In this document: positions 1 to 49,202 of the stretch, piece by piece
Layout of the letters: every line of letters starts with the position of its first letter
How positions within the stretch are numbered: the first letter of the stretch is position 1
Source: Tenericutes bacterium RIFOXYA12_FULL_35_10
Lineage (GTDB): Bacteria > Bacillota_I > Bacilli_A > Acholeplasmatales > Acholeplasmataceae
Assembly (NCBI GenBank): GCA_001830045.1
Contig: MIDA01000043.1
Location: 1-49,202, forward strand
Length of the DNA: 49,202 nt
Direction: 5' to 3'
Program-made: the position numbers and the translations under genes
The notes under the pieces: generated by a model
The model's database searches: none
What the model saw: only the letters and a program-made list of their open reading frames with translations
Told to the model about the DNA's origin: nothing

Positions 1-545
1 ACTTCTTCAGTTGTCGATGAATCAAAATTTATTTGTTTCAATAATTCAGCATACTTATAATCAACCAAATCGCGATCAGAACCATATGTATGAACATAAT
101 ACCATTCAAAAGTATAGAAATTATTTTGATAACCACATCCGTAACTTCCAGTACTTCCATAACCCATCATTGATCCACCCATCATACCATAATTATATCT
201 GGTATCTGTATAACTTAAATCATCAATAATTGATAGTTTGATCTGATCTACAATTACTACAACTTCTTCGATCGTTTTGGTATCAATATCGCTGTTTTTA
301 AGTTCATCAGCAAAAGTATCATCTAACTTCGACTGATCCTCATCAGATACATGCATATAAATTCTTTCATACACATTGTCATTATAGATTTGGTTATCGA
401 AGTTCATCATACCACTTCGATTGTAAGAGATTGAAGATACATCACTATTTGATTCATTTGTTGCTGCATTCACAACATTTATGAACAACATTCCTATTGT
501 GATAAACCCTGCAACCAAAGTTAACCCTAAAAATACATTTTTCAT
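1..545 (-). CDS. Partial exported protein of unknown function (C-terminus outside window)
   Basis: The frame is open from ATG at 545 to the window edge, giving 181 residues without a stop. The first ~28 residues are a signal peptide or membrane anchor (MKNVFLGLTLVAGF... with a likely cleavage after VNA). The mature part is acidic, then rich in Gly, Tyr and Met around residues 115-140 (MMGGSMMGYGSTGSYGCGY), with one Cys there. I do not recognise the family. The gene starts directly after the stop of the SHOCT gene, with its Shine-Dalgarno sequence (AAAGGAGAAT) inside that gene's end, so the two form an operon. Met/Tyr/Cys richness and a position beside csoR and copB make an extracytoplasmic copper-related role conceivable, but that is inference from context. 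Confidence 0.75.
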   Translation of the reverse strand, partial: MKNVFLGLTLVAGFITIGMLFINVVNAATNESNSDVSSISYNRSGMMNFDNQIYNDNVYERIYMHVSDEDQSKLDDTFADELKNSDIDTKTIEEVVVIVDQIKLSIIDDLSYTDTRYNYGMMGGSMMGYGSTGSYGCGYQNNFYTFEWYYVHTYGSDRDLVDYKYAELLKQINFDSSTTEE

Positions 546-878
546 TTATTTATTCTCCTTTAATTTATCAATCATTTTTTCATACTCTTCAATAGAAATA
601 TCACCTTTAGCTAGTCTCTTCTTAAGGGTTTCAATTGCATTCGAATTTCTACATTCTTCTCTATATCCAAATCCATTAAATATAAAATAGAGAGCTGCAA
701 ACCAAAAGATTCCCATACCAATCATCCCAAATGGCATACCCCATCCTCCAATCATATGACCATAATATGGATACCCACCATTTTGAAATAGCGATGGTGC
801 AAAATACCATAATCCTAACCCCAACAATATAAATACACTAAACAGTACAACTAAAATAATTCCAATATTTTTTTTCAT
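546..878 (-). CDS. SHOCT-domain small membrane protein
   Basis: A 110-residue protein with an N-terminal membrane helix (residues ~5-27), a Gly/Met/Trp-rich stretch with GHMIGGWGM, a second helix (~52-68) and a C-terminal SHOCT motif (IETLKKRLAKGDISIEEYEKMIDKL, residues ~82-106). SHOCT is a short oligomerisation-type domain common at the C-terminus of small membrane proteins. ATG 878 has a good GAGGTG ribosome binding site. It is divergent from csoR and co-directional with the exported protein that follows at zero spacing. Its promoter carries the 20-bp element also found before the hydrolase gene at 7911-8822, not a CsoR box, so it is probably regulated differently from copB and copA. Function unknown. 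Confidence 0.8.
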   Translation of the reverse strand: MKKNIGIILVVLFSVFILLGLGLWYFAPSLFQNGGYPYYGHMIGGWGMPFGMIGMGIFWFAALYFIFNGFGYREECRNSNAIETLKKRLAKGDISIEEYEKMIDKLKENK

Positions 879-897
879 ATTCTTTCACCTCGCTTTT

Positions 898-930
898 ATC
901 ATACAATACAAATGTGAATAGAAAATGAAT
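898..930 (-). promoter_or_regulatory. Promoter with 20-bp activator-type element upstream of the SHOCT operon
   Basis: On the minus strand the -10 is TATGAT (898-903). Seven bases upstream lies a 20-bp block; the plus strand of 911-930 reads AATGTGAATAGAAAATGAAT. It matches 17 of 20 bases at 8854-8873, which also lies exactly 7 bases from a -10. On the minus strand the block contains ATTCA twice at 11-bp spacing, one helical turn, covering the -35 position. That layout is typical of OmpR/PhoB-class response-regulator activators (inference). Confidence 0.6.
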
Positions 931-959
931 GAAAACAGATTGAAATATAAAAAAAGTGT

Positions 960-992
960 TATAATATATTCAAGACCCCTCCCGTGGTGGGG
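960..992 (+). promoter_or_regulatory. csoR promoter with CsoR-type copper operator
   Basis: TATAAT at 960-965 is followed 10 bases later by CCCCTCCCGTGGTGGGG (976-992), an imperfect G/C palindrome (CCCC-n-CC-nnn-GG-n-GGGG) in an otherwise AT-rich region. The -35 is poor: TTGAAA at 940-945 is only 14 bases from the -10. The same 17 bases recur at 7859-7875 before copZ, also 10 bases after the -10. G/C-rich palindromes of this sort are known CsoR operators, so autoregulation is expected. Confidence 0.8.
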
Positions 993-1007
993 CAAGGAGG
1001 AATAAAC

Positions 1008-1298
1008 ATGAATGAACATGTTAATCACAATTCAAAACACGTCAACCAAGCAAAGATTAAGCAGTTGCTGAAGACAGGTAGAGGGCAAATTGAAGGGATT
1101 ATTAAAATGTATGATGAAGATCGATATTGTGTTGACATATCAAAACAAATATTATCTGTCATTGCTATGCTACAAAATGCAAATGCACTCATAATAAATG
1201 ATCATATTAACACTTGTGTTGCGGAGGCTATATTAGAACAAAAAGGTAAAGAAAAAATTGATGAAATCACTGATATTCTAGTGAAATACTTACGTTGA
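1008..1298 (+). CDS. csoR: Copper-sensing repressor CsoR
   Basis: A 96-residue all-helical DUF156/CsoR-family repressor. Cu(I) binding to its Cys-His-Cys site releases it from operator DNA. The three ligands are visible: Cys in DRYCVDISKQ, and His and Cys in NDHINTCV. The family core LLKTGRGQIEGIIKMYDEDRYCVDI is present. I start at ATG 1008 because AAGGAGG (994-1000) sits 7 bases upstream; the in-frame GTG at 984 lies inside the operator. It is first in the rightward unit csoR-cueP-copB. The Cys-His-Cys set favours copper over the formaldehyde or persulfide sensors of this superfamily, and the neighbouring copper ATPases support that. Confidence 0.93.
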   Translation: MNEHVNHNSKHVNQAKIKQLLKTGRGQIEGIIKMYDEDRYCVDISKQILSVIAMLQNANALIINDHINTCVAEAILEQKGKEKIDEITDILVKYLR

Positions 1299-1306
1299 GG
1301 TGTATC

Positions 1307-1864
1307 ATGAATAAAAAAACGCTTATAATTTTGAGTATTTTTGTTCTTTTTTTAACAACAATTGTGTTTATTGGTATAAACAATTCAAAAGACACTAGTC
1401 TCTTCGAAAGACATAATTTATCCAATAAATCAGTTGAAGAAATAGTGAGTTATCTTGAACAAAGATTAGATGAGGATGATAAATTCTTTGCAGGGATATA
1501 TGGTGACAAACTTGTTCTTGGTGATGACAAAGAGCAGATTGAACTAGCACTGCCTAATGGATTGTTCTATTTGTCCATAGCACCTTATATCAATCAGACG
1601 CATCCTTGCACAAACCACAATTTAGTCACTTGTCGAGGTGAACTTAAAAATCAAGTATTTCAAATCGAAATCATCGATTTAGAGACCAATACAGTAATTT
1701 CTAAAAGAGACATTTCATCAAGTGCTAATGGTTTTGCAGGAATATGGTTACCTGCTAACAAAAACTTAAGTATAAAAGTCACATATAATTCTTTATCTAC
1801 GACAACTGACATATCGACTTATAGCACGTCTAACACATGCTTAACCAAAATGAAACTAGTCTAA
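1307..1864 (+). CDS. cueP: CueP-family extracytoplasmic copper-binding protein
   Basis: A 185-residue protein with an N-terminal membrane anchor or uncleaved signal (residues ~5-24). The body has the CueP family pattern: LPNGLFYLSIAPYINQTHPC, then TCRGEL, NGFAGIWLP and a final TCLTKMKL. The three Cys expected for copper binding are C101, C109 and C178. CueP is the periplasmic copper-binding protein described in Salmonella; homologues in Gram-positives are membrane-tethered. ATG 1307 follows the csoR stop by 8 bases, with GAGGTG overlapping that stop; an in-frame TTG at 1295 is less likely. It presumably binds Cu at the outer face of the membrane, next to the exporter CopB encoded just downstream. 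Confidence 0.85.
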   Translation: MNKKTLIILSIFVLFLTTIVFIGINNSKDTSLFERHNLSNKSVEEIVSYLEQRLDEDDKFFAGIYGDKLVLGDDKEQIELALPNGLFYLSIAPYINQTHPCTNHNLVTCRGELKNQVFQIEIIDLETNTVISKRDISSSANGFAGIWLPANKNLSIKVTYNSLSTTTDISTYSTSNTCLTKMKLV

Positions 1865-1878
1865 TGGAGGCTAAATAT

Positions 1879-4068
1879 ATGAAAAAAAATCAATCTAAAA
1901 AAACTAAAGAGGATATATCTCCCCTTCAGGAACATGATCATTCACATCATGATCATTCACATCATGATCATTCACAACACGATCATTCACAACATGATCA
2001 TTCACAACACGATCATTCACAACACGATCATATGAACTTGACTCAAAAAGAAAAACTTCATAGTCATAACAAAGATCAACATGATAAATCACATCATCAA
2101 TCAGGAAATCACGATCATACTCATCATGATCACCATCAAATGATGGTTCATGATTTCAAGAAAAGGTTTTTTATTTCCTTAGTTTTATTAGGTCCCATTT
2201 TATCACTTTCACCGATGATACAAGATTTTTTAGGGATTAATCTAAGATTTAATGGTGATTCTATCATATTACTCTTTTTAAGTACTATTTTATTCATCTA
2301 TGGTGGTAAACCTTTCTTCAAGGGGACTGTCGACGAACTAAAACAAAAAGCACCAGCCATGATGTCATTGATCGGATTAGCAATCATCGTTGCTTATACA
2401 TATAGTGCATATACAGTTATTTTTAGTACTGGAAAAGACTTCTTTTGGGAATTATCCACACTCATATCCATTATGTTACTTGGTCACTGGATTGAAATGA
2501 AGTCAGTCCTTGGTGCTTCAAAAGCTTTGGAAGAATTGTTGAAACTTATGCCTGATACAGCTCACAAAATTGATGAGACGGGTAATATTATTGATATCCC
2601 AATAACCGATGTGAAAGTTGGTATGAAATTACTCGTTAGACCTGGTGAAAAAATCCCAATTGATGGTGTTATCATTGATGGTAAGTCTTCAATTAATGAA
2701 TCCATGTTAACAGGAGAATCAATGCCCGTTGATAAGGCAAAAGGCGATGAACTCATTGGGGGTTCAATCAATGCTGAAGGTTCGTTAAAATATGAAGTAT
2801 CACGCATTGGTGACGATACTTTCTTGTCACAAGTCATTAAATTAGTTCGTGATGCTCAAGCAACACGATCTAAAACACAAAGACTCGCAGATATTGCATC
2901 TAAATATTTGTTCTATATTGCTCTTATAGGTGGCATATCAACATTTATTGTGTGGATATCTTTAGGAAAAGATGTAGGTTTTGCTATGGAGCGTGCTGTC
3001 ACAGTAGTTATCATCGCATGTCCTCATGCTTTGGGGTTAGCTACACCACTTGTTACTGCAGTGTCATCAAGTATTGGTGCTAAACATGGTTTACTCATCC
3101 GAAACCGAGCAAACTTCGAGCAAGCAAGGAAGATTGACACGATTGTCTTTGATAAAACTGGAACATTAACTAAGGGTGAATTTGGTGTATCTGCTATTGT
3201 TGGTAATCAAATATTAGACAATGAGTTGCTGTCTTTAGCGTTTGCGATTGAGAATGAATCAGAACATCCAATAGCCTTAGGTATTGTAAAAGAAGCAAAA
3301 TCTCGTGGTCTGGATCTTATAAAGGCTAATGATATAAAAGCTATTCCAGGTAAAGGATTAAGTGGTTTAATCGATGGATCAACCATTGAAATTACTAGTC
3401 CAGGATATTTAAATGAACTTAACATTAAATATGATGAAAAAGCATACACAAAATTAGCTGGCGAGGGCAACACGGTTGTCTTTATACTTAAAAATAAACT
3501 GCTTAAAGGTTATATTGCATTGAGTGATATCATTCGTGAAACCTCTAAAGAGGCTATTGAAGCTCTTTCAAAAATGGGTATTGAATCAATCATGCTCACA
3601 GGTGATAACCAAAAAGTAGCTCAAAAAGTTGCAGATCAAGTAGGTATTACCCATGTCATTGCTGAAGTCTTACCAGAACAGAAATCTGATAAAATAGAAT
3701 CGCTTACAAAAGCAAACAGGTTAGTTGCGATGACAGGTGATGGTATCAATGATGCCCCAGCACTAGCTAAAGCAAATTTAGGTATTGCGATTGGTGCTGG
3801 CACTGACGTAGCAATAGAAACTGCCGATGTTATCCTCGTTAGAAGCAATCCAATGGATGTTGTCAACATTATCAAGCTTTCTAAATCAACTTATAAAAAA
3901 ATGATTCAAAATTTAATCTGGGCAACGGGTTATAATGTGATTGCAATTCCACTTGCAGCAGGCGTATTAAATTCAATAGGGATCTTATTAAGTCCAGCTA
4001 TCGGTGCTGTTCTGATGTCATTAAGTACTGTAATTGTAGCAATTAACGCGAGATTACTCAAAATTTAA
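1879..4068 (+). CDS. copB: CopB-type copper/silver-exporting P1B ATPase with His-rich N-terminus
   Basis: A 729-residue P-type ATPase. Residues ~19-98 are dominated by His, with tandem HDHS(H/Q) units, and replace HMA domains. Then come the transmembrane core, the TGES actuator loop, the CPH ion-binding motif (C381-P382-H383), the phosphorylation site DKTGT (D425), the SEHP nucleotide-binding motif and GDGINDAPA. CPH rather than CPC marks the CopB class, linked to Cu(I)/Cu(II)/Ag export. ATG 1879 has GGAGG 8 bases upstream; the in-frame ATG at 1837 lies within cueP and lacks a ribosome binding site. It is last in the csoR operon and ends at a strong terminator. Confidence 0.93.
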   Translation: MKKNQSKKTKEDISPLQEHDHSHHDHSHHDHSQHDHSQHDHSQHDHSQHDHMNLTQKEKLHSHNKDQHDKSHHQSGNHDHTHHDHHQMMVHDFKKRFFISLVLLGPILSLSPMIQDFLGINLRFNGDSIILLFLSTILFIYGGKPFFKGTVDELKQKAPAMMSLIGLAIIVAYTYSAYTVIFSTGKDFFWELSTLISIMLLGHWIEMKSVLGASKALEELLKLMPDTAHKIDETGNIIDIPITDVKVGMKLLVRPGEKIPIDGVIIDGKSSINESMLTGESMPVDKAKGDELIGGSINAEGSLKYEVSRIGDDTFLSQVIKLVRDAQATRSKTQRLADIASKYLFYIALIGGISTFIVWISLGKDVGFAMERAVTVVIIACPHALGLATPLVTAVSSSIGAKHGLLIRNRANFEQARKIDTIVFDKTGTLTKGEFGVSAIVGNQILDNELLSLAFAIENESEHPIALGIVKEAKSRGLDLIKANDIKAIPGKGLSGLIDGSTIEITSPGYLNELNIKYDEKAYTKLAGEGNTVVFILKNKLLKGYIALSDIIRETSKEAIEALSKMGIESIMLTGDNQKVAQKVADQVGITHVIAEVLPEQKSDKIESLTKANRLVAMTGDGINDAPALAKANLGIAIGAGTDVAIETADVILVRSNPMDVVNIIKLSKSTYKKMIQNLIWATGYNVIAIPLAAGVLNSIGILLSPAIGAVLMSLSTVIVAINARLLKI
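1933..2031 (+). repeat. 15-bp tandem repeats encoding the CopB His-rich region
   Basis: Six complete 15-bp units (consensus CAYGATCATTCACAW) run in frame from 1933 to 2022, with a partial seventh to 2031. Each encodes His-Asp-His-Ser-His or -Gln. Units differ only by third-base and His/Gln changes, which indicates recent slippage-type expansion. Copy number, and so metal-binding capacity, may vary between strains. Confidence 0.92.
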
Positions 4069-4083
4069 GCGTAATGAATACTC

Positions 4084-4120
4084 AAAAAGCGAGTTCATCA
4101 ATAGATGGGCTTGCTTTTTT
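4084..4120. terminator. Bidirectional terminator between copB and lgt
   Basis: AAAAAGCGAG (4084-4093) pairs with CTTGCTTTTT (4110-4119) with one G-U pair; an inner CATC/GATG stem lies in the loop, and T-runs follow on both strands. It sits between the convergent ends of copB and lgt. Confidence 0.85.
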
Positions 4121-4214
4121 GTCGAAAAAAAAACTAATGAATATGTCTACCCATTAATTTTGTTTATGTCGTTATAGTTAATTAACTCCTAAAATCATAA
4201 TGCTATTTAGTATT

Positions 4215-5138
4215 TTACTGCTCTACTCTAATATCCATTTGATAAGGAAGTGATTTCAGTTTGGTTCTACTGATAATTAAATAGAGAATTCCTAAAGCTA
4301 CGAAGACGACAGACATCAAGATATTGATTGGTAATCCCATAAACATCAAGGCATCTCCATATGCTCCATTGACACGCATCGGTTCAATAATCAAACCACG
4401 ACCAATACCATACCAAATCAAATACAATCCTAAGTTTTCCCCAACTTTTAACTTTCGACTTTTTTTTGCAACGATTAGTGTAATTAATAATGCTAAATTC
4501 CATAATCCTTCATATAAAAATGTTGGATGGTGAACTACATCACCTAATGTCATCTGTTCTTTAATAAAATTAGGTAAAATGTTCAAAATAAACTGAGACT
4601 CTATCGCAGGTCCATATGCCTCATGATTCATAAAATTGCCGAAACGTCCAATAATCTGACCAATTAAAAACCCCATCACTAGTATATCAAGTATTGGTAA
4701 TAGTTTAATTTTTTTGATTTTACAAAATACGGGGACAAAAATCAATGTTGTAATGATTGCTCCATGTATAGCTAAACCACCCTTTGATATGTTAATCACA
4801 TCTAAAAAGTTATTATAGTGTGGTAGTGGATCAAAAATAACATAATAAAGCCTTGCTCCTAATATCGCAAGAGGTAGACCAATAAGAATACCATCATAAA
4901 TTAAATCTTTAGAATAACCAATATCTTTCATTTCTAAGCTACTGTGATAAGCAGCTAAAATAACACCCGTTAGGATGAAAACAGCATACCAGTAGATTTT
5001 TACTACGCCAAAATCAATAAATGTTTTTGAATATGGAACACCTGTTTGACTACCAATTGCAAAAATCAAAACTATGATAAATACATGGAACATTACCATA
5101 TAACGATGCGTTGATAAGTGATTATGATGTGTGTGCAT
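4215..5138 (-). CDS. lgt: Prolipoprotein diacylglyceryl transferase
   Basis: A 307-residue multi-pass membrane enzyme that transfers diacylglyceryl from phosphatidylglycerol to the lipobox Cys of prolipoproteins. The Lgt signature GRFGNFMNHEAYG is present, with HGA and the late IGRGLIIEPMRVNGAYG region. The N-terminus has a short His-rich tail (MHTHHNHLSTH) before the first helix. ATG 5138 has AAGGA 8 bases upstream and overlaps the copA 3' end by 17 bases, so translation is probably coupled. Its place in a copper operon is unusual and suggests lipoprotein maturation linked to this cluster, or a second Lgt. Recognisable lipoproteins in the window are at 14261-15304 and 27833-34693. Confidence 0.92.
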   Translation of the reverse strand: MHTHHNHLSTHRYMVMFHVFIIVLIFAIGSQTGVPYSKTFIDFGVVKIYWYAVFILTGVILAAYHSSLEMKDIGYSKDLIYDGILIGLPLAILGARLYYVIFDPLPHYNNFLDVINISKGGLAIHGAIITTLIFVPVFCKIKKIKLLPILDILVMGFLIGQIIGRFGNFMNHEAYGPAIESQFILNILPNFIKEQMTLGDVVHHPTFLYEGLWNLALLITLIVAKKSRKLKVGENLGLYLIWYGIGRGLIIEPMRVNGAYGDALMFMGLPINILMSVVFVALGILYLIISRTKLKSLPYQMDIRVEQ

Positions 5139-7605
5139 GTGTATATTCCTTTATTTCATTGTTTTTTGTAAAAATCGGGTTTTTCTTAAGTCTCAGCGAG
5201 TTATAAATGACATTTAGTGAACTAATAGACATTGCTGCTGCACCAATCATTGGATGTAATAATCCCAGCATAGCAAAAGGTATTGCAATGGCATTATAAA
5301 ACCATGCCCAGAAATAATTTTCCTTAATTTTTTTGAAGATAGCTTTAGATAATTGAATCGAAGTTAATATTGTTCTCAAATCACCTGATACTAAGGTAAC
5401 ATCTGCAGCTTCTTTTGCAATGTCAGTACCCGTTCCAATAGCCATCCCTACATTAGCTTGTTTAAGTGCTGGCGCATCGTTTATGCCATCACCTACCATA
5501 GCAACAAGTCCAAACTCTTTTTGAAGTTTAATGATTTCATTAACCTTACCTTCTGGTAATACATCTGAAATTACTTGAGATATCCCAGCTTTTTTTGCAA
5601 TAGCTTGTGCAGTTCTAAAGTTATCTCCGGTAATCATCGCCGTAGTAATACCCAATTTTTCGATTGATTGAATCACTTGTTTAGCTTCTGGTTTTAGATC
5701 ATCCGCTACTGCTATTATTCCTAAAATGTTATGTTCATCAGCAAGCATCATCACAGTCTTTGCTTCATTTTCAAGTTGCTGCATGATAGATTCCAAACCA
5801 CTATAAGAATGCCCAAGAGATTGCATCAGTTTTCGATTACCAAAATAATACATTGTTTTATCAATTTTTCCTTGAATACCCATACCCGATAATGCAACAA
5901 AATCTTTTGCATGATCTAATCGAACATTGTTCATTTTTGCATCTTCAATGATTGCTATAGCAAGTGGGTGTTCAGAGTTAATTTCTAGAGATCCAGCAAT
6001 AAACATCATTTTTTGTTGATCAATGTTGATTGCATGTTTATCAGTAATTACAGGTTTACCATATGTCAAAGTCCCAGTCTTATCGAAGGCAATCGCCTTA
6101 ATATCTTTTAATGTTTGAACTGATTCTCCATTGCGTATTAAAATACCTTTTTCAGCACCAACACCACTTCCTACCATCAATGCTGTAGGAGTTCCTAAAC
6201 CAAGTGCGCATGGACATGCAATAACTAAAACAGCTGTTGCTGTGATAAATGCAAGTGTCAATGGAGTTTGATCTGTATTAATCCATGGCAAATAAACCTC
6301 CATACTTTCTAAGATACTTAAATGAAAGTTAGAAAATATTAGAAATGAGGTAAACGTAAGAAGTGTTAATACCATGATTGCTGGAACAAAATACGATGTT
6401 ATACGATCAGCAAATTCTTGAATAGGGACTTTAGACCCTTGACAAGATTCAACCATTTCGATAACTTGCGATAAAAAAGTATCCTTACCAATTTTAGTAA
6501 CTTCAACTTTAAGCAGTCCTTCTTTATTGATGGTTGCACCAGTAACTAAATCGCCAACACCTTTTTTTACAGGCATAGATTCACCGGTTGCAAGCGATTC
6601 ATCAATCATGCTTCTTCCTTCAATAATCTTTCCATCAGTCGGGATTTTTTCACCCGGTTTAATAATCATGATATCTTTAATGCTTAATTCGTTTGTTGCA
6701 ACATCAATTTCATGACCATCAACTAAAATTCTGGCTGTTTTTGAACCCAATTCCATAAGTTTCTTAATGGCATGAGAAGCTTTCCCCTTAGCTTTTGTTT
6801 CCAGATACTTACCAATTAAATGAAATGTCATGATTGTGGTTGCCATTTCGATAAATGTTGTGATTGGGAAAAACAATCCCATTAATCCAATTAAGTATGG
6901 TGGAATCGATCCCAATGATACAAGAACATCCATGTTAGGCTTTAGTGATTTCAACGAATAGAAACTCCCCCTATGCACATGTCTCCCAACTATAAATACA
7001 ACTGGAAAACCTAAAATTGCTACAATCCATGTATAGAGGGGGATACGAACTACAAACATCTCTATAATCATGATTGACATCATGATTATAGTAAAAAATG
7101 CACTTATTTGAACTTTTTTTCTTGCCTGATTCATTTTGATTGTTTCTGGATCAAGGTTATTATCGGTTTTTTCCTCAATACTAAGACTATAACCAATTTG
7201 ATTGATACGATGCTTGATATCACTAAATCTAACGATTGTTTCATCATATCGGAATGATACTTTTTCAGTAGCAAGATTGACACTGACATCCATAATACCG
7301 TCAATTTTCATAAGCTCGACTTCGATATGATTAACACATGTTGAACAGGTCATACCATCTACTCTTGCAGTTATTGATCTAAATTGCTCATTAATTGAAA
7401 CCAGTTCATAGCCAATGTCTTTTACATTTTTAATTGCTTCGTCAGGATTAAAAAATTGATTATCGTATTGAATCATTGCAGTTTCAGTAGCTAAATTTAC
7501 TGAAACATCAATTAAACCTTTTACCCTTTTCAATGCTTTTTCAACATGATTCACACAAGATGCGCATGTCATCCCATTGACTTTATACTTAATGGTGTTT
7601 GCCAC
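5122..7605 (-). CDS. copA: Copper-exporting P1B ATPase CopA with two HMA domains
   Basis: An 827-residue ATPase with two N-terminal HMA domains (GMTCASC, Cys 14/17; and GMTCSTC), the TGES loop, CPC motif (C464-P465-C466), DKTGT (D508), SEHP, GDGINDAPA and the C-terminal YNAIAIP/MSISSLNV helices typical of Cu(I) exporters. I chose GTG 7605 because GAGGA lies 9 bases upstream; ATG 7620 (five residues longer) has no visible ribosome binding site and would overlap the upstream gene by 11 bases. It lies between the CopZ-like chaperone and lgt. The window thus encodes a CPC and a CPH copper ATPase, both under CsoR-type operators. Confidence 0.94.
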   Translation of the reverse strand: MANTIKYKVNGMTCASCVNHVEKALKRVKGLIDVSVNLATETAMIQYDNQFFNPDEAIKNVKDIGYELVSINEQFRSITARVDGMTCSTCVNHIEVELMKIDGIMDVSVNLATEKVSFRYDETIVRFSDIKHRINQIGYSLSIEEKTDNNLDPETIKMNQARKKVQISAFFTIIMMSIMIIEMFVVRIPLYTWIVAILGFPVVFIVGRHVHRGSFYSLKSLKPNMDVLVSLGSIPPYLIGLMGLFFPITTFIEMATTIMTFHLIGKYLETKAKGKASHAIKKLMELGSKTARILVDGHEIDVATNELSIKDIMIIKPGEKIPTDGKIIEGRSMIDESLATGESMPVKKGVGDLVTGATINKEGLLKVEVTKIGKDTFLSQVIEMVESCQGSKVPIQEFADRITSYFVPAIMVLTLLTFTSFLIFSNFHLSILESMEVYLPWINTDQTPLTLAFITATAVLVIACPCALGLGTPTALMVGSGVGAEKGILIRNGESVQTLKDIKAIAFDKTGTLTYGKPVITDKHAINIDQQKMMFIAGSLEINSEHPLAIAIIEDAKMNNVRLDHAKDFVALSGMGIQGKIDKTMYYFGNRKLMQSLGHSYSGLESIMQQLENEAKTVMMLADEHNILGIIAVADDLKPEAKQVIQSIEKLGITTAMITGDNFRTAQAIAKKAGISQVISDVLPEGKVNEIIKLQKEFGLVAMVGDGINDAPALKQANVGMAIGTGTDIAKEAADVTLVSGDLRTILTSIQLSKAIFKKIKENYFWAWFYNAIAIPFAMLGLLHPMIGAAAMSISSLNVIYNSLRLKKNPIFTKNNEIKEYTHAHTS

Positions 7606-7609
7606 GTTG

Positions 7610-7837
7610 TTATTCCTCATTCAGTGTTGTAAGATACTCAACTTGATAACCGGTTTGAACGATAGCATTTAAATATAGATTTTCATCTGGATTTTCCTCT
7701 TCTGTTAGCACTTTTGCAATATGTGTAGAAAAATCAATATCTACGTCAATTGCCCCAATAGATTTTAATGCACTTGTAATGCGATTAATGCACCCAATGC
7801 AATTAATGTCTCCAATTCTATAAATAAGTGTTGCCAT
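7610..7837 (-). CDS. copZ: CopZ-like HMA-domain copper chaperone
   Basis: A 75-residue single HMA domain with the metal site INCIGCIN (CxxC). The order beta-alpha-beta is visible, with IDVDIDFSTHIAKV as the second strand region. The motif DINCIGC replaces the usual GMTCxxC, so it is a divergent member. It is the first gene of copZ-copA-lgt, with AGGAGG upstream and a strong promoter carrying a CsoR operator. It likely delivers Cu(I) to CopA. A detached extra HMA domain serving CopA is an equivalent description. Confidence 0.85.
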   Translation of the reverse strand: MATLIYRIGDINCIGCINRITSALKSIGAIDVDIDFSTHIAKVLTEEENPDENLYLNAIVQTGYQVEYLTTLNEE

Positions 7838-7858
7838 ATATATACTCCTCCTTATTTA

Positions 7859-7914
7859 CCCCTCCCGTGGTGGGGTGTCATATATAATATATCAAAATTT
7901 TTTGCCTGTGTCAA
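7859..7914 (-). promoter_or_regulatory. copZ-copA-lgt promoter with CsoR-type operator
   Basis: On the minus strand TTGACA (7909-7914), a 17-base spacer and TATATT (7886-7891) form a near-consensus promoter. Ten bases after the -10 lies the 17-bp operator 7859-7875, identical to 976-992 but in the opposite orientation relative to transcription. The -35 overlaps the stop codon of the upstream hydrolase gene. Confidence 0.85.
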
Positions 7915-8822
7915 TCCATATCAGCTAAATAATAAATATGCCTAATACCATCTTTGTTCTCAACATAAGCAGCAATATATGTGTCTTTGGAAATAATGAG
8001 ATCATTAACCGTTGTTACAAATCCATTATCGTTCAATGTTTTTGGATAGTTTTTATCTGAACTTTTTGTATCCATACCATAGCGATATGATCTACTTATA
8101 AAATCTGTACAATAAAATTTATTTTTAGTATCGGTAATAAAGAGGAAATTATATAAGGAGCGATTAGATAAATGTGAATTTGCATATTCAACAGAATCAC
8201 TAATTTGTTCATTAGTGATATTTTTGACTCTTAAAATTATAAACTTTTCTCTATAATATGAACCATAATATGGATAGCTAGAATCGTTTTCGGCTCTAAA
8301 ATCTGGTAACATCCAGTAATTAGTTGATGACTGTCTTACCCCCACAGAATAGTCGTGGGTACCATCTGAAGGATCTAAAATGATGTCGATAATAGATTCG
8401 TCATCTTGTGGAAATCCCACTGCTTCGATGAACTGATTTGATCCGTTGTTCAGTGCGGCATGTCCTCCTACAAAAAAACTCATCAGTTGATGAAAACCGA
8501 ATATGTTAGGAAATGGTGATTCTTGAGTAACAAACATGTCACCTTTCTGACCGATGAAGGGGTCATTTTTGGATGTGTAGAATAGACTTCTATCATCATT
8601 CAATTCGTAATCATACATTCTATCTACCGGGTGATACATCCTTTGCTCTTCTATACCATTAGAAAATGCTATAGTAACTGTTTCACCCTCGTAACTTCTA
8701 CCAACAAAATCTTTAATTAATTGGTTGACTCTTATATTTTGATTTAGCCCAAAAAGGAACACTGAACTCACGATGATTAGCAACAATATGGTGACTCTTT
8801 TCAATTTTGTTTTCTTTTTCAC
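7911..8822 (-). CDS. Membrane-anchored YiiX/C92-like permuted papain-fold hydrolase
   Basis: A 303-residue protein with an N-terminal anchor helix (residues ~10-27). Two motifs suggest the circularly permuted NlpC/P60 (YaeF/YiiX, peptidase C92-like) fold: GDMFVT...FFVGGHAAL followed by EAVG, giving the catalytic His first, and a late FYCTDFISRSYRYG giving the catalytic Cys. Members hydrolyse or acyl-transfer peptide or lipid amide/ester bonds; the substrate here is unknown. I prefer GTG 8822, with GAGGTGA 5 bases upstream, over GTG 8831, which is part of that site. Its promoter carries the 20-bp element shared with the SHOCT operon, tying it to the copper cluster's outer regulon. Confidence 0.6.
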   Translation of the reverse strand: MKKKTKLKRVTILLLIIVSSVFLFGLNQNIRVNQLIKDFVGRSYEGETVTIAFSNGIEEQRMYHPVDRMYDYELNDDRSLFYTSKNDPFIGQKGDMFVTQESPFPNIFGFHQLMSFFVGGHAALNNGSNQFIEAVGFPQDDESIIDIILDPSDGTHDYSVGVRQSSTNYWMLPDFRAENDSSYPYYGSYYREKFIILRVKNITNEQISDSVEYANSHLSNRSLYNFLFITDTKNKFYCTDFISRSYRYGMDTKSSDKNYPKTLNDNGFVTTVNDLIISKDTYIAAYVENKDGIRHIYYLADMD

Positions 8823-8840
8823 TATAATCACCTCATTTGT

Positions 8841-8873
8841 ATTGTATAAAACGAATGTGAATATATTATGAAT
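8841..8873 (-). promoter_or_regulatory. Promoter with second copy of the 20-bp activator-type element
   Basis: On the minus strand TACAAT (8841-8846) is preceded, 7 bases upstream, by the 20-bp block at 8854-8873 (plus strand AATGTGAATATATTATGAAT). It is 17/20 identical to 911-930 with identical spacing to the -10. Minus-strand TATTCA recurs at 11 bp. Confidence 0.6.
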
Positions 8874-8958
8874 AAGAGAAAAAAGAATTGGTTTTTAAAA
8901 CAAAACTAGAAAGAAGGTAAAACTAAATCGTATTATATTGTTTCTCATTTCATCCGCC

Positions 8959-9000
8959 CTTAAGTATAATTATAAATATGATACAATGGTAATACTTAAG
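8959..9000 (+). promoter_or_regulatory. Extended -10 promoter flanked by 9-bp inverted repeats
   Basis: TGATACAAT (8979-8987) is an extended -10 before the gene at 9021. It lies between CTTAAGTAT (8959-8967) and its exact complement ATACTTAAG (8992-9000). A repressor binding both arms would cover the promoter (inference). Confidence 0.5.
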
Positions 9001-9020
9001 AAAGATATGGGGATAATGAA

Positions 9021-9896
9021 ATGGACTCTATACAAATTTTCAATTTTTATTATTTCTTTTATATTGTTTTAGGTATATTTATCACCTGGATAATAATAAA
9101 GATTGTAGACCAAAAATCGAATGAATTAAAGCGTAAGTTCATTCTATCTTTAATCATTATTAATTTTTTAATCCACTTTCTGAAAATTTTTGTGTACCCC
9201 TATACTTTGGTTGAACAAGTATGGACAAAAGTTACTTTTGAAAATATCTCAGCAAGCACAATACTGCTATTTCCTTTTTTTTACATAACAAATAATAAAA
9301 CAATTAAAGATTACATGATTATTATTGGCTTATTCGCTGGAATCATACCTTTTTTATATCCAGCTGATGCAATTTCAACTGTTTTCAATGGAACTATCAA
9401 CATCGGAACAAGACCCGCCTTTATGTTAGAAAATATCAGGTTTTATGTTGCTCATTACTTCATGTTTCTGGTATCATTCTTATTATTACGATATCGTATT
9501 CACACAGTATCCTTCAAAAGAGCTCATAAGATCTCACTTATCTTCGTATGCATTCTAATCTTAGTTTTTATCAATGAGTTGTTAGTTACCTTATTAGGAG
9601 GAAGTCCTGTTGAACACTTTCTTGACCCAAGTAAGAGAAACCCCTCATTTATTTTTGGTGTTAAAGATGGTTTTGATGGTTTAGGAAAACTGTTTGGTAT
9701 ACTTGTTCCAAAGTTTATGGAAACAAATCATCCACTTTATGGATTTACATATTTTATTCCCGTATTGTGGTTGATCATACCAATCTTTGTTTATGGAAAC
9801 TTGATTGTTATCCTCTTTTATCTGATTGTTGATTATAAAAATATTTCAGATTATTTGCATCAGATTAAAAAACAAGCAAATAAGACACAGACTTAA
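9021..9896 (+). CDS. YwaF-like integral membrane protein, function unknown
   Basis: A 291-residue hydrophobic protein with about seven predicted membrane helices. The loop layout (a WTKVTFENISASTILLFPFF segment, then RFYVAHYFMFLVSFLLL) resembles the YwaF/TMEM164 family, whose biochemical role in bacteria is unsettled. The match is by overall pattern only, so I hold it loosely. ATG 9021 is preceded by GGGGAT 6 bases upstream. It is a single gene divergent from the hydrolase at 7911-8822. The 3' side runs into degenerate IS sequence, so any original terminator may be lost. Confidence 0.5.
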   Translation: MDSIQIFNFYYFFYIVLGIFITWIIIKIVDQKSNELKRKFILSLIIINFLIHFLKIFVYPYTLVEQVWTKVTFENISASTILLFPFFYITNNKTIKDYMIIIGLFAGIIPFLYPADAISTVFNGTINIGTRPAFMLENIRFYVAHYFMFLVSFLLLRYRIHTVSFKRAHKISLIFVCILILVFINELLVTLLGGSPVEHFLDPSKRNPSFIFGVKDGFDGLGKLFGILVPKFMETNHPLYGFTYFIPVLWLIIPIFVYGNLIVILFYLIVDYKNISDYLHQIKKQANKTQT

Positions 9897-9929
9897 TTTC
9901 TATTTACTATATATTACTGAAATTTCATT

Positions 9930-10017
9930 GGTATTCAATCTCTGCTCACAGACACTCGTTTTTTTCAGCGAGCTTCTTATCGATAATACGTCGTGCTCTC
10001 TCGTCCTTTAAAAAAAA
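9930..10017 (-). pseudogene. Decayed 3' part of an IS3-type orfA, cut off by the IS1595 insertion
   Basis: Read on the minus strand, one frame gives LKDERARRIIDKKLAEKNECL, a stop, then AEIEY. This resembles the C-terminal coiled-coil part of IS3-family OrfA with the usual RAEIEYL turned into a stop (CGA to TGA). It continues the N-terminal fragment at 11172-11382 once the IS1595 element is removed, but is off frame by one base within the poly-A duplication. No OrfB follows. Confidence 0.55.
10010..10017. repeat. 8-bp target-site duplication (left), poly-A
   Basis: Eight A bases directly precede the left inverted repeat and are matched by eight A at 11172-11179. The 8-bp length fits IS1595-family transposition. 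Homopolymer sequence makes exact borders slightly ambiguous. Confidence 0.8.
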
Positions 10018-10040
10018 CTGACGAGTGGTGAAGAGTGTTG
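10018..10040 (+). repeat. Left terminal inverted repeat of the IS1595 element
   Basis: Twenty-three bases beginning CTGACGAGTGGTG, exactly complementary to 11149-11171. Confidence 0.95.
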
Positions 10041-10121
10041 TTAGCATAGTCGATTTACATCTTAACAAAAGCAACAACTTATCATTCAAAAAACCAATGA
10101 CAATTGAAACTATAAATATGA

Positions 10122-10236
10122 TATAATGGCATTGCCAAACAATGTAAAAAGGAACTATAAAAGCGAGTATTTTATCCTTGAATTGTTTGGCGACGTTCCT
10201 GGGGATAAAGTACTCGCTTTTGTAGTCTAGGAACGT
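10122..10236 (+). promoter_or_regulatory. Transposase promoter and leader with two mutually exclusive folds
   Basis: TGATATAAT (10119-10127) is an extended -10 that would start RNA near 10134. The leader has three paired sets: A, 10134-10143 with 10182-10191 (10 bp perfect); B, 10154-10177 with 10203-10226 (24 bp, two G-U); C, 10193-10202 with 10227-10236 (10 bp, one G-U). A and C fit together but each excludes B. The 3' arm of C contains the transposase Shine-Dalgarno AGGAA (10229-10233). So fold A+C hides the start site and fold B exposes it. This looks like a translational switch limiting transposase (inference). Confidence 0.7.
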
Positions 10237-10239
10237 TCT

Positions 10240-11142
10240 ATGTCCAATTCAATACACTGCCCAACCTGTGGGCAATCTTCCATCAAACATGGAAGAACTA
10301 AAACGGGTGTTCAGAGATATTTTTGTACTTCATGTAAGAAGACATTTATAGCAGATCAAACCCCGATTAAAAATTTCAAACAAAGTGAAACATTGATTAA
10401 GCGATTCATTGGTTACATGATCGATGATGTCACCTTAGATGTCGCAGCGCGCAATCTTTCCATTGATCATAAGACCGCACTCTACTATCGTTATGTGATC
10501 TTTCACGCGCTCTCCGACTATCAAGATGAAGTCATCCTTGATGGCAGCATCATGATCGATGAGACATTCTTGAGCATCAGGGAGAAAAAGCACAAGATTC
10601 AGCGGCCTGATGGACAGGATATTCGTGGGTTATCCTTCAATCAGCTCTGCGTGATCACCGTCATAAATTTGAGAGGTCTGTGCATCGCAAAGGTATCGTC
10701 GAGAGGTATGGCACAACCTGAAGACTTCATTCGTCTTTTCAATGAGAACCTAGGAACTATCAAACGATTCCTACATGATGGGAATCCAAAGCAGATCCAA
10801 TTTATGAAGCAATACGATGTCGAGAGGGTCAACGCTCGAAAGAGTGAGGATGCAGAAATATCGACACTGATCGTGGACTCATTACATAGCAACCTGAAAA
10901 GATTTCTTTTCAAACATGCGGGATTAAGACTTAAATATCTTCAGCACTATCTCAATTTTTTCGTCTACAGGCACAATCAACTCGTTCTGGCAGATACCAA
11001 GAATAAGAGAGAACAGCTGGCAGCAAAGAATAAAATGATTAACGATCTGTATAACCGATTGAGAATAAAATGCAAGTCTATAAGCTATCAAAATTATTTA
11101 AAAGATGAAGGAATTACTGACATTTTGGAGAAGCATCGGTGA
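10240..11142 (+). CDS. tnp: IS1595-family transposase
   Basis: A 300-residue transposase. The N-terminal zinc ribbon has C7-x2-C10 and C29-x2-C32. A DDE-type core follows, with D107 in IMIDETF and D180 in FLHDGNP, and the late H216-S-N218 of LHSNLKRF, the family's variable third position. It ends with the conserved AGLRLKYLQHYLNFFVYRHN block. ATG 10240 is 6 bases after AGGAA. The frame is intact, so it is probably active. Its base composition is somewhat richer in G/C than its neighbours, consistent with arrival from elsewhere. Confidence 0.93.
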   Translation: MSNSIHCPTCGQSSIKHGRTKTGVQRYFCTSCKKTFIADQTPIKNFKQSETLIKRFIGYMIDDVTLDVAARNLSIDHKTALYYRYVIFHALSDYQDEVILDGSIMIDETFLSIREKKHKIQRPDGQDIRGLSFNQLCVITVINLRGLCIAKVSSRGMAQPEDFIRLFNENLGTIKRFLHDGNPKQIQFMKQYDVERVNARKSEDAEISTLIVDSLHSNLKRFLFKHAGLRLKYLQHYLNFFVYRHNQLVLADTKNKREQLAAKNKMINDLYNRLRIKCKSISYQNYLKDEGITDILEKHR

Positions 11143-11148
11143 ATTCAC

Positions 11149-11171
11149 CAACACTCTTCACCACTCGTCAG
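11149..11171 (-). repeat. Right terminal inverted repeat of the IS1595 element
   Basis: Exact reverse complement of 10018-10040. The 8-bp poly-A duplicate follows at 11172-11179. Confidence 0.95.
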
Positions 11172-11382
11172 AAAAAAAATTCTTTCTGGGATATGTATCT
11201 TGAACTCCTGTGTCACCTTTAATCTTGAACACCTTGATCCAACACGCTAGTATCGTTTGATCCGGTAAGCCTAGATCGAGTGCGATGCTGCGAAGCGATT
11301 CCTTTTCCGCTTGAACTCTTGATATCGCGAGAAGTTTTTTATCCCTATAATATACGAGCTCTAAGCTCAAAAAAGACTGCAT
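11172..11382 (-). pseudogene. IS3-type orfA remnant, N-terminal part
   Basis: From ATG 11382 the frame encodes a helix-turn-helix of the IS3 OrfA kind (KKLLAISRVQ...SLRSIALDLGLPDQTILACWIKVFKIKG) ending in YPRKN at the poly-A target site, where the IS1595 element interrupts it; the apparent frame then continues a few codons into the inverted repeat. The rest of the orfA lies at 9930-10017. With no OrfB and a stop in the distal part, this is a dead relic. Confidence 0.7.
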
Positions 11383-11425
11383 CCTTCCTTCAAACTTTCT
11401 TTTCTATATGCCTATAAAAAAGAAA

Positions 11426-11449
11426 AGCTAAGAGTCATCTCTCTTAGCT
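11426..11449 (-). terminator. Terminator for leftward transcripts below tRNA-Thr
   Basis: A 9-bp perfect stem (AGCTAAGAG, 11426-11434, with CTCTTAGCT, 11441-11449) and 6-base loop. On the minus strand it is followed by TTTTCTTTTTT (plus-strand A-run from 11416). It shows that leftward transcription crosses 11450-11690. Confidence 0.85.
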
Positions 11450-11450
11450 C

Positions 11451-11559
11451 GTAGTAAATATAAGGAAGGCGTAGACTTTATAAATACTCAAAGGTATACA
11501 AGTTTTTACGAACTCGAGGTTCACATAATTTAACCACGCCTTCACCCTTATTTTACTAC
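11451..11559 (-). ncRNA. Candidate structured RNA of unknown class
   Basis: The segment closes with a long imperfect stem, 11451-11472 against 11536-11559 (GTAGTAAA...AAGGCGT with its complement, about 20 pairs). Inside are two small hairpins: 11475-11503 (ACTT/AAGT plus ATAC/GTAT) and 11510-11522 (GAAC/GTTC). It lies just upstream of the 11426-11449 terminator and downstream of tRNA-Thr. I see no coding frame and cannot match it to 6S, SRP, RNase P, tmRNA or T-box consensus. It could instead be a processed trailer of the tRNA transcript. Confidence 0.4.
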
Positions 11560-11689
11560 CAATTACTAAAATATAAAAGACTCAGAGATTTCACCTAGTC
11601 TCGCTATACGAAAAAAGACTCTTTCGTTTAAGATCAGGTATCATTATTATACCTTCTCTCCAACTTTTTGGAGTCAATTCATCTAAAAA
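11560..11689. other. Spacer between candidate RNA and tRNA-Thr
   Basis: No open frame. A few weak hairpins are present (such as CGAAA...TTTCG near 11611-11629), but nothing I can assign. It may belong to the tRNA-Thr trailer transcript. Confidence 0.3.
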
Positions 11690-11765
11690 TGGTGCCGAAA
11701 ATAGGACTCGAACCTACGACCTGCTGATTACGAGACAGCTGCTCTACCACCTGAGCTATTTCGGC
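11690..11765 (-). tRNA. tRNA-Thr (anticodon CGT), CCA encoded
   Basis: A 76-nt cloverleaf with perfect acceptor stem GCCGAAA/TTTCGGC, discriminator A and encoded CCA, D-arm GCTC-AGGTGGTA-GAGC, anticodon loop CTCGTAA (anticodon CGT, reads ACG) and T-loop TTCGAGT. One mismatch (T31-T39) closes the anticodon stem. Its first 10 bases (11756-11765) are also the last codons and stop of the kinase gene upstream. Confidence 0.95.
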
Positions 11766-12664
11766 ATAAAATACTTCTTCTTCACTTTAGGGTGCGCATA
11801 AATACTTAACGCTTCTTTATACGTTTCAATAACGACACTACCCTTGCATGAAAACTCACCATCAGCATTCCAATCTACATTTGAACTCGTTTCAATTTCA
11901 AAACGGTTACTCGCAATATGCAGATCTTCTTGTAGCTTCTTACCACCTCTAATAAACGATGATAAAAGTCTAAAACGCCAAAATGATTTCACACGCTTAA
12001 AAAATCTTAACTCAAATAGACCATCATTTAATCTGGATTGTGAAAAATTAACCAAACGCATACCACCGACTCTATTTGAACTTAAACCCAAAATCATTGC
12101 ACATTCCATGGATACCGTCTTCCCATCATACTTAACTCTAACAGGGTAGCGGTATTCATTGGATAAATCTTTAACAGCAGCAATCATATACGCCAAATAG
12201 CCGTATTTCTTAATATGTCTTCTTGAAATATCATAGCTTATTCTTGTTAAAAGTCCACTTGCTGCCGTATAAAAGAAATACTGATCATTGATCTGATTGA
12301 CATCGATCAATACAGGAACTTCATTCATATAAATCTTTAAACTTCTTTTAATGTTTTTATTCACACCTAAAATAGCTGCTGTATCATTAGCAGTGCCACT
12401 GGGTAATAAACCTATAGCAGGTTTAATGGGTGATTTCATCACGCCATTCAACACTTCATTGGCGGTTCCATCGCCACCTGCGACCAAAAAAACATCATAA
12501 TGTTTTGCTTCTGCAAAAGCAACTCTCTCTAAATCTTTTGCTGCTTTTGATTCATACACCGTGAGGGAATGATGTGATTGATTAAAGATCTTTTTGATGA
12601 GAGGTAGATTGATTTTAAAATTAGATCTTCCACTCACCGGATTATACATAAGTAAATATTTCAT
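11756..12664 (-). CDS. dagK: Diacylglycerol kinase-like lipid kinase (DagK/YegS family)
   Basis: A 302-residue soluble lipid kinase using ATP to phosphorylate diacylglycerol or a related lipid at the membrane. The N-terminal YNPVSGRSNF and the nucleotide-binding GGDGTANEVLNG (residues ~61-72) followed by LLPSGTAND are diagnostic. The C-terminal half has the family pattern including WNADGE near residue ~268. The last codons ATG CCG AAA TAG fall inside the tRNA-Thr gene, so the stop codon is tRNA positions T8-A9-G10. RNase P cleavage of a joint transcript would remove the stop. The exact lipid substrate cannot be told from sequence. Confidence 0.9.
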   Translation of the reverse strand: MKYLLMYNPVSGRSNFKINLPLIKKIFNQSHHSLTVYESKAAKDLERVAFAEAKHYDVFLVAGGDGTANEVLNGVMKSPIKPAIGLLPSGTANDTAAILGVNKNIKRSLKIYMNEVPVLIDVNQINDQYFFYTAASGLLTRISYDISRRHIKKYGYLAYMIAAVKDLSNEYRYPVRVKYDGKTVSMECAMILGLSSNRVGGMRLVNFSQSRLNDGLFELRFFKRVKSFWRFRLLSSFIRGGKKLQEDLHIASNRFEIETSSNVDWNADGEFSCKGSVVIETYKEALSIYAHPKVKKKYFMPK

Positions 12665-12733
12665 TTAACTTCAAACCCCTGAACGTATTTTAACACACAT
12701 TTTTAACAAATAAAAGATTGCAGAGTATAAAAA

Positions 12734-12751
12734 ATGGCGCCTTAGCGCCAT
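12734..12751 (-). terminator. Terminator after the CBS-domain gene
   Basis: ATGGCGC (12734-12740) pairs with GCGCCAT (12745-12751) over a 4-base loop, followed by a T-run on the minus strand. Confidence 0.8.
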
Positions 12752-12766
12752 CTTTATCTCATCAAC

Positions 12767-13180
12767 TTATAAAACCATGAAGTTGTGTTCAAAGAAATAC
12801 TCAATCAATTTCTTACGTGTCACAATTCCAATAAACTTATCGTTCTGATCTAATACAGGAACGAAGTTTTCATTTTTAGCTTTCGATAATAAAAGTGGCA
12901 TGGTTGCATTCACACTAATCGATTCATAATCACGGTGACGCTTGATGTCAGTGACATGAAGTTTGACCATTTCAGTTTCATTCAAACAATTAATGTTTGT
13001 TAAAACGAAATGGAGAATATCCCCTTCAGTCAATGTACCAATATAATTATTTTCGCGATCGACCACAGGGATGGATGTGAAACGGTGTTCAGTCATGCGA
13101 TCAAGCGCTGCTTTTAACGTTTCGTCACTATAGAGTAAGATGACTTCATAAGATGGCTTTAAAAAGGATAGTACGTTCAT
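12767..13180 (-). CDS. Two-CBS-domain protein
   Basis: A 137-residue protein made almost wholly of two CBS motifs (a Bateman module). The first is around residues 15-60 (LKAALDRMTEHRFTSIPVVDRENNYIGTLTEGDIL), the second around 80-130 (FVPVLDQNDKFIGIVTRKKLIEYF). Such modules bind adenine nucleotides or related ligands and act as sensors, usually for a partner protein. No partner is fused or adjacent. ATG 13180 is preceded by GGAAGTG. A -10 TATAAT lies at 13217-13222 on the minus strand. It appears monocistronic. Confidence 0.88.
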   Translation of the reverse strand: MNVLSFLKPSYEVILLYSDETLKAALDRMTEHRFTSIPVVDRENNYIGTLTEGDILHFVLTNINCLNETEMVKLHVTDIKRHRDYESISVNATMPLLLSKAKNENFVPVLDQNDKFIGIVTRKKLIEYFFEHNFMVL

Positions 13181-13294
13181 AAGTTCACTTCCATTCTTCT
13201 AAATTTCTATATCTCTATTATACATGAAAAAGTATAAAAGTGTTTTTCAATCATTCAAGTTAACAATGCTTGACAGCCTAATAAGTTAATATGC

Positions 13295-13909
13295 TTATGC
13301 AATCTTAATTTTTTCTTTTGGTTTTATGGGTTGTTTTTGGATGAGAGCTAAAACTCTATAGATCACATATAACCCAAAAAGAATGACATAAAATAAGAAT
13401 CTTTCGTTGTTGATAAGGAGTAAATGTGTAGCAACTAATCCATAAAAAAGATAAGAAAGTTTATGCAATTTCTTCCAATCTTTTCCCTTCATTTTCTTTC
13501 TGATGATCATGATCGATGTGATAGCTAATGGCAACATCACAACAACGGATGCAATACCGATATAAAAATAAATGGGTGCTCTCCAAAAGAATGTAAAATC
13601 AAATGCAAAAATGAGATACTTTAAACCATGACTCAAACTAAAAATAGATCCCATCACTGCAAGTTCGGCACGATTACCCATCAATTTTTTACGAATCGTT
13701 CCTTGTGATAGCGTGCTTGCAAACATAACAAGGATAAAAAAGGATAAACCTACGTAACCCATGTTGACGATATTGGTTTCTTGCGTAAACAAAATAGCTG
13801 CAATAACAATACAAATCCCATAAAGATATAGATTAAACTTTCTAATCCACTTTGAAAAAAGGATGACAAAAATAAACCACACAAAAACAAGCCCCATAAT
13901 CAGTGTCAT
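13295..13909 (-). CDS. Ferric-reductase-like (MsrQ/YedZ-type) membrane protein
   Basis: A 204-residue protein with about six transmembrane helices. His residues sit in helices as expected for heme-binding ferric-reductase-like domains: MGSIFSLSHGLKYLIF and WKKLHKLSYLFYGLVATHLLL. MsrQ-type proteins pass electrons through b-type heme across the membrane. ATG 13909 has GAGGT upstream, 10 bases after the stop of the small flavinylation-motif peptide, so the two form an operon. With the FMN-binding-like lipoprotein upstream, it may deliver electrons from a cytosolic or quinone donor to extracytosolic flavins. No MsrP-like molybdopterin partner is present here. Confidence 0.7.
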   Translation of the reverse strand: MTLIMGLVFVWFIFVILFSKWIRKFNLYLYGICIVIAAILFTQETNIVNMGYVGLSFFILVMFASTLSQGTIRKKLMGNRAELAVMGSIFSLSHGLKYLIFAFDFTFFWRAPIYFYIGIASVVVMLPLAITSIMIIRKKMKGKDWKKLHKLSYLFYGLVATHLLLINNERFLFYVILFGLYVIYRVLALIQKQPIKPKEKIKIA

Positions 13910-13919
13910 ATGATTTACC

Positions 13920-14102
13920 TCAATCTACTGGATAGGAGTTAGAGTATCCGCCTTCTGATACACCCGCAATTAAATCAATTTTTGTTGCATACGTTTCAGT
14001 AGATGCACCTGTAATTAGATCAGCTGTATCTTTCATGGGTTCTCTCACTATTCCAATACCTAATAAAATAACAAAAAGAAGTCCTAAAATAAGGTTTTTC
14101 AT
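13920..14102 (-). CDS. 60-residue membrane peptide with two flavinylation-like motifs
   Basis: A short protein: one N-terminal helix (residues ~3-20) and a short extracytosolic tail with DLITGAST and then DLIAGVSEGGY. The first fits the D-x-x-[ST]-G-A-[ST] pattern at which ApbE attaches FMN; the second is a weaker variant (GVS). The same DLIAGAS occurs at the C-terminus of the upstream lipoprotein. ATG 14102 has AAGGG about 7 bases upstream; a TTG at 14105 is possible. If flavinylated, it would be a very small carrier partnered with the adjacent ferric-reductase-like protein. ApbE is not in this window. The motif match is what I see; flavin attachment is inferred. Confidence 0.65.
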   Translation of the reverse strand: MKNLILGLLFVILLGIGIVREPMKDTADLITGASTETYATKIDLIAGVSEGGYSNSYPVD

Positions 14103-14213
14103 CAAAATCCCTTCTTTCGTTTCTAGTTATATCTATCATAATCCTAAATTCCCTTTTTGTTATCTTCTCTTATGTAAAAAAAGTATTAGTTTTACATAGA
14201 GTAAATAAAAAAA

Positions 14214-14237
14214 GCATCAAGTCAAATGACTTAATGC
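14214..14237 (-). terminator. Terminator after the FMN-binding-like lipoprotein gene
   Basis: GCATCAAGTC (14214-14223) pairs with GACTTAATGC (14228-14237) with one G-U pair and a 4-base loop; seven T follow on the minus strand. Confidence 0.85.
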
Positions 14238-14260
14238 CTTAAATGATTGAATGACTAATC

Positions 14261-15304
14261 TTAGAAACGACCGTAAATCACTTGGTCAAGTGTTAAAATA
14301 CCTGCAGCAACCAAAGCCTTTTGGTAAGATTCTGATTCTCTTGACATTCTCACGCTTGCGCCTGCGATTAAATCAAATGAATCTTGAACTGTGACGGTTG
14401 CACCTGCTTCAACATCAATACCAAATTGGTTTTGATCATTGATGGATGGCACATAACGTTCATTTGTCCAATCAACAAGTGATAATACTTCTAATGCGCT
14501 CTTACCAATGAGATATTCACTAATACCTTCATAGTTTCCTGCCCAACCGCCTAAACCAAAGAATCCATAATCGGTATCCATCGTTTGTGGTTTACCATCA
14601 ACAAAGGTAACACCTAACTTTTCAAGCATTAATTGAATCGTTGAGCTATTTGAAACACCTTGTAAAACACCTGTATCTTTAACAACGTGTGAGTAACCTG
14701 TGATATTAAAGAATGTTTTTTCAGCTAAATCATCCCATGATGTTGGACTTAAAAGTGCACCACCAGCTACTCTCTTTGTTGGAACAATCAAACCACTACC
14801 AATGGTAAATTCTGCAACTGTTCTTGTGTAATCAAAATCTTGATCAAGTTTGATTTCAAATTGATAACGTGTAATGGGATCAACTAATAAGACTGCAACT
14901 GTACCTTCGCTATCAACACCAACCGCATAAAAACTCATCATGGCAGCGGTACTTACTGTAAACATTGAACTACCCGCAACATAAGATGCACCTGGTGTGG
15001 CAGCAACTGGTGTCACACTATAATCAATGGCTACGTTTGCTGTTGTATCTAAACGTGAAATCCAAACATCACCTTTTTTCATCTTAAAATCAATCGATGC
15101 ATCTTCAATCACACCTTCTTGATTTAAAGTGAGTGTTGTTTCAATATATTCTGTCGCTTCTTCAAAAGAAACCCCTGATGTCTCACCCTTCCATGAGTAC
15201 CCTGTATAAACACCGCTATAGTCAACTGCTTCTTCTTTTGGACCACATGCGATTAAAACAAATGCAAACACTAAAACTAAACCAGCAAAAAAGATTTTCT
15301 TCAT
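14261..15304 (-). CDS. FMN-binding-domain-like lipoprotein with flavinylation-like motif
   Basis: A 347-residue lipoprotein: signal peptide with lipobox LIAC (Cys20). Residues ~28-75 (YSGVYTGYSW...LNQEGVIEDASIDFK) resemble the start of FMN-binding domains (YxDGxYxG ... GxIxdvxI). Near the C-terminus is DSFDLIAGASVRMSRES, matching the D-x-x-[STA]-G-A-[ST] flavin attachment pattern. A second diverged repeat of the same fold may occupy the middle. ATG 15304 has AGGAGG 7 bases upstream. It has its own terminator, then the peptide and ferric-reductase-like pair follow on the same strand. It likely acts outside the membrane as a flavin electron carrier (inference); its acceptor is unknown. Confidence 0.7.
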   Translation of the reverse strand: MKKIFFAGLVLVFAFVLIACGPKEEAVDYSGVYTGYSWKGETSGVSFEEATEYIETTLTLNQEGVIEDASIDFKMKKGDVWISRLDTTANVAIDYSVTPVAATPGASYVAGSSMFTVSTAAMMSFYAVGVDSEGTVAVLLVDPITRYQFEIKLDQDFDYTRTVAEFTIGSGLIVPTKRVAGGALLSPTSWDDLAEKTFFNITGYSHVVKDTGVLQGVSNSSTIQLMLEKLGVTFVDGKPQTMDTDYGFFGLGGWAGNYEGISEYLIGKSALEVLSLVDWTNERYVPSINDQNQFGIDVEAGATVTVQDSFDLIAGASVRMSRESESYQKALVAAGILTLDQVIYGRF

Positions 15305-15463
15305 GTCATTTCCTCCTACAATAAGATTTTACAGGTGGATTATATCACTATGAAAAAACATTGTCCAATAAAGTTATAAGTAGATTGCACTTATTTAAAA
15401 AGATTCTTCTTATAGCTTAAAAACCCTATAAATAAGCCATTTATCCATAAAAATTACAAAAAA

Positions 15464-15483
15464 AGAACCACTTTCGTGATTCT
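15464..15483 (-). terminator. Terminator of the pyruvate dehydrogenase operon
   Basis: AGAACCAC (15464-15471) pairs with GTGATTCT (15476-15483) with one G-U pair around a TTTC loop, then a T-run on the minus strand just after the lpd stop. Confidence 0.85.
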
Positions 15484-15491
15484 TCTTAGAT

Positions 15492-16865
15492 CTACATATG
15501 AATCGGTTTATCCACTGCACCATGTGCAGCTTCCATAATGATTTCTGATAAGGTTGGATGTGGGTGAATGGTATGCGCAATTTCATGTGCGGTACCTTCT
15601 AATGTCATCGTCACACCAAGTTCTGCAATCAAATCAGATGCGCCATATGATAAAATGTGAGCTCCTAATATTTCTTGGTACTTTTCAGATACGATGAGTT
15701 TAACAAATCCATCTTTTTCATTATCAGCTAACGCTTTACCACTTGCGAGTAGTGGGAACGTTGAAACCTTATAAGCTAAACCTTTTTCTTTCACTTCTTT
15801 TTCAGTTAAACCAACAGATGCTACCTCGGGTGAACCGTAAACTGCATTGGGTACACGGTCATAACGCATATGCGCATCTTTTTTACCCATGATGTATTCA
15901 GCAGCAACCAATCCCTCAGCGGATGCGACATGCGCTAACATGTATTTACCGTTTAGGTCACCTATGGCATAAACACCTTTAACACTTGTTTCAAGATGTT
16001 CATCTGTAGAAACAGCTGCACGGTCCATCTTAAGTCCTAAAACTTCTAACCCTTGAGAATTAGGTCTCATTCCAACAGAAACTAAAATGGTATCTGCAGT
16101 GATTTTATGATCTTTACCTTCAAATGAATACGTCACTTCATGATCATTGACTGCTTTGACTTCAGCATTAACAAAAATGTTAATACCTTCACGTTTTAAA
16201 ATCTTTTGGTACTGATTTCTGATATCATCGTCCATCATGGGTAAGATACCATCTAATTTTTCAATGATGGTTACTTCACTACCAAGTGATGAGAAGATGG
16301 TTGCAAATTCAACACCAATGACACCACCACCAATGATGACTAATTTCTTAGGTGCATCTTTGATTTGGAGTAATTCTCTTGATGTAACAGCAACTTTCTT
16401 TTCATAAGCTTCTTTTAATCCAGGAATTGGTGGAACAATCGGAGATGCTCCGGTTGCTAAAATGAGATTCTTTGTTTCAATGGTTTCTCCATTAACTTCA
16501 ATCTTTGTTGGCGAAATAACTTTCCCCAACCCTGAAATCACTTCAACACCATTTTTCTTTAATAAGCCACCCACACCCATCGTTAACTTTTTAACAACTA
16601 AGTCTTTACGCTTGAGCATTTGTGTCCAATCAAATGAAACATCGCCACCTAAAATAACACCGTATTCGGATGCATGCTTAATCGTCTTATAGACTTTCGC
16701 ATTTTTTAATAAGGTCTTGGTTGGGATGCACCCATGATTCAGGCAAATACCACCCACGACTTCTTTTTCAATCAAAGCAACCTTCGCGCCTAGTTGCGCC
16801 GCCTTTATGGCTGCGACATAACCCCCGGGTCCGCCTCCTAAAACAACAATATCAAATGTCTTCAA
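15492..16865 (-). CDS. lpdA: Dihydrolipoyl dehydrogenase (E3)
   Basis: A 457-residue flavoprotein disulfide reductase that reoxidises the dihydrolipoyl arm of E2 and reduces NAD+. It has the FAD-binding GGGPGGY at residues ~10-16, the redox disulfide C41-LNHG-C46, the NAD-binding GGGVIGVEF and the C-terminal catalytic HPHPTLSE. I start at TTG 16865, with GAGGTGA 5-6 bases upstream; the alternative GTG 16874 is inside that ribosome binding site. It lies 10 bases after the E2 stop and is last in the operon pdhA-pdhB-pdhC-lpdA. Confidence 0.95.
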   Translation of the reverse strand: MKTFDIVVLGGGPGGYVAAIKAAQLGAKVALIEKEVVGGICLNHGCIPTKTLLKNAKVYKTIKHASEYGVILGGDVSFDWTQMLKRKDLVVKKLTMGVGGLLKKNGVEVISGLGKVISPTKIEVNGETIETKNLILATGASPIVPPIPGLKEAYEKKVAVTSRELLQIKDAPKKLVIIGGGVIGVEFATIFSSLGSEVTIIEKLDGILPMMDDDIRNQYQKILKREGINIFVNAEVKAVNDHEVTYSFEGKDHKITADTILVSVGMRPNSQGLEVLGLKMDRAAVSTDEHLETSVKGVYAIGDLNGKYMLAHVASAEGLVAAEYIMGKKDAHMRYDRVPNAVYGSPEVASVGLTEKEVKEKGLAYKVSTFPLLASGKALADNEKDGFVKLIVSEKYQEILGAHILSYGASDLIAELGVTMTLEGTAHEIAHTIHPHPTLSEIIMEAAHGAVDKPIHM

Positions 16866-16875
16866 CGAAATCACC

Positions 16876-18171
16876 TCAACTTAATAGTAACATCATTGGG
16901 TCATTTAATAAAGACTTAATGACATTTAAAAATCTTCCTGCCTCAGCACCATCGATCACTCTGTGGTCTACCGCGAGTGATAGCGGTAATACATAACTTA
17001 CTTTGATTTCTCCATTTACAACAACAGCTTTTTGGCTAATCTTACCTACACCAAGAATTCCGACTTCTGGATGAGGGATAATGGGTGTACCGAATGCGAC
17101 ATCAGCTGCACCAAAGTTTGTAATAGAGAACGTTGCATTTTGAAGTTGTGATAATTGGACTGTACGTGCAATCGTTTGATCAGCAACTTCTCTTAATTCT
17201 TTCGCTAATTCTAAGATACTCTTCTTATCAGCATCTTTAATGTTAGGAACAATAAGCCCATCTTTTGTATCTACTGCCATACCAATGTTATAGAATTTCT
17301 TTAAGATCATACGATCATTTTCATGATCGAATGAAGCGTTAAATGTTGGGAACTGCTTTAACGCTAGGACAACTGCTTTAATAATAAATGCCATATACGT
17401 TAACTTAATGTTTTGTGCAGCTGCTTGTTCTTTGACTTTGTTTCTTAAATCGACGAGTTTATCAACGATAATCTCGTCCATAAGAACCGTATGAGGAATG
17501 ACTTGTTTCGATAAGGTCATGCTTCTAACAATCGCTTTTCTTAACTTCGTGATTTCAACAATTTCAACATCACCTTGTGTGCTGATGTTAACCTTAGGTA
17601 CTGTCATTTGAACAGGTGCAGCTTGTTTAGATCCACCTTGCTTGTTATCAAATGCTTTTTGAATGTCTTCTTTTAAGACACGACCAAATTCGCCAGTGCC
17701 CTTGATTTGATTGATGTCTAAACCTAAATCTTTAGCCATCTTTCTAGCAACTGGAGTAGCTAATGCTTTTTCATCAGATTTAGCATCTTTAGCACTCTGA
17801 TTTTCACTCGATGAAGCCATCACTTCTTCTGATACTTCGATTTGTCCAATAACACCAGGTGCTGCTTTTCCTTCTGATACAGGTTCTTTTTTATCTTCTT
17901 TTTTAACTTCTTCTGTTTTGGGTGATTCACCACCGGTACCATCATTAATGACAACTAAAACATCACCAACGTGAATGGTGTCACCTTCTTTAGAACCGAG
18001 TGATTCAATAATGCCATCAACTGGAGATGGAAGTTCAGCATTGACCTTATCTGTTTCAACAACAACTAAAGTTTCGCCTTCTTTAACTTTATCCCCTACT
18101 TTAAAATGCCATTTTAAAATCTTACCTTCGTGAATACCTTCACCGATATCGGCAAACTTAAATGCATACAT
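16876..18171 (-). CDS. pdhC: Dihydrolipoyl acetyltransferase (pyruvate dehydrogenase E2)
   Basis: A 431-residue E2. There is one lipoyl domain (residues 1-77, lipoyl Lys42 in ETDKVNAEL), an acidic/Lys linker, a peripheral-subunit-binding domain (~138-175, ATPVARKMAKDLGLDINQIKGTGEFGRVLKEDI) and the catalytic domain ending with DHRVIDGAEAG, which carries the HxxxDG active site. It transfers acetyl from lipoate to CoA. ATG 18171 has AAGGAGG upstream, 12 bases after the E1-beta stop. Gene order assigns it to pyruvate dehydrogenase; branched-chain oxo acid dehydrogenase is less likely. Confidence 0.94.
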   Translation of the reverse strand: MYAFKFADIGEGIHEGKILKWHFKVGDKVKEGETLVVVETDKVNAELPSPVDGIIESLGSKEGDTIHVGDVLVVINDGTGGESPKTEEVKKEDKKEPVSEGKAAPGVIGQIEVSEEVMASSSENQSAKDAKSDEKALATPVARKMAKDLGLDINQIKGTGEFGRVLKEDIQKAFDNKQGGSKQAAPVQMTVPKVNISTQGDVEIVEITKLRKAIVRSMTLSKQVIPHTVLMDEIIVDKLVDLRNKVKEQAAAQNIKLTYMAFIIKAVVLALKQFPTFNASFDHENDRMILKKFYNIGMAVDTKDGLIVPNIKDADKKSILELAKELREVADQTIARTVQLSQLQNATFSITNFGAADVAFGTPIIPHPEVGILGVGKISQKAVVVNGEIKVSYVLPLSLAVDHRVIDGAEAGRFLNVIKSLLNDPMMLLLS

Positions 18172-18183
18172 AATGTTTCCTCC

Positions 18184-19161
18184 TTAGAACTTCGCTACTT
18201 TTTTAATTTCAGCAGCGATTCTTTCTGGTTGAACAAAGTGATAGTTTTCACCCTTAGCAAGAGGAACTGTAATATCAAAACCTGTGACTCTTGCTGGTGC
18301 AGCTTCTAAATGAAGGAATGCTTTTTCATTCACTAATGAAATAAGTTCAGCACCTGGACCATAGGTTTTAACAGCTTCTTGAACGACAACAAAACGTCCA
18401 GTTTTTTTCACTGAATTGATAATGGTTTCTTCATCGATTGGACTGATGGATCTAAGATCGATCAGTTCAACGTTGATGTTATCATTTTCTAATAACTTCA
18501 TTGCTTTTTCAACTTCACGTACAATAGCACCCCATGCAACAACCGTCACATCTGTACCTTCTTTAACAACTTTCGCTTTTCCAATTGGAATACGGTAAAG
18601 TTCATTGGGGACTTCTTGTTTACCTGAACGATAAATACGCTTAGGTTCCATGAAAATCACGGGATCCGGATCTTCAATCGCAGATACTAATAATCCCTTC
18701 GCATCATAAGGTGTTGAAGGAATAACCACTTTTAATCCTGGAATGTGTCCTAAAAGTGTTTCAATGGATTCAGAGTGGTGTTCAAGTGCGCGAATACCGC
18801 CACCGACAGGAAAACGAACAACAATCGGTAAACCGTGACGACCACGTGATCTATTTCTATATCTTGCCATGTGCGTTACAATTTCGGTGTAACCTGGGAA
18901 GACGAAACCATCAAATTGAATTTCAGCAACTGGAATTAATCCGTTAATCGCCATACCAATGGCACTCCCTGTGATTGCAGCTTCTGCAATCGGTGTATCA
19001 AACACACGGTCTTCACCGTATTTCTTTTGAAGTCCAGCGGTTACTCTAAACACGCCGCCTTCAAAACCAGCATCTTCACCGAAAACGACTACACGTGAAT
19101 CTTCAGCCATTTTTTGATCTAATGCTTGATTAATAGCTTCTAATAATGTTAAGACTGCCAT
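18184..19161 (-). CDS. pdhB: Pyruvate dehydrogenase E1 beta subunit
   Basis: A 325-residue transketolase-like subunit; with E1 alpha it decarboxylates pyruvate and reductively acetylates E2. Family landmarks are FGEDAGFEGGVFRVTAGLQKKYG, DTPIAEAAITGSAIGMA, the EIQFDGFVFPGYTEI stretch and ERIAAEIKKVAKF at the end. ATG 19161 is 2 bases after the E1 alpha stop, with AGGAGGGTA inside the upstream gene's end, so translation is coupled. Confidence 0.95.
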   Translation of the reverse strand: MAVLTLLEAINQALDQKMAEDSRVVVFGEDAGFEGGVFRVTAGLQKKYGEDRVFDTPIAEAAITGSAIGMAINGLIPVAEIQFDGFVFPGYTEIVTHMARYRNRSRGRHGLPIVVRFPVGGGIRALEHHSESIETLLGHIPGLKVVIPSTPYDAKGLLVSAIEDPDPVIFMEPKRIYRSGKQEVPNELYRIPIGKAKVVKEGTDVTVVAWGAIVREVEKAMKLLENDNINVELIDLRSISPIDEETIINSVKKTGRFVVVQEAVKTYGPGAELISLVNEKAFLHLEAAPARVTGFDITVPLAKGENYHFVQPERIAAEIKKVAKF

Positions 19162-19163
19162 GT

Positions 19164-20252
19164 TTATTTACCCTCCTGTTCTTTTAAGAAGTTTTTGATA
19201 TATTCATACTGCTCAGTTAACTGAGGAGTCATTTCTTTATACGTATACTTGAAGATGTCGATTAATTCAGCATCGCCAGTTTGTTCAACCTTCTTGAAGG
19301 TTTCACCAACGTATGTTGTATTTTCTTCTTCTAATTTTTGATCTTCTTCTTCAGTCCAATATCCTTTATCGATTAAATATTTCTTAAAGCGAATCATTGG
19401 ATCTTTCTTTTCCCATTCTTTAACCTCTTCATCTTTACGATAAATCGTTGGGTCATCGGATGTTGTATGTGCGCCTAAACGATACGTTACAGCTTCAATT
19501 AAGACTGGACCATTACCTTTACGTGCATAATCAACAGCTTCTTTAGTTGCAGCATAAACAGCTAAGACGTCATTACCGTCTACTTGAATACCTGGAATAC
19601 CAAAGGCATAAGCTTTTTGAGCTAATGTTTCAGCTTTTGTCGCTTTTGCACGAGGTGTTGAAATCGCCCATTGGTTATTTTGGATGACAACAACGAGTGG
19701 TGCATTAAATGCAGCTGCAAAATTTAGTCCTTCATAGAATTCACCATGTGATGTACCACCATCACCGATGGTTGCAATCGCTACTTCATTCTTCTTCAAT
19801 ACTTTAGATGCATACGCTAATCCAGCAGCATGGTTGATTTGAGAACCGATGATGACGTTAACAGGTAAAACGCGAACGTCTTCATCAAAATGATTACCCC
19901 ATTCGTTACCATACCAATATAAAAATGTTTGTTCTAATTTCACACCACGATATAACATCGCATTTAATTCTCTAAACGCTGGTGATAACCAGTCTTGTGG
20001 TTCTAACGCAGCCATCGCACCTACTTGAGCCGCTTCTTGACCCTTATTGGGTGGATAAGTTAAAAGACGTCCTTGGCGTTGATATTGAAGTGCTTTAATG
20101 TCAGCGATACGACCTAAAGCCATCGTTTTGTACATTTTGAGAAGCGTTTCTTTATCTAATTTAGGTTCAAGATCTGGTGCAACAATCTTTCCCTTTTCAT
20201 CTAGAATTTGGAGTTGCTTCTTTTTTAGTGGATCATAGTTTTTGATTAACAT
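19164..20252 (-). CDS. pdhA: Pyruvate dehydrogenase E1 alpha subunit
   Basis: A 362-residue thiamine diphosphate-binding subunit. The ThDP motif GDGGTSHGEFYEGLNFAAAF...VIQNNQ (GDG to NN) is intact, and the phosphorylation-loop-like region YRLGAHTTSDDPTIYR is present. The N-terminal LQYQRQGRLLTYPPNKGQEAAQVG is typical of bacterial pyruvate-type E1 alpha. ATG 20252 has AAGGAGGAATG upstream. It is first in the operon and has a near-consensus promoter at 20282-20310. In organisms without a full TCA cycle this complex supplies acetyl-CoA for lipid synthesis and for acetate/ATP production. Confidence 0.95.
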   Translation of the reverse strand: MLIKNYDPLKKKQLQILDEKGKIVAPDLEPKLDKETLLKMYKTMALGRIADIKALQYQRQGRLLTYPPNKGQEAAQVGAMAALEPQDWLSPAFRELNAMLYRGVKLEQTFLYWYGNEWGNHFDEDVRVLPVNVIIGSQINHAAGLAYASKVLKKNEVAIATIGDGGTSHGEFYEGLNFAAAFNAPLVVVIQNNQWAISTPRAKATKAETLAQKAYAFGIPGIQVDGNDVLAVYAATKEAVDYARKGNGPVLIEAVTYRLGAHTTSDDPTIYRKDEEVKEWEKKDPMIRFKKYLIDKGYWTEEEDQKLEEENTTYVGETFKKVEQTGDAELIDIFKYTYKEMTPQLTEQYEYIKNFLKEQEGK

Positions 20253-20281
20253 GATTCATTCCTCCTTGTTTTTGCACTCTC

Positions 20282-20310
20282 ATTATACTTGATGGAGGAA
20301 GTTAATTCAA
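20282..20310 (-). promoter_or_regulatory. Promoter of the pyruvate dehydrogenase operon
   Basis: On the minus strand TTGAAT (20305-20310), exactly 17 bases, then TATAAT (20282-20287). No clear operator is seen. The remaining spacer to 20434 is AT-rich with nothing else assigned. Confidence 0.8.
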
Positions 20311-20434
20311 AAGCTTTGCTTATGGCCAAATGTTTACTATTTAGATAAAATATATAAAATATATTTGAGGCCTTTATAGAGCCATCAAATGGACAAATGC
20401 TCAACTATGTGGATTTTCACATCTTAAACAATAA

Positions 20435-20465
20435 AAAAAGGAATTCAGACGTTGAATTCCTTTTT
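20435..20465. terminator. Terminator after speB
   Basis: A 13-bp perfect stem, AAAAAGGAATTCA with TGAATTCCTTTTT, around a 5-base loop, with T-runs on both sides. It follows the speB stop by a few bases. Confidence 0.9.
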
Positions 20466-20469
20466 GTTG

Positions 20470-21345
20470 TTATCTTTTTTCTAAATTCTTTTGAAGAATT
20501 AAAACCATTTCACGAAGTGTTTTTGCAGCAACAGCTGTTGATGCTCCTGATGGGTCTAACATCGGTGCGAGTTCTACAAAGTCAGCTGCAACCAAATGAT
20601 TTAACTTCTCAAATTGATCAAACGCCCAAAGTAAATCTTTATATTGCATTCCACCTGGTTCAGGTGTACCTGTACCTGGGAAGACTGCAGGATCTAAAAC
20701 ATCTAAGTCAATCGTAATGTATACAGGAACGTCTTTTAATTTTTCAACGACTTTATCAAGTCCTTCAAAATCAAATTTGCGCATCGTCACATGACCTGCT
20801 TTTGCCCAATCAAACTCTGGTTTTTCACCACTACGAATACCAAATTGGTAAATCTTACCATCACCTACAAACCCATGGACATGTCTCATAAAGGTTGCGT
20901 GTGATAATTTTCTACCAAAGAATTCAGTTCTTAAATCGGTATGAGCATCTAAATGAATAATATGTAAGTTAGGATACTTTTCAAACACTGCTTTAATCAC
21001 GGGATAACTTACTAAATGTTCGCCACCAACCATCATTGGTGTTTTACCATCATTTAAAATCTGTTTGGTCGTGTTATAAATAATATCTAATGCATCATCA
21101 ACAGCACCGATCGGTAAATCTAAATCCCCAATATCTGCTGTCTTAAATTCATTTAAATCTCTTTCTCTATAAGGCGAATACCATTCAACACCAAAGGAAT
21201 CTACACGAATTGCATTCCCTGCAAAACGGGTTCCTGGTCTAAACGATGTAGTCGCATCCATCGGAACACTAAAGATCACAACATCAGCTTCTTCATACGT
21301 ACTTTTACAACTTTGAAAGGATAAATCGACTTTATTCATCTTCAT
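20470..21345 (-). CDS. speB: Agmatinase / ureohydrolase-family protein
   Basis: A 291-residue manganese ureohydrolase. The metal-binding motifs are visible: GGEHLVSYPV, HLDAHTDLR (DAHxD), and TIDLDVLDPAVFPGTGTPEPGG. These match agmatinases, which cleave agmatine to putrescine and urea. I start at ATG 21345, with GGAGTG 6 bases upstream; the longer GTG 21354 lies within that site. It overlaps the end of the arginine decarboxylase gene, so arginine to agmatine to putrescine is a coherent two-step unit. Confidence 0.9.
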   Translation of the reverse strand: MKMNKVDLSFQSCKSTYEEADVVIFSVPMDATTSFRPGTRFAGNAIRVDSFGVEWYSPYRERDLNEFKTADIGDLDLPIGAVDDALDIIYNTTKQILNDGKTPMMVGGEHLVSYPVIKAVFEKYPNLHIIHLDAHTDLRTEFFGRKLSHATFMRHVHGFVGDGKIYQFGIRSGEKPEFDWAKAGHVTMRKFDFEGLDKVVEKLKDVPVYITIDLDVLDPAVFPGTGTPEPGGMQYKDLLWAFDQFEKLNHLVAADFVELAPMLDPSGASTAVAAKTLREMVLILQKNLEKR

Positions 21346-22822
21346 ATATTTCACTCCATTTTTCCCAATATTCTTTATCTATGATTTTAACGTAACCACC
21401 TTCTGTATCACTTAAGATCACAGAACCGCTACGTTGATAAAACTCTAAGTCGTCTAAAATGTCTTGGCTAATGATTTCACCAGGAATCACAATTGGAATA
21501 CCGGGTGGATAGATCATAATGGATTCTGCTGCAATCTCATCCACTGCTTGGTTTAAAGGTACAATCTTTTTAGGTGCATGATACGCTTCACGTGGTCTTG
21601 TATACGCTTCAGGTGAGTTAAAGCGAATACGCGAATCGAGTTTAGGTAGGTTATATGCTCTATACTTTTCTGAAACTTTTGCTAAAGCTAGAACGAGTGC
21701 ATCTAAGTCTTTTTGTTTAGTACCAATAGATAGAACAGCTAATACTAAATGTGTTTCTGCAAGTTCTAATTGAATGTGATGTTCATCAAATAATTCTTTA
21801 TAGACATCAAATCCACTAATGCCTAAATCAGAAACTTTCACTAAAATCTTTGTTTCATCATAATCAAAGGATTGATTGTTTTCAAAATAATGATCATCTA
21901 CTGCTCTTAATCCTGGAATTTGATTAATTCTTTCTCTTGTATCTCTTGCCATCTCAATCAAAACAGGGATCTGTTTAGGTCCTTCAAAATAGATATGTTT
22001 TCTGGCAACATCAAGGCTTGCTAGAAGCAGACTTGATGGTGATGTGGATTGAATCATGTTAATCGTTGAACGAAGTCTTAAATGGTCAACATAAGGTCCT
22101 TGTGCGATTAAAATCGAACTTTGAGTCAGTGAACCCACGGTTTTATGAAGTGAACATGAACTCATATCTGCACCGGCTTCCATCGAACTTACAGGAAGTA
22201 AATTGGAAAATGGTAAATGCGAGCCATGTGCTTCATCCACTAAAACCATCATCTCTTTTTCATGTGCTAAATCAACGATTCGTTTTAAATCACTGGCAAC
22301 ACCAAAGTAGGTAGGGTTAATCACGAACACTGCTTTTGCATCTGGATTCTCTAAAATCGCTTTTTCGACTTCATCAAACTCCATATGATTTGCAATGCCT
22401 AATTCGTGGTCAATATATGGTTTAACAAACACGGGAACAGCACCACTCAAAATGAGGGCGTTGATCGCCGATTTATGAACATTACGTGGTAATATTATTT
22501 TTTCTTTTGCACGGCAAACACTCATGATCATCGCTAAGATGCCCATTGTTGTGCCACCTGTTAAAAAATAAGCTTTCTCTGCGCCAAACGCATCTGCCAT
22601 CAGTTCTGCAGCTTCCTTAATCACACCCGTTGGACGATTTAAATTATCAAGACCTCTAGGTGCATTGGCATCCAGTTTGAACATCGTCAGTCCTGCATAA
22701 TCTAATAAATCATTGGGAATTTGTCCGAGTTTGTGTCCGGGTACATCGTGTGCGATAGTACCTGATTCAGCATACTCAACAAGTTTAGTAAAAAAAGGCG
22801 TAAGCTGGTGATCTTTTTCCAT
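21332..22822 (-). CDS. speA: Arginine decarboxylase (fold-type I, Orn/Lys/Arg family)
   Basis: A 496-residue PLP enzyme of the short Bacillus-type Orn/Lys/Arg decarboxylase class. The PLP Lys is in SLHKTVGSLTQSS, with the upstream DEAHGSHLPFS and the C-terminal PGIPIVIPGE block. Motifs alone do not separate arginine from lysine, but pairing with agmatinase favours arginine. ATG 22822 has AAGGTGG upstream. It is divergent from mscS; a 16-bp palindrome lies between them. Arginine is also used by the deiminase operon at the window's right end, so two arginine routes coexist. Confidence 0.88.
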   Translation of the reverse strand: MEKDHQLTPFFTKLVEYAESGTIAHDVPGHKLGQIPNDLLDYAGLTMFKLDANAPRGLDNLNRPTGVIKEAAELMADAFGAEKAYFLTGGTTMGILAMIMSVCRAKEKIILPRNVHKSAINALILSGAVPVFVKPYIDHELGIANHMEFDEVEKAILENPDAKAVFVINPTYFGVASDLKRIVDLAHEKEMMVLVDEAHGSHLPFSNLLPVSSMEAGADMSSCSLHKTVGSLTQSSILIAQGPYVDHLRLRSTINMIQSTSPSSLLLASLDVARKHIYFEGPKQIPVLIEMARDTRERINQIPGLRAVDDHYFENNQSFDYDETKILVKVSDLGISGFDVYKELFDEHHIQLELAETHLVLAVLSIGTKQKDLDALVLALAKVSEKYRAYNLPKLDSRIRFNSPEAYTRPREAYHAPKKIVPLNQAVDEIAAESIMIYPPGIPIVIPGEIISQDILDDLEFYQRSGSVILSDTEGGYVKIIDKEYWEKWSEIYEDE

Positions 22823-22892
22823 GTATGACCCACCTTTCCAAAATGCAAATACATTTTAACACTTTTCAACACATTTTAAAATGATTTTACCG

Positions 22893-22908
22893 CATTTCTA
22901 TAGAAATG
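22893..22908. promoter_or_regulatory. 16-bp perfect palindrome between speA and mscS
   Basis: CATTTCTATAGAAATG is a perfect palindrome in the divergent spacer, about 70 bases from the speA start and 45 bases before the mscS -10. It is a plausible dimeric-regulator site; the regulator is unknown. Confidence 0.35.
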
Positions 22909-22949
22909 ATTGTGTGAGGGGTTATACACACTAAAATCATCATAAATTA

Positions 22950-22958
22950 TGGTATAAT
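22950..22958 (+). promoter_or_regulatory. Extended -10 promoter of mscS
   Basis: TGGTATAAT (22950-22958) is followed by AAGGAAGGGG and ATG 22984. No convincing -35 is present. Confidence 0.6.
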
Positions 22959-22983
22959 GTTGTAAAAAGGAAGGGGTTTTTCT

Positions 22984-24027
22984 ATGTACAATCATCTTTT
23001 TTTTGCATCAACAACCACCAATATCTTCTTAACAATTATCACGATTGTAGGTTTAATCGTTTTATACGTTCTTGAAAACTTGTGGATTAAAAAACGTGAA
23101 GATACACTTCCAAGAGGTATCATTATTTCAAGCTATATTTTATCGTTTTTACTTCTACTTGGTGCTGGAGGGTTTATCTTATTTATCTGGTCTTTTGATT
23201 TAGAAACTTATCTTAATTCAACATGGATTGATTTAGTTACTGTTCTAAACGCATCCATCGGTAGAATCATTTCATCAGCTATCATCATCTTTGTTGCGAT
23301 GCTCATCTTAAGAATCTCTAAAATTACTCTAAAACGTATTGGTCAAAAACAAGGTCCAAATCAACGAAGAAAGAAAACTGTATCACGTGTGATTAGAAGT
23401 ATGATCAAATATACAGTTGGTGTTGTCTCTATTCTTGCAGTACTATCAATTTGGGGTGTTAACGTTGGACCTGCACTTGCCGGTCTTGGTATCTTAGGGT
23501 TAGTCATAGGTTTAGGTGCTCAAAAATTCATCAATGATTTAATTGCTGGTTTCTTCATTATTTTTGAACATCATTTTGATGTTGGCGATAAAATCGAAGT
23601 GAAAGGTTTTAAGGGTGAAGTCATTGATATTGGTTTAAAAACGACTAAAGTCAAGAATTGGAAAAATGAAGTTTTAATTCTTGCTAATGGGGAACTTAAT
23701 TCACTCGTCAACTTTTCTAAAGACTTATCCATGGCATCTGTCGATTTTGGTATCGCTTATAAAGAGGATATGCAAAAGACGATTCAATTATTGAATGAAG
23801 AACTTCCAAAACTCAGAAAACTCTACCCGGAAATGGTTGAAGATCCTCAGGTTCTAGGTGTCACCAATCTTAATTCAAGTAGTGTTGATATGCGTGTGAT
23901 CTGTAAAACATTAAACGAACAACACTACGCGGTTGAACGTGCTTTAAGAAAGAGAATAAAAGAAGTTTTAGATGAAAACAACATTGAAATACCATTCCCA
24001 CAAGTTGTTGTTCATCAAACAAAATAA
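22984..24027 (+). CDS. mscS: MscS-family mechanosensitive ion channel
   Basis: A 347-residue small-conductance mechanosensitive channel homologue that opens under membrane tension to release solutes during hypo-osmotic shock. There are three main membrane regions (residues ~10-30, 50-75, 90-110) and the pore helix region VGPALAGLGILGLVIGLGAQKFINDLIAGFFIIFE, followed by the beta domain signature VGDKIEVKGFKGEVIDIGLKTTKVKNWKNE and a cytoplasmic C-terminus. Its length is typical of short MscS proteins. It is monocistronic with its own promoter and terminator. Confidence 0.93.
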   Translation: MYNHLFFASTTTNIFLTIITIVGLIVLYVLENLWIKKREDTLPRGIIISSYILSFLLLLGAGGFILFIWSFDLETYLNSTWIDLVTVLNASIGRIISSAIIIFVAMLILRISKITLKRIGQKQGPNQRRKKTVSRVIRSMIKYTVGVVSILAVLSIWGVNVGPALAGLGILGLVIGLGAQKFINDLIAGFFIIFEHHFDVGDKIEVKGFKGEVIDIGLKTTKVKNWKNEVLILANGELNSLVNFSKDLSMASVDFGIAYKEDMQKTIQLLNEELPKLRKLYPEMVEDPQVLGVTNLNSSSVDMRVICKTLNEQHYAVERALRKRIKEVLDENNIEIPFPQVVVHQTK

Positions 24028-24034
24028 TCATCAA

Positions 24035-24067
24035 AAAAGCGGTATCGATTTACTCGATATCGCTTTT
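24035..24067. terminator. Terminator after mscS, overlapping the 3' end of the opposing small gene
   Basis: AAAAGCGGTATCGA (24035-24048) pairs with TCGATATCGCTTTT (24054-24067), one G-U pair, followed by CTTTTT. The last codons of the convergent Cys-rich gene lie in this hairpin. Confidence 0.85.
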
Positions 24068-24220
24068 CTTTTTATGTGGTAAACACTCATCTTTACTACA
24101 CTGTTTTGCATACGAGCATTTTGTACATACACCTTCATCTTTTTTCTTAAATTGATGGTATAAAACAAAACTGACAATCAAAATCACAACAACCAAAATC
24201 ACGCCATCTACAAAGCTCAT
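24050..24220 (-). CDS. FeoB-associated Cys-rich small membrane protein
   Basis: A 56-residue protein: one membrane helix (residues ~5-20), a Lys-rich turn, and a Cys-rich tail VCTKCSYAKQCSKDEC with four Cys. This is the layout of the FeoB-associated Cys-rich (p12-like) family found after feoB in many Firmicutes. Its ATG overlaps the feoB stop in the ATGA arrangement, with GAGGTG 5 bases upstream, so it is the third feo gene. A role like FeoC (binding Fe or supporting FeoB) is plausible but unproven. Confidence 0.88.
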   Translation of the reverse strand: MSFVDGVILVVVILIVSFVLYHQFKKKDEGVCTKCSYAKQCSKDECLPHKKKSDIE

Positions 24221-26199
24221 AAAATCACCTCAATCAGACGTCCAATGTTAAATACCAATACAGCTAAAATCCACGCTAAACCAGTTTGGAAAAGCACAGC
24301 TTTCCACATACGTTTGGTTGTTCCAAGTTCTTGTCTCATCGCACCAATAGCACCAAAACATGGTGCAGAAAATAAATTGAATACCATGAATGCATATGCG
24401 GAAGATGCCGTAAAGAAGCCAAAGATACCACTATTAAAGATGAGATTCCCTTCACCAACATCAGATGTATAGCCAGCAATAATAGCCATGGATCCAACGA
24501 CTTGTTCTTTAGCCACTAAACCTTGGATTGCTGACACACTTGCTGCCCATGAAAGTTCACCTAACATCGGATAGAAAACATAGGATAATATTTTCCCAAA
24601 GAAAGCGAGCATAGATGAATCAATATCCACACCATACTGTAATTTAAAATTAAATGAGATTAAAAACCAAACGACAATTGATGCGAGTAAAATCACAGAT
24701 CCTGCACGTTCAATAAAACTCCAAGCTTTCGTTAAAACATCATAAGCAATATATCTAAAACTAGGAAGTTTATACTCAGGAAGTTCTAGGATAAAACTTG
24801 ATGTCTTTCCTTTAAATAAAACATGTTTCATCACATAAGCTGAACTTAAGATTATGATAATCGCGAAAAAATAAAGTGATGCTGATACTAAACCTGAACG
24901 ATCACCAAAGAAATAACCTGCAAAAAGCGTAATAATCGGTAATTTTGCACTACACGGAATAAAAGGTGTCAACATAATGGTCATCTTTTTTTCTGTTTCA
25001 TCATTAATCGTTCTCGCACTCATAATTGCAGGAACACTACATCCAGAACCGACAATAAAGGGGATTAATGATTTTCCAGATAGACCTACTTTTTGGAAAA
25101 TCCGGTCTAAAAAGAATGCGATTCTTGCCATATATCCGGTCGTTTCTAAGAGGGATATTAAAATAAATAAAATGATGAGTTGTGGTAAGAAGTTCATCAT
25201 GGCACCCACTCCTGCAATCATGCCATCGACAACGAGTGACACTGCCCAAGGCGATGCCCCAACGTTTACCAAAAATGAATTCATCCATTCACCAAGACCA
25301 CCAATTAAACCATCCACGACTTCAACAGTCCAACCGCCAACAGGCCCTGCTGCCAAATAATAAACACCAAACATAATAAGCATAAATATAGGAATAGCTA
25401 AATAACGATTTAAGAAAATGTTATCCAGTTTATCTGTTGTTGTCAGTAAATCTTTCTTCGCTTCAACAGCTTCATCTCTAACCATTTCGATATAGCGATA
25501 TCTTTCATCAGCAATGACTTGTTCCATATCGCGTAAATACTTTTTCTCTAGCTCGGATACAATCTTTTCAATCGCATCTGTAACATAAGATTGAAACAAT
25601 ACATCTCTTTCAATCACTTTAACTGCTAAAAATCTCGCATGTTTTGTTTCAACAAGTGGTTCTATACGTTTAATCGCTTCTTCTAATTCATGATCATAAA
25701 TATGTTGATACAGATTTCTTCTATAGTCTCCTATTTTGATGGTTTGAATTAAATTGAAGACATTTGTTTTCTTTAATGCAGATATAGGTAAAATTGTCGT
25801 ATCTAATCTTTTTTCTAACGTTTCTAAATCAAACTTAATACCTCTTTTATCTGCGATATCCATCATGTTTAAAGCAATAATTACTGGAACCTTTAACTCT
25901 AAAAGTTGTGTCGTTAAATAAAGACTTCTTTCAACTGAAGTTGCATCAATCACATTTAAGATTAAATCAACCTGCTCTTCAAACAAGAAACGTCTCGAAA
26001 TATTTTCTTCAACACTATAAGGTGATAATGAATATATGCCAGGTAAGTCGATAATTTCAAAATCAGTTCCACGAATGATGCCTATTTTTCGTTCTACGGT
26101 AACGCCTGGCCAATTCCCAACTTTTTGATTTGTTCCTGTTAACAAATTAAAAAGTGTTGTTTTCCCTGAATTTTGATTTCCAACGAGTGCGATTCTCAT
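24217..26199 (-). CDS. feoB: Ferrous iron transporter FeoB
   Basis: A 660-residue FeoB with an N-terminal GTPase domain (G1 GNQNSGKTT, G3 DLPG, G4 NMMD), a GDI-like helical region, and a membrane domain with two Gate motifs (GSGCSVPAIMSARTI; ITLFAGYFF / FIPCSAKLP). The Cys residues of the proposed iron path (GCSVP, PCSAK, PCFGA) are present. It imports Fe(II). The start ATG overlaps the feoA stop by 4 bases, and the stop overlaps the Cys-rich gene. Confidence 0.95.
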   Translation of the reverse strand: MRIALVGNQNSGKTTLFNLLTGTNQKVGNWPGVTVERKIGIIRGTDFEIIDLPGIYSLSPYSVEENISRRFLFEEQVDLILNVIDATSVERSLYLTTQLLELKVPVIIALNMMDIADKRGIKFDLETLEKRLDTTILPISALKKTNVFNLIQTIKIGDYRRNLYQHIYDHELEEAIKRIEPLVETKHARFLAVKVIERDVLFQSYVTDAIEKIVSELEKKYLRDMEQVIADERYRYIEMVRDEAVEAKKDLLTTTDKLDNIFLNRYLAIPIFMLIMFGVYYLAAGPVGGWTVEVVDGLIGGLGEWMNSFLVNVGASPWAVSLVVDGMIAGVGAMMNFLPQLIILFILISLLETTGYMARIAFFLDRIFQKVGLSGKSLIPFIVGSGCSVPAIMSARTINDETEKKMTIMLTPFIPCSAKLPIITLFAGYFFGDRSGLVSASLYFFAIIIILSSAYVMKHVLFKGKTSSFILELPEYKLPSFRYIAYDVLTKAWSFIERAGSVILLASIVVWFLISFNFKLQYGVDIDSSMLAFFGKILSYVFYPMLGELSWAASVSAIQGLVAKEQVVGSMAIIAGYTSDVGEGNLIFNSGIFGFFTASSAYAFMVFNLFSAPCFGAIGAMRQELGTTKRMWKAVLFQTGLAWILAVLVFNIGRLIEVIL

Positions 26200-26450
26200 G
26201 AGATCACCTCGACTTCAATCATATCTAAATCAGCTTTTCTCAAACAGAGTTCATAGCCACGAAGTTCAATATCAATCGGATCGCCTAAAGGAGCAATCTT
26301 TTTCATCTTGACAACAACACCTTCGGTGATTCCCATATCTAAAAGTCTTCTACGAAGTGCTTTATCTGTGATATTCAGTTGAATCACTTTAGCACGTTGT
26401 CCACGTTTTAACATGGATAACGAAGTGCGCCCCTCTCTTCTTATTTTCAT
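26196..26450 (-). CDS. feoA: FeoA SH3-like ferrous transport accessory protein
   Basis: An 84-residue FeoA domain: LKRGQRAKVIQLN, LRRRLLDMGITEGVVVKMKKIAPLGDPIDIELRGYELCLRKADLDMIEV. FeoA is a small SH3-fold protein that supports FeoB in the cytosol. ATG 26450 is preceded by GAGGA at moderate distance; an internal ATG at residue 13 (MLKRG) would give a more typical length and remains possible. First gene of feoA-feoB-Cys-rich. Confidence 0.93.
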   Translation of the reverse strand: MKIRREGRTSLSMLKRGQRAKVIQLNITDKALRRRLLDMGITEGVVVKMKKIAPLGDPIDIELRGYELCLRKADLDMIEVEVIS

Positions 26451-26484
26451 CTACAAACGTCCTCTCATCGAAAATTTCACCTTC

Positions 26485-26512
26485 ATTATATGGATTTTGA
26501 ACAAATAGTCAA
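26485..26512 (-). promoter_or_regulatory. Promoter of the feo operon
   Basis: On the minus strand TTGACT (26507-26512), 16 bases, then TATAAT (26485-26490). I see no Fur- or DtxR-type palindrome on it. Confidence 0.75.
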
Positions 26513-26555
26513 ACAAAGCTATAAAACATTCTAAATAACGTCATAAATAAGCAAA

Positions 26556-26575
26556 AACGAGGATTTCTCCTCGTT
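26556..26575 (-). terminator. Terminator after the diguanylate cyclase gene
   Basis: AACGAGGA (26556-26563) pairs with TCCTCGTT (26568-26575), 4-base loop, followed by a T-run on the minus strand. It overlaps the gene's stop codon. Confidence 0.8.
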
Positions 26576-27707
26576 ATTTTGTACTTTTTGCAAGATTCTT
26601 CTCTTCGTACATCTTCTTATCAAGTTTAATGAAAAACTCTATAAACGTCCCATGGAATTTCGGATCAAACATGCCATACCCCATCGATAATCTGATATCA
26701 ATTAAGCCGTGCTTATGTTCATTATAAATATCCAGTTGATGATTAATTCGGTTAACAATATCATATAAAACCGATTCATGTTCTGTTTCAATAATGATAC
26801 AAAACTCATCACCACCAATACGTGCAATAAAATCATTTTTGCGAATACTTCTTTGTAAGATTTGAGAAATATCGATTAATGCATGATCACCGACTTGATG
26901 TGAATTGGTGTCATTAATCTGTTTGAAATCATCAATATCGATCATGATAGCACATACTTTTTTCTTTGGAGATTTAAGTTGTGATAAATTATAGACTTGT
27001 TTTTCATACTCTCTGCGATTAAAAACACCTGTGAGTGGATCCGTATTGGTCATTCTCGATTGAATATTAACAAAAATCATTAAGAGTGAAATTGTCATCG
27101 CTGGCCAAATCACATCAACACCCGGTAAAGTCTCACTGATGATAATACCTGCGGCAGGCGGAACTAAGTAAGCAATCAGTGTAATAAATTCAAAATTAGA
27201 TAATTCATCTTTATGCCAAATCACATAAAACGCAGAGCCTAACATAATAAAAAATTCAGTAAAGATCACAGGACCGTACATAAAGTGACGAACAATCTCA
27301 CCAGAAGGTGAAATTTCATACATCACAGGAAGTCCAATAAATGAAAGCATAATCGCAATAACTGCCATCAAGAAAAAAGGCGCATAGGCTATATATAAGT
27401 ATTTTTTAGTTGCTGCTTCACCTTTAACATGATAGTGTAAGTAAAGTAAAAAATAAAAAACAATAAGAACAGTAATTAAATAATAAATTGCAACTGAACC
27501 ATGTACGATGAGATGTTCGATGCCTGTTGTGTAACCTTTGGTTAAAGTCGTCAATATCTTAAATGTCATCACTGCGATATTTAAAATAACAAGCATCAAA
27601 AAGTAGCGGTTCTTTTGTTTGACCGCTTGAGTTTGGTGCTTAATGGAAACATAGATAACCAATAAGATCGTGATAGAAATTAAATGAGTTTGGATCTGAG
27701 AAAACAT
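26574..27707 (-). CDS. Membrane-bound diguanylate cyclase (GGDEF)
   Basis: A 377-residue protein with about seven N-terminal membrane helices (residues ~5-215) and a GGDEF domain (~220-377). The active site RIGGDEF is intact, and an inhibitory I-site RKND lies five residues upstream, as in feedback-inhibited enzymes. The domain starts with the usual DPLTGVFNRREYE. It should make cyclic di-GMP in response to a signal sensed by the membrane part; the signal is unknown. ATG 27707 has GAGGTG upstream. It lies alone between feo and the giant lipoprotein gene; no EAL or PilZ gene is nearby. Confidence 0.9.
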   Translation of the reverse strand: MFSQIQTHLISITILLVIYVSIKHQTQAVKQKNRYFLMLVILNIAVMTFKILTTLTKGYTTGIEHLIVHGSVAIYYLITVLIVFYFLLYLHYHVKGEAATKKYLYIAYAPFFLMAVIAIMLSFIGLPVMYEISPSGEIVRHFMYGPVIFTEFFIMLGSAFYVIWHKDELSNFEFITLIAYLVPPAAGIIISETLPGVDVIWPAMTISLLMIFVNIQSRMTNTDPLTGVFNRREYEKQVYNLSQLKSPKKKVCAIMIDIDDFKQINDTNSHQVGDHALIDISQILQRSIRKNDFIARIGGDEFCIIIETEHESVLYDIVNRINHQLDIYNEHKHGLIDIRLSMGYGMFDPKFHGTFIEFFIKLDKKMYEEKNLAKSTK

Positions 27708-27789
27708 ATTTTCACCTCAAACGCCGACTAATTTCCATGATATCACAAAAATATAAAAATGGTAAAAAAGAGATAAAAAAGTAAGAAAA

Positions 27790-27810
27790 AACCCCACAAA
27801 ACGTGGGGTT
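27790..27810 (-). terminator. Terminator after the giant lipoprotein gene
   Basis: AACCCCAC (27790-27797) pairs with GTGGGGTT (27803-27810), 5-base loop, followed by six T on the minus strand. Confidence 0.88.
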
Positions 27811-27832
27811 TGTTACATATTTATTCGTTTAT

Positions 27833-30800
27833 CTACCATTCATACACGTAAGCATATAAACCTTGCATCATGTGATACTCAGTATTTTGACCAACAATCA
27901 TCACTTGGTTCTCGATACTTACAAACATTTCTTCAACACCGATTAAATTGATATTGACATGATAAACGTTTGGCGTTGCTGTTGTTTCAATCGAATAATA
28001 AGTAAGTTCACCACCAAATGCATTCATGATTTGGATGATATCTTGAAGTTCAATAAGACTGATTTCATAGAGGAATCCGATATCAAAACCCATATTTGTA
28101 ACATTTGTGATGTATCCTTCATTGAAGATTTTAGGTGAATCTTCTACTAAAATGCGCATCATACCACCAACATGAACACCATCACCCATAACTTCTACCA
28201 TTAAGTAGTAACCTACATCACTCATTGTTGTAACGTATACTGAGTTGGTTGCTCCAACAATGATAGTTTCTTCAAATGTATATGGATTAATACGATACCA
28301 TTGTAAGCTATAACCACCTGTGATGGGTTGACCCATCAAATCATAAATTGAAATATCACCAAGTTCCATCCGGTAACCAACAAATGGATACATCGGACCA
28401 TCCATATCCATACTCATATCCAAATAATAACCTGCAAATCGTGTATCGATATCGGTATAGTTAAAGCTTACTTCATTTGACACAAGTCCCGTATCTGTAA
28501 CAAGACGCATTGTCATGCCACCGCTCATTACTAAACTAAAATTATCATAATATGATCTGATTGGACCTTCGTAATCTTCAATATAAACCCAACTTGATGA
28601 AAGTGAATCATAATATTGAATCATATAATATTCAACACCAAGATCAAAGGGGTATGGGAAATAAAGATCAACAACCATTTCATCTCCACCCATATAACTC
28701 GTTTGTCTTTCTACTTTATGGATGTAAAGACCTGCAAACTCACCTACTGGTGTCACACCAGGTGCCATAGGAAGTGCACCTGCTGAACCAGGAATAAACA
28801 TCGGTTCATAGGGTTCGTATGGATTTACATGAACCAACACTGGAATCACATCGGATTCCATACCATAAGTCACTGTGACATAAACTGTGACATCATAAGG
28901 ATTCATATTTGATGCGAAATGAATGATATGATCAATAATACTTGCTTTATCGGCTTCTAACGAATCAATAGCAAACGCATATGTTCCACCATAAATGGGG
29001 TGAACGACTTCATATGAATAACTCATACCATCTTTGTAGTTTACATTGATACGACTCGAGATATAGTTCTTCATGATATTGACAATATCAAGATCAGTAT
29101 AAACCACTTCCTGAATAAAGTTTGTTTGGTAAGATACATAAACCGACCACATATAGCCCAAAGTTGTCCACGTTTTTTCATATGGGAAAAAACGGATAGA
29201 AACATCTTTATCGATATTGGCATTTAAAGCACCATGGACAGACGGATTAACATCAAAAAGTATAATTGTATGAAGTCCATCTGTTAAGAAATAACTATCT
29301 GAGAAATCATCAAAGATCAAACGACCATTTACTGTATAGTAGTAAAGCGAATGATCCATATTCGGGTCTAATCCAGCAATAAGATCCAAGCTACTTTCAG
29401 AAACTATCAAAGCTTCAGTTGATACTGAACTTATAACCTGTTGATTAGAACGATCATCATAACCATATATCAATGCAATTCCATCTACTGTAAATTTAGG
29501 ACCAAAAAGCAAGACATCATTACCAACTGTAAGTCCTTCAAAACCATAGGCATAGAGATAAACATCACTACCCGATTCTTGTAAAATGACTTCATAATAA
29601 CTGAGCACATCAACAACCACACCACTCACTTTACCCAAATCATTATCATTTATTGCCATAAATTCAGCAAACGTTAAAGTGGGATAAGGTGCAACCGTTA
29701 AATTAAATGTATGATTTTCAGTTAATCCACCAATGGTAATGGTCGCAGTAATCTGAATGATTTGTTGACTTACCACTTCATGGAAAATCATGGTTGATGT
29801 GTCAATAACAGCACTCACATCGCCAACAAATGCCCATGAAAGGTTCGCATTAAGTACTTGAATAACATCCGGTAATTCGAGTTGTTCACCTGGTCTAAAT
29901 TCTTTACCTTCTAACTTATATTGTCCAAGTAAAACAAGTGCATCCATCTTTTCACGATCCGTATCATAATCAAGGACCATATCAACATCACTTGCTACCA
30001 TGAGTAAACGATCTGGAGCATAAGGATCTTCCTCATTAAACGATGGGAACAAGAAAGCTCTAACAACCAATCTAAAACCATCATATTGGTAAAGCATTTC
30101 TGGATCTGGGAAAATACTTGATTGATAAATATAAACTGGAACAAGAGGTATAAACTCTGGAGACTCAAGCTCTGGTCTTAAAAGTGGATAATATGAATCT
30201 TTAAGATATGCCATATATCCAGTTACTTCAATGTATCGACCCCAGTTTGAAACATCATTCATATCAATTGCATTCAACTGTGTGATTGTCATCACTTCTG
30301 GTGTGAGTGGATTAGGTAAACCCATGGATACCTTTTCAACTAAAAATGTCGTTTCATAATCCCACATCAATTTAAGACCCATTTCCAAGGTAACAATACC
30401 TTGAACAATGATTTCATCACCCAGTTGTACAGGAAGTTGTTTCACAATAAACATATAACCTGTTTCATCTGCAATGATGATGGGTCCATCACCAAATTGC
30501 TGCATCACCACAACACCACGAACCACGAATTCATCGTTTTCAGCACCTGCTAAAAACTCTGCAATCGTTGATGTTGCAATCGGTTCGACAATGAGATCAA
30601 ATTCTGCAATAGAAACTTCGACACCAACTGTTATGGTAGCTTTAATTTGAATCAATGTTTGTGTCGTGATTGTATCTGAAATAACACCAGTTGCTAAATC
30701 ATATAACCCTGCATTAACGCCTAAAACTTCATATACGACCGATACGTCATACGTTCCATACGTTGTTGGTAATATATAGGTTGCTCCCGGACGTAAAACT

Positions 30801-33800
30801 TTGTAAAGATGTTCTTCTTCTAGTTTATTTGCGAGATAAACTACAAGTTCAGCATCTGTAAATCTTGGATTGATATCATCGCCTTGATTTAAATAAATAA
30901 CGACGATCATACCTTCAGGACCTTGATGCATCCATAAACCTTTAATTCTGACTTCTTGTCCTACATAACTATTTAAGACAGTTAAATCATCGAACTCAAT
31001 CGTAAATATATAGACTGCATCTTCTGAATCATTAGTCACAAAGTATATTTCATTCATGCCATCTTTCACTAAGGTACCCATGATTTCAACATAAGATAAA
31101 GCAACCATTGGATCTTGAGGTCCTAGAGCATAGATTTCATCAACTGTATAAAGTGTTGGTACTAAAGGAATGTCTTGACCATGTGCAATAACTTGTTGAA
31201 CAATGTCTGATGGATTGTTAGCAATAATGATCATTTCTTCAGCAACCATACGCATACCGTATAAAACCACTTCATCCCCAACCATTAAGTCAGGCATATC
31301 AATGCTTGCCATAATCACACCTGTATCATCTGCAATAATCGCCATCTTTTCTTCATGATCAATATACATGATGACACCTTGAATGTAATACATATTGCTA
31401 TCAGTCATGTGTAGGAAATCATAAATACTTGTTGTTGTTATTGGAATCACATGAAGTTCAATCACAACTTGTTGTGTTGCCAAACCATAGGTCAAGGTTG
31501 CATGTATCGTAATGTATGTTTCAACACTAATGCTTGGATCAATAACCCAAAGATCAGAAACCAAAGCATCATCGAGTGCATCAACGGTATATGAAACTGT
31601 TAAAGCAAACGTTGGATGTTCTGTAGGTAACATCAATGTTTGACCTGGAACAACTGTTTCGCCTTCAAGGTATCCTTTTAACATCAGAGCAAACAAATCA
31701 GCTAATTCTTGATCTGTATAATCTAAGATGATATCACCTTCAGCACCGATAAAGATAAACATCATGAAAGGTTCATCATCGAAATTAGGTAAACCAAATC
31801 CACGGAGTCCCACTTCAAAACCATCAAATGGAATCAATTGTTCGTAAACATCCATACCAAAGACCATGATTGGCATAATATCGACAGCATCTTCTAAATA
31901 GAACATATGAGATACTTCATCCCATGTGAGCGTACCCATAACTTCATAATAGCGACCCCAATAAAGGGTGTTCATTGTATCTAATGTATTGAACTGACCA
32001 ATCGTTAAAGGAATTGCAGTTAACGGGTTAGGAAGTCCTGTTTCTAAAGTAGCAACGATACTATCTTCCATACCAGCCATGATGGTTAAGCCCATCATAT
32101 TCACTTTATACCCGTGAACGTGTACACGTGTTCCAACATCAAGATAATCATCGGTTTCAATCGCTAAAATAGCTCCTGTTTCATCAGCGATAATCATCAA
32201 TTTCATGTCAAAAGAACTTAAAATAACAATACCTTCAACAACACCATAGGCTTGATCATCTAAAAGTCCAAATTCAGTGATTGAAAGCACAGTTGTTGGC
32301 ATCAACGTAATCGTTACATCCACTTCACCAACAATACTATTGATGGTTACAGTAATATGAATTACAATGTCACGTTCAATGATTGTTTCTAAAAATTCTC
32401 CTGAAGATGGGTTGAAATAACTTGCATTTTCCCCTGTTGTAATAAATGATAAACCAGCACCATATACAGGTTCTACTGATGGTAATTCAAGTTTTTGATG
32501 ACTGTAAAAGACTTTGCCATCAAGTTCATTAACCGCAAAAGCAATTAATTCATCAACTTTTTGTTGTTCTGATAAATTAACAATTTCTGCAGGCATGACT
32601 GGATCATAAACGACATGCCACATCTGCTTCATCGGATCAAATCCATGAACAAATGCACGCATCTTAAAGCGGTATCCAGCATAACCGTTAAACGGATTAT
32701 TCATTGGATCAATCGATTTATAGTTAATTGCAACACCATTTTCACTACCTGGTTCTACAAGGAAATATTGACCCATGTCCTCATATAAGACACCTTCAAT
32801 GATCACTGGCATACCCATCATTGAAATATCTGATGGGTTAGAGCGACTAATCGATGAGATCGAAATATCAGTATGTGTCACTGTATCTGGTGTACCAGAA
32901 ACAACCATTCTATTTGTTTGATTAGTAAGTTGTGGTACATATTCAAAGAAACTAAAATCAGCTTCAAATGAATAAATAGTTCCTAAAGTGACATCTGCTG
33001 GTGCTAAAACAAAGATGATTCCTGTACCATCTGTGATGTAATAACCCGGTTGCCCCATTGGGAATTTATAGACGACTGTACCTTCAACTTTAACATGGCC
33101 TGGTTGATAGAGTAGGATATCAGCAATCGACCATACAGCATCAACAGCAACCCATTTCGCATAAAGCGTAATGGCATTTGCTGGCATTGCTTGGTCGGTT
33201 AACTGCTCTGTTAAACTACTATCTGTGTACCATCCAGCAAATGTATAACCTTCTTTGGTCGGATCTTGTGGAACAGGGATTTCCATTTGATAGATTGCTT
33301 CTACTGGATCAATCGTTGTGCCACCATTCGTTTGATAGGTTACAGCATATGTAGCCAAAGCCCATTTTGCATAGAGTGTAAGATCACTTTCTGGCATGGT
33401 TGTCTGTTCAAATGCATTTAGATAGTATTGGTCTATAAACCATCCTTCGAATGTATAACCAGTCTTAACTGGAGTCGGTAAAGTGATTGGATCAAAGGCT
33501 TTAACATTTTGAGGATTAATGCCTTCTACACTGAGATATGTAATCGTATATGTTTCATAATCCCATTTTGCATAAAGGGTTGTGTTTGCAGATGGCATTG
33601 TTGCAAATGTATATGCTGTAGTTAATGCAATATCACTATACCATCCAATAAAGACCATTCCTTCTTTGGTTGGATTAGTAGGAACTACAACCGCAGTTCC
33701 AAATGCTTGTGTGATATCAGTAACAACACTTCCACCATTTTCTTCGAAGGTAATCGTATAATTATTGATTGTCCATTTTGCATAAAGGGTTGTGTTTGCT

Positions 33801-34693
33801 GATGGCATGGTTGTAAATGTATATGCTGTAGTTAATGCTACATCTGTATACCATCCACCAAATGTGTTACCTTCTTTGGTTGGTTCAGTCGGTGCGGTAA
33901 CTGTTGTTGCAAAAGCTTGAGTGATATCATTCACTACGCTTCCTCCATTTTCTTCAAATGAAATCGTGTAGTTATTCACTGTCCATTTGGCATAAAGGGT
34001 TAATGCAGTACTTGGCATGACAGTGAATGTATATGCTGTTACAAGCGTTGCATCCGTATACCATCCACCAAACGTGTAACCTTCTTTCGTTGGATGTATA
34101 GGTGCAGTCACCACACTTCCAATCGTTTGTGTGATATTGGCTACTGCACTTCCTCCATTTTCTTCAAATGTTATTGTTTGTTCAGTTATGACAGCTACCC
34201 ATTTTGCATAAACTGTGACATTTGCTGCAGGCATCGTTGCAAATGTAAATACAGTCGTTAGTGCTTCATCGGCATACCAACCACCAAAAGTATATCCCTC
34301 TTTGGTAGGATCAGTTGGAGCAGTGATCGTTGCTCCTGCGGGATGTGTTTCTGAACTGATGGATGTTCCTCCATTTGTTTGATACGTAAGAGAAAACATT
34401 TCAACATCTTCAATCCATTTTGCATAAAGAGTTAATGCTCCACTTTGGGTGAGCAGTGACGCTAATGTAAATGGTTGAGTCAACTCAGCATCCAAAAACC
34501 ATCCATCAAACGTATAACCTTCACGTGTTGGATCGGGTAATTGAACACTTGTAGAATTAATCGATATCTCGATATCTTCTAATTCAATACCACCGTTTTC
34601 TTCAAAGGACACTTTAACATTTTGTGTCCCTGTACATGAGGCGATACCAATGGAAAGGAATAAAAAAGCCAAAATCATTAAAAATTTTCGCAT
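27833..34693 (-). CDS. Giant modular surface lipoprotein with InlB-type repeats
   Basis: A 2286-residue lipoprotein (lipobox IASC, Cys20). Residues ~28-515 hold seven InlB B-type (Listeria-Bacteroides/Flg_new) repeats, each with ENGG or TNGG, EGYTFxGWY and YAKW. From ~520 there are about five repeating modules. Each begins with an OB-fold-like segment (such as SIADIL...VKVEGTVVY..., SITEF...GVVEGIV, SIYDF, TIAEF, TFAEF) with an ADETG-type motif, then an Ig-like segment with PGxxLxLP. The last ~350 residues form a distinct Gly/Tyr/Met-rich region. No sortase motif is present, so the lipid is the only visible anchor. Adhesion or carbohydrate/protein binding is likely (inference). It has its own ribosome binding site (AGGAGG) and terminator. 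Confidence 0.88.
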   Translation of the reverse strand: MRKFLMILAFLFLSIGIASCTGTQNVKVSFEENGGIELEDIEISINSTSVQLPDPTREGYTFDGWFLDAELTQPFTLASLLTQSGALTLYAKWIEDVEMFSLTYQTNGGTSISSETHPAGATITAPTDPTKEGYTFGGWYADEALTTVFTFATMPAANVTVYAKWVAVITEQTITFEENGGSAVANITQTIGSVVTAPIHPTKEGYTFGGWYTDATLVTAYTFTVMPSTALTLYAKWTVNNYTISFEENGGSVVNDITQAFATTVTAPTEPTKEGNTFGGWYTDVALTTAYTFTTMPSANTTLYAKWTINNYTITFEENGGSVVTDITQAFGTAVVVPTNPTKEGMVFIGWYSDIALTTAYTFATMPSANTTLYAKWDYETYTITYLSVEGINPQNVKAFDPITLPTPVKTGYTFEGWFIDQYYLNAFEQTTMPESDLTLYAKWALATYAVTYQTNGGTTIDPVEAIYQMEIPVPQDPTKEGYTFAGWYTDSSLTEQLTDQAMPANAITLYAKWVAVDAVWSIADILLYQPGHVKVEGTVVYKFPMGQPGYYITDGTGIIFVLAPADVTLGTIYSFEADFSFFEYVPQLTNQTNRMVVSGTPDTVTHTDISISSISRSNPSDISMMGMPVIIEGVLYEDMGQYFLVEPGSENGVAINYKSIDPMNNPFNGYAGYRFKMRAFVHGFDPMKQMWHVVYDPVMPAEIVNLSEQQKVDELIAFAVNELDGKVFYSHQKLELPSVEPVYGAGLSFITTGENASYFNPSSGEFLETIIERDIVIHITVTINSIVGEVDVTITLMPTTVLSITEFGLLDDQAYGVVEGIVILSSFDMKLMIIADETGAILAIETDDYLDVGTRVHVHGYKVNMMGLTIMAGMEDSIVATLETGLPNPLTAIPLTIGQFNTLDTMNTLYWGRYYEVMGTLTWDEVSHMFYLEDAVDIMPIMVFGMDVYEQLIPFDGFEVGLRGFGLPNFDDEPFMMFIFIGAEGDIILDYTDQELADLFALMLKGYLEGETVVPGQTLMLPTEHPTFALTVSYTVDALDDALVSDLWVIDPSISVETYITIHATLTYGLATQQVVIELHVIPITTTSIYDFLHMTDSNMYYIQGVIMYIDHEEKMAIIADDTGVIMASIDMPDLMVGDEVVLYGMRMVAEEMIIIANNPSDIVQQVIAHGQDIPLVPTLYTVDEIYALGPQDPMVALSYVEIMGTLVKDGMNEIYFVTNDSEDAVYIFTIEFDDLTVLNSYVGQEVRIKGLWMHQGPEGMIVVIYLNQGDDINPRFTDAELVVYLANKLEEEHLYKVLRPGATYILPTTYGTYDVSVVYEVLGVNAGLYDLATGVISDTITTQTLIQIKATITVGVEVSIAEFDLIVEPIATSTIAEFLAGAENDEFVVRGVVVMQQFGDGPIIIADETGYMFIVKQLPVQLGDEIIVQGIVTLEMGLKLMWDYETTFLVEKVSMGLPNPLTPEVMTITQLNAIDMNDVSNWGRYIEVTGYMAYLKDSYYPLLRPELESPEFIPLVPVYIYQSSIFPDPEMLYQYDGFRLVVRAFLFPSFNEEDPYAPDRLLMVASDVDMVLDYDTDREKMDALVLLGQYKLEGKEFRPGEQLELPDVIQVLNANLSWAFVGDVSAVIDTSTMIFHEVVSQQIIQITATITIGGLTENHTFNLTVAPYPTLTFAEFMAINDNDLGKVSGVVVDVLSYYEVILQESGSDVYLYAYGFEGLTVGNDVLLFGPKFTVDGIALIYGYDDRSNQQVISSVSTEALIVSESSLDLIAGLDPNMDHSLYYYTVNGRLIFDDFSDSYFLTDGLHTIILFDVNPSVHGALNANIDKDVSIRFFPYEKTWTTLGYMWSVYVSYQTNFIQEVVYTDLDIVNIMKNYISSRINVNYKDGMSYSYEVVHPIYGGTYAFAIDSLEADKASIIDHIIHFASNMNPYDVTVYVTVTYGMESDVIPVLVHVNPYEPYEPMFIPGSAGALPMAPGVTPVGEFAGLYIHKVERQTSYMGGDEMVVDLYFPYPFDLGVEYYMIQYYDSLSSSWVYIEDYEGPIRSYYDNFSLVMSGGMTMRLVTDTGLVSNEVSFNYTDIDTRFAGYYLDMSMDMDGPMYPFVGYRMELGDISIYDLMGQPITGGYSLQWYRINPYTFEETIIVGATNSVYVTTMSDVGYYLMVEVMGDGVHVGGMMRILVEDSPKIFNEGYITNVTNMGFDIGFLYEISLIELQDIIQIMNAFGGELTYYSIETTATPNVYHVNINLIGVEEMFVSIENQVMIVGQNTEYHMMQGLYAYVYEW
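33149..34612 (-). repeat. Seven tandem InlB B-type repeat units in DNA
   Basis: About 200-bp units, several nearly identical at DNA level (CATTTTGCATAAAGGGTT recurs), encoding the seven YAKW-ending repeats. Units 3-5 are the closest and look recently duplicated; the first and last two are more diverged. Confidence 0.88.
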
Positions 34694-34734
34694 AAATTCT
34701 CCTCCTAATCTTAGAGTGCCGATGAAGTTAAAAA

Positions 34735-34761
34735 CGCAACCAGAGATTTCCTCAGGTTGCG
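34735..34761 (-). terminator. Terminator at the end of the crt-photolyase operon
   Basis: CGCAACC (34735-34741) pairs with GGTTGCG (34755-34761), with inner GAG/CTC pairing, and a T-run follows on the minus strand. Confidence 0.85.
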
Positions 34762-34845
34762 TCTATGTATTTGCTATTGCTACTCTTTAGCCTTATATTA
34801 CCTCTAAATCTATGATTTAACAAGACTTAGCAATTCATTTTTTTA

Positions 34846-36225
34846 TCATCTATACTCATTCATACGTGATACATAGCTTTGAATATCAAATTTTCGCTCT
34901 AAACCGCCTGCATTCATGTATCTAAGTTTACCAAAAATATCTCTTTCAGTCCAAGCACGATCATGCTTACCAAAACACCATGCAATACCTGCATACGAAT
35001 TTGCATCTCTACCATCAATGAAATACGTATTATTCAAAGACTTTATCATCTCATATGCATAAACATAATTTGGACTCCACTCAATGATTTTTTTAGCCCA
35101 ATACATCCGCATATAATTATGCATATAACCGGTCAAAACCATCTCTTTCATGGCCGCGTTAAAATAAGGATCGTGCGTTTTAAAAGATATATAATCTTCT
35201 TTTGTATAAAGATAGGGTCTAAAATCATGCTCATGTGATGTCATCGTTTGATATGCCCAAGGTTCTGTCATACTTTCAAATTGATCATAGCCTTTTTGAT
35301 AGGTAACATAGTTAAATGCGAGTTCGCGTCTGACTAATAATTGTTCAACATACTGATCAAAGGATTCACCTTTAATTTGGCCCTGAGCTTGTGCTAAAAA
35401 GAGACGATCAAGAAGTTCTAAACTTGAGATTTGACCAAAATGAAGATACAATGACATTTTAGAAGTTAAATCTTTCGATGGATCATTACTCAAGTCATAA
35501 TCAGAAGCTTTCTCTGAGATAAACATTGAAAAAAGACGACTAGCTTCTATATAACCACCGTGATAAAGTGGTGAACCTTTAACAGAGTGATCAATATCAA
35601 GAACGTTAACCAATTTTTTTATATCGATCAGATTATGGTCAGAAGGAATATTTAAAATCTTTTGATTCCAAACAACCGTTAATGTCTTAAAATCTCGAAA
35701 ATCTCGAAACATTTTCGTGATTTTAGGTCTTAACGTATATGCACCATATTCTGCTTTATCAGAGACAACTCTCACTGGAACAATCAAATCTGTATCAATC
35801 AAATCTATACCCAATGTTTGATATTTCTCTTTGGAAACATCAAGCACATGCTTTCGCCACATCTTCTGATGTCTTAAATACCCATAATCCATCACTAGAA
35901 ATGCAGCATCTTGAAGAAGTGGTTGAATACTTTCTTCTGGTGAACCAAACCGAAATACAAAAGTCATCCCTAACTTTTCAATCCAGGTTTTCACATCTTT
36001 TAATCCCTCAAGCATAAAAAGATAATGTCTTTCATTAGCTTCAGGATACGTTGGGGTTAATCCAAAAAAAACGACAACTGGCAAATCATGTTGATTAGCC
36101 AGTTCAATAGCATGCAAAAGTGCATGGTTATAATGAACGCGCTGAGATTGCTGCATCCAATATAAAATGTATGTCCCAGACTCATTAAATCCAGGTTTTA
36201 AATGATTTATTCTTCGTTCGTTCAT
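34846..36225 (-). CDS. phr: Class II CPD photolyase
   Basis: A 459-residue light-driven DNA repair enzyme that splits cyclobutane pyrimidine dimers using reduced FAD. Class II features are clear: YILYWMQQSQRVHYNHALLHAIELAN near the N-terminus, and in the FAD domain GYMHNYMRMYWAKKIIEWSP, NNTYFIDGRDANSYAGIAWCFGKHDRAW. I start at ATG 36225, one base after the stop of the DUF92 gene; no good Shine-Dalgarno sequence is seen, so it probably depends on translational coupling. A TTG at 36243 would add six residues. Last gene of the crtI operon. Confidence 0.95.
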   Translation of the reverse strand: MNERRINHLKPGFNESGTYILYWMQQSQRVHYNHALLHAIELANQHDLPVVVFFGLTPTYPEANERHYLFMLEGLKDVKTWIEKLGMTFVFRFGSPEESIQPLLQDAAFLVMDYGYLRHQKMWRKHVLDVSKEKYQTLGIDLIDTDLIVPVRVVSDKAEYGAYTLRPKITKMFRDFRDFKTLTVVWNQKILNIPSDHNLIDIKKLVNVLDIDHSVKGSPLYHGGYIEASRLFSMFISEKASDYDLSNDPSKDLTSKMSLYLHFGQISSLELLDRLFLAQAQGQIKGESFDQYVEQLLVRRELAFNYVTYQKGYDQFESMTEPWAYQTMTSHEHDFRPYLYTKEDYISFKTHDPYFNAAMKEMVLTGYMHNYMRMYWAKKIIEWSPNYVYAYEMIKSLNNTYFIDGRDANSYAGIAWCFGKHDRAWTERDIFGKLRYMNAGGLERKFDIQSYVSRMNEYR

Positions 36226-36226
36226 C

Positions 36227-37015
36227 TTAGATAAAGAAAACAAGTGTAATTAAGGATGCCGCTAAACCTGATAATAAGTTCACTGCATCATTGGTAATCA
36301 AAGCAAGCCCAGATGCTAAAACCACTTTTTCATTAGGTAGCCATCTTTTCTCTGTATAGGTACCCGTTTCAACACCACGATATTTTGCTTGAATCAAACC
36401 ACCTAAATAAGAATCTATCAAATTACCTAAAAAGCCACAAATCGTAATAATACCACCAAACATCAGAAAATCATCAAACCCTAAACCATACTGAATGGCA
36501 TATAAACCGATAAAAACGCCTGCAATAAAGAAAGCTCCAATAAAGGATGCAAACGTACCTAAACCAGAAATCGCACCTGAAACACCTTTGGGTGCAATTT
36601 TAAAATTTAAAATATAAAATGTTTTACCTTTCGATAAAGATCCTATTTCAGATGCCCATGTATCTGAATTGGAAGTCGCAATCGAAACAACTGCAGCAAG
36701 CAAAAATATTTCAGCTTGAAGTATATAATATACGATAGAGAAAATAGCTGCAACCAATCCATTAGCTAAAACTTGCACATAATTTCTTCCCTTACTAACC
36801 TTCTTTTCACTCTTTTCAGAGATTTTTGTAATAAGTGATGATGAAATAAAGAAAGCGATTAATGAACCCCATACAAGAAAGCCACCAAACATATAGATGA
36901 TGGTACCTAAAAGAATGGCAGTAACCATACCACTGACATTAAGCGATTTTTTCAAATATGCCAAGAACGCAACTATAAAACTGATAAGTAAACCAATGAT
37001 GGCATCTAAAAACAT
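36227..37015 (-). CDS. DUF92/VTE6-like membrane protein (prenyl-phosphate kinase candidate)
   Basis: A 262-residue, ~7-helix protein with the DUF92 signature SNSDTWASEIGSLSKGKTF...PKGVSGAISGLGT and NLIDSYLGG. The plant homologue VTE6 phosphorylates phytyl monophosphate to phytyl diphosphate. It follows a VTE5-like kinase by 18 bases and overlaps the photolyase translation start, with GAGGTG upstream. In this operon the pair could convert geranylgeraniol (or phytol) to the diphosphate used by the phytoene synthase two genes upstream. Substrate is inferred from context; the family also occurs in bacteria without tocopherols. Confidence 0.85.
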   Translation of the reverse strand: MFLDAIIGLLISFIVAFLAYLKKSLNVSGMVTAILLGTIIYMFGGFLVWGSLIAFFISSSLITKISEKSEKKVSKGRNYVQVLANGLVAAIFSIVYYILQAEIFLLAAVVSIATSNSDTWASEIGSLSKGKTFYILNFKIAPKGVSGAISGLGTFASFIGAFFIAGVFIGLYAIQYGLGFDDFLMFGGIITICGFLGNLIDSYLGGLIQAKYRGVETGTYTEKRWLPNEKVVLASGLALITNDAVNLLSGLAASLITLVFFI

Positions 37016-37033
37016 TTAATTCACCTCAACTGT

Positions 37034-37699
37034 TTATAGGATAAGCAAGAGTAAATAGAAAATAAGAGATGATCCCAGAGGTACAGACAAATTATCTAAA
37101 CCTTTAGGTGTAAAGAGTTCAATTAAAGTCGCAAATGCTGCAACACCCATAGCAAGTAACAACGAAATCAAAACAGATTGTGTAAACATGGAAATGGCAA
37201 ACACCACAACAAATGAAGTGATAAACATCGTTAAAGACCCTTCTAATGATTTACCAAAAGCAAGTTTCTTTTTACCATACTTTTTACCAATCACTGCAGC
37301 TAATCCATCACCATAACCCATAACAAGAATACCGACAGCACCGATAAATGGATTATCTAAAACGCCAAATGTTAATGCGACTAAAATAAGTAGTGAAATC
37401 GGAAAATAGACCGTTCCTAAATTCCCTTGACCACCACGTTCCATGGCTTTCAAAAGATTTAAACGATAGGATAAATAATTCAAAATAATAAAGGTAAAAG
37501 GTGCAATTATGGCATACCATACAGCATCATCACCTTTGAAAAAAAACATTGCTAAAATCCACCAATTGGAAACACCAATATGAATGAACTTACGAGCACC
37601 CTCATCTCCCACAATATTTTTCTTTTGTAAAACAGTCGAAATCCCAATAATCAGGAAAATTAAAACATACGATCCCACTAATCCCCATACATTAAGCAT
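37034..37699 (-). CDS. VTE5/dolichol-kinase-like membrane kinase
   Basis: A 221-residue, ~6-helix protein of the phytol/dolichol kinase (CTP-using, SEC59/VTE5-related) family. Diagnostic parts are GDEGARKFIHIGVSNWW and MGYGDGLAAVIGKKYGKKKLAFGKSLEGSLTMF. Family members phosphorylate prenyl alcohols, and related ones are phosphatidate cytidylyltransferases. It follows crtB by 10 bases with GAGGT before ATG 37699. With the DUF92 gene it gives alcohol to monophosphate to diphosphate, which would feed carotenoid synthesis (inference). Confidence 0.85.
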   Translation of the reverse strand: MLNVWGLVGSYVLIFLIIGISTVLQKKNIVGDEGARKFIHIGVSNWWILAMFFFKGDDAVWYAIIAPFTFIILNYLSYRLNLLKAMERGGQGNLGTVYFPISLLILVALTFGVLDNPFIGAVGILVMGYGDGLAAVIGKKYGKKKLAFGKSLEGSLTMFITSFVVVFAISMFTQSVLISLLLAMGVAAFATLIELFTPKGLDNLSVPLGSSLIFYLLLLIL

Positions 37700-37709
37700 G
37701 ACATTTACC

Positions 37710-38639
37710 TCACTTCATTGATTTTAAAAACGATTGTATAAGTTCATTCTTCTTATCTTCACTGACAAAATTCTTCTTTGTGAAAACATCATAATTTGAT
37801 TCTCTGCACGCATCTATAATCCCACGATATAAAACAATGGATAAACCTAAGGGTAATTTCACATCATCTGGAAAAAGTTTTAGATCATCAAGTGCTTGCT
37901 CATAATAACCTTCAGCTTTCTTTGCGAAAGACTCAAACATATTTATAAATTCTATGTTTATCTTACCATGATGCAAATCATCTTTTGAATAATTTGCTTT
38001 TCTAAATGCATCCTCAGGAAGATAAATTCTTCCATTTCTTTCGTCTTCTCCAATGTCTCTTAAAATATTGGTGATTTGCATGGCATAACCTAAGTTAACT
38101 GCGAATGCATCTAACTCTTTATCATGTGTTTCAGACAATATAGGTAGTAACATTAAACCTACAGTTCCAGCAACATCATAACAATATTCAAGTAACTCTT
38201 TTTCAGTTTGATATCCTTTAAAATCTAAATCCATACGTTGACCTTTTATCATGTCAAAATAGGGTTTATAATCATAATTTTTGGGGTAATAATGAGAGGT
38301 TGTTTGTTTTAAAGCTCGAAATCTAAAACTTTGAGGTTTTTCACCTTGAATGTAATGTTTCAATTCCTCTTCTAAAGCATTTAATCCGGTTTCATCTTGA
38401 TCTTCATCAATTAAATCATCTGCATACCTGCAAAATGCATAAACAGCATATACCGCTTCTCTTTTTCTTCTGTTTGTTATTTTCGAAAAGGCTTTATAAA
38501 AGGTGAGTGAATTTTTTTTAATTATCTCTTCACATGCCTTGATATCTTTTCTACGATTCAATAAATCAATTACAAAGAAAAAGTTAACTAATGTTACAAT
38601 ACAAATTAATACAAGTCTTATAATTTCAAGTGGTGTCAT
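37710..38639 (-). CDS. crtB: Phytoene (or diapophytoene) synthase with an N-terminal membrane helix
   Basis: A 309-residue squalene/phytoene synthase that joins two prenyl diphosphates head to head. The first Asp-rich motif is DDLIDE in AFCRYADDLIDE, the second is in NILRDIGEDERNGRIYLPED. Residues ~5-27 form a hydrophobic helix not usual in this family, suggesting membrane tethering. It overlaps the crtI stop in an ATGA arrangement. C40 versus C30 product cannot be told from sequence; the adjacent VTE5/VTE6-like genes argue for GGPP and C40 phytoene. Confidence 0.92.
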   Translation of the reverse strand: MTPLEIIRLVLICIVTLVNFFFVIDLLNRRKDIKACEEIIKKNSLTFYKAFSKITNRRKREAVYAVYAFCRYADDLIDEDQDETGLNALEEELKHYIQGEKPQSFRFRALKQTTSHYYPKNYDYKPYFDMIKGQRMDLDFKGYQTEKELLEYCYDVAGTVGLMLLPILSETHDKELDAFAVNLGYAMQITNILRDIGEDERNGRIYLPEDAFRKANYSKDDLHHGKINIEFINMFESFAKKAEGYYEQALDDLKLFPDDVKLPLGLSIVLYRGIIDACRESNYDVFTKKNFVSEDKKNELIQSFLKSMK

Positions 38640-40120
38640 ACATGGTCCCTCATTATTTCATTTGCTACAATCTTAGCACTCATTAAGACAATCGGAACAC
38701 CTGCTCCAGGATGATTGCTTGAACCCACAAAATAAAGGTTTTTAACCTGTTTCATGGTTGCCTGAGGTCTAAAGTATAAACTTTGGAAAAAGGATGGCTG
38801 AAGGCCAAAAGTGGCTCCAAATTGAAGGTTAAATAAATCTCTAAATGTTTCAGGTGTAAAAATCTTTTCATATATGATATGTGACTCAATATCTTCAAAT
38901 CCCTTGATATATTTAATCCGACCTAAGATTTGTCTTCTTAAATTTTGAATAGCATCATTATTCCAAACGAGTTTCGTTTGATGAAGCGATGGAACTGGTA
39001 CTAATACATATAAAACTTCACACCCATCTGGTGCTAAATCTAAATCAATTTGTGTTGGCGAATATAAATAATAGGATGGATCTTCTGGAATGACTCCTTC
39101 AAAAAGTTGATCGATGTTCTTCTTGAAATCTTTTGCAAAATGAATTTGATGTACCGTTGTTTGATATTTCTTACTTAAGCCAAAGTACATGATAAATGCG
39201 GATGATGAATATTTCATGCGATCAATCTTTTGATCACTATATTTCCCTTTGTTTTTTCTTTCTTTAATCAAGTTCTTCATCGCCCAAGGAAAATCAGCGT
39301 TGGATAAGACAATATCTGATGGAATCAATTGTTCAGATACTTTAATGCCTTTGGCAATCCCTTTTTCAATGACAATCTCACTGACTGTTCGATTCAAATG
39401 AATCTTTCCGCCTAATTCTAAAAATCTTCTTTCCATCGCTTTTGCCATCTGATACATACCACCTTTGATGTACCATACACCAAATAGTAACTCAATCATT
39501 GGGATAATCGTGTAAATCGATGGTCCAGAAAATGGAGAGACACCCACATAAAGTGTTTGAAAACTTAAGGCTTTTCTCAGTTTATCTTCTTTAACAAATG
39601 ACGAAATGGATTGATAGGCATTGTTTAATGTTCTAAGTTTAGCCAGTTGATGAAACGTTTTGAAATTATAAAATTCGGATGGCTTCCGATAAGATATATC
39701 TAAAAATACATTTTTTGCTCTGACGTAACGGTCATAAACGTCTGCTAAATATGCTAAATACCCTGCAGTTTCTTTTTCTGAAAAAGATTCAAGTTGTGAT
39801 ATAAACTGAGGTAAGTTTGAAGAAATCTGTAAAGCCATACTATCGGGATAATGAATGGTATTCATCGGTTCGAGTAATTGCATTTGGATGTAATCCTCTG
39901 ATTTTACACCACTCATTTCAAATAACTCTTGATACATTTTAGGCATGAGAACAATCGTAGGACCTACATCAAAGGTAAATCCCTGTTCTTTTATTTGATA
40001 CATCCGTCCCCCGACAGCTTCGTTTTTCTCATAAATCTCACATTGAAATCCTTGAGACTGCAGTCTAATGCCCGCTGCTAAACCAGATGTACCTGCACCG
40101 ATGATACTGATTTTTTTCAT
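38636..40120 (-). CDS. crtI: Phytoene desaturase-family carotenoid oxidoreductase
   Basis: A 494-residue FAD enzyme. The N-terminal Rossmann motif is ISIIGAGTSGLAAGIRLQSQGFQCEIYEKN...GGRMYQ, and the C-terminal family signature is YFVGSSNHPGAGVPIVLMSAKIVA. These proteins introduce conjugated double bonds in phytoene or its C30 analogue. I start at ATG 40120, with GAGG 8 bases upstream; a TTG at 40141 overlaps that site. First gene of the five-gene operon crtI-crtB-VTE5-like-VTE6-like-phr, divergent from heliorhodopsin. Confidence 0.93.
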   Translation of the reverse strand: MKKISIIGAGTSGLAAGIRLQSQGFQCEIYEKNEAVGGRMYQIKEQGFTFDVGPTIVLMPKMYQELFEMSGVKSEDYIQMQLLEPMNTIHYPDSMALQISSNLPQFISQLESFSEKETAGYLAYLADVYDRYVRAKNVFLDISYRKPSEFYNFKTFHQLAKLRTLNNAYQSISSFVKEDKLRKALSFQTLYVGVSPFSGPSIYTIIPMIELLFGVWYIKGGMYQMAKAMERRFLELGGKIHLNRTVSEIVIEKGIAKGIKVSEQLIPSDIVLSNADFPWAMKNLIKERKNKGKYSDQKIDRMKYSSSAFIMYFGLSKKYQTTVHQIHFAKDFKKNIDQLFEGVIPEDPSYYLYSPTQIDLDLAPDGCEVLYVLVPVPSLHQTKLVWNNDAIQNLRRQILGRIKYIKGFEDIESHIIYEKIFTPETFRDLFNLQFGATFGLQPSFFQSLYFRPQATMKQVKNLYFVGSSNHPGAGVPIVLMSAKIVANEIMRDHV

Positions 40121-40155
40121 GTCTTTGACCTCGTTTTTCAAGATGTCTTGTTGAT

Positions 40156-40164
40156 ATTATACCA
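40156..40164 (-). promoter_or_regulatory. Extended -10 promoter of the crtI operon
   Basis: TGGTATAAT on the minus strand (40164-40156), no clear -35. Nearby are TTATCATTT twice (40180-40188, 40225-40233) and CATTTGTTGAAATG (40184-40197), possible regulator sites shared with the divergent heliorhodopsin promoter. Confidence 0.55.
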
Positions 40165-40289
40165 TTAAGAAAGTATGAGTTATCATTTGTTGAAATGAAG
40201 AACTTACAAAAACAATCCGTTGACTTATCATTTCATTAAATTAGTTCATATTTCAAAGTATTTAATTACCTTTTATCTCATATTTGTAA

Positions 40290-40295
40290 TATAAT
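40290..40295 (+). promoter_or_regulatory. -10 element of the heliorhodopsin gene
   Basis: TATAAT, 27 bases before the ATG at 40322, with GGAGAT as ribosome binding site. The -35 region is weak, which leaves room for an activator. Confidence 0.5.
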
Positions 40296-40321
40296 CAAGG
40301 TATAAAAAGGAGATATTAAAC

Positions 40322-41119
40322 ATGGACAATACGAAATTTGTAAAATTAAGAAAGTTTAACATGATTATGGGAGCATTCCATTTAGTACAAGGTCTGCTCA
40401 TGGTTATTTTTGCGATCACCGTTTTAGGTGATATCAACCCTGCATTTAGCATTACCATCACACAAAATTTCTTAAACTTTGATGTGGTAGAACAACGTTT
40501 ATTTTTAGATCAAAAGGATCTCTTTGAACTTCCTTTTGGAATTTTAGTGGGTGTCTTCTTACTTCTATCAGCAGGAGCTCATGCCTTAATCTCATTTCCT
40601 AAAAAGATTAATGACATGTATAACCGTGATTTACAAAAAGGCATTAACAAACTCAGATGGTTTGAATATGCACTATCATCATCAGTGATGATCGTCTTAA
40701 TCGCAACCCTCTTCGGTATTTATGATATCGCATCACTCACCGTCATCTTTATTGCAAATGCTGCAATGAACCTCTTCGGTCTTGATATGGAAATTATCAA
40801 CTCTAAACGTGCTGAAAGTGAAAAAGTAAACTGGGGTCCATTCATTTGGGGATCTTTAGCGGGTATCGCACCTTGGATCGCGATAATTTTATATATGGTT
40901 GGTTCAGGTAATGTTACTCCTCCATGGTTTGTTTGGGCAATTATTGCAACCTATTTCGTCGCATTTAACACATTCCCCATTAACATGGTGTTACAATATA
41001 AGAAAGTAGGCAAATGGAAAGATTATCTTTATGGTGAAAGAACGTATATCATCTTAAGTTTAGTTGCTAAATCCATTCTTGCATGGCTCGTATTATTTGG
41101 AGCTCTTCAACCTGCTTAA
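40322..41119 (+). CDS. Heliorhodopsin (retinal-binding photoreceptor)
   Basis: A 265-residue seven-helix protein. Family landmarks: FNMIMGAFHLVQG in helix 1 (H20), SAGAHAL (H87), LRWFEYALSSSVMIVLIATL with the presumed Schiff-base counterion E115, and YIILSLVAKSILAW with the retinal-binding Lys K250. These correspond to H23, H80, E107 and K241 of the first described heliorhodopsin. Heliorhodopsins have inverted topology and slow photocycles, and are thought to signal rather than pump. It is divergent from crtI and photolyase. No lycopene cyclase or carotene cleavage gene is in this window, so the retinal source lies elsewhere or outside the cell. Confidence 0.95.
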   Translation: MDNTKFVKLRKFNMIMGAFHLVQGLLMVIFAITVLGDINPAFSITITQNFLNFDVVEQRLFLDQKDLFELPFGILVGVFLLLSAGAHALISFPKKINDMYNRDLQKGINKLRWFEYALSSSVMIVLIATLFGIYDIASLTVIFIANAAMNLFGLDMEIINSKRAESEKVNWGPFIWGSLAGIAPWIAIILYMVGSGNVTPPWFVWAIIATYFVAFNTFPINMVLQYKKVGKWKDYLYGERTYIILSLVAKSILAWLVLFGALQPA

Positions 41120-41129
41120 CAAATCCATC

Positions 41130-41154
41130 GCTAGGCGTAAAAACCTAGCTTTTT
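41130..41154 (+). terminator. Terminator or attenuator after heliorhodopsin
   Basis: GCTAGG (41130-41135) pairs with CCTAGC (41144-41149), followed by TTTTTCTTT. It directly precedes the ribosome binding site of the next gene, so partial read-through is possible. Confidence 0.7.
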
Positions 41155-41169
41155 CTTTAAGGTGATAAC

Positions 41170-42144
41170 ATGTATCTAAAAAAGTTGATTCATCCAGAAT
41201 TTTATCAAGGACATAAAAAGAAGAAAAACTATTTTGAAGGTTGGTATTATAAACTCGTCAGTTTTGATGAGCACTATACGATTGCACTCATTCCAGGTGT
41301 AAGTAAGAATGAAAAAGACCCTCACGCTTTTATTCAACTCTTCGTCTCTGAAACGAAACACGAACATGTCAAACTACAGACCTTTTATTTTCGTTACGAT
41401 TTAACTGAGTTTCTTTTTAGTCATGATCGTTTTAACGTTCAAATTGGACCTAATTACTTTTCTAAAGAAAAACTTCATATCAATCTTAAAAATGATAAAA
41501 TTCATCTCTATGGAACATTACAAATCAAAGATATAACACCCATCAAAAAGAAGCTTCTCATGCCAAATATCATGGGCTTTTTTGGATACTTCAATTTTAT
41601 GGAATGTTACCATGGCGTTGTCAGTATGAACCATACGTTTGAAGGATCACTTCAATACAATCAAACCATCATTAACTTTGATCATGCCAAAGGATATATT
41701 GAAAAAGACTGGGGTAAATCATTTCCTAGAGCTTATGTATGGATACAATCAAATCATTTTAAAAACCCTCAAACATCCATCATGTTCTCCTATGCAGATA
41801 TTCCATTCTTAGGTTTCTATTTTAAAGGATTAATTGCAAACCTTCATGTAGATGGAAAAGAATATCGGTTCGCAACGTACAATTTTGCAAAAGTAAAAAA
41901 AGAAGTGATCGAACCAAAGAAAGTCTTTTATACACTAAAAAAAGGACAATATACGTTAGAAATTACCGCAGAATCTGAAACAGAAACCTCATTAGCTTCA
42001 CCACGAAATGGTCAAATGATTGAATCCATCAAAGAGGGGTTATCTGGTCGGGTATCCATAAAACTCTTTAAACATCAAAAACTCATTTATGAAGATTGTG
42101 GTCATCATGCGGGTATCGAAATTATGAAACCACATCACTTTTAA
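41170..42144 (+). CDS. Tocopherol cyclase (VTE1)-family protein
   Basis: A 324-residue lipocalin-like protein with the tocopherol cyclase family pattern: HPEFYQG...KKKNYFEGWYYKLVSFDEHYTIALIPGVS, HAFIQLFV, IMGFFGYFNFMECYHGVVSMNH and KGYIEKDWGKSFPRAYVWIQSNHF. In plants and cyanobacteria VTE1 closes the chromanol ring of tocopherols. Bacteria outside that group have homologues of unknown function, and no tocopherol head-group genes are seen here, so a related cyclic or lipophilic isoprenoid is more likely than vitamin E. ATG 41170 has AAGGTGATAAC upstream. It follows heliorhodopsin by 50 bases across a hairpin. Confidence 0.88.
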   Translation: MYLKKLIHPEFYQGHKKKKNYFEGWYYKLVSFDEHYTIALIPGVSKNEKDPHAFIQLFVSETKHEHVKLQTFYFRYDLTEFLFSHDRFNVQIGPNYFSKEKLHINLKNDKIHLYGTLQIKDITPIKKKLLMPNIMGFFGYFNFMECYHGVVSMNHTFEGSLQYNQTIINFDHAKGYIEKDWGKSFPRAYVWIQSNHFKNPQTSIMFSYADIPFLGFYFKGLIANLHVDGKEYRFATYNFAKVKKEVIEPKKVFYTLKKGQYTLEITAESETETSLASPRNGQMIESIKEGLSGRVSIKLFKHQKLIYEDCGHHAGIEIMKPHHF

Positions 42145-42185
42145 TTTTTTATTCATTTTGATACACTCATACTTGAGGTGAAACA

Positions 42186-43367
42186 ATGAACGAACATCAA
42201 CACGTATCTTGGAAAACATTTTTAAAAGATGTCTTAATTTGTTCTTTGGGTGCTTATGGTGGACCTGAAGCGCATTATGGTGTTTTCACAGATCAAATGA
42301 TTACCAAAAAACATTATCTGACTGAAGAAGAGTTAACTGAACTCATTGCTTTAACTGCAATCGTCCCTGGTCCAAGTAGTACACAGACCATTGTAGCAAT
42401 CGGTTATAAAGTAGGTGGACCATGGTTAGCGCTATTAACGATGATTGTATGGGCACTGCCCGTTGTTATCTTAATGACCGCATTATCATTTATGTATCAA
42501 ATCCTTGAGAGATTTAATGTGGGCAGCGAGGGATTAAGATTAATCGCCCCCATGGCAGTTGGATTTATCTTTATTGCTGCATTTCGCATCGGAAAAAAAG
42601 TCGTCAAAGACCTATTAACGCTTTTAATCTTTTTAGTTGCTGGTATTACGACTTACTTTTTTAGATTTGCATGGGTGTTTCCACTCCTACTTTTTCTCGG
42701 TGGTTTAACTTATGTTTTTCTTTCAAAAGAAAAAGATTTGTGGCATAAGATAACCATCAAACCCCCATATCGTTATTTAATTGCCTTTTTCGTACTGTTG
42801 GTCTTATCACTTGTTTTACTCTTTGCAGTCAATCATCCGACAATCTTTTTATTTGAACGTTTCTTCCAATACGGTTATCTCATTATCGGTGGCGGTCAGG
42901 TGGTTGTCCCCTATATGTTTACGGATCTTGTAGAAACGTATGGTTTTATGACAAGCCAAGAATTTTTAACTGGATTTGGATTAGTTCAAGGTTTGCCTGG
43001 TCCCATGTTTAGCTTCTCGGCTTATGCAGGTGGTATGGCAACACGATCTTTATCACCATTCTTACAAGCATTCACCGGAATCTTAAGTGCGATTGCTATT
43101 TTTACACCAGGTATCCTACTTATTTATTTTATCTATCCCATATGGATTCAACTGAAAACCATCAAAGGCATTAGGGTTGCGATTAAAGGTATTACGGTGG
43201 TTGCTGCTGGATTGATTGCATCTGCAGGTGTTGTTCTTTTAAGAGAAAGCGGATTCGGACTTGAGAATGTGATCGTTTTAATCCTAACTTCAATTCTTTT
43301 ACTCACAAAGAAGATTCCTGCACCACTCATTGTTTTACTTGTCATCGTCATCGGTTTTATCCTCTAA
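42186..43367 (+). CDS. chrA: ChrA-family chromate transporter
   Basis: A 393-residue two-half chromate transporter-family membrane protein (~10-12 helices). The N-terminal half has GAYGGPEAHYGVFTDQMI and ALTAIVPGPSSTQTIVAIGYKVGG; the C-terminal half repeats the pattern with IGGGQVVVPYM and FGLVQGLPGPMFSFSAYAGG. Characterised members export chromate; many homologues have untested substrates. ATG 42186 has GAGGTG upstream, 41 bases after the tocopherol-cyclase-like gene, so it may be co-transcribed with heliorhodopsin. Its link to the light genes is unclear. Confidence 0.9.
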   Translation: MNEHQHVSWKTFLKDVLICSLGAYGGPEAHYGVFTDQMITKKHYLTEEELTELIALTAIVPGPSSTQTIVAIGYKVGGPWLALLTMIVWALPVVILMTALSFMYQILERFNVGSEGLRLIAPMAVGFIFIAAFRIGKKVVKDLLTLLIFLVAGITTYFFRFAWVFPLLLFLGGLTYVFLSKEKDLWHKITIKPPYRYLIAFFVLLVLSLVLLFAVNHPTIFLFERFFQYGYLIIGGGQVVVPYMFTDLVETYGFMTSQEFLTGFGLVQGLPGPMFSFSAYAGGMATRSLSPFLQAFTGILSAIAIFTPGILLIYFIYPIWIQLKTIKGIRVAIKGITVVAAGLIASAGVVLLRESGFGLENVIVLILTSILLLTKKIPAPLIVLLVIVIGFIL

Positions 43368-43388
43368 TATAATCGTTAAAACTCATCA

Positions 43389-43423
43389 AAAAAAGCTTAG
43401 GGAGTTATTTCCTAAGCTTTTTT
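43389..43423. terminator. Bidirectional terminator between chrA and tetR
   Basis: A 13-bp perfect stem, AAAAAAGCTTAGG with CCTAAGCTTTTTT, 9-base loop, usable by both convergent genes. The tetR stop lies in the hairpin. Confidence 0.9.
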
Positions 43424-44031
43424 ACATAAATAGAAGAAAATTGTTTAACGTGTTCACTCACAACGTGCAATGCATACGTTTTGTCGCTATCTTTTTGACT
43501 AAATTGATTCATCATTAGAAAAATAGGGCCATAGAAATGATAAGCCATAATCAACGGATCGCAAGCAATAAAAACATCTTTAGCCATCATATCTTTAAAC
43601 AGAGAAGATTCAAATGTTAACGCACCTTGAATAAAGAAATCTTGAAATGCTTTGTTGGCTTTTTCATTTCTAAACTGCTCAATGGTTAATAATTTACGAT
43701 ACTTGACTGCAAAATCATCCTCGATCATAAAAAGTAACATTTTCTGGGCGATTGCGATTAAAGCTTCCGTTGTTACGAATACATATGCACCCACAACATC
43801 CTCCATACTACCTTGTGGCACCTGATTTTGTACTGCCATCTTATGATATCGTTCAGTCATCGCATCCATCAAGCTGTTAAAAATATCTTCTTTACTCGCA
43901 AAATGATTGTAGAGTGACGGTGCTTGGATACCAACTGCTTTTGCAATATCACGCATAGATACGCCTTCGTAACCTTGTTCTGAGAAAAGATTAAGTGCTT
44001 CATTTAAAATGATGTCCTTTGTATTTTCCAT
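43405..44031 (-). CDS. TetR-family repressor
   Basis: A 208-residue regulator with the TetR N-terminal helix-turn-helix (ILNEALNLFSEQGYEGVSMRDIAKAVGIQAPSLYNHFASKEDIFNSLM) and a C-terminal ligand domain of its own. Its ATG directly follows the stop of the flavodoxin-like gene (TAA-ATG). Two palindromes of TetR type lie in the operon promoter, so it most likely represses its own operon. The ligand is unknown; the linked flavin reductase suggests an electrophile, quinone or drug. Confidence 0.92.
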   Translation of the reverse strand: MENTKDIILNEALNLFSEQGYEGVSMRDIAKAVGIQAPSLYNHFASKEDIFNSLMDAMTERYHKMAVQNQVPQGSMEDVVGAYVFVTTEALIAIAQKMLLFMIEDDFAVKYRKLLTIEQFRNEKANKAFQDFFIQGALTFESSLFKDMMAKDVFIACDPLIMAYHFYGPIFLMMNQFSQKDSDKTYALHVVSEHVKQFSSIYVKKLRK

Positions 44032-44739
44032 TTATACCCTCCATGGTTTATGTTTGTTTAGCCAACCACGTTGCTCCCAGTGTGATTTATCTATAGGATT
44101 CCATGTATTTGTCTTATGCATCATCGACATTAATGTGAAAAGTGCCTTTGATAAAAAACGTGGTTTAACATGATTAACTTTCTTTAAAATACGAGAAGCT
44201 AATCTATCTGTATCTAAAATAATACCTTGTTTAATCTTATCTGATACTTCACTAAAACTTTTGGCTTGAACTAATACGGGTAAACGATATGTCTTGCCAA
44301 TTCCCCACCAAAACATTTGTTTTTTAATCGTCTTAGTAACATTTTTAGCACCTGCACCAGCAGCTGTTGAAATAGCAACACCTATTTTTTTAAACATGAT
44401 TCCTTGAGGACGATGTGTCATATACATATAACCCAGATGATCAAAAAGTGTTTTTAGTTGTCCCGACATCTCAAGGCAATACGTTGGTGAATCGATGATA
44501 ATAACATCTGAACTGATCATTGCATCGACAATAGGTTTAACCTGACTCGCATGTGGACAAAAGGATTCTCCTTTGTAGATACAACTAAAGCAGCCGACAC
44601 AAAACTGCGGACCTTGTTGTGGCAATGAAAACGTATGAATAATATCTGAATCATTTAATGCTAACTTCTTTGTAAGTTCCTCTGTAACATGGTAGGTACT
44701 ACCTTTGTGCATTTGACCGTGAATAACTGTGATTTCCAT
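44032..44739 (-). CDS. Flavodoxin-like NAD(P)H-dependent FMN reductase
   Basis: A 235-residue protein of the flavodoxin-like/NADPH-dependent FMN reductase fold. The N-terminal phosphate-binding loop is HGQMHKGSTYHVTEEL, followed by a Cys-rich CVGCFSCIYKGESFC and the flavin-contact region DVIIIDSPTYCLEMSGQLKTLFDHLGYMY. Four closely spaced Cys could bind a metal or be redox active, as in the iron-sulfur flavoprotein-like group. The C-terminal ~50 residues are an extension. Middle gene of the TetR-controlled operon; possible role in reducing quinones, nitro compounds or other electrophiles (inference). Confidence 0.82.
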   Translation of the reverse strand: MEITVIHGQMHKGSTYHVTEELTKKLALNDSDIIHTFSLPQQGPQFCVGCFSCIYKGESFCPHASQVKPIVDAMISSDVIIIDSPTYCLEMSGQLKTLFDHLGYMYMTHRPQGIMFKKIGVAISTAAGAGAKNVTKTIKKQMFWWGIGKTYRLPVLVQAKSFSEVSDKIKQGIILDTDRLASRILKKVNHVKPRFLSKALFTLMSMMHKTNTWNPIDKSHWEQRGWLNKHKPWRV

Positions 44740-44758
44740 AATTAACCTCTTAACATAA

Positions 44759-45157
44759 TCATATCATCGAAAACTCAATGATACATATTTTAGCGATGAT
44801 GATGATTGCAAGAATGACAAACATCCATTTCATGTAACTTTGCTTGCGTATAACTAATGCAGATAAAACTGTAAGCATGTTGATACCACCTAAGATCATG
44901 CAAACTGTTGATTGAAATGAATCAGCTGCAAACACACCCGGTGTAACTGAATCATCTGTGAGTGCCATCACGGATAAATAGTATGCATCTCTATATGCAA
45001 CTACGATACATAAGAATAACCCAAATGACCATAACAGAAATAATCTTCTTCCCCAATGTTTGACATCTTGACGATGCTTGAATGTCAGAAAGATCCCAAG
45101 TAGCAGTAAGACAATTAAGCCATACGATAAAGCCTTTAAACCCCATTCCATAATCAT
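44759..45157 (-). CDS. Four-helix membrane protein of unknown function
   Basis: A 132-residue hydrophobic protein with helices around residues 8-25, 38-55, 85-103 and 109-130. I do not recognise the family. ATG 45157 has AAGGGGA just upstream; a second ATG at 45151 is possible. First gene of the operon with the flavodoxin-like reductase and TetR, and directly under the two-palindrome promoter. It may be a membrane partner of the reductase or unrelated to it. Confidence 0.75.
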   Translation of the reverse strand: MIMEWGLKALSYGLIVLLLLGIFLTFKHRQDVKHWGRRLFLLWSFGLFLCIVVAYRDAYYLSVMALTDDSVTPGVFAADSFQSTVCMILGGINMLTVLSALVIRKQSYMKWMFVILAIIIIAKICIIEFSMI

Positions 45158-45169
45158 ATTTCCCCTTTG

Positions 45170-45216
45170 CTAACGATTGTTAGTTTTATTGTAACTAACG
45201 ACCGTTAGTTTGTCAA
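45170..45216 (-). promoter_or_regulatory. TetR-type operator pair on a consensus promoter
   Basis: On the minus strand TTGACA (45211-45216), 17 bases, TACAAT (45188-45193). ACTAACGACCGTTAGT (45194-45209) fills the spacer exactly, and CTAACGATTGTTAG (45170-45183) lies just downstream of the -10; the centres are 25 bp apart. Repression by the operon's own TetR protein is the natural reading. Confidence 0.85.
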
Positions 45217-45249
45217 GCGGTTTTATGTATTTTCTTATGGATAAAAAAA

Positions 45250-45268
45250 TAGCTTATAATATAAGCTA
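45250..45268 (-). terminator. Terminator after arcC
   Basis: TAGCTTAT (45250-45257) pairs with ATAAGCTA (45261-45268), 3-base loop, followed by seven T on the minus strand. Confidence 0.75.
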
Positions 45269-45300
45269 AATTTTAAATTTTTAATGATGATTTACATCTG

Positions 45301-46218
45301 CTATGGATGAATAACAGTTCCACTCTTTTGTTTAAATGCTTCTACCGCTTTTTCTAAAGCAGCAATCACAGCAGGTCTTCCTGTAGCTTTCACGAATGAC
45401 ATACATGCTTCAATCTTAGGAAGCATCGAACCCTTTTTAAAATGTGATCCTTTTAAGTAGTCTTCTAACTCAGCTAATGTAACGGATGTGAGTGCTTTTT
45501 GTTCTGGCGTATTGTAGTTGATAAATACATGTTCAACTGCTGTTAAAATAATAAGTTCATCTGCACCCACAATTTCTGCAATTTTAGCACTTGCAAAATC
45601 TTTATCAATGACTGCATCGATTCCAACAAGCTTTCCATCTTTTTCGATGACAGGAATACCACCACCACCTGCAGCAATCACAATCTGTTTTTCATTTAAA
45701 AGCGTTAAAATACTTTCTTTTTCAATGACATCGATTGGTTTTGGAGAGGCAATCACTCTTCTATACCCTCTACCAGCATCTTCAACCATGTTATAACCCA
45801 TGTCACGCTCAAGTTTTTTTGCATCTTCTTCACTATAAAAACTTCCAATCGGTTTTGTCGGATGTAGGAACGCAGGATCCTTTTCATCCACTAAAACTTG
45901 TGTTACAACCGTTGAAATCGGACGTTTGATCTGTCTTTCTCGCATAATGTTTTGAATGGCATTTTGAATGTGATAACCAATATAACCTTGACTCATCGCA
46001 CCACATTCTGCAAAAGGCATCAAAGGTGTTGATGTCGATTCTTGAAAAGCGAGATTAATCATACCCACTTGTGGACCATTACCGTGAACAATCACGATAT
46101 CGTGATTCATTTCAATCAGTGGATAAATCGCAAGTGCGACATGTTTTAATAATCTTTTTTGTTCTTCAGCATTATTACCTAAAGCATTTCCCCCAAGTGA
46201 AATGACATATCTAGACAT
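45301..46218 (-). CDS. arcC: Carbamate kinase
   Basis: A 305-residue amino-acid-kinase-fold enzyme that makes ATP from carbamoyl phosphate and ADP, the last step of arginine fermentation. Motifs: ISLGGNAL at the N-terminus, [30 protein letters not shown] and GSMLPKIEA. It overlaps the argF end by 8 bases and is last in alr-arcA-argF-arcC. Confidence 0.95.
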
Positions 46219-47230
46219 TGGGACCTCCTAAACTTGCATACATCACAGCTTTAATCGTATGCATACGGTTTTCAGCTTCATCAAAGACAACGCTTTGATT
46301 GGATTCAATCACTTCATCTGTCACTTCTAATGAACCACCACTCACGTTGGTATAACGCTTACCAAAGGTTTGTGCAATCTCTTTACCAACTTCGGTATCC
46401 ATACCATGAAATGCGGGTAGACAGTGCATGAAAATGGCTTTTTTATCTGCAAGTTTCATCAATTTTTGATTGACTTGGTAGGGATGGAGTTCTTCAATGC
46501 GTGATTCCCAAACTTCTTTAGGTTCACCCATCGATACCCAAACATCGGTATAAAGAACGTGTGCATCTTTCGCACCTACCTCAGGATCTTCAGTAAATCT
46601 TAAGCTCGCTCCTGTCGATTTAGCGATCTCTTGACACTTCTTAATTAAGTTTTCATTTGGCCATAAATGTTTAGGTGCACATGCTGTAAAATGCATACCC
46701 ATTTTGGCAGCACCAATCATGAGTGAATTACCCATGTTATTTCTAGCATCACCAAAATAAGTAAAATGAATGCCTTTTAAATAACCAAACTTTTCTTCAA
46801 TCGTTAAAAAGTCAGCTAAGATTTGCGTTGGATGATATAAATCGGTTAATCCATTCCACACGGGAACACCACTAAATTCAGCAAGTAGTTCAACATCGGT
46901 TTGTAAATATCCTCTAAACTCAATACCATCATACATTCTACCTAAGACACGTGCTGTATCTTTAACTGATTCTTTTTTACCCATTTGTGATCCTGTAGGT
47001 CCGATATAGGTTACACCCATACCCAAATCCATCGCACCAACTTCAAAAGCACAACGTGTTCTGGTTGAATCTTTTTGAAACAACAAAACTACATTCTTGT
47101 CAGGGAAAAGTTGATGACTAATCCCTTTTTCTTTTTGATCTTTTAAATGCTTTGCTAGTTTAATTAAATACTGAATTTCTTCACTTGAATAATCAAGCAG
47201 TGTTAATAAGTGTCTTCCTTTTAAGTTCAT
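46211..47230 (-). CDS. argF: Ornithine carbamoyltransferase (catabolic)
   Basis: A 339-residue transcarbamoylase that converts citrulline and phosphate to ornithine and carbamoyl phosphate in this pathway. The carbamoyl phosphate motif STRTRCAFE and the HCLPAFH motif are present. The context between arginine deiminase and carbamate kinase indicates the catabolic form (often called arcB). ATG 47230 has AGGGAG upstream, 10 bases after the arcA stop. Confidence 0.94.
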
Positions 47231-47240
47231 ACATTTCTCC

Positions 47241-48455
47241 CTATTCTATGTCTTCTCTTTCTAGTGGCATACTCATACATCTGGGACCTCCACGTCCTCT
47301 TGATAATTCACTTGATTCAATTTCTAAAACAGTAATGCCCGCATCGCTAAGCATTTGGTTTGTGACATGGTTTCTGTCATAAACAATGACTTTACCAGGT
47401 GCGATTGCAAGTGTATTCGCACCATCATTCCATTGTTCTCTCACTGAAGTAATCTGATCTTTACCACCACAACGAATGAGTGTAATTGGTCTTTTCAAAT
47501 GTTTCTCTAAAACAGTCTCTAAGCTTGTCACAACCTTCGTGATCGAAAAACGTTGTTCATTCTTTTCGATTTCAAAAACAGTTAAAATATTTTCAATACC
47601 TGGATGAATCGTGAATGTTCCATAGTCCACTTGTGTAAACACGGTATCCAAATGCATAAACGCACGACTCTTTGGAATATTAAACGCTAATACTGTATGG
47701 AAATCTTTGGATACTTCAAAAAGTCTTTCTGCAAAGAATTCAATCGCTCTAGGATCTGTTCTTGATGAGATGCCCATCGCAACAACACCTTTAGAAAGCA
47801 CTAAAATATCGCCACCCTCCAAGGGATAACGGTTTAATCGATGGTAAATATAAGGGATATGCTTACCCTGAAAACGTGGGTGATAATTGATCATATACTC
47901 TGCAAAAATGGTTTCCCGTTGTCTTGCTTGAGTACTCATTTTACTCATCGCAACCCCAAAGCCTACACTTGAAAAAGGATCACGTTGAAATAAAATATTG
48001 GGAATCGGATCTGTATAAAAAGGGTATTCATCTTCAAGCATATCCATGATTGAATTTTTATTAGGAATGACAACCTCATTGGTCCTAATGCCTTCAATCA
48101 TTTTTAAAATCATTTGTTTCGTTGGTTGACTAACTAAAAATTGATATAAAGCATTTTTAATCGTATGTGATTTAATCTTGGATTCTTCAATAAATGAGTT
48201 GATGAAACTAGACATCACCTCAGGATGTGCATCTAAGGCTTCAGTTACCATATCAACTAAATATAAAACTTCAACACCTTCTTTTCTGAGAGTATCTGCG
48301 AAAAGATCATGTTCTTCTTGTGCAACTTTTAAATAAGGAATATCATCGAAAAGTAGTTTCTCTAAAACATCTGGTGTTAAGTTTTCTAACTCTTTACCAG
48401 GTCGATGAAGGAGCACTGTCTTTAATTTTCCAATTTCTGATGTAACTTTAATCAT
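47241..48455 (-). CDS. arcA: Arginine deiminase
   Basis: A 404-residue guanidine-modifying enzyme that hydrolyses arginine to citrulline and ammonia. It has the N-terminal [48 protein letters not shown] and the C-terminal catalytic Cys in [20 protein letters not shown] 48455 is one base after the alr stop, with GGGAGG upstream. The pathway yields one ATP per arginine, plus ammonia. No arginine-ornithine antiporter (arcD) is in the window. Confidence 0.96.
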
Positions 48456-48456
48456 C

Positions 48457-49202
48457 TTATTCCTCCCTTCTTATGATGCGTGGTATCCGTTTACCCATAC
48501 CACAACAAACTTCATACGAAATCGTTGATAAGCGTTTCGCGACATCATCGATCGTGATTAACCCGCCAAATAAAGTGACTTCATCACCAACTTTAACAGA
48601 TTCATCTACTCTAATAAAACAAGCATCCATACAAATAATACCTACAGTTGGATAAAGTTTTTCATTAATTTCAACTTTACCTGTTTTATTTCTTCTAATC
48701 CAACCGTCAGCATAACCTATAGGAAGTACTGCAATATATTCTTCATCTTCAAACGCACGATATGTGCCACCGTAACCCACGGTTTCACCTAACTTTAACG
48801 TCTTAATTTCAACAACTTTCGTTTTTAAAGACATTACAGGACTTAGTCCTTTTTGGTCTTGATCAAGCGATAAACCATAGAGTGAAATTCCTAATCTAGC
48901 ATGTGTTGTATAGGTTAAATGATCTTCATATCGTAAGGTTGCAGATGAGTTTGACACATGAATCATTCTGGGGAGATATGGCAATTTTTTCATGAGTTTA
49001 TCCATCGCATCCACTTGATGAAAAAAGAGTTCATCCTGGCTGTTCGCGGTTGCGAAATGCGTGAAAATACCAACGAGTTCATGTTTTGTTTTCTTGATAT
49101 CTTTCATCCACGCAATGATCTTTATTTCATCTTCTAAACCATAGCGGTGCATACCTGTATCGATTTTTAAATGGAACTTCAGTGGCTGTTTATAAATGAG
49201 TA
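48457..49202 (-). CDS. alr: Alanine racemase, partial (N-terminus outside window)
   Basis: A PLP enzyme interconverting L- and D-alanine. The frame is open to the window's right edge; the first visible residues include KFHLKIDTGMHRYG, so the PLP-Lys region lies beyond the edge. Visible family parts are ARLGISLYG, the catalytic Tyr region GETVGYGGTYRA, LPIGYADGWIRR and VGIICMDACFIRVD; the usual MDQ is MDA here. It is the first visible gene of a unit with arcA-argF-arcC at one-base spacing. In a wall-less cell D-alanine would need another use; in a walled relative it would serve peptidoglycan. Confidence 0.92.
   Translation of the reverse strand, partial: LIYKQPLKFHLKIDTGMHRYGLEDEIKIIAWMKDIKKTKHELVGIFTHFATANSQDELFFHQVDAMDKLMKKLPYLPRMIHVSNSSATLRYEDHLTYTTHARLGISLYGLSLDQDQKGLSPVMSLKTKVVEIKTLKLGETVGYGGTYRAFEDEEYIAVLPIGYADGWIRRNKTGKVEINEKLYPTVGIICMDACFIRVDESVKVGDEVTLFGGLITIDDVAKRLSTISYEVCCGMGKRIPRIIRREE

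Follow-up and report, generated by a model that had tools for sequence, protein, structure and literature searches.

A heliorhodopsin gene island with carotenoid genes, putative isoprenol-salvage kinases, a VTE1-like enzyme and a class II-type photolyase: a possible photoprotection island of exchangeable sub-units in Acholeplasmatales

The window analysed here, the whole 49,202-nucleotide stretch of contig MIDA01000043.1 from Tenericutes bacterium RIFOXYA12_FULL_35_10, carries an island of two divergent units, crtI-crtB-VTE5-DUF92-phr on the minus strand and HeR-VTE1 on the plus strand, in which all the named genes are open frames:

34735..34761, minus strand: terminator-like hairpin, then a T run, downstream of phr
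34846..36243, minus strand: phr, class II-type CPD photolyase, 465 aa, TTG start; final gene of the minus-strand unit
36227..37015, minus strand: DUF92 (VTE6-like), predicted isoprenyl-phosphate kinase (PF01940)
37034..37699, minus strand: VTE5-like predicted isoprenol kinase, 8 predicted helices, RK..H motif
37710..38639, minus strand: crtB, phytoene or dehydrosqualene synthase (C40 or C30)
38636..40141, minus strand: crtI-family carotenoid desaturase, TTG start
40142..40321: divergent control region, 180 bases, between crtI and HeR
within that region, minus strand: crtI-side -10-like element, by resemblance to consensus alone
40290: HeR -10-like element TATAAT, likewise by resemblance to consensus alone
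40322..41119, plus strand: heliorhodopsin (HeR), 265 aa, with H20, H87, E115 and K250
41130..41149, plus strand: terminator-like hairpin and T run in the HeR/VTE1 spacer
41170..42144, plus strand: VTE1-like (tocopherol-cyclase family) enzyme, 324 aa, AttH/pericyclase fold (model)
42186..43367, plus strand: chromate-transporter family gene (PF02417, TIGR00937), not a constant island member

Open frames and profile matches agree with the divergent layout proposed in an earlier note on this DNA. The note's gaps of -4 to +18 bases hold for crtB/crtI (-4), VTE5/crtB (+10) and DUF92/VTE5 (+18), but it missed the 17-base overlap between phr and DUF92 (-17) and the wider HeR/VTE1 spacer (+50). The genes that it listed are present, except that the chromate-transporter gene inside its span, 41 bases beyond VTE1, was left unnamed; weak homologues of this gene (23-24% identical) lie 3' of VTE1 in four relatives (G005, G007, G014 and G016). 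We considered whether the divergent region holds a conserved operator and rejected the idea, as 14 sequences align poorly (28% mean column identity). By eye, a GCAT-like element stands about 27-29 bases ahead of the HeR -10 in some g1 members and is absent in others; we make no claim for it.

HeR matches PF18761 with 315.6 bits (cut-off 26.7) and NF038020 with 299.9 bits (cut-off 100). K250, the retinal lysine, E115, the counterion, and the conserved histidines H20 and H87 are present as the earlier note had read them and are invariant throughout an alignment of 113 HeR rows, in which some genes are entered twice. The gene is broken in three relatives (G002, where it is in two pieces, G051 and G074). 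The tocopherol-cyclase homologue is also borne out, with 75.4 bits to Tocopherol_cycl (PF14249; cut-off 26.6), a profile that matches 32/32 aligned VTE1 members at E up to 1. The VTE1 model shares the AttH/pericyclase/hydratase fold along the whole chain; a solved-structure profile search with the VTE1 alignment returned nothing useful.

The identities given earlier to crtI (TIGR02734, 437 bits against a cut-off of 238), crtB (SQS_PSY, 210.3 bits, above the Pfam cut-off) and DUF92, which we take to be the VTE6 family (PF01940, 210.6 bits against 27.5), are likewise confirmed. At finer resolution, crtB falls below the C40 phytoene synthase equivalog cut-off (best model NF045686, 194.1 bits against 550), its nearest solved structures carrying the names phytoene synthase and CrtM, and DUF92 misses the cut-off of TIGR00297 (117.2 bits against 205.85). 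The phr product matches DNA_photolyase (PF00875) with 72 bits, above cut-off. Its best NCBIfam model is TIGR00591 (phr2), at 440.3 bits, under a cut-off of 550 that is reached in 0/101 genomes, and its closest solved relatives, aligned over nearly the full length, are 2xry (E 4e-86) and 3umv (E 1e-72), both class II photolyases. The class II label proposed earlier is thus probable from the best, sub-cut-off, model and from relatives such as 2xry.

The VTE5-like protein has no Pfam or NCBIfam match at E 0.01: the CTP-transferase-like profile PF01148 reaches E 0.017 and is matched by 4/25 aligned members, the fold match is weak, and a solved-structure profile search with the VTE5 alignment gave nothing useful. 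A charged clamp, R-K-x-x-H (R36, K37 and H40), is invariant in 25/25 aligned members, and RK..H is given as a clamp motif of prenol kinases in PMC10849223. The motif and the gene context suggest that the VTE5-like name of the earlier note be kept, database support for it being weak.

Searching relatives for the same neighbourhood, a check that the note had proposed, shows that the linkage recurs, in different HeR lineages and in one genome in inverted order, contrary to the first half of the note's refuting condition. Among 101 genomes, our own included, 37 carry HeR, and 34 of these have a class II-type photolyase and 32 a VTE1 family member. HeR adjoins VTE1 in 24 genomes, and the photolyase lies in the same island in 24 (a hand count from maps). 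The complete set occurs in only 5/101 (G000, G011, G017, G039, and G002 with its divided HeR); HeR, VTE1 and phr are frequently found where crtI/crtB or the kinases are missing. Seven genomes have phr but no HeR, and nine have VTE1 but no HeR. VTE1 adjoins HeR in 9/80 named HeR loci, so the pairing is rare beyond this order. The earlier reading of a single light-response module is weakened by the scarcity of the full set, and favoured, as regards light protection, by the one g9 island examined (L136), which has in addition another photolyase, a DPRP protein related to photolyases, DUF2177 and DUF1295. The note's further idea, HeR as a light sensor for the other genes, is a conjecture, and no source of retinal for this HeR was recognised.

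Deeply separate HeR lineages occupy the same island slot, a claim for which we use the deeper division between g9 and all others, itself marked by a long branch. A single clade for the 13 g1 island HeRs is rejected only when G015 is included (p-AU 0.0003 with G015, 0.11 without it). The groups in these tests were defined by gene context, after a first quick tree had been seen. G015 sits on a 6.3-kb contig.

A terminator-like hairpin is present in the HeR/VTE1 spacer of 23/23 relatives of this order, against 0.32 expected, under a scoring rule set after the hairpins were first seen; the Clostridia MAG L041, outside these 23, has no such hairpin in its spacer. We found no published precedent for this conservation.

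What supplies the carotenoid genes? The FPP/GGPP-synthase family (PF00348) is undetected in 95/101 genomes, including our own (93.8% complete), and DUF92 or an FPP/GGPP synthase is present in 22/24 crtB genomes. Taken together, these observations suggest that the kinase pair probably feeds CrtB via isoprenol salvage. Five genomes carry DUF92 without crtB (G003, G007, G008, G014 and G035), so the kinases have another use too. Moreover, Dxr was found in our genome with a frame beside it that is UppS-like by eye, which leaves room for another source of a C15 or C20 diphosphate; Dxr is missing from 13/24 crtB genomes (G058, G059 and G090 assigned by elimination). G055 resembles Acholeplasma laidlawii, which can be cultured, and its PF00348 match agrees with the geranylgeranyl diphosphate reported in A. 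laidlawii cells (PMC3942410). For salvage kinases replacing a synthase in a carotenoid operon we found no published precedent, and the claim that the two kinases replace the prenyl-diphosphate synthase for carotenoids, taken alone, we place slightly below an even chance.

No convincing retinal-making gene was recognised, the search for lycopene cyclase comprising PF05834 and CrtYcd, and here also no published precedent was found. RPE65 and CrtYcd (PF18916) were each found in 0/101 genomes. Blh (PF15461) exceeds its cut-off in 0/101, in a search that matched 0/14 controls and hence had no positive control; its only trace is a weak match with internal stops in G011. PF05834 matches 49 genomes, 21 over cut-off, but was rejected as evidence of lycopene cyclase since nearly all matches span model positions 1 to 36-48, with one (G067) covering 1-140. 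In our genome PF05834, PF18916 and PF15461 have no match.

A Trichococcus heliorhodopsin (TfHeR) binds the class II photolyase TfPHR (PMC9769723). Our HeR has D98, R163 and K228 at the TfHeR photolyase-contact positions, R163 and K228 being basic residues at TfHeR 162 and 227. Both contact positions are basic in 17/19 photolyase-linked Acholeplasmatales HeRs, in 28/60 HeRs without phr in the locus and in 1/10 Trichococcus-type HeRs, a set that includes the proven pair; these residues predict poorly and, being non-specific, were rejected as proof of binding. HeR and phr share the island here but lie on opposite strands rather than in one operon.

The scheme that we favour, and to which as a whole we give an even chance, is a photoprotection island of exchangeable sub-units. 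The minus-strand unit, possibly co-transcribed, would make an acyclic carotenoid. Two membrane kinases, the VTE5-like protein and DUF92, would phosphorylate an isoprenol twice to the diphosphate, the isoprenol being geranylgeraniol or farnesol scavenged externally or from breakdown, and would substitute for the undetected trans-prenyl-diphosphate synthase; CrtB would couple two diphosphates and CrtI desaturate the product. The photolyase would repair UV damage, and HeR, by analogy with TfHeR, most likely docks on it and tunes it. VTE1 probably acts on the terminus of a prenyl or polyene chain, by hydration or cyclisation, and may be made at a lower level than HeR through terminator read-through; light may control the island. 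As 17 genomes have VTE1 and HeR without crtB, the VTE1 substrate may be something other than a carotenoid that the cell makes itself. We regard as highly improbable a light-response system running wholly on scavenged isoprenoids, in which the HeR-linked VTE1, by cyclisation or some other change, converts a carotenoid that is acyclic or imported into a HeR chromophore or antenna pigment; if true, this would be a rhodopsin pigment route without lycopene cyclase or Blh.

In wall-less acholeplasmas, carotenoids substitute for sterols, and the closest named HeR loci are those of Acholeplasmataceae MAGs. The crt genes and kinases, and VTE1 with them, might accordingly serve membrane mechanics, HeR and photolyase having a separate light role, as would suit the five genomes in which crtI-crtB-VTE5-DUF92 lies apart from HeR and phr (G070, G074, G032, G042 and G059). 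We consider this rather unlikely, because phr is present in 20/24 crtB genomes and, in g1, g8 and g9 members, is the last gene of the crt unit and has its orientation, and because of the two further photolyase-family genes of L136. Co-location might also reflect descent, with no joint function: FeoAB-like, GGDEF-like and arginine-deiminase-like genes, named by eye, recur in the wider surroundings in g1, g8 and g15 members, and g9 shares pyruvate-dehydrogenase-like and agmatinase-like genes, so that a large part of the linkage lacks independence. Against this reading, which we judge unlikely, stand the different HeR lineages in one slot, the VTE1-HeR pair of G055, adjacent in inverted order and in different surroundings, the HeR-VTE1 pair of the Clostridia MAG L041 (one of the nine named loci), the Erysipelotrichaceae with crt genes near HeR in a different order, and the covariation of HeR and phr within g4, g10 and g11.

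VTE5, VTE6/DUF92 and VTE1 could instead act as in plants, turning a prenyl-quinol into a chromanol (vitamin E-like) membrane antioxidant. Four genomes (G003, G007, G008 and G014) keep DUF92 and VTE1 without crtB, with VTE5 beside DUF92 (on two contigs in G014), but 25/41 VTE1 genomes are without DUF92 and 7/23 DUF92 genomes without VTE1, and we think this very unlikely. Equally slight, in our view, is the chance that HeR is an opsin without photoactivity, or a relic, and that any role it has with the photolyase is light-independent. The lack of a recognised retinal route (Blh, RPE65 and CrtYcd), the shortness of nearly all PF05834 matches and the three broken HeR genes would fit such a relic; the invariant lysine, counterion and histidines argue against it, as does the account of a bacterium without known retinal genes that nonetheless contains retinal (PMC7734400).

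The function of heliorhodopsin is debated, and in separate HeR lineages these data link it with photolyase and with a little-studied VTE1-like family, a concrete candidate partner. An operon with both kinases and an undetected synthase makes the salvage pathway testable through pigment colour. PMC7734400 treats as an open question those rhodopsin carriers that lack known retinal genes, and this order supplies many cases, G055 among them.

Parts of the island resemble systems described elsewhere. A retinal-making rhodopsin cluster has the form crtE-B-I-Y-blh, whereas our genome has no crtE, lycopene cyclase or Blh match. VTE1 belongs by sequence to PF14249, unlike carotenoid 1,2-hydratase CrtC, whose catalytic residues are H239, W241, Y266 and D268 (PMC4717167), and kievitone hydratase (PMC5805349); no CrtC structure came up as a VTE1 relative. 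The two-kinase logic is that of plant and cyanobacterial phytol salvage by VTE5 and VTE6 (PMC9782597, PMC10849223), but here the kinases stand in a carotenoid operon of a bacterium without a detected trans-prenyl-diphosphate synthase. As of 2022, genes for the salvage of farnesol and geranylgeraniol were said to be known from plants and cyanobacteria alone (PMC9782597), and a malaria kinase was reported later (PMC10849223). The ten HeR neighbour groups of PMC11109279 include photolyase and DUF2177, the latter also in L136, but none is VTE1-like, crt, VTE5 or DUF92. Our literature search, which excluded subscription papers and preprints, found no paper joining heliorhodopsin with Acholeplasma or with tocopherol cyclase.

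Heliorhodopsin loci of two other kinds are also close. Archaeal HeRs, those of the Thermoplasmatales zinc-finger loci, are likewise flanked by carotenoid genes and photolyases, but have lycopene cyclase, UvdE and an N-terminal zinc finger (PMC8612252), whereas VTE5, DUF92 and VTE1 are present here and no lycopene cyclase was recognised. In Trichococcus, too, a single locus holds HeR with a class II photolyase, and the contact positions are basic (R163 and K228 here); there the two genes are reportedly in an operon with DUF2238, which has no match among the ten window proteins scanned, and in our island phr is encoded on the strand opposite HeR, and VTE1 follows HeR. The earlier note knew of no described system with this full set, and that holds for the full set only: the pairing of HeR with class II photolyase (PMC9769723) and that of HeR with carotenoid and photolyase genes (PMC8612252) had both been published.

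The window (contig C43) belongs to a draft genome of 2.05 Mb at 93.8% completeness, and the named heliorhodopsin (HeR) loci closest to its own come from Acholeplasmataceae MAGs. Its island comprises two divergent units, with a spacer of 180 bases between them:

minus strand, in this order: crtI, crtB, VTE5-like gene, DUF92, phr (class II-type photolyase)
34735-34761: terminator-like hairpin, 3' of the phr unit
divergent from the crtI unit, in this order: HeR, VTE1-like gene, chromate-transporter gene

Gaps in the minus-strand unit are -4 (crtI/crtB), +10 (crtB/VTE5-like), +18 (VTE5-like/DUF92) and -17 bases (DUF92/phr). The HeR residues named in the earlier note (H20, H87, E115 and K250) are correct, and every one is invariant across 113 aligned HeR rows, which include some genes fetched twice. 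Adjoining phr, at 27833-34693, is a predicted lipoprotein of 2286 amino acids with repeats, recognised by eye, that we take to be InlB-like; homologous stretches occupy the equivalent place in same-genus relatives (e.g. L031, L032, L035 and L036). Two P-type ATPase-like frames at 1837-7620, one with a His-rich N-terminus, resemble copper/heavy-metal pumps by eye.

Among 101 genomes of the same order (the window's own included), counted with kinship uncorrected, HeR passes the cut-off in 37 and VTE1 in 41, while crtB is present in 24 and DUF92 in 23; phr2 matches 41 at E 0.001, none reaching the NCBIfam cut-off. A weak HeR match in G089 was left out of the counts. The 37 HeR genomes include 34 with phr and 32 with VTE1, and in genera g4, g10 and g11 the members listed without HeR are also without phr; the counter-cases are seven genomes with phr and nine with VTE1 that carry no HeR. 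The earlier note had proposed searching relatives for the same neighbourhood, and there the linkage does recur: by hand counts from locus maps, in which contig ends cut some islands, HeR directly adjoins VTE1 in 24/37 HeR genomes and phr lies within the HeR island in 24/37 (next to HeR and divergent from it in 11, separated from HeR by further island genes in 13), with crtI-crtB and VTE5-DUF92 each included in 9/37. Since linkage is variable and the full window set is confined to G000, G011, G017, G039 and, with HeR in two pieces, G002, the island is a mosaic of which HeR, VTE1 and phr are the steadiest parts. Frameshift or stops break HeR in G002 (C14:6947-7709), G051 (C36:9729-10227) and G074 (C1:1280732-1281283); in G002 (L144) it has become separated from VTE1 by several intervening genes.

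Much of the wider neighbourhood is inherited. In the HeR tree, the island HeRs of genus g9 are nested in a distant lineage otherwise made up of HeRs located away from VTE1 and phr, and a single clade of all 25 island HeRs is rejected (p-AU 0.003); this group was defined by gene context, but once a first tree had already been inspected, and the branch behind the split is a long one. In the VTE1 tree, g1, g9, g15 and g21 each stay together. We read these phylogenies as replacement of HeR in place within one slot, which would speak against mere shared descent of the neighbourhood. Exchange of HeR within g1 is also suggested, and is not significant without the short G015 contig (p-AU 0.11). Several relatives (loci L130, L132, L133, L134, L135 and L137) carry another, very divergent HeR (~47% identity to the window's) with no full island adjoining; L134 has a crtI-like stretch of 52 residues 6 kb from it.

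In G067, G072, G082 and G090, VTE1 stands at the head of a crtI-crtB-VTE5-DUF92 unit without an intervening HeR, and in G001 and G012 it lies beside crtB; VTE1 therefore accompanies carotenoid genes as well as HeR. It lies beside phr in G052, and in G055 VTE1 precedes HeR in different surroundings. All 23 tandem HeR-VTE1 spacers of the order contain a hairpin with a stem of 6-11 bp followed by a T-rich stretch (0.32 expected from shuffles), against 1/23 comparison stretches from the HeR coding end, under a search rule drawn up after the hairpins had been seen. Stems vary in sequence, and VTE1 starts 14-32 bases past them, leaving no room for a separate promoter. No such hairpin was found in a Clostridia spacer (L041) or, as far as visible, in the inverted pair of G055. 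We infer that the hairpin is an attenuator keeping VTE1 below HeR.

The FPP/GGPP-synthase family PF00348 matches 14/14 control genomes vs 6/101 relatives, all six with crtB. The 24 crtB genomes divide into 16 with DUF92 and no PF00348, four with the reverse, two with both and two with neither. Of these last, G001 has a VTE5 gene at the edge of a contig; G040 is a g9 member, and PF00348 is present in the four remaining crtB genomes of that genus. The VTE5-like proteins share an invariant RK..H, with the same spacing as a charged clamp that has been reported in the prenol kinase of malaria (PMC10849223). The most economical reading is that the two kinases, VTE5-like and DUF92, convert an isoprenol to the allylic diphosphate. 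DUF92 also occurs in five genomes that lack crtB and so has some other use too. Dxr is missing from 13/24 crtB genomes; the window's genome has it, with a UppS-like frame, recognised by eye, nearby.

As for retinal, Blh passes the cut-off in 0/101 genomes, with one weak match containing internal stops (G011), in a search that also matched 0/14 controls; RPE65 and CrtYcd profiles each gave 0/101. PF05834 matches 49/101, 21 over cut-off, nearly always across just its first 36-48 positions. A precedent exists for rhodopsin function in the absence of any known retinal genes (PMC7734400).

Eighty named HeR loci were mapped, several being, to judge by length, the same contigs as in genomes of the 101. 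VTE1 adjoins HeR in nine, one a Clostridia MAG (L041), and phr occurs in 19, or 20 if the distant phr of L064 is added. In Erysipelotrichaceae L085, HeR has a further crtI-family gene after it and, ending 3.5 kb ahead of it, a crtB-VTE5-DUF92 unit whose crtI is divergent; L084, L086, L089 and L091 have this arrangement whole or in part. The g9 island L136 adds a second photolyase and a photolyase-related DPRP protein, together with DUF2177 and DUF1295; these two photolyase-family genes occupy L136:11349-14176, and two frames similar by eye lie at L131:1432-4250.

The earlier note knew of no described system with this full set. For the VTE1 partner and the kinase pair proposed to stand in for the synthase this holds in the literature searched, where the HeR-VTE1 hairpin likewise has no earlier account. 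Neither the light-protection idea nor the link between HeR and photolyase is novel, because Thermoplasmatales HeRs near carotenoid and photolyase genes (PMC8612252) and binding of a class II photolyase by Trichococcus HeR (TfHeR), with a dissociation constant of 21.7 uM (PMC9769723), have been published. The R/K contact residues, which some other photolyase-linked HeRs lack, are R162 and K227 in TfHeR (PMC9769723) and correspond to R163 and K228 of the window HeR.
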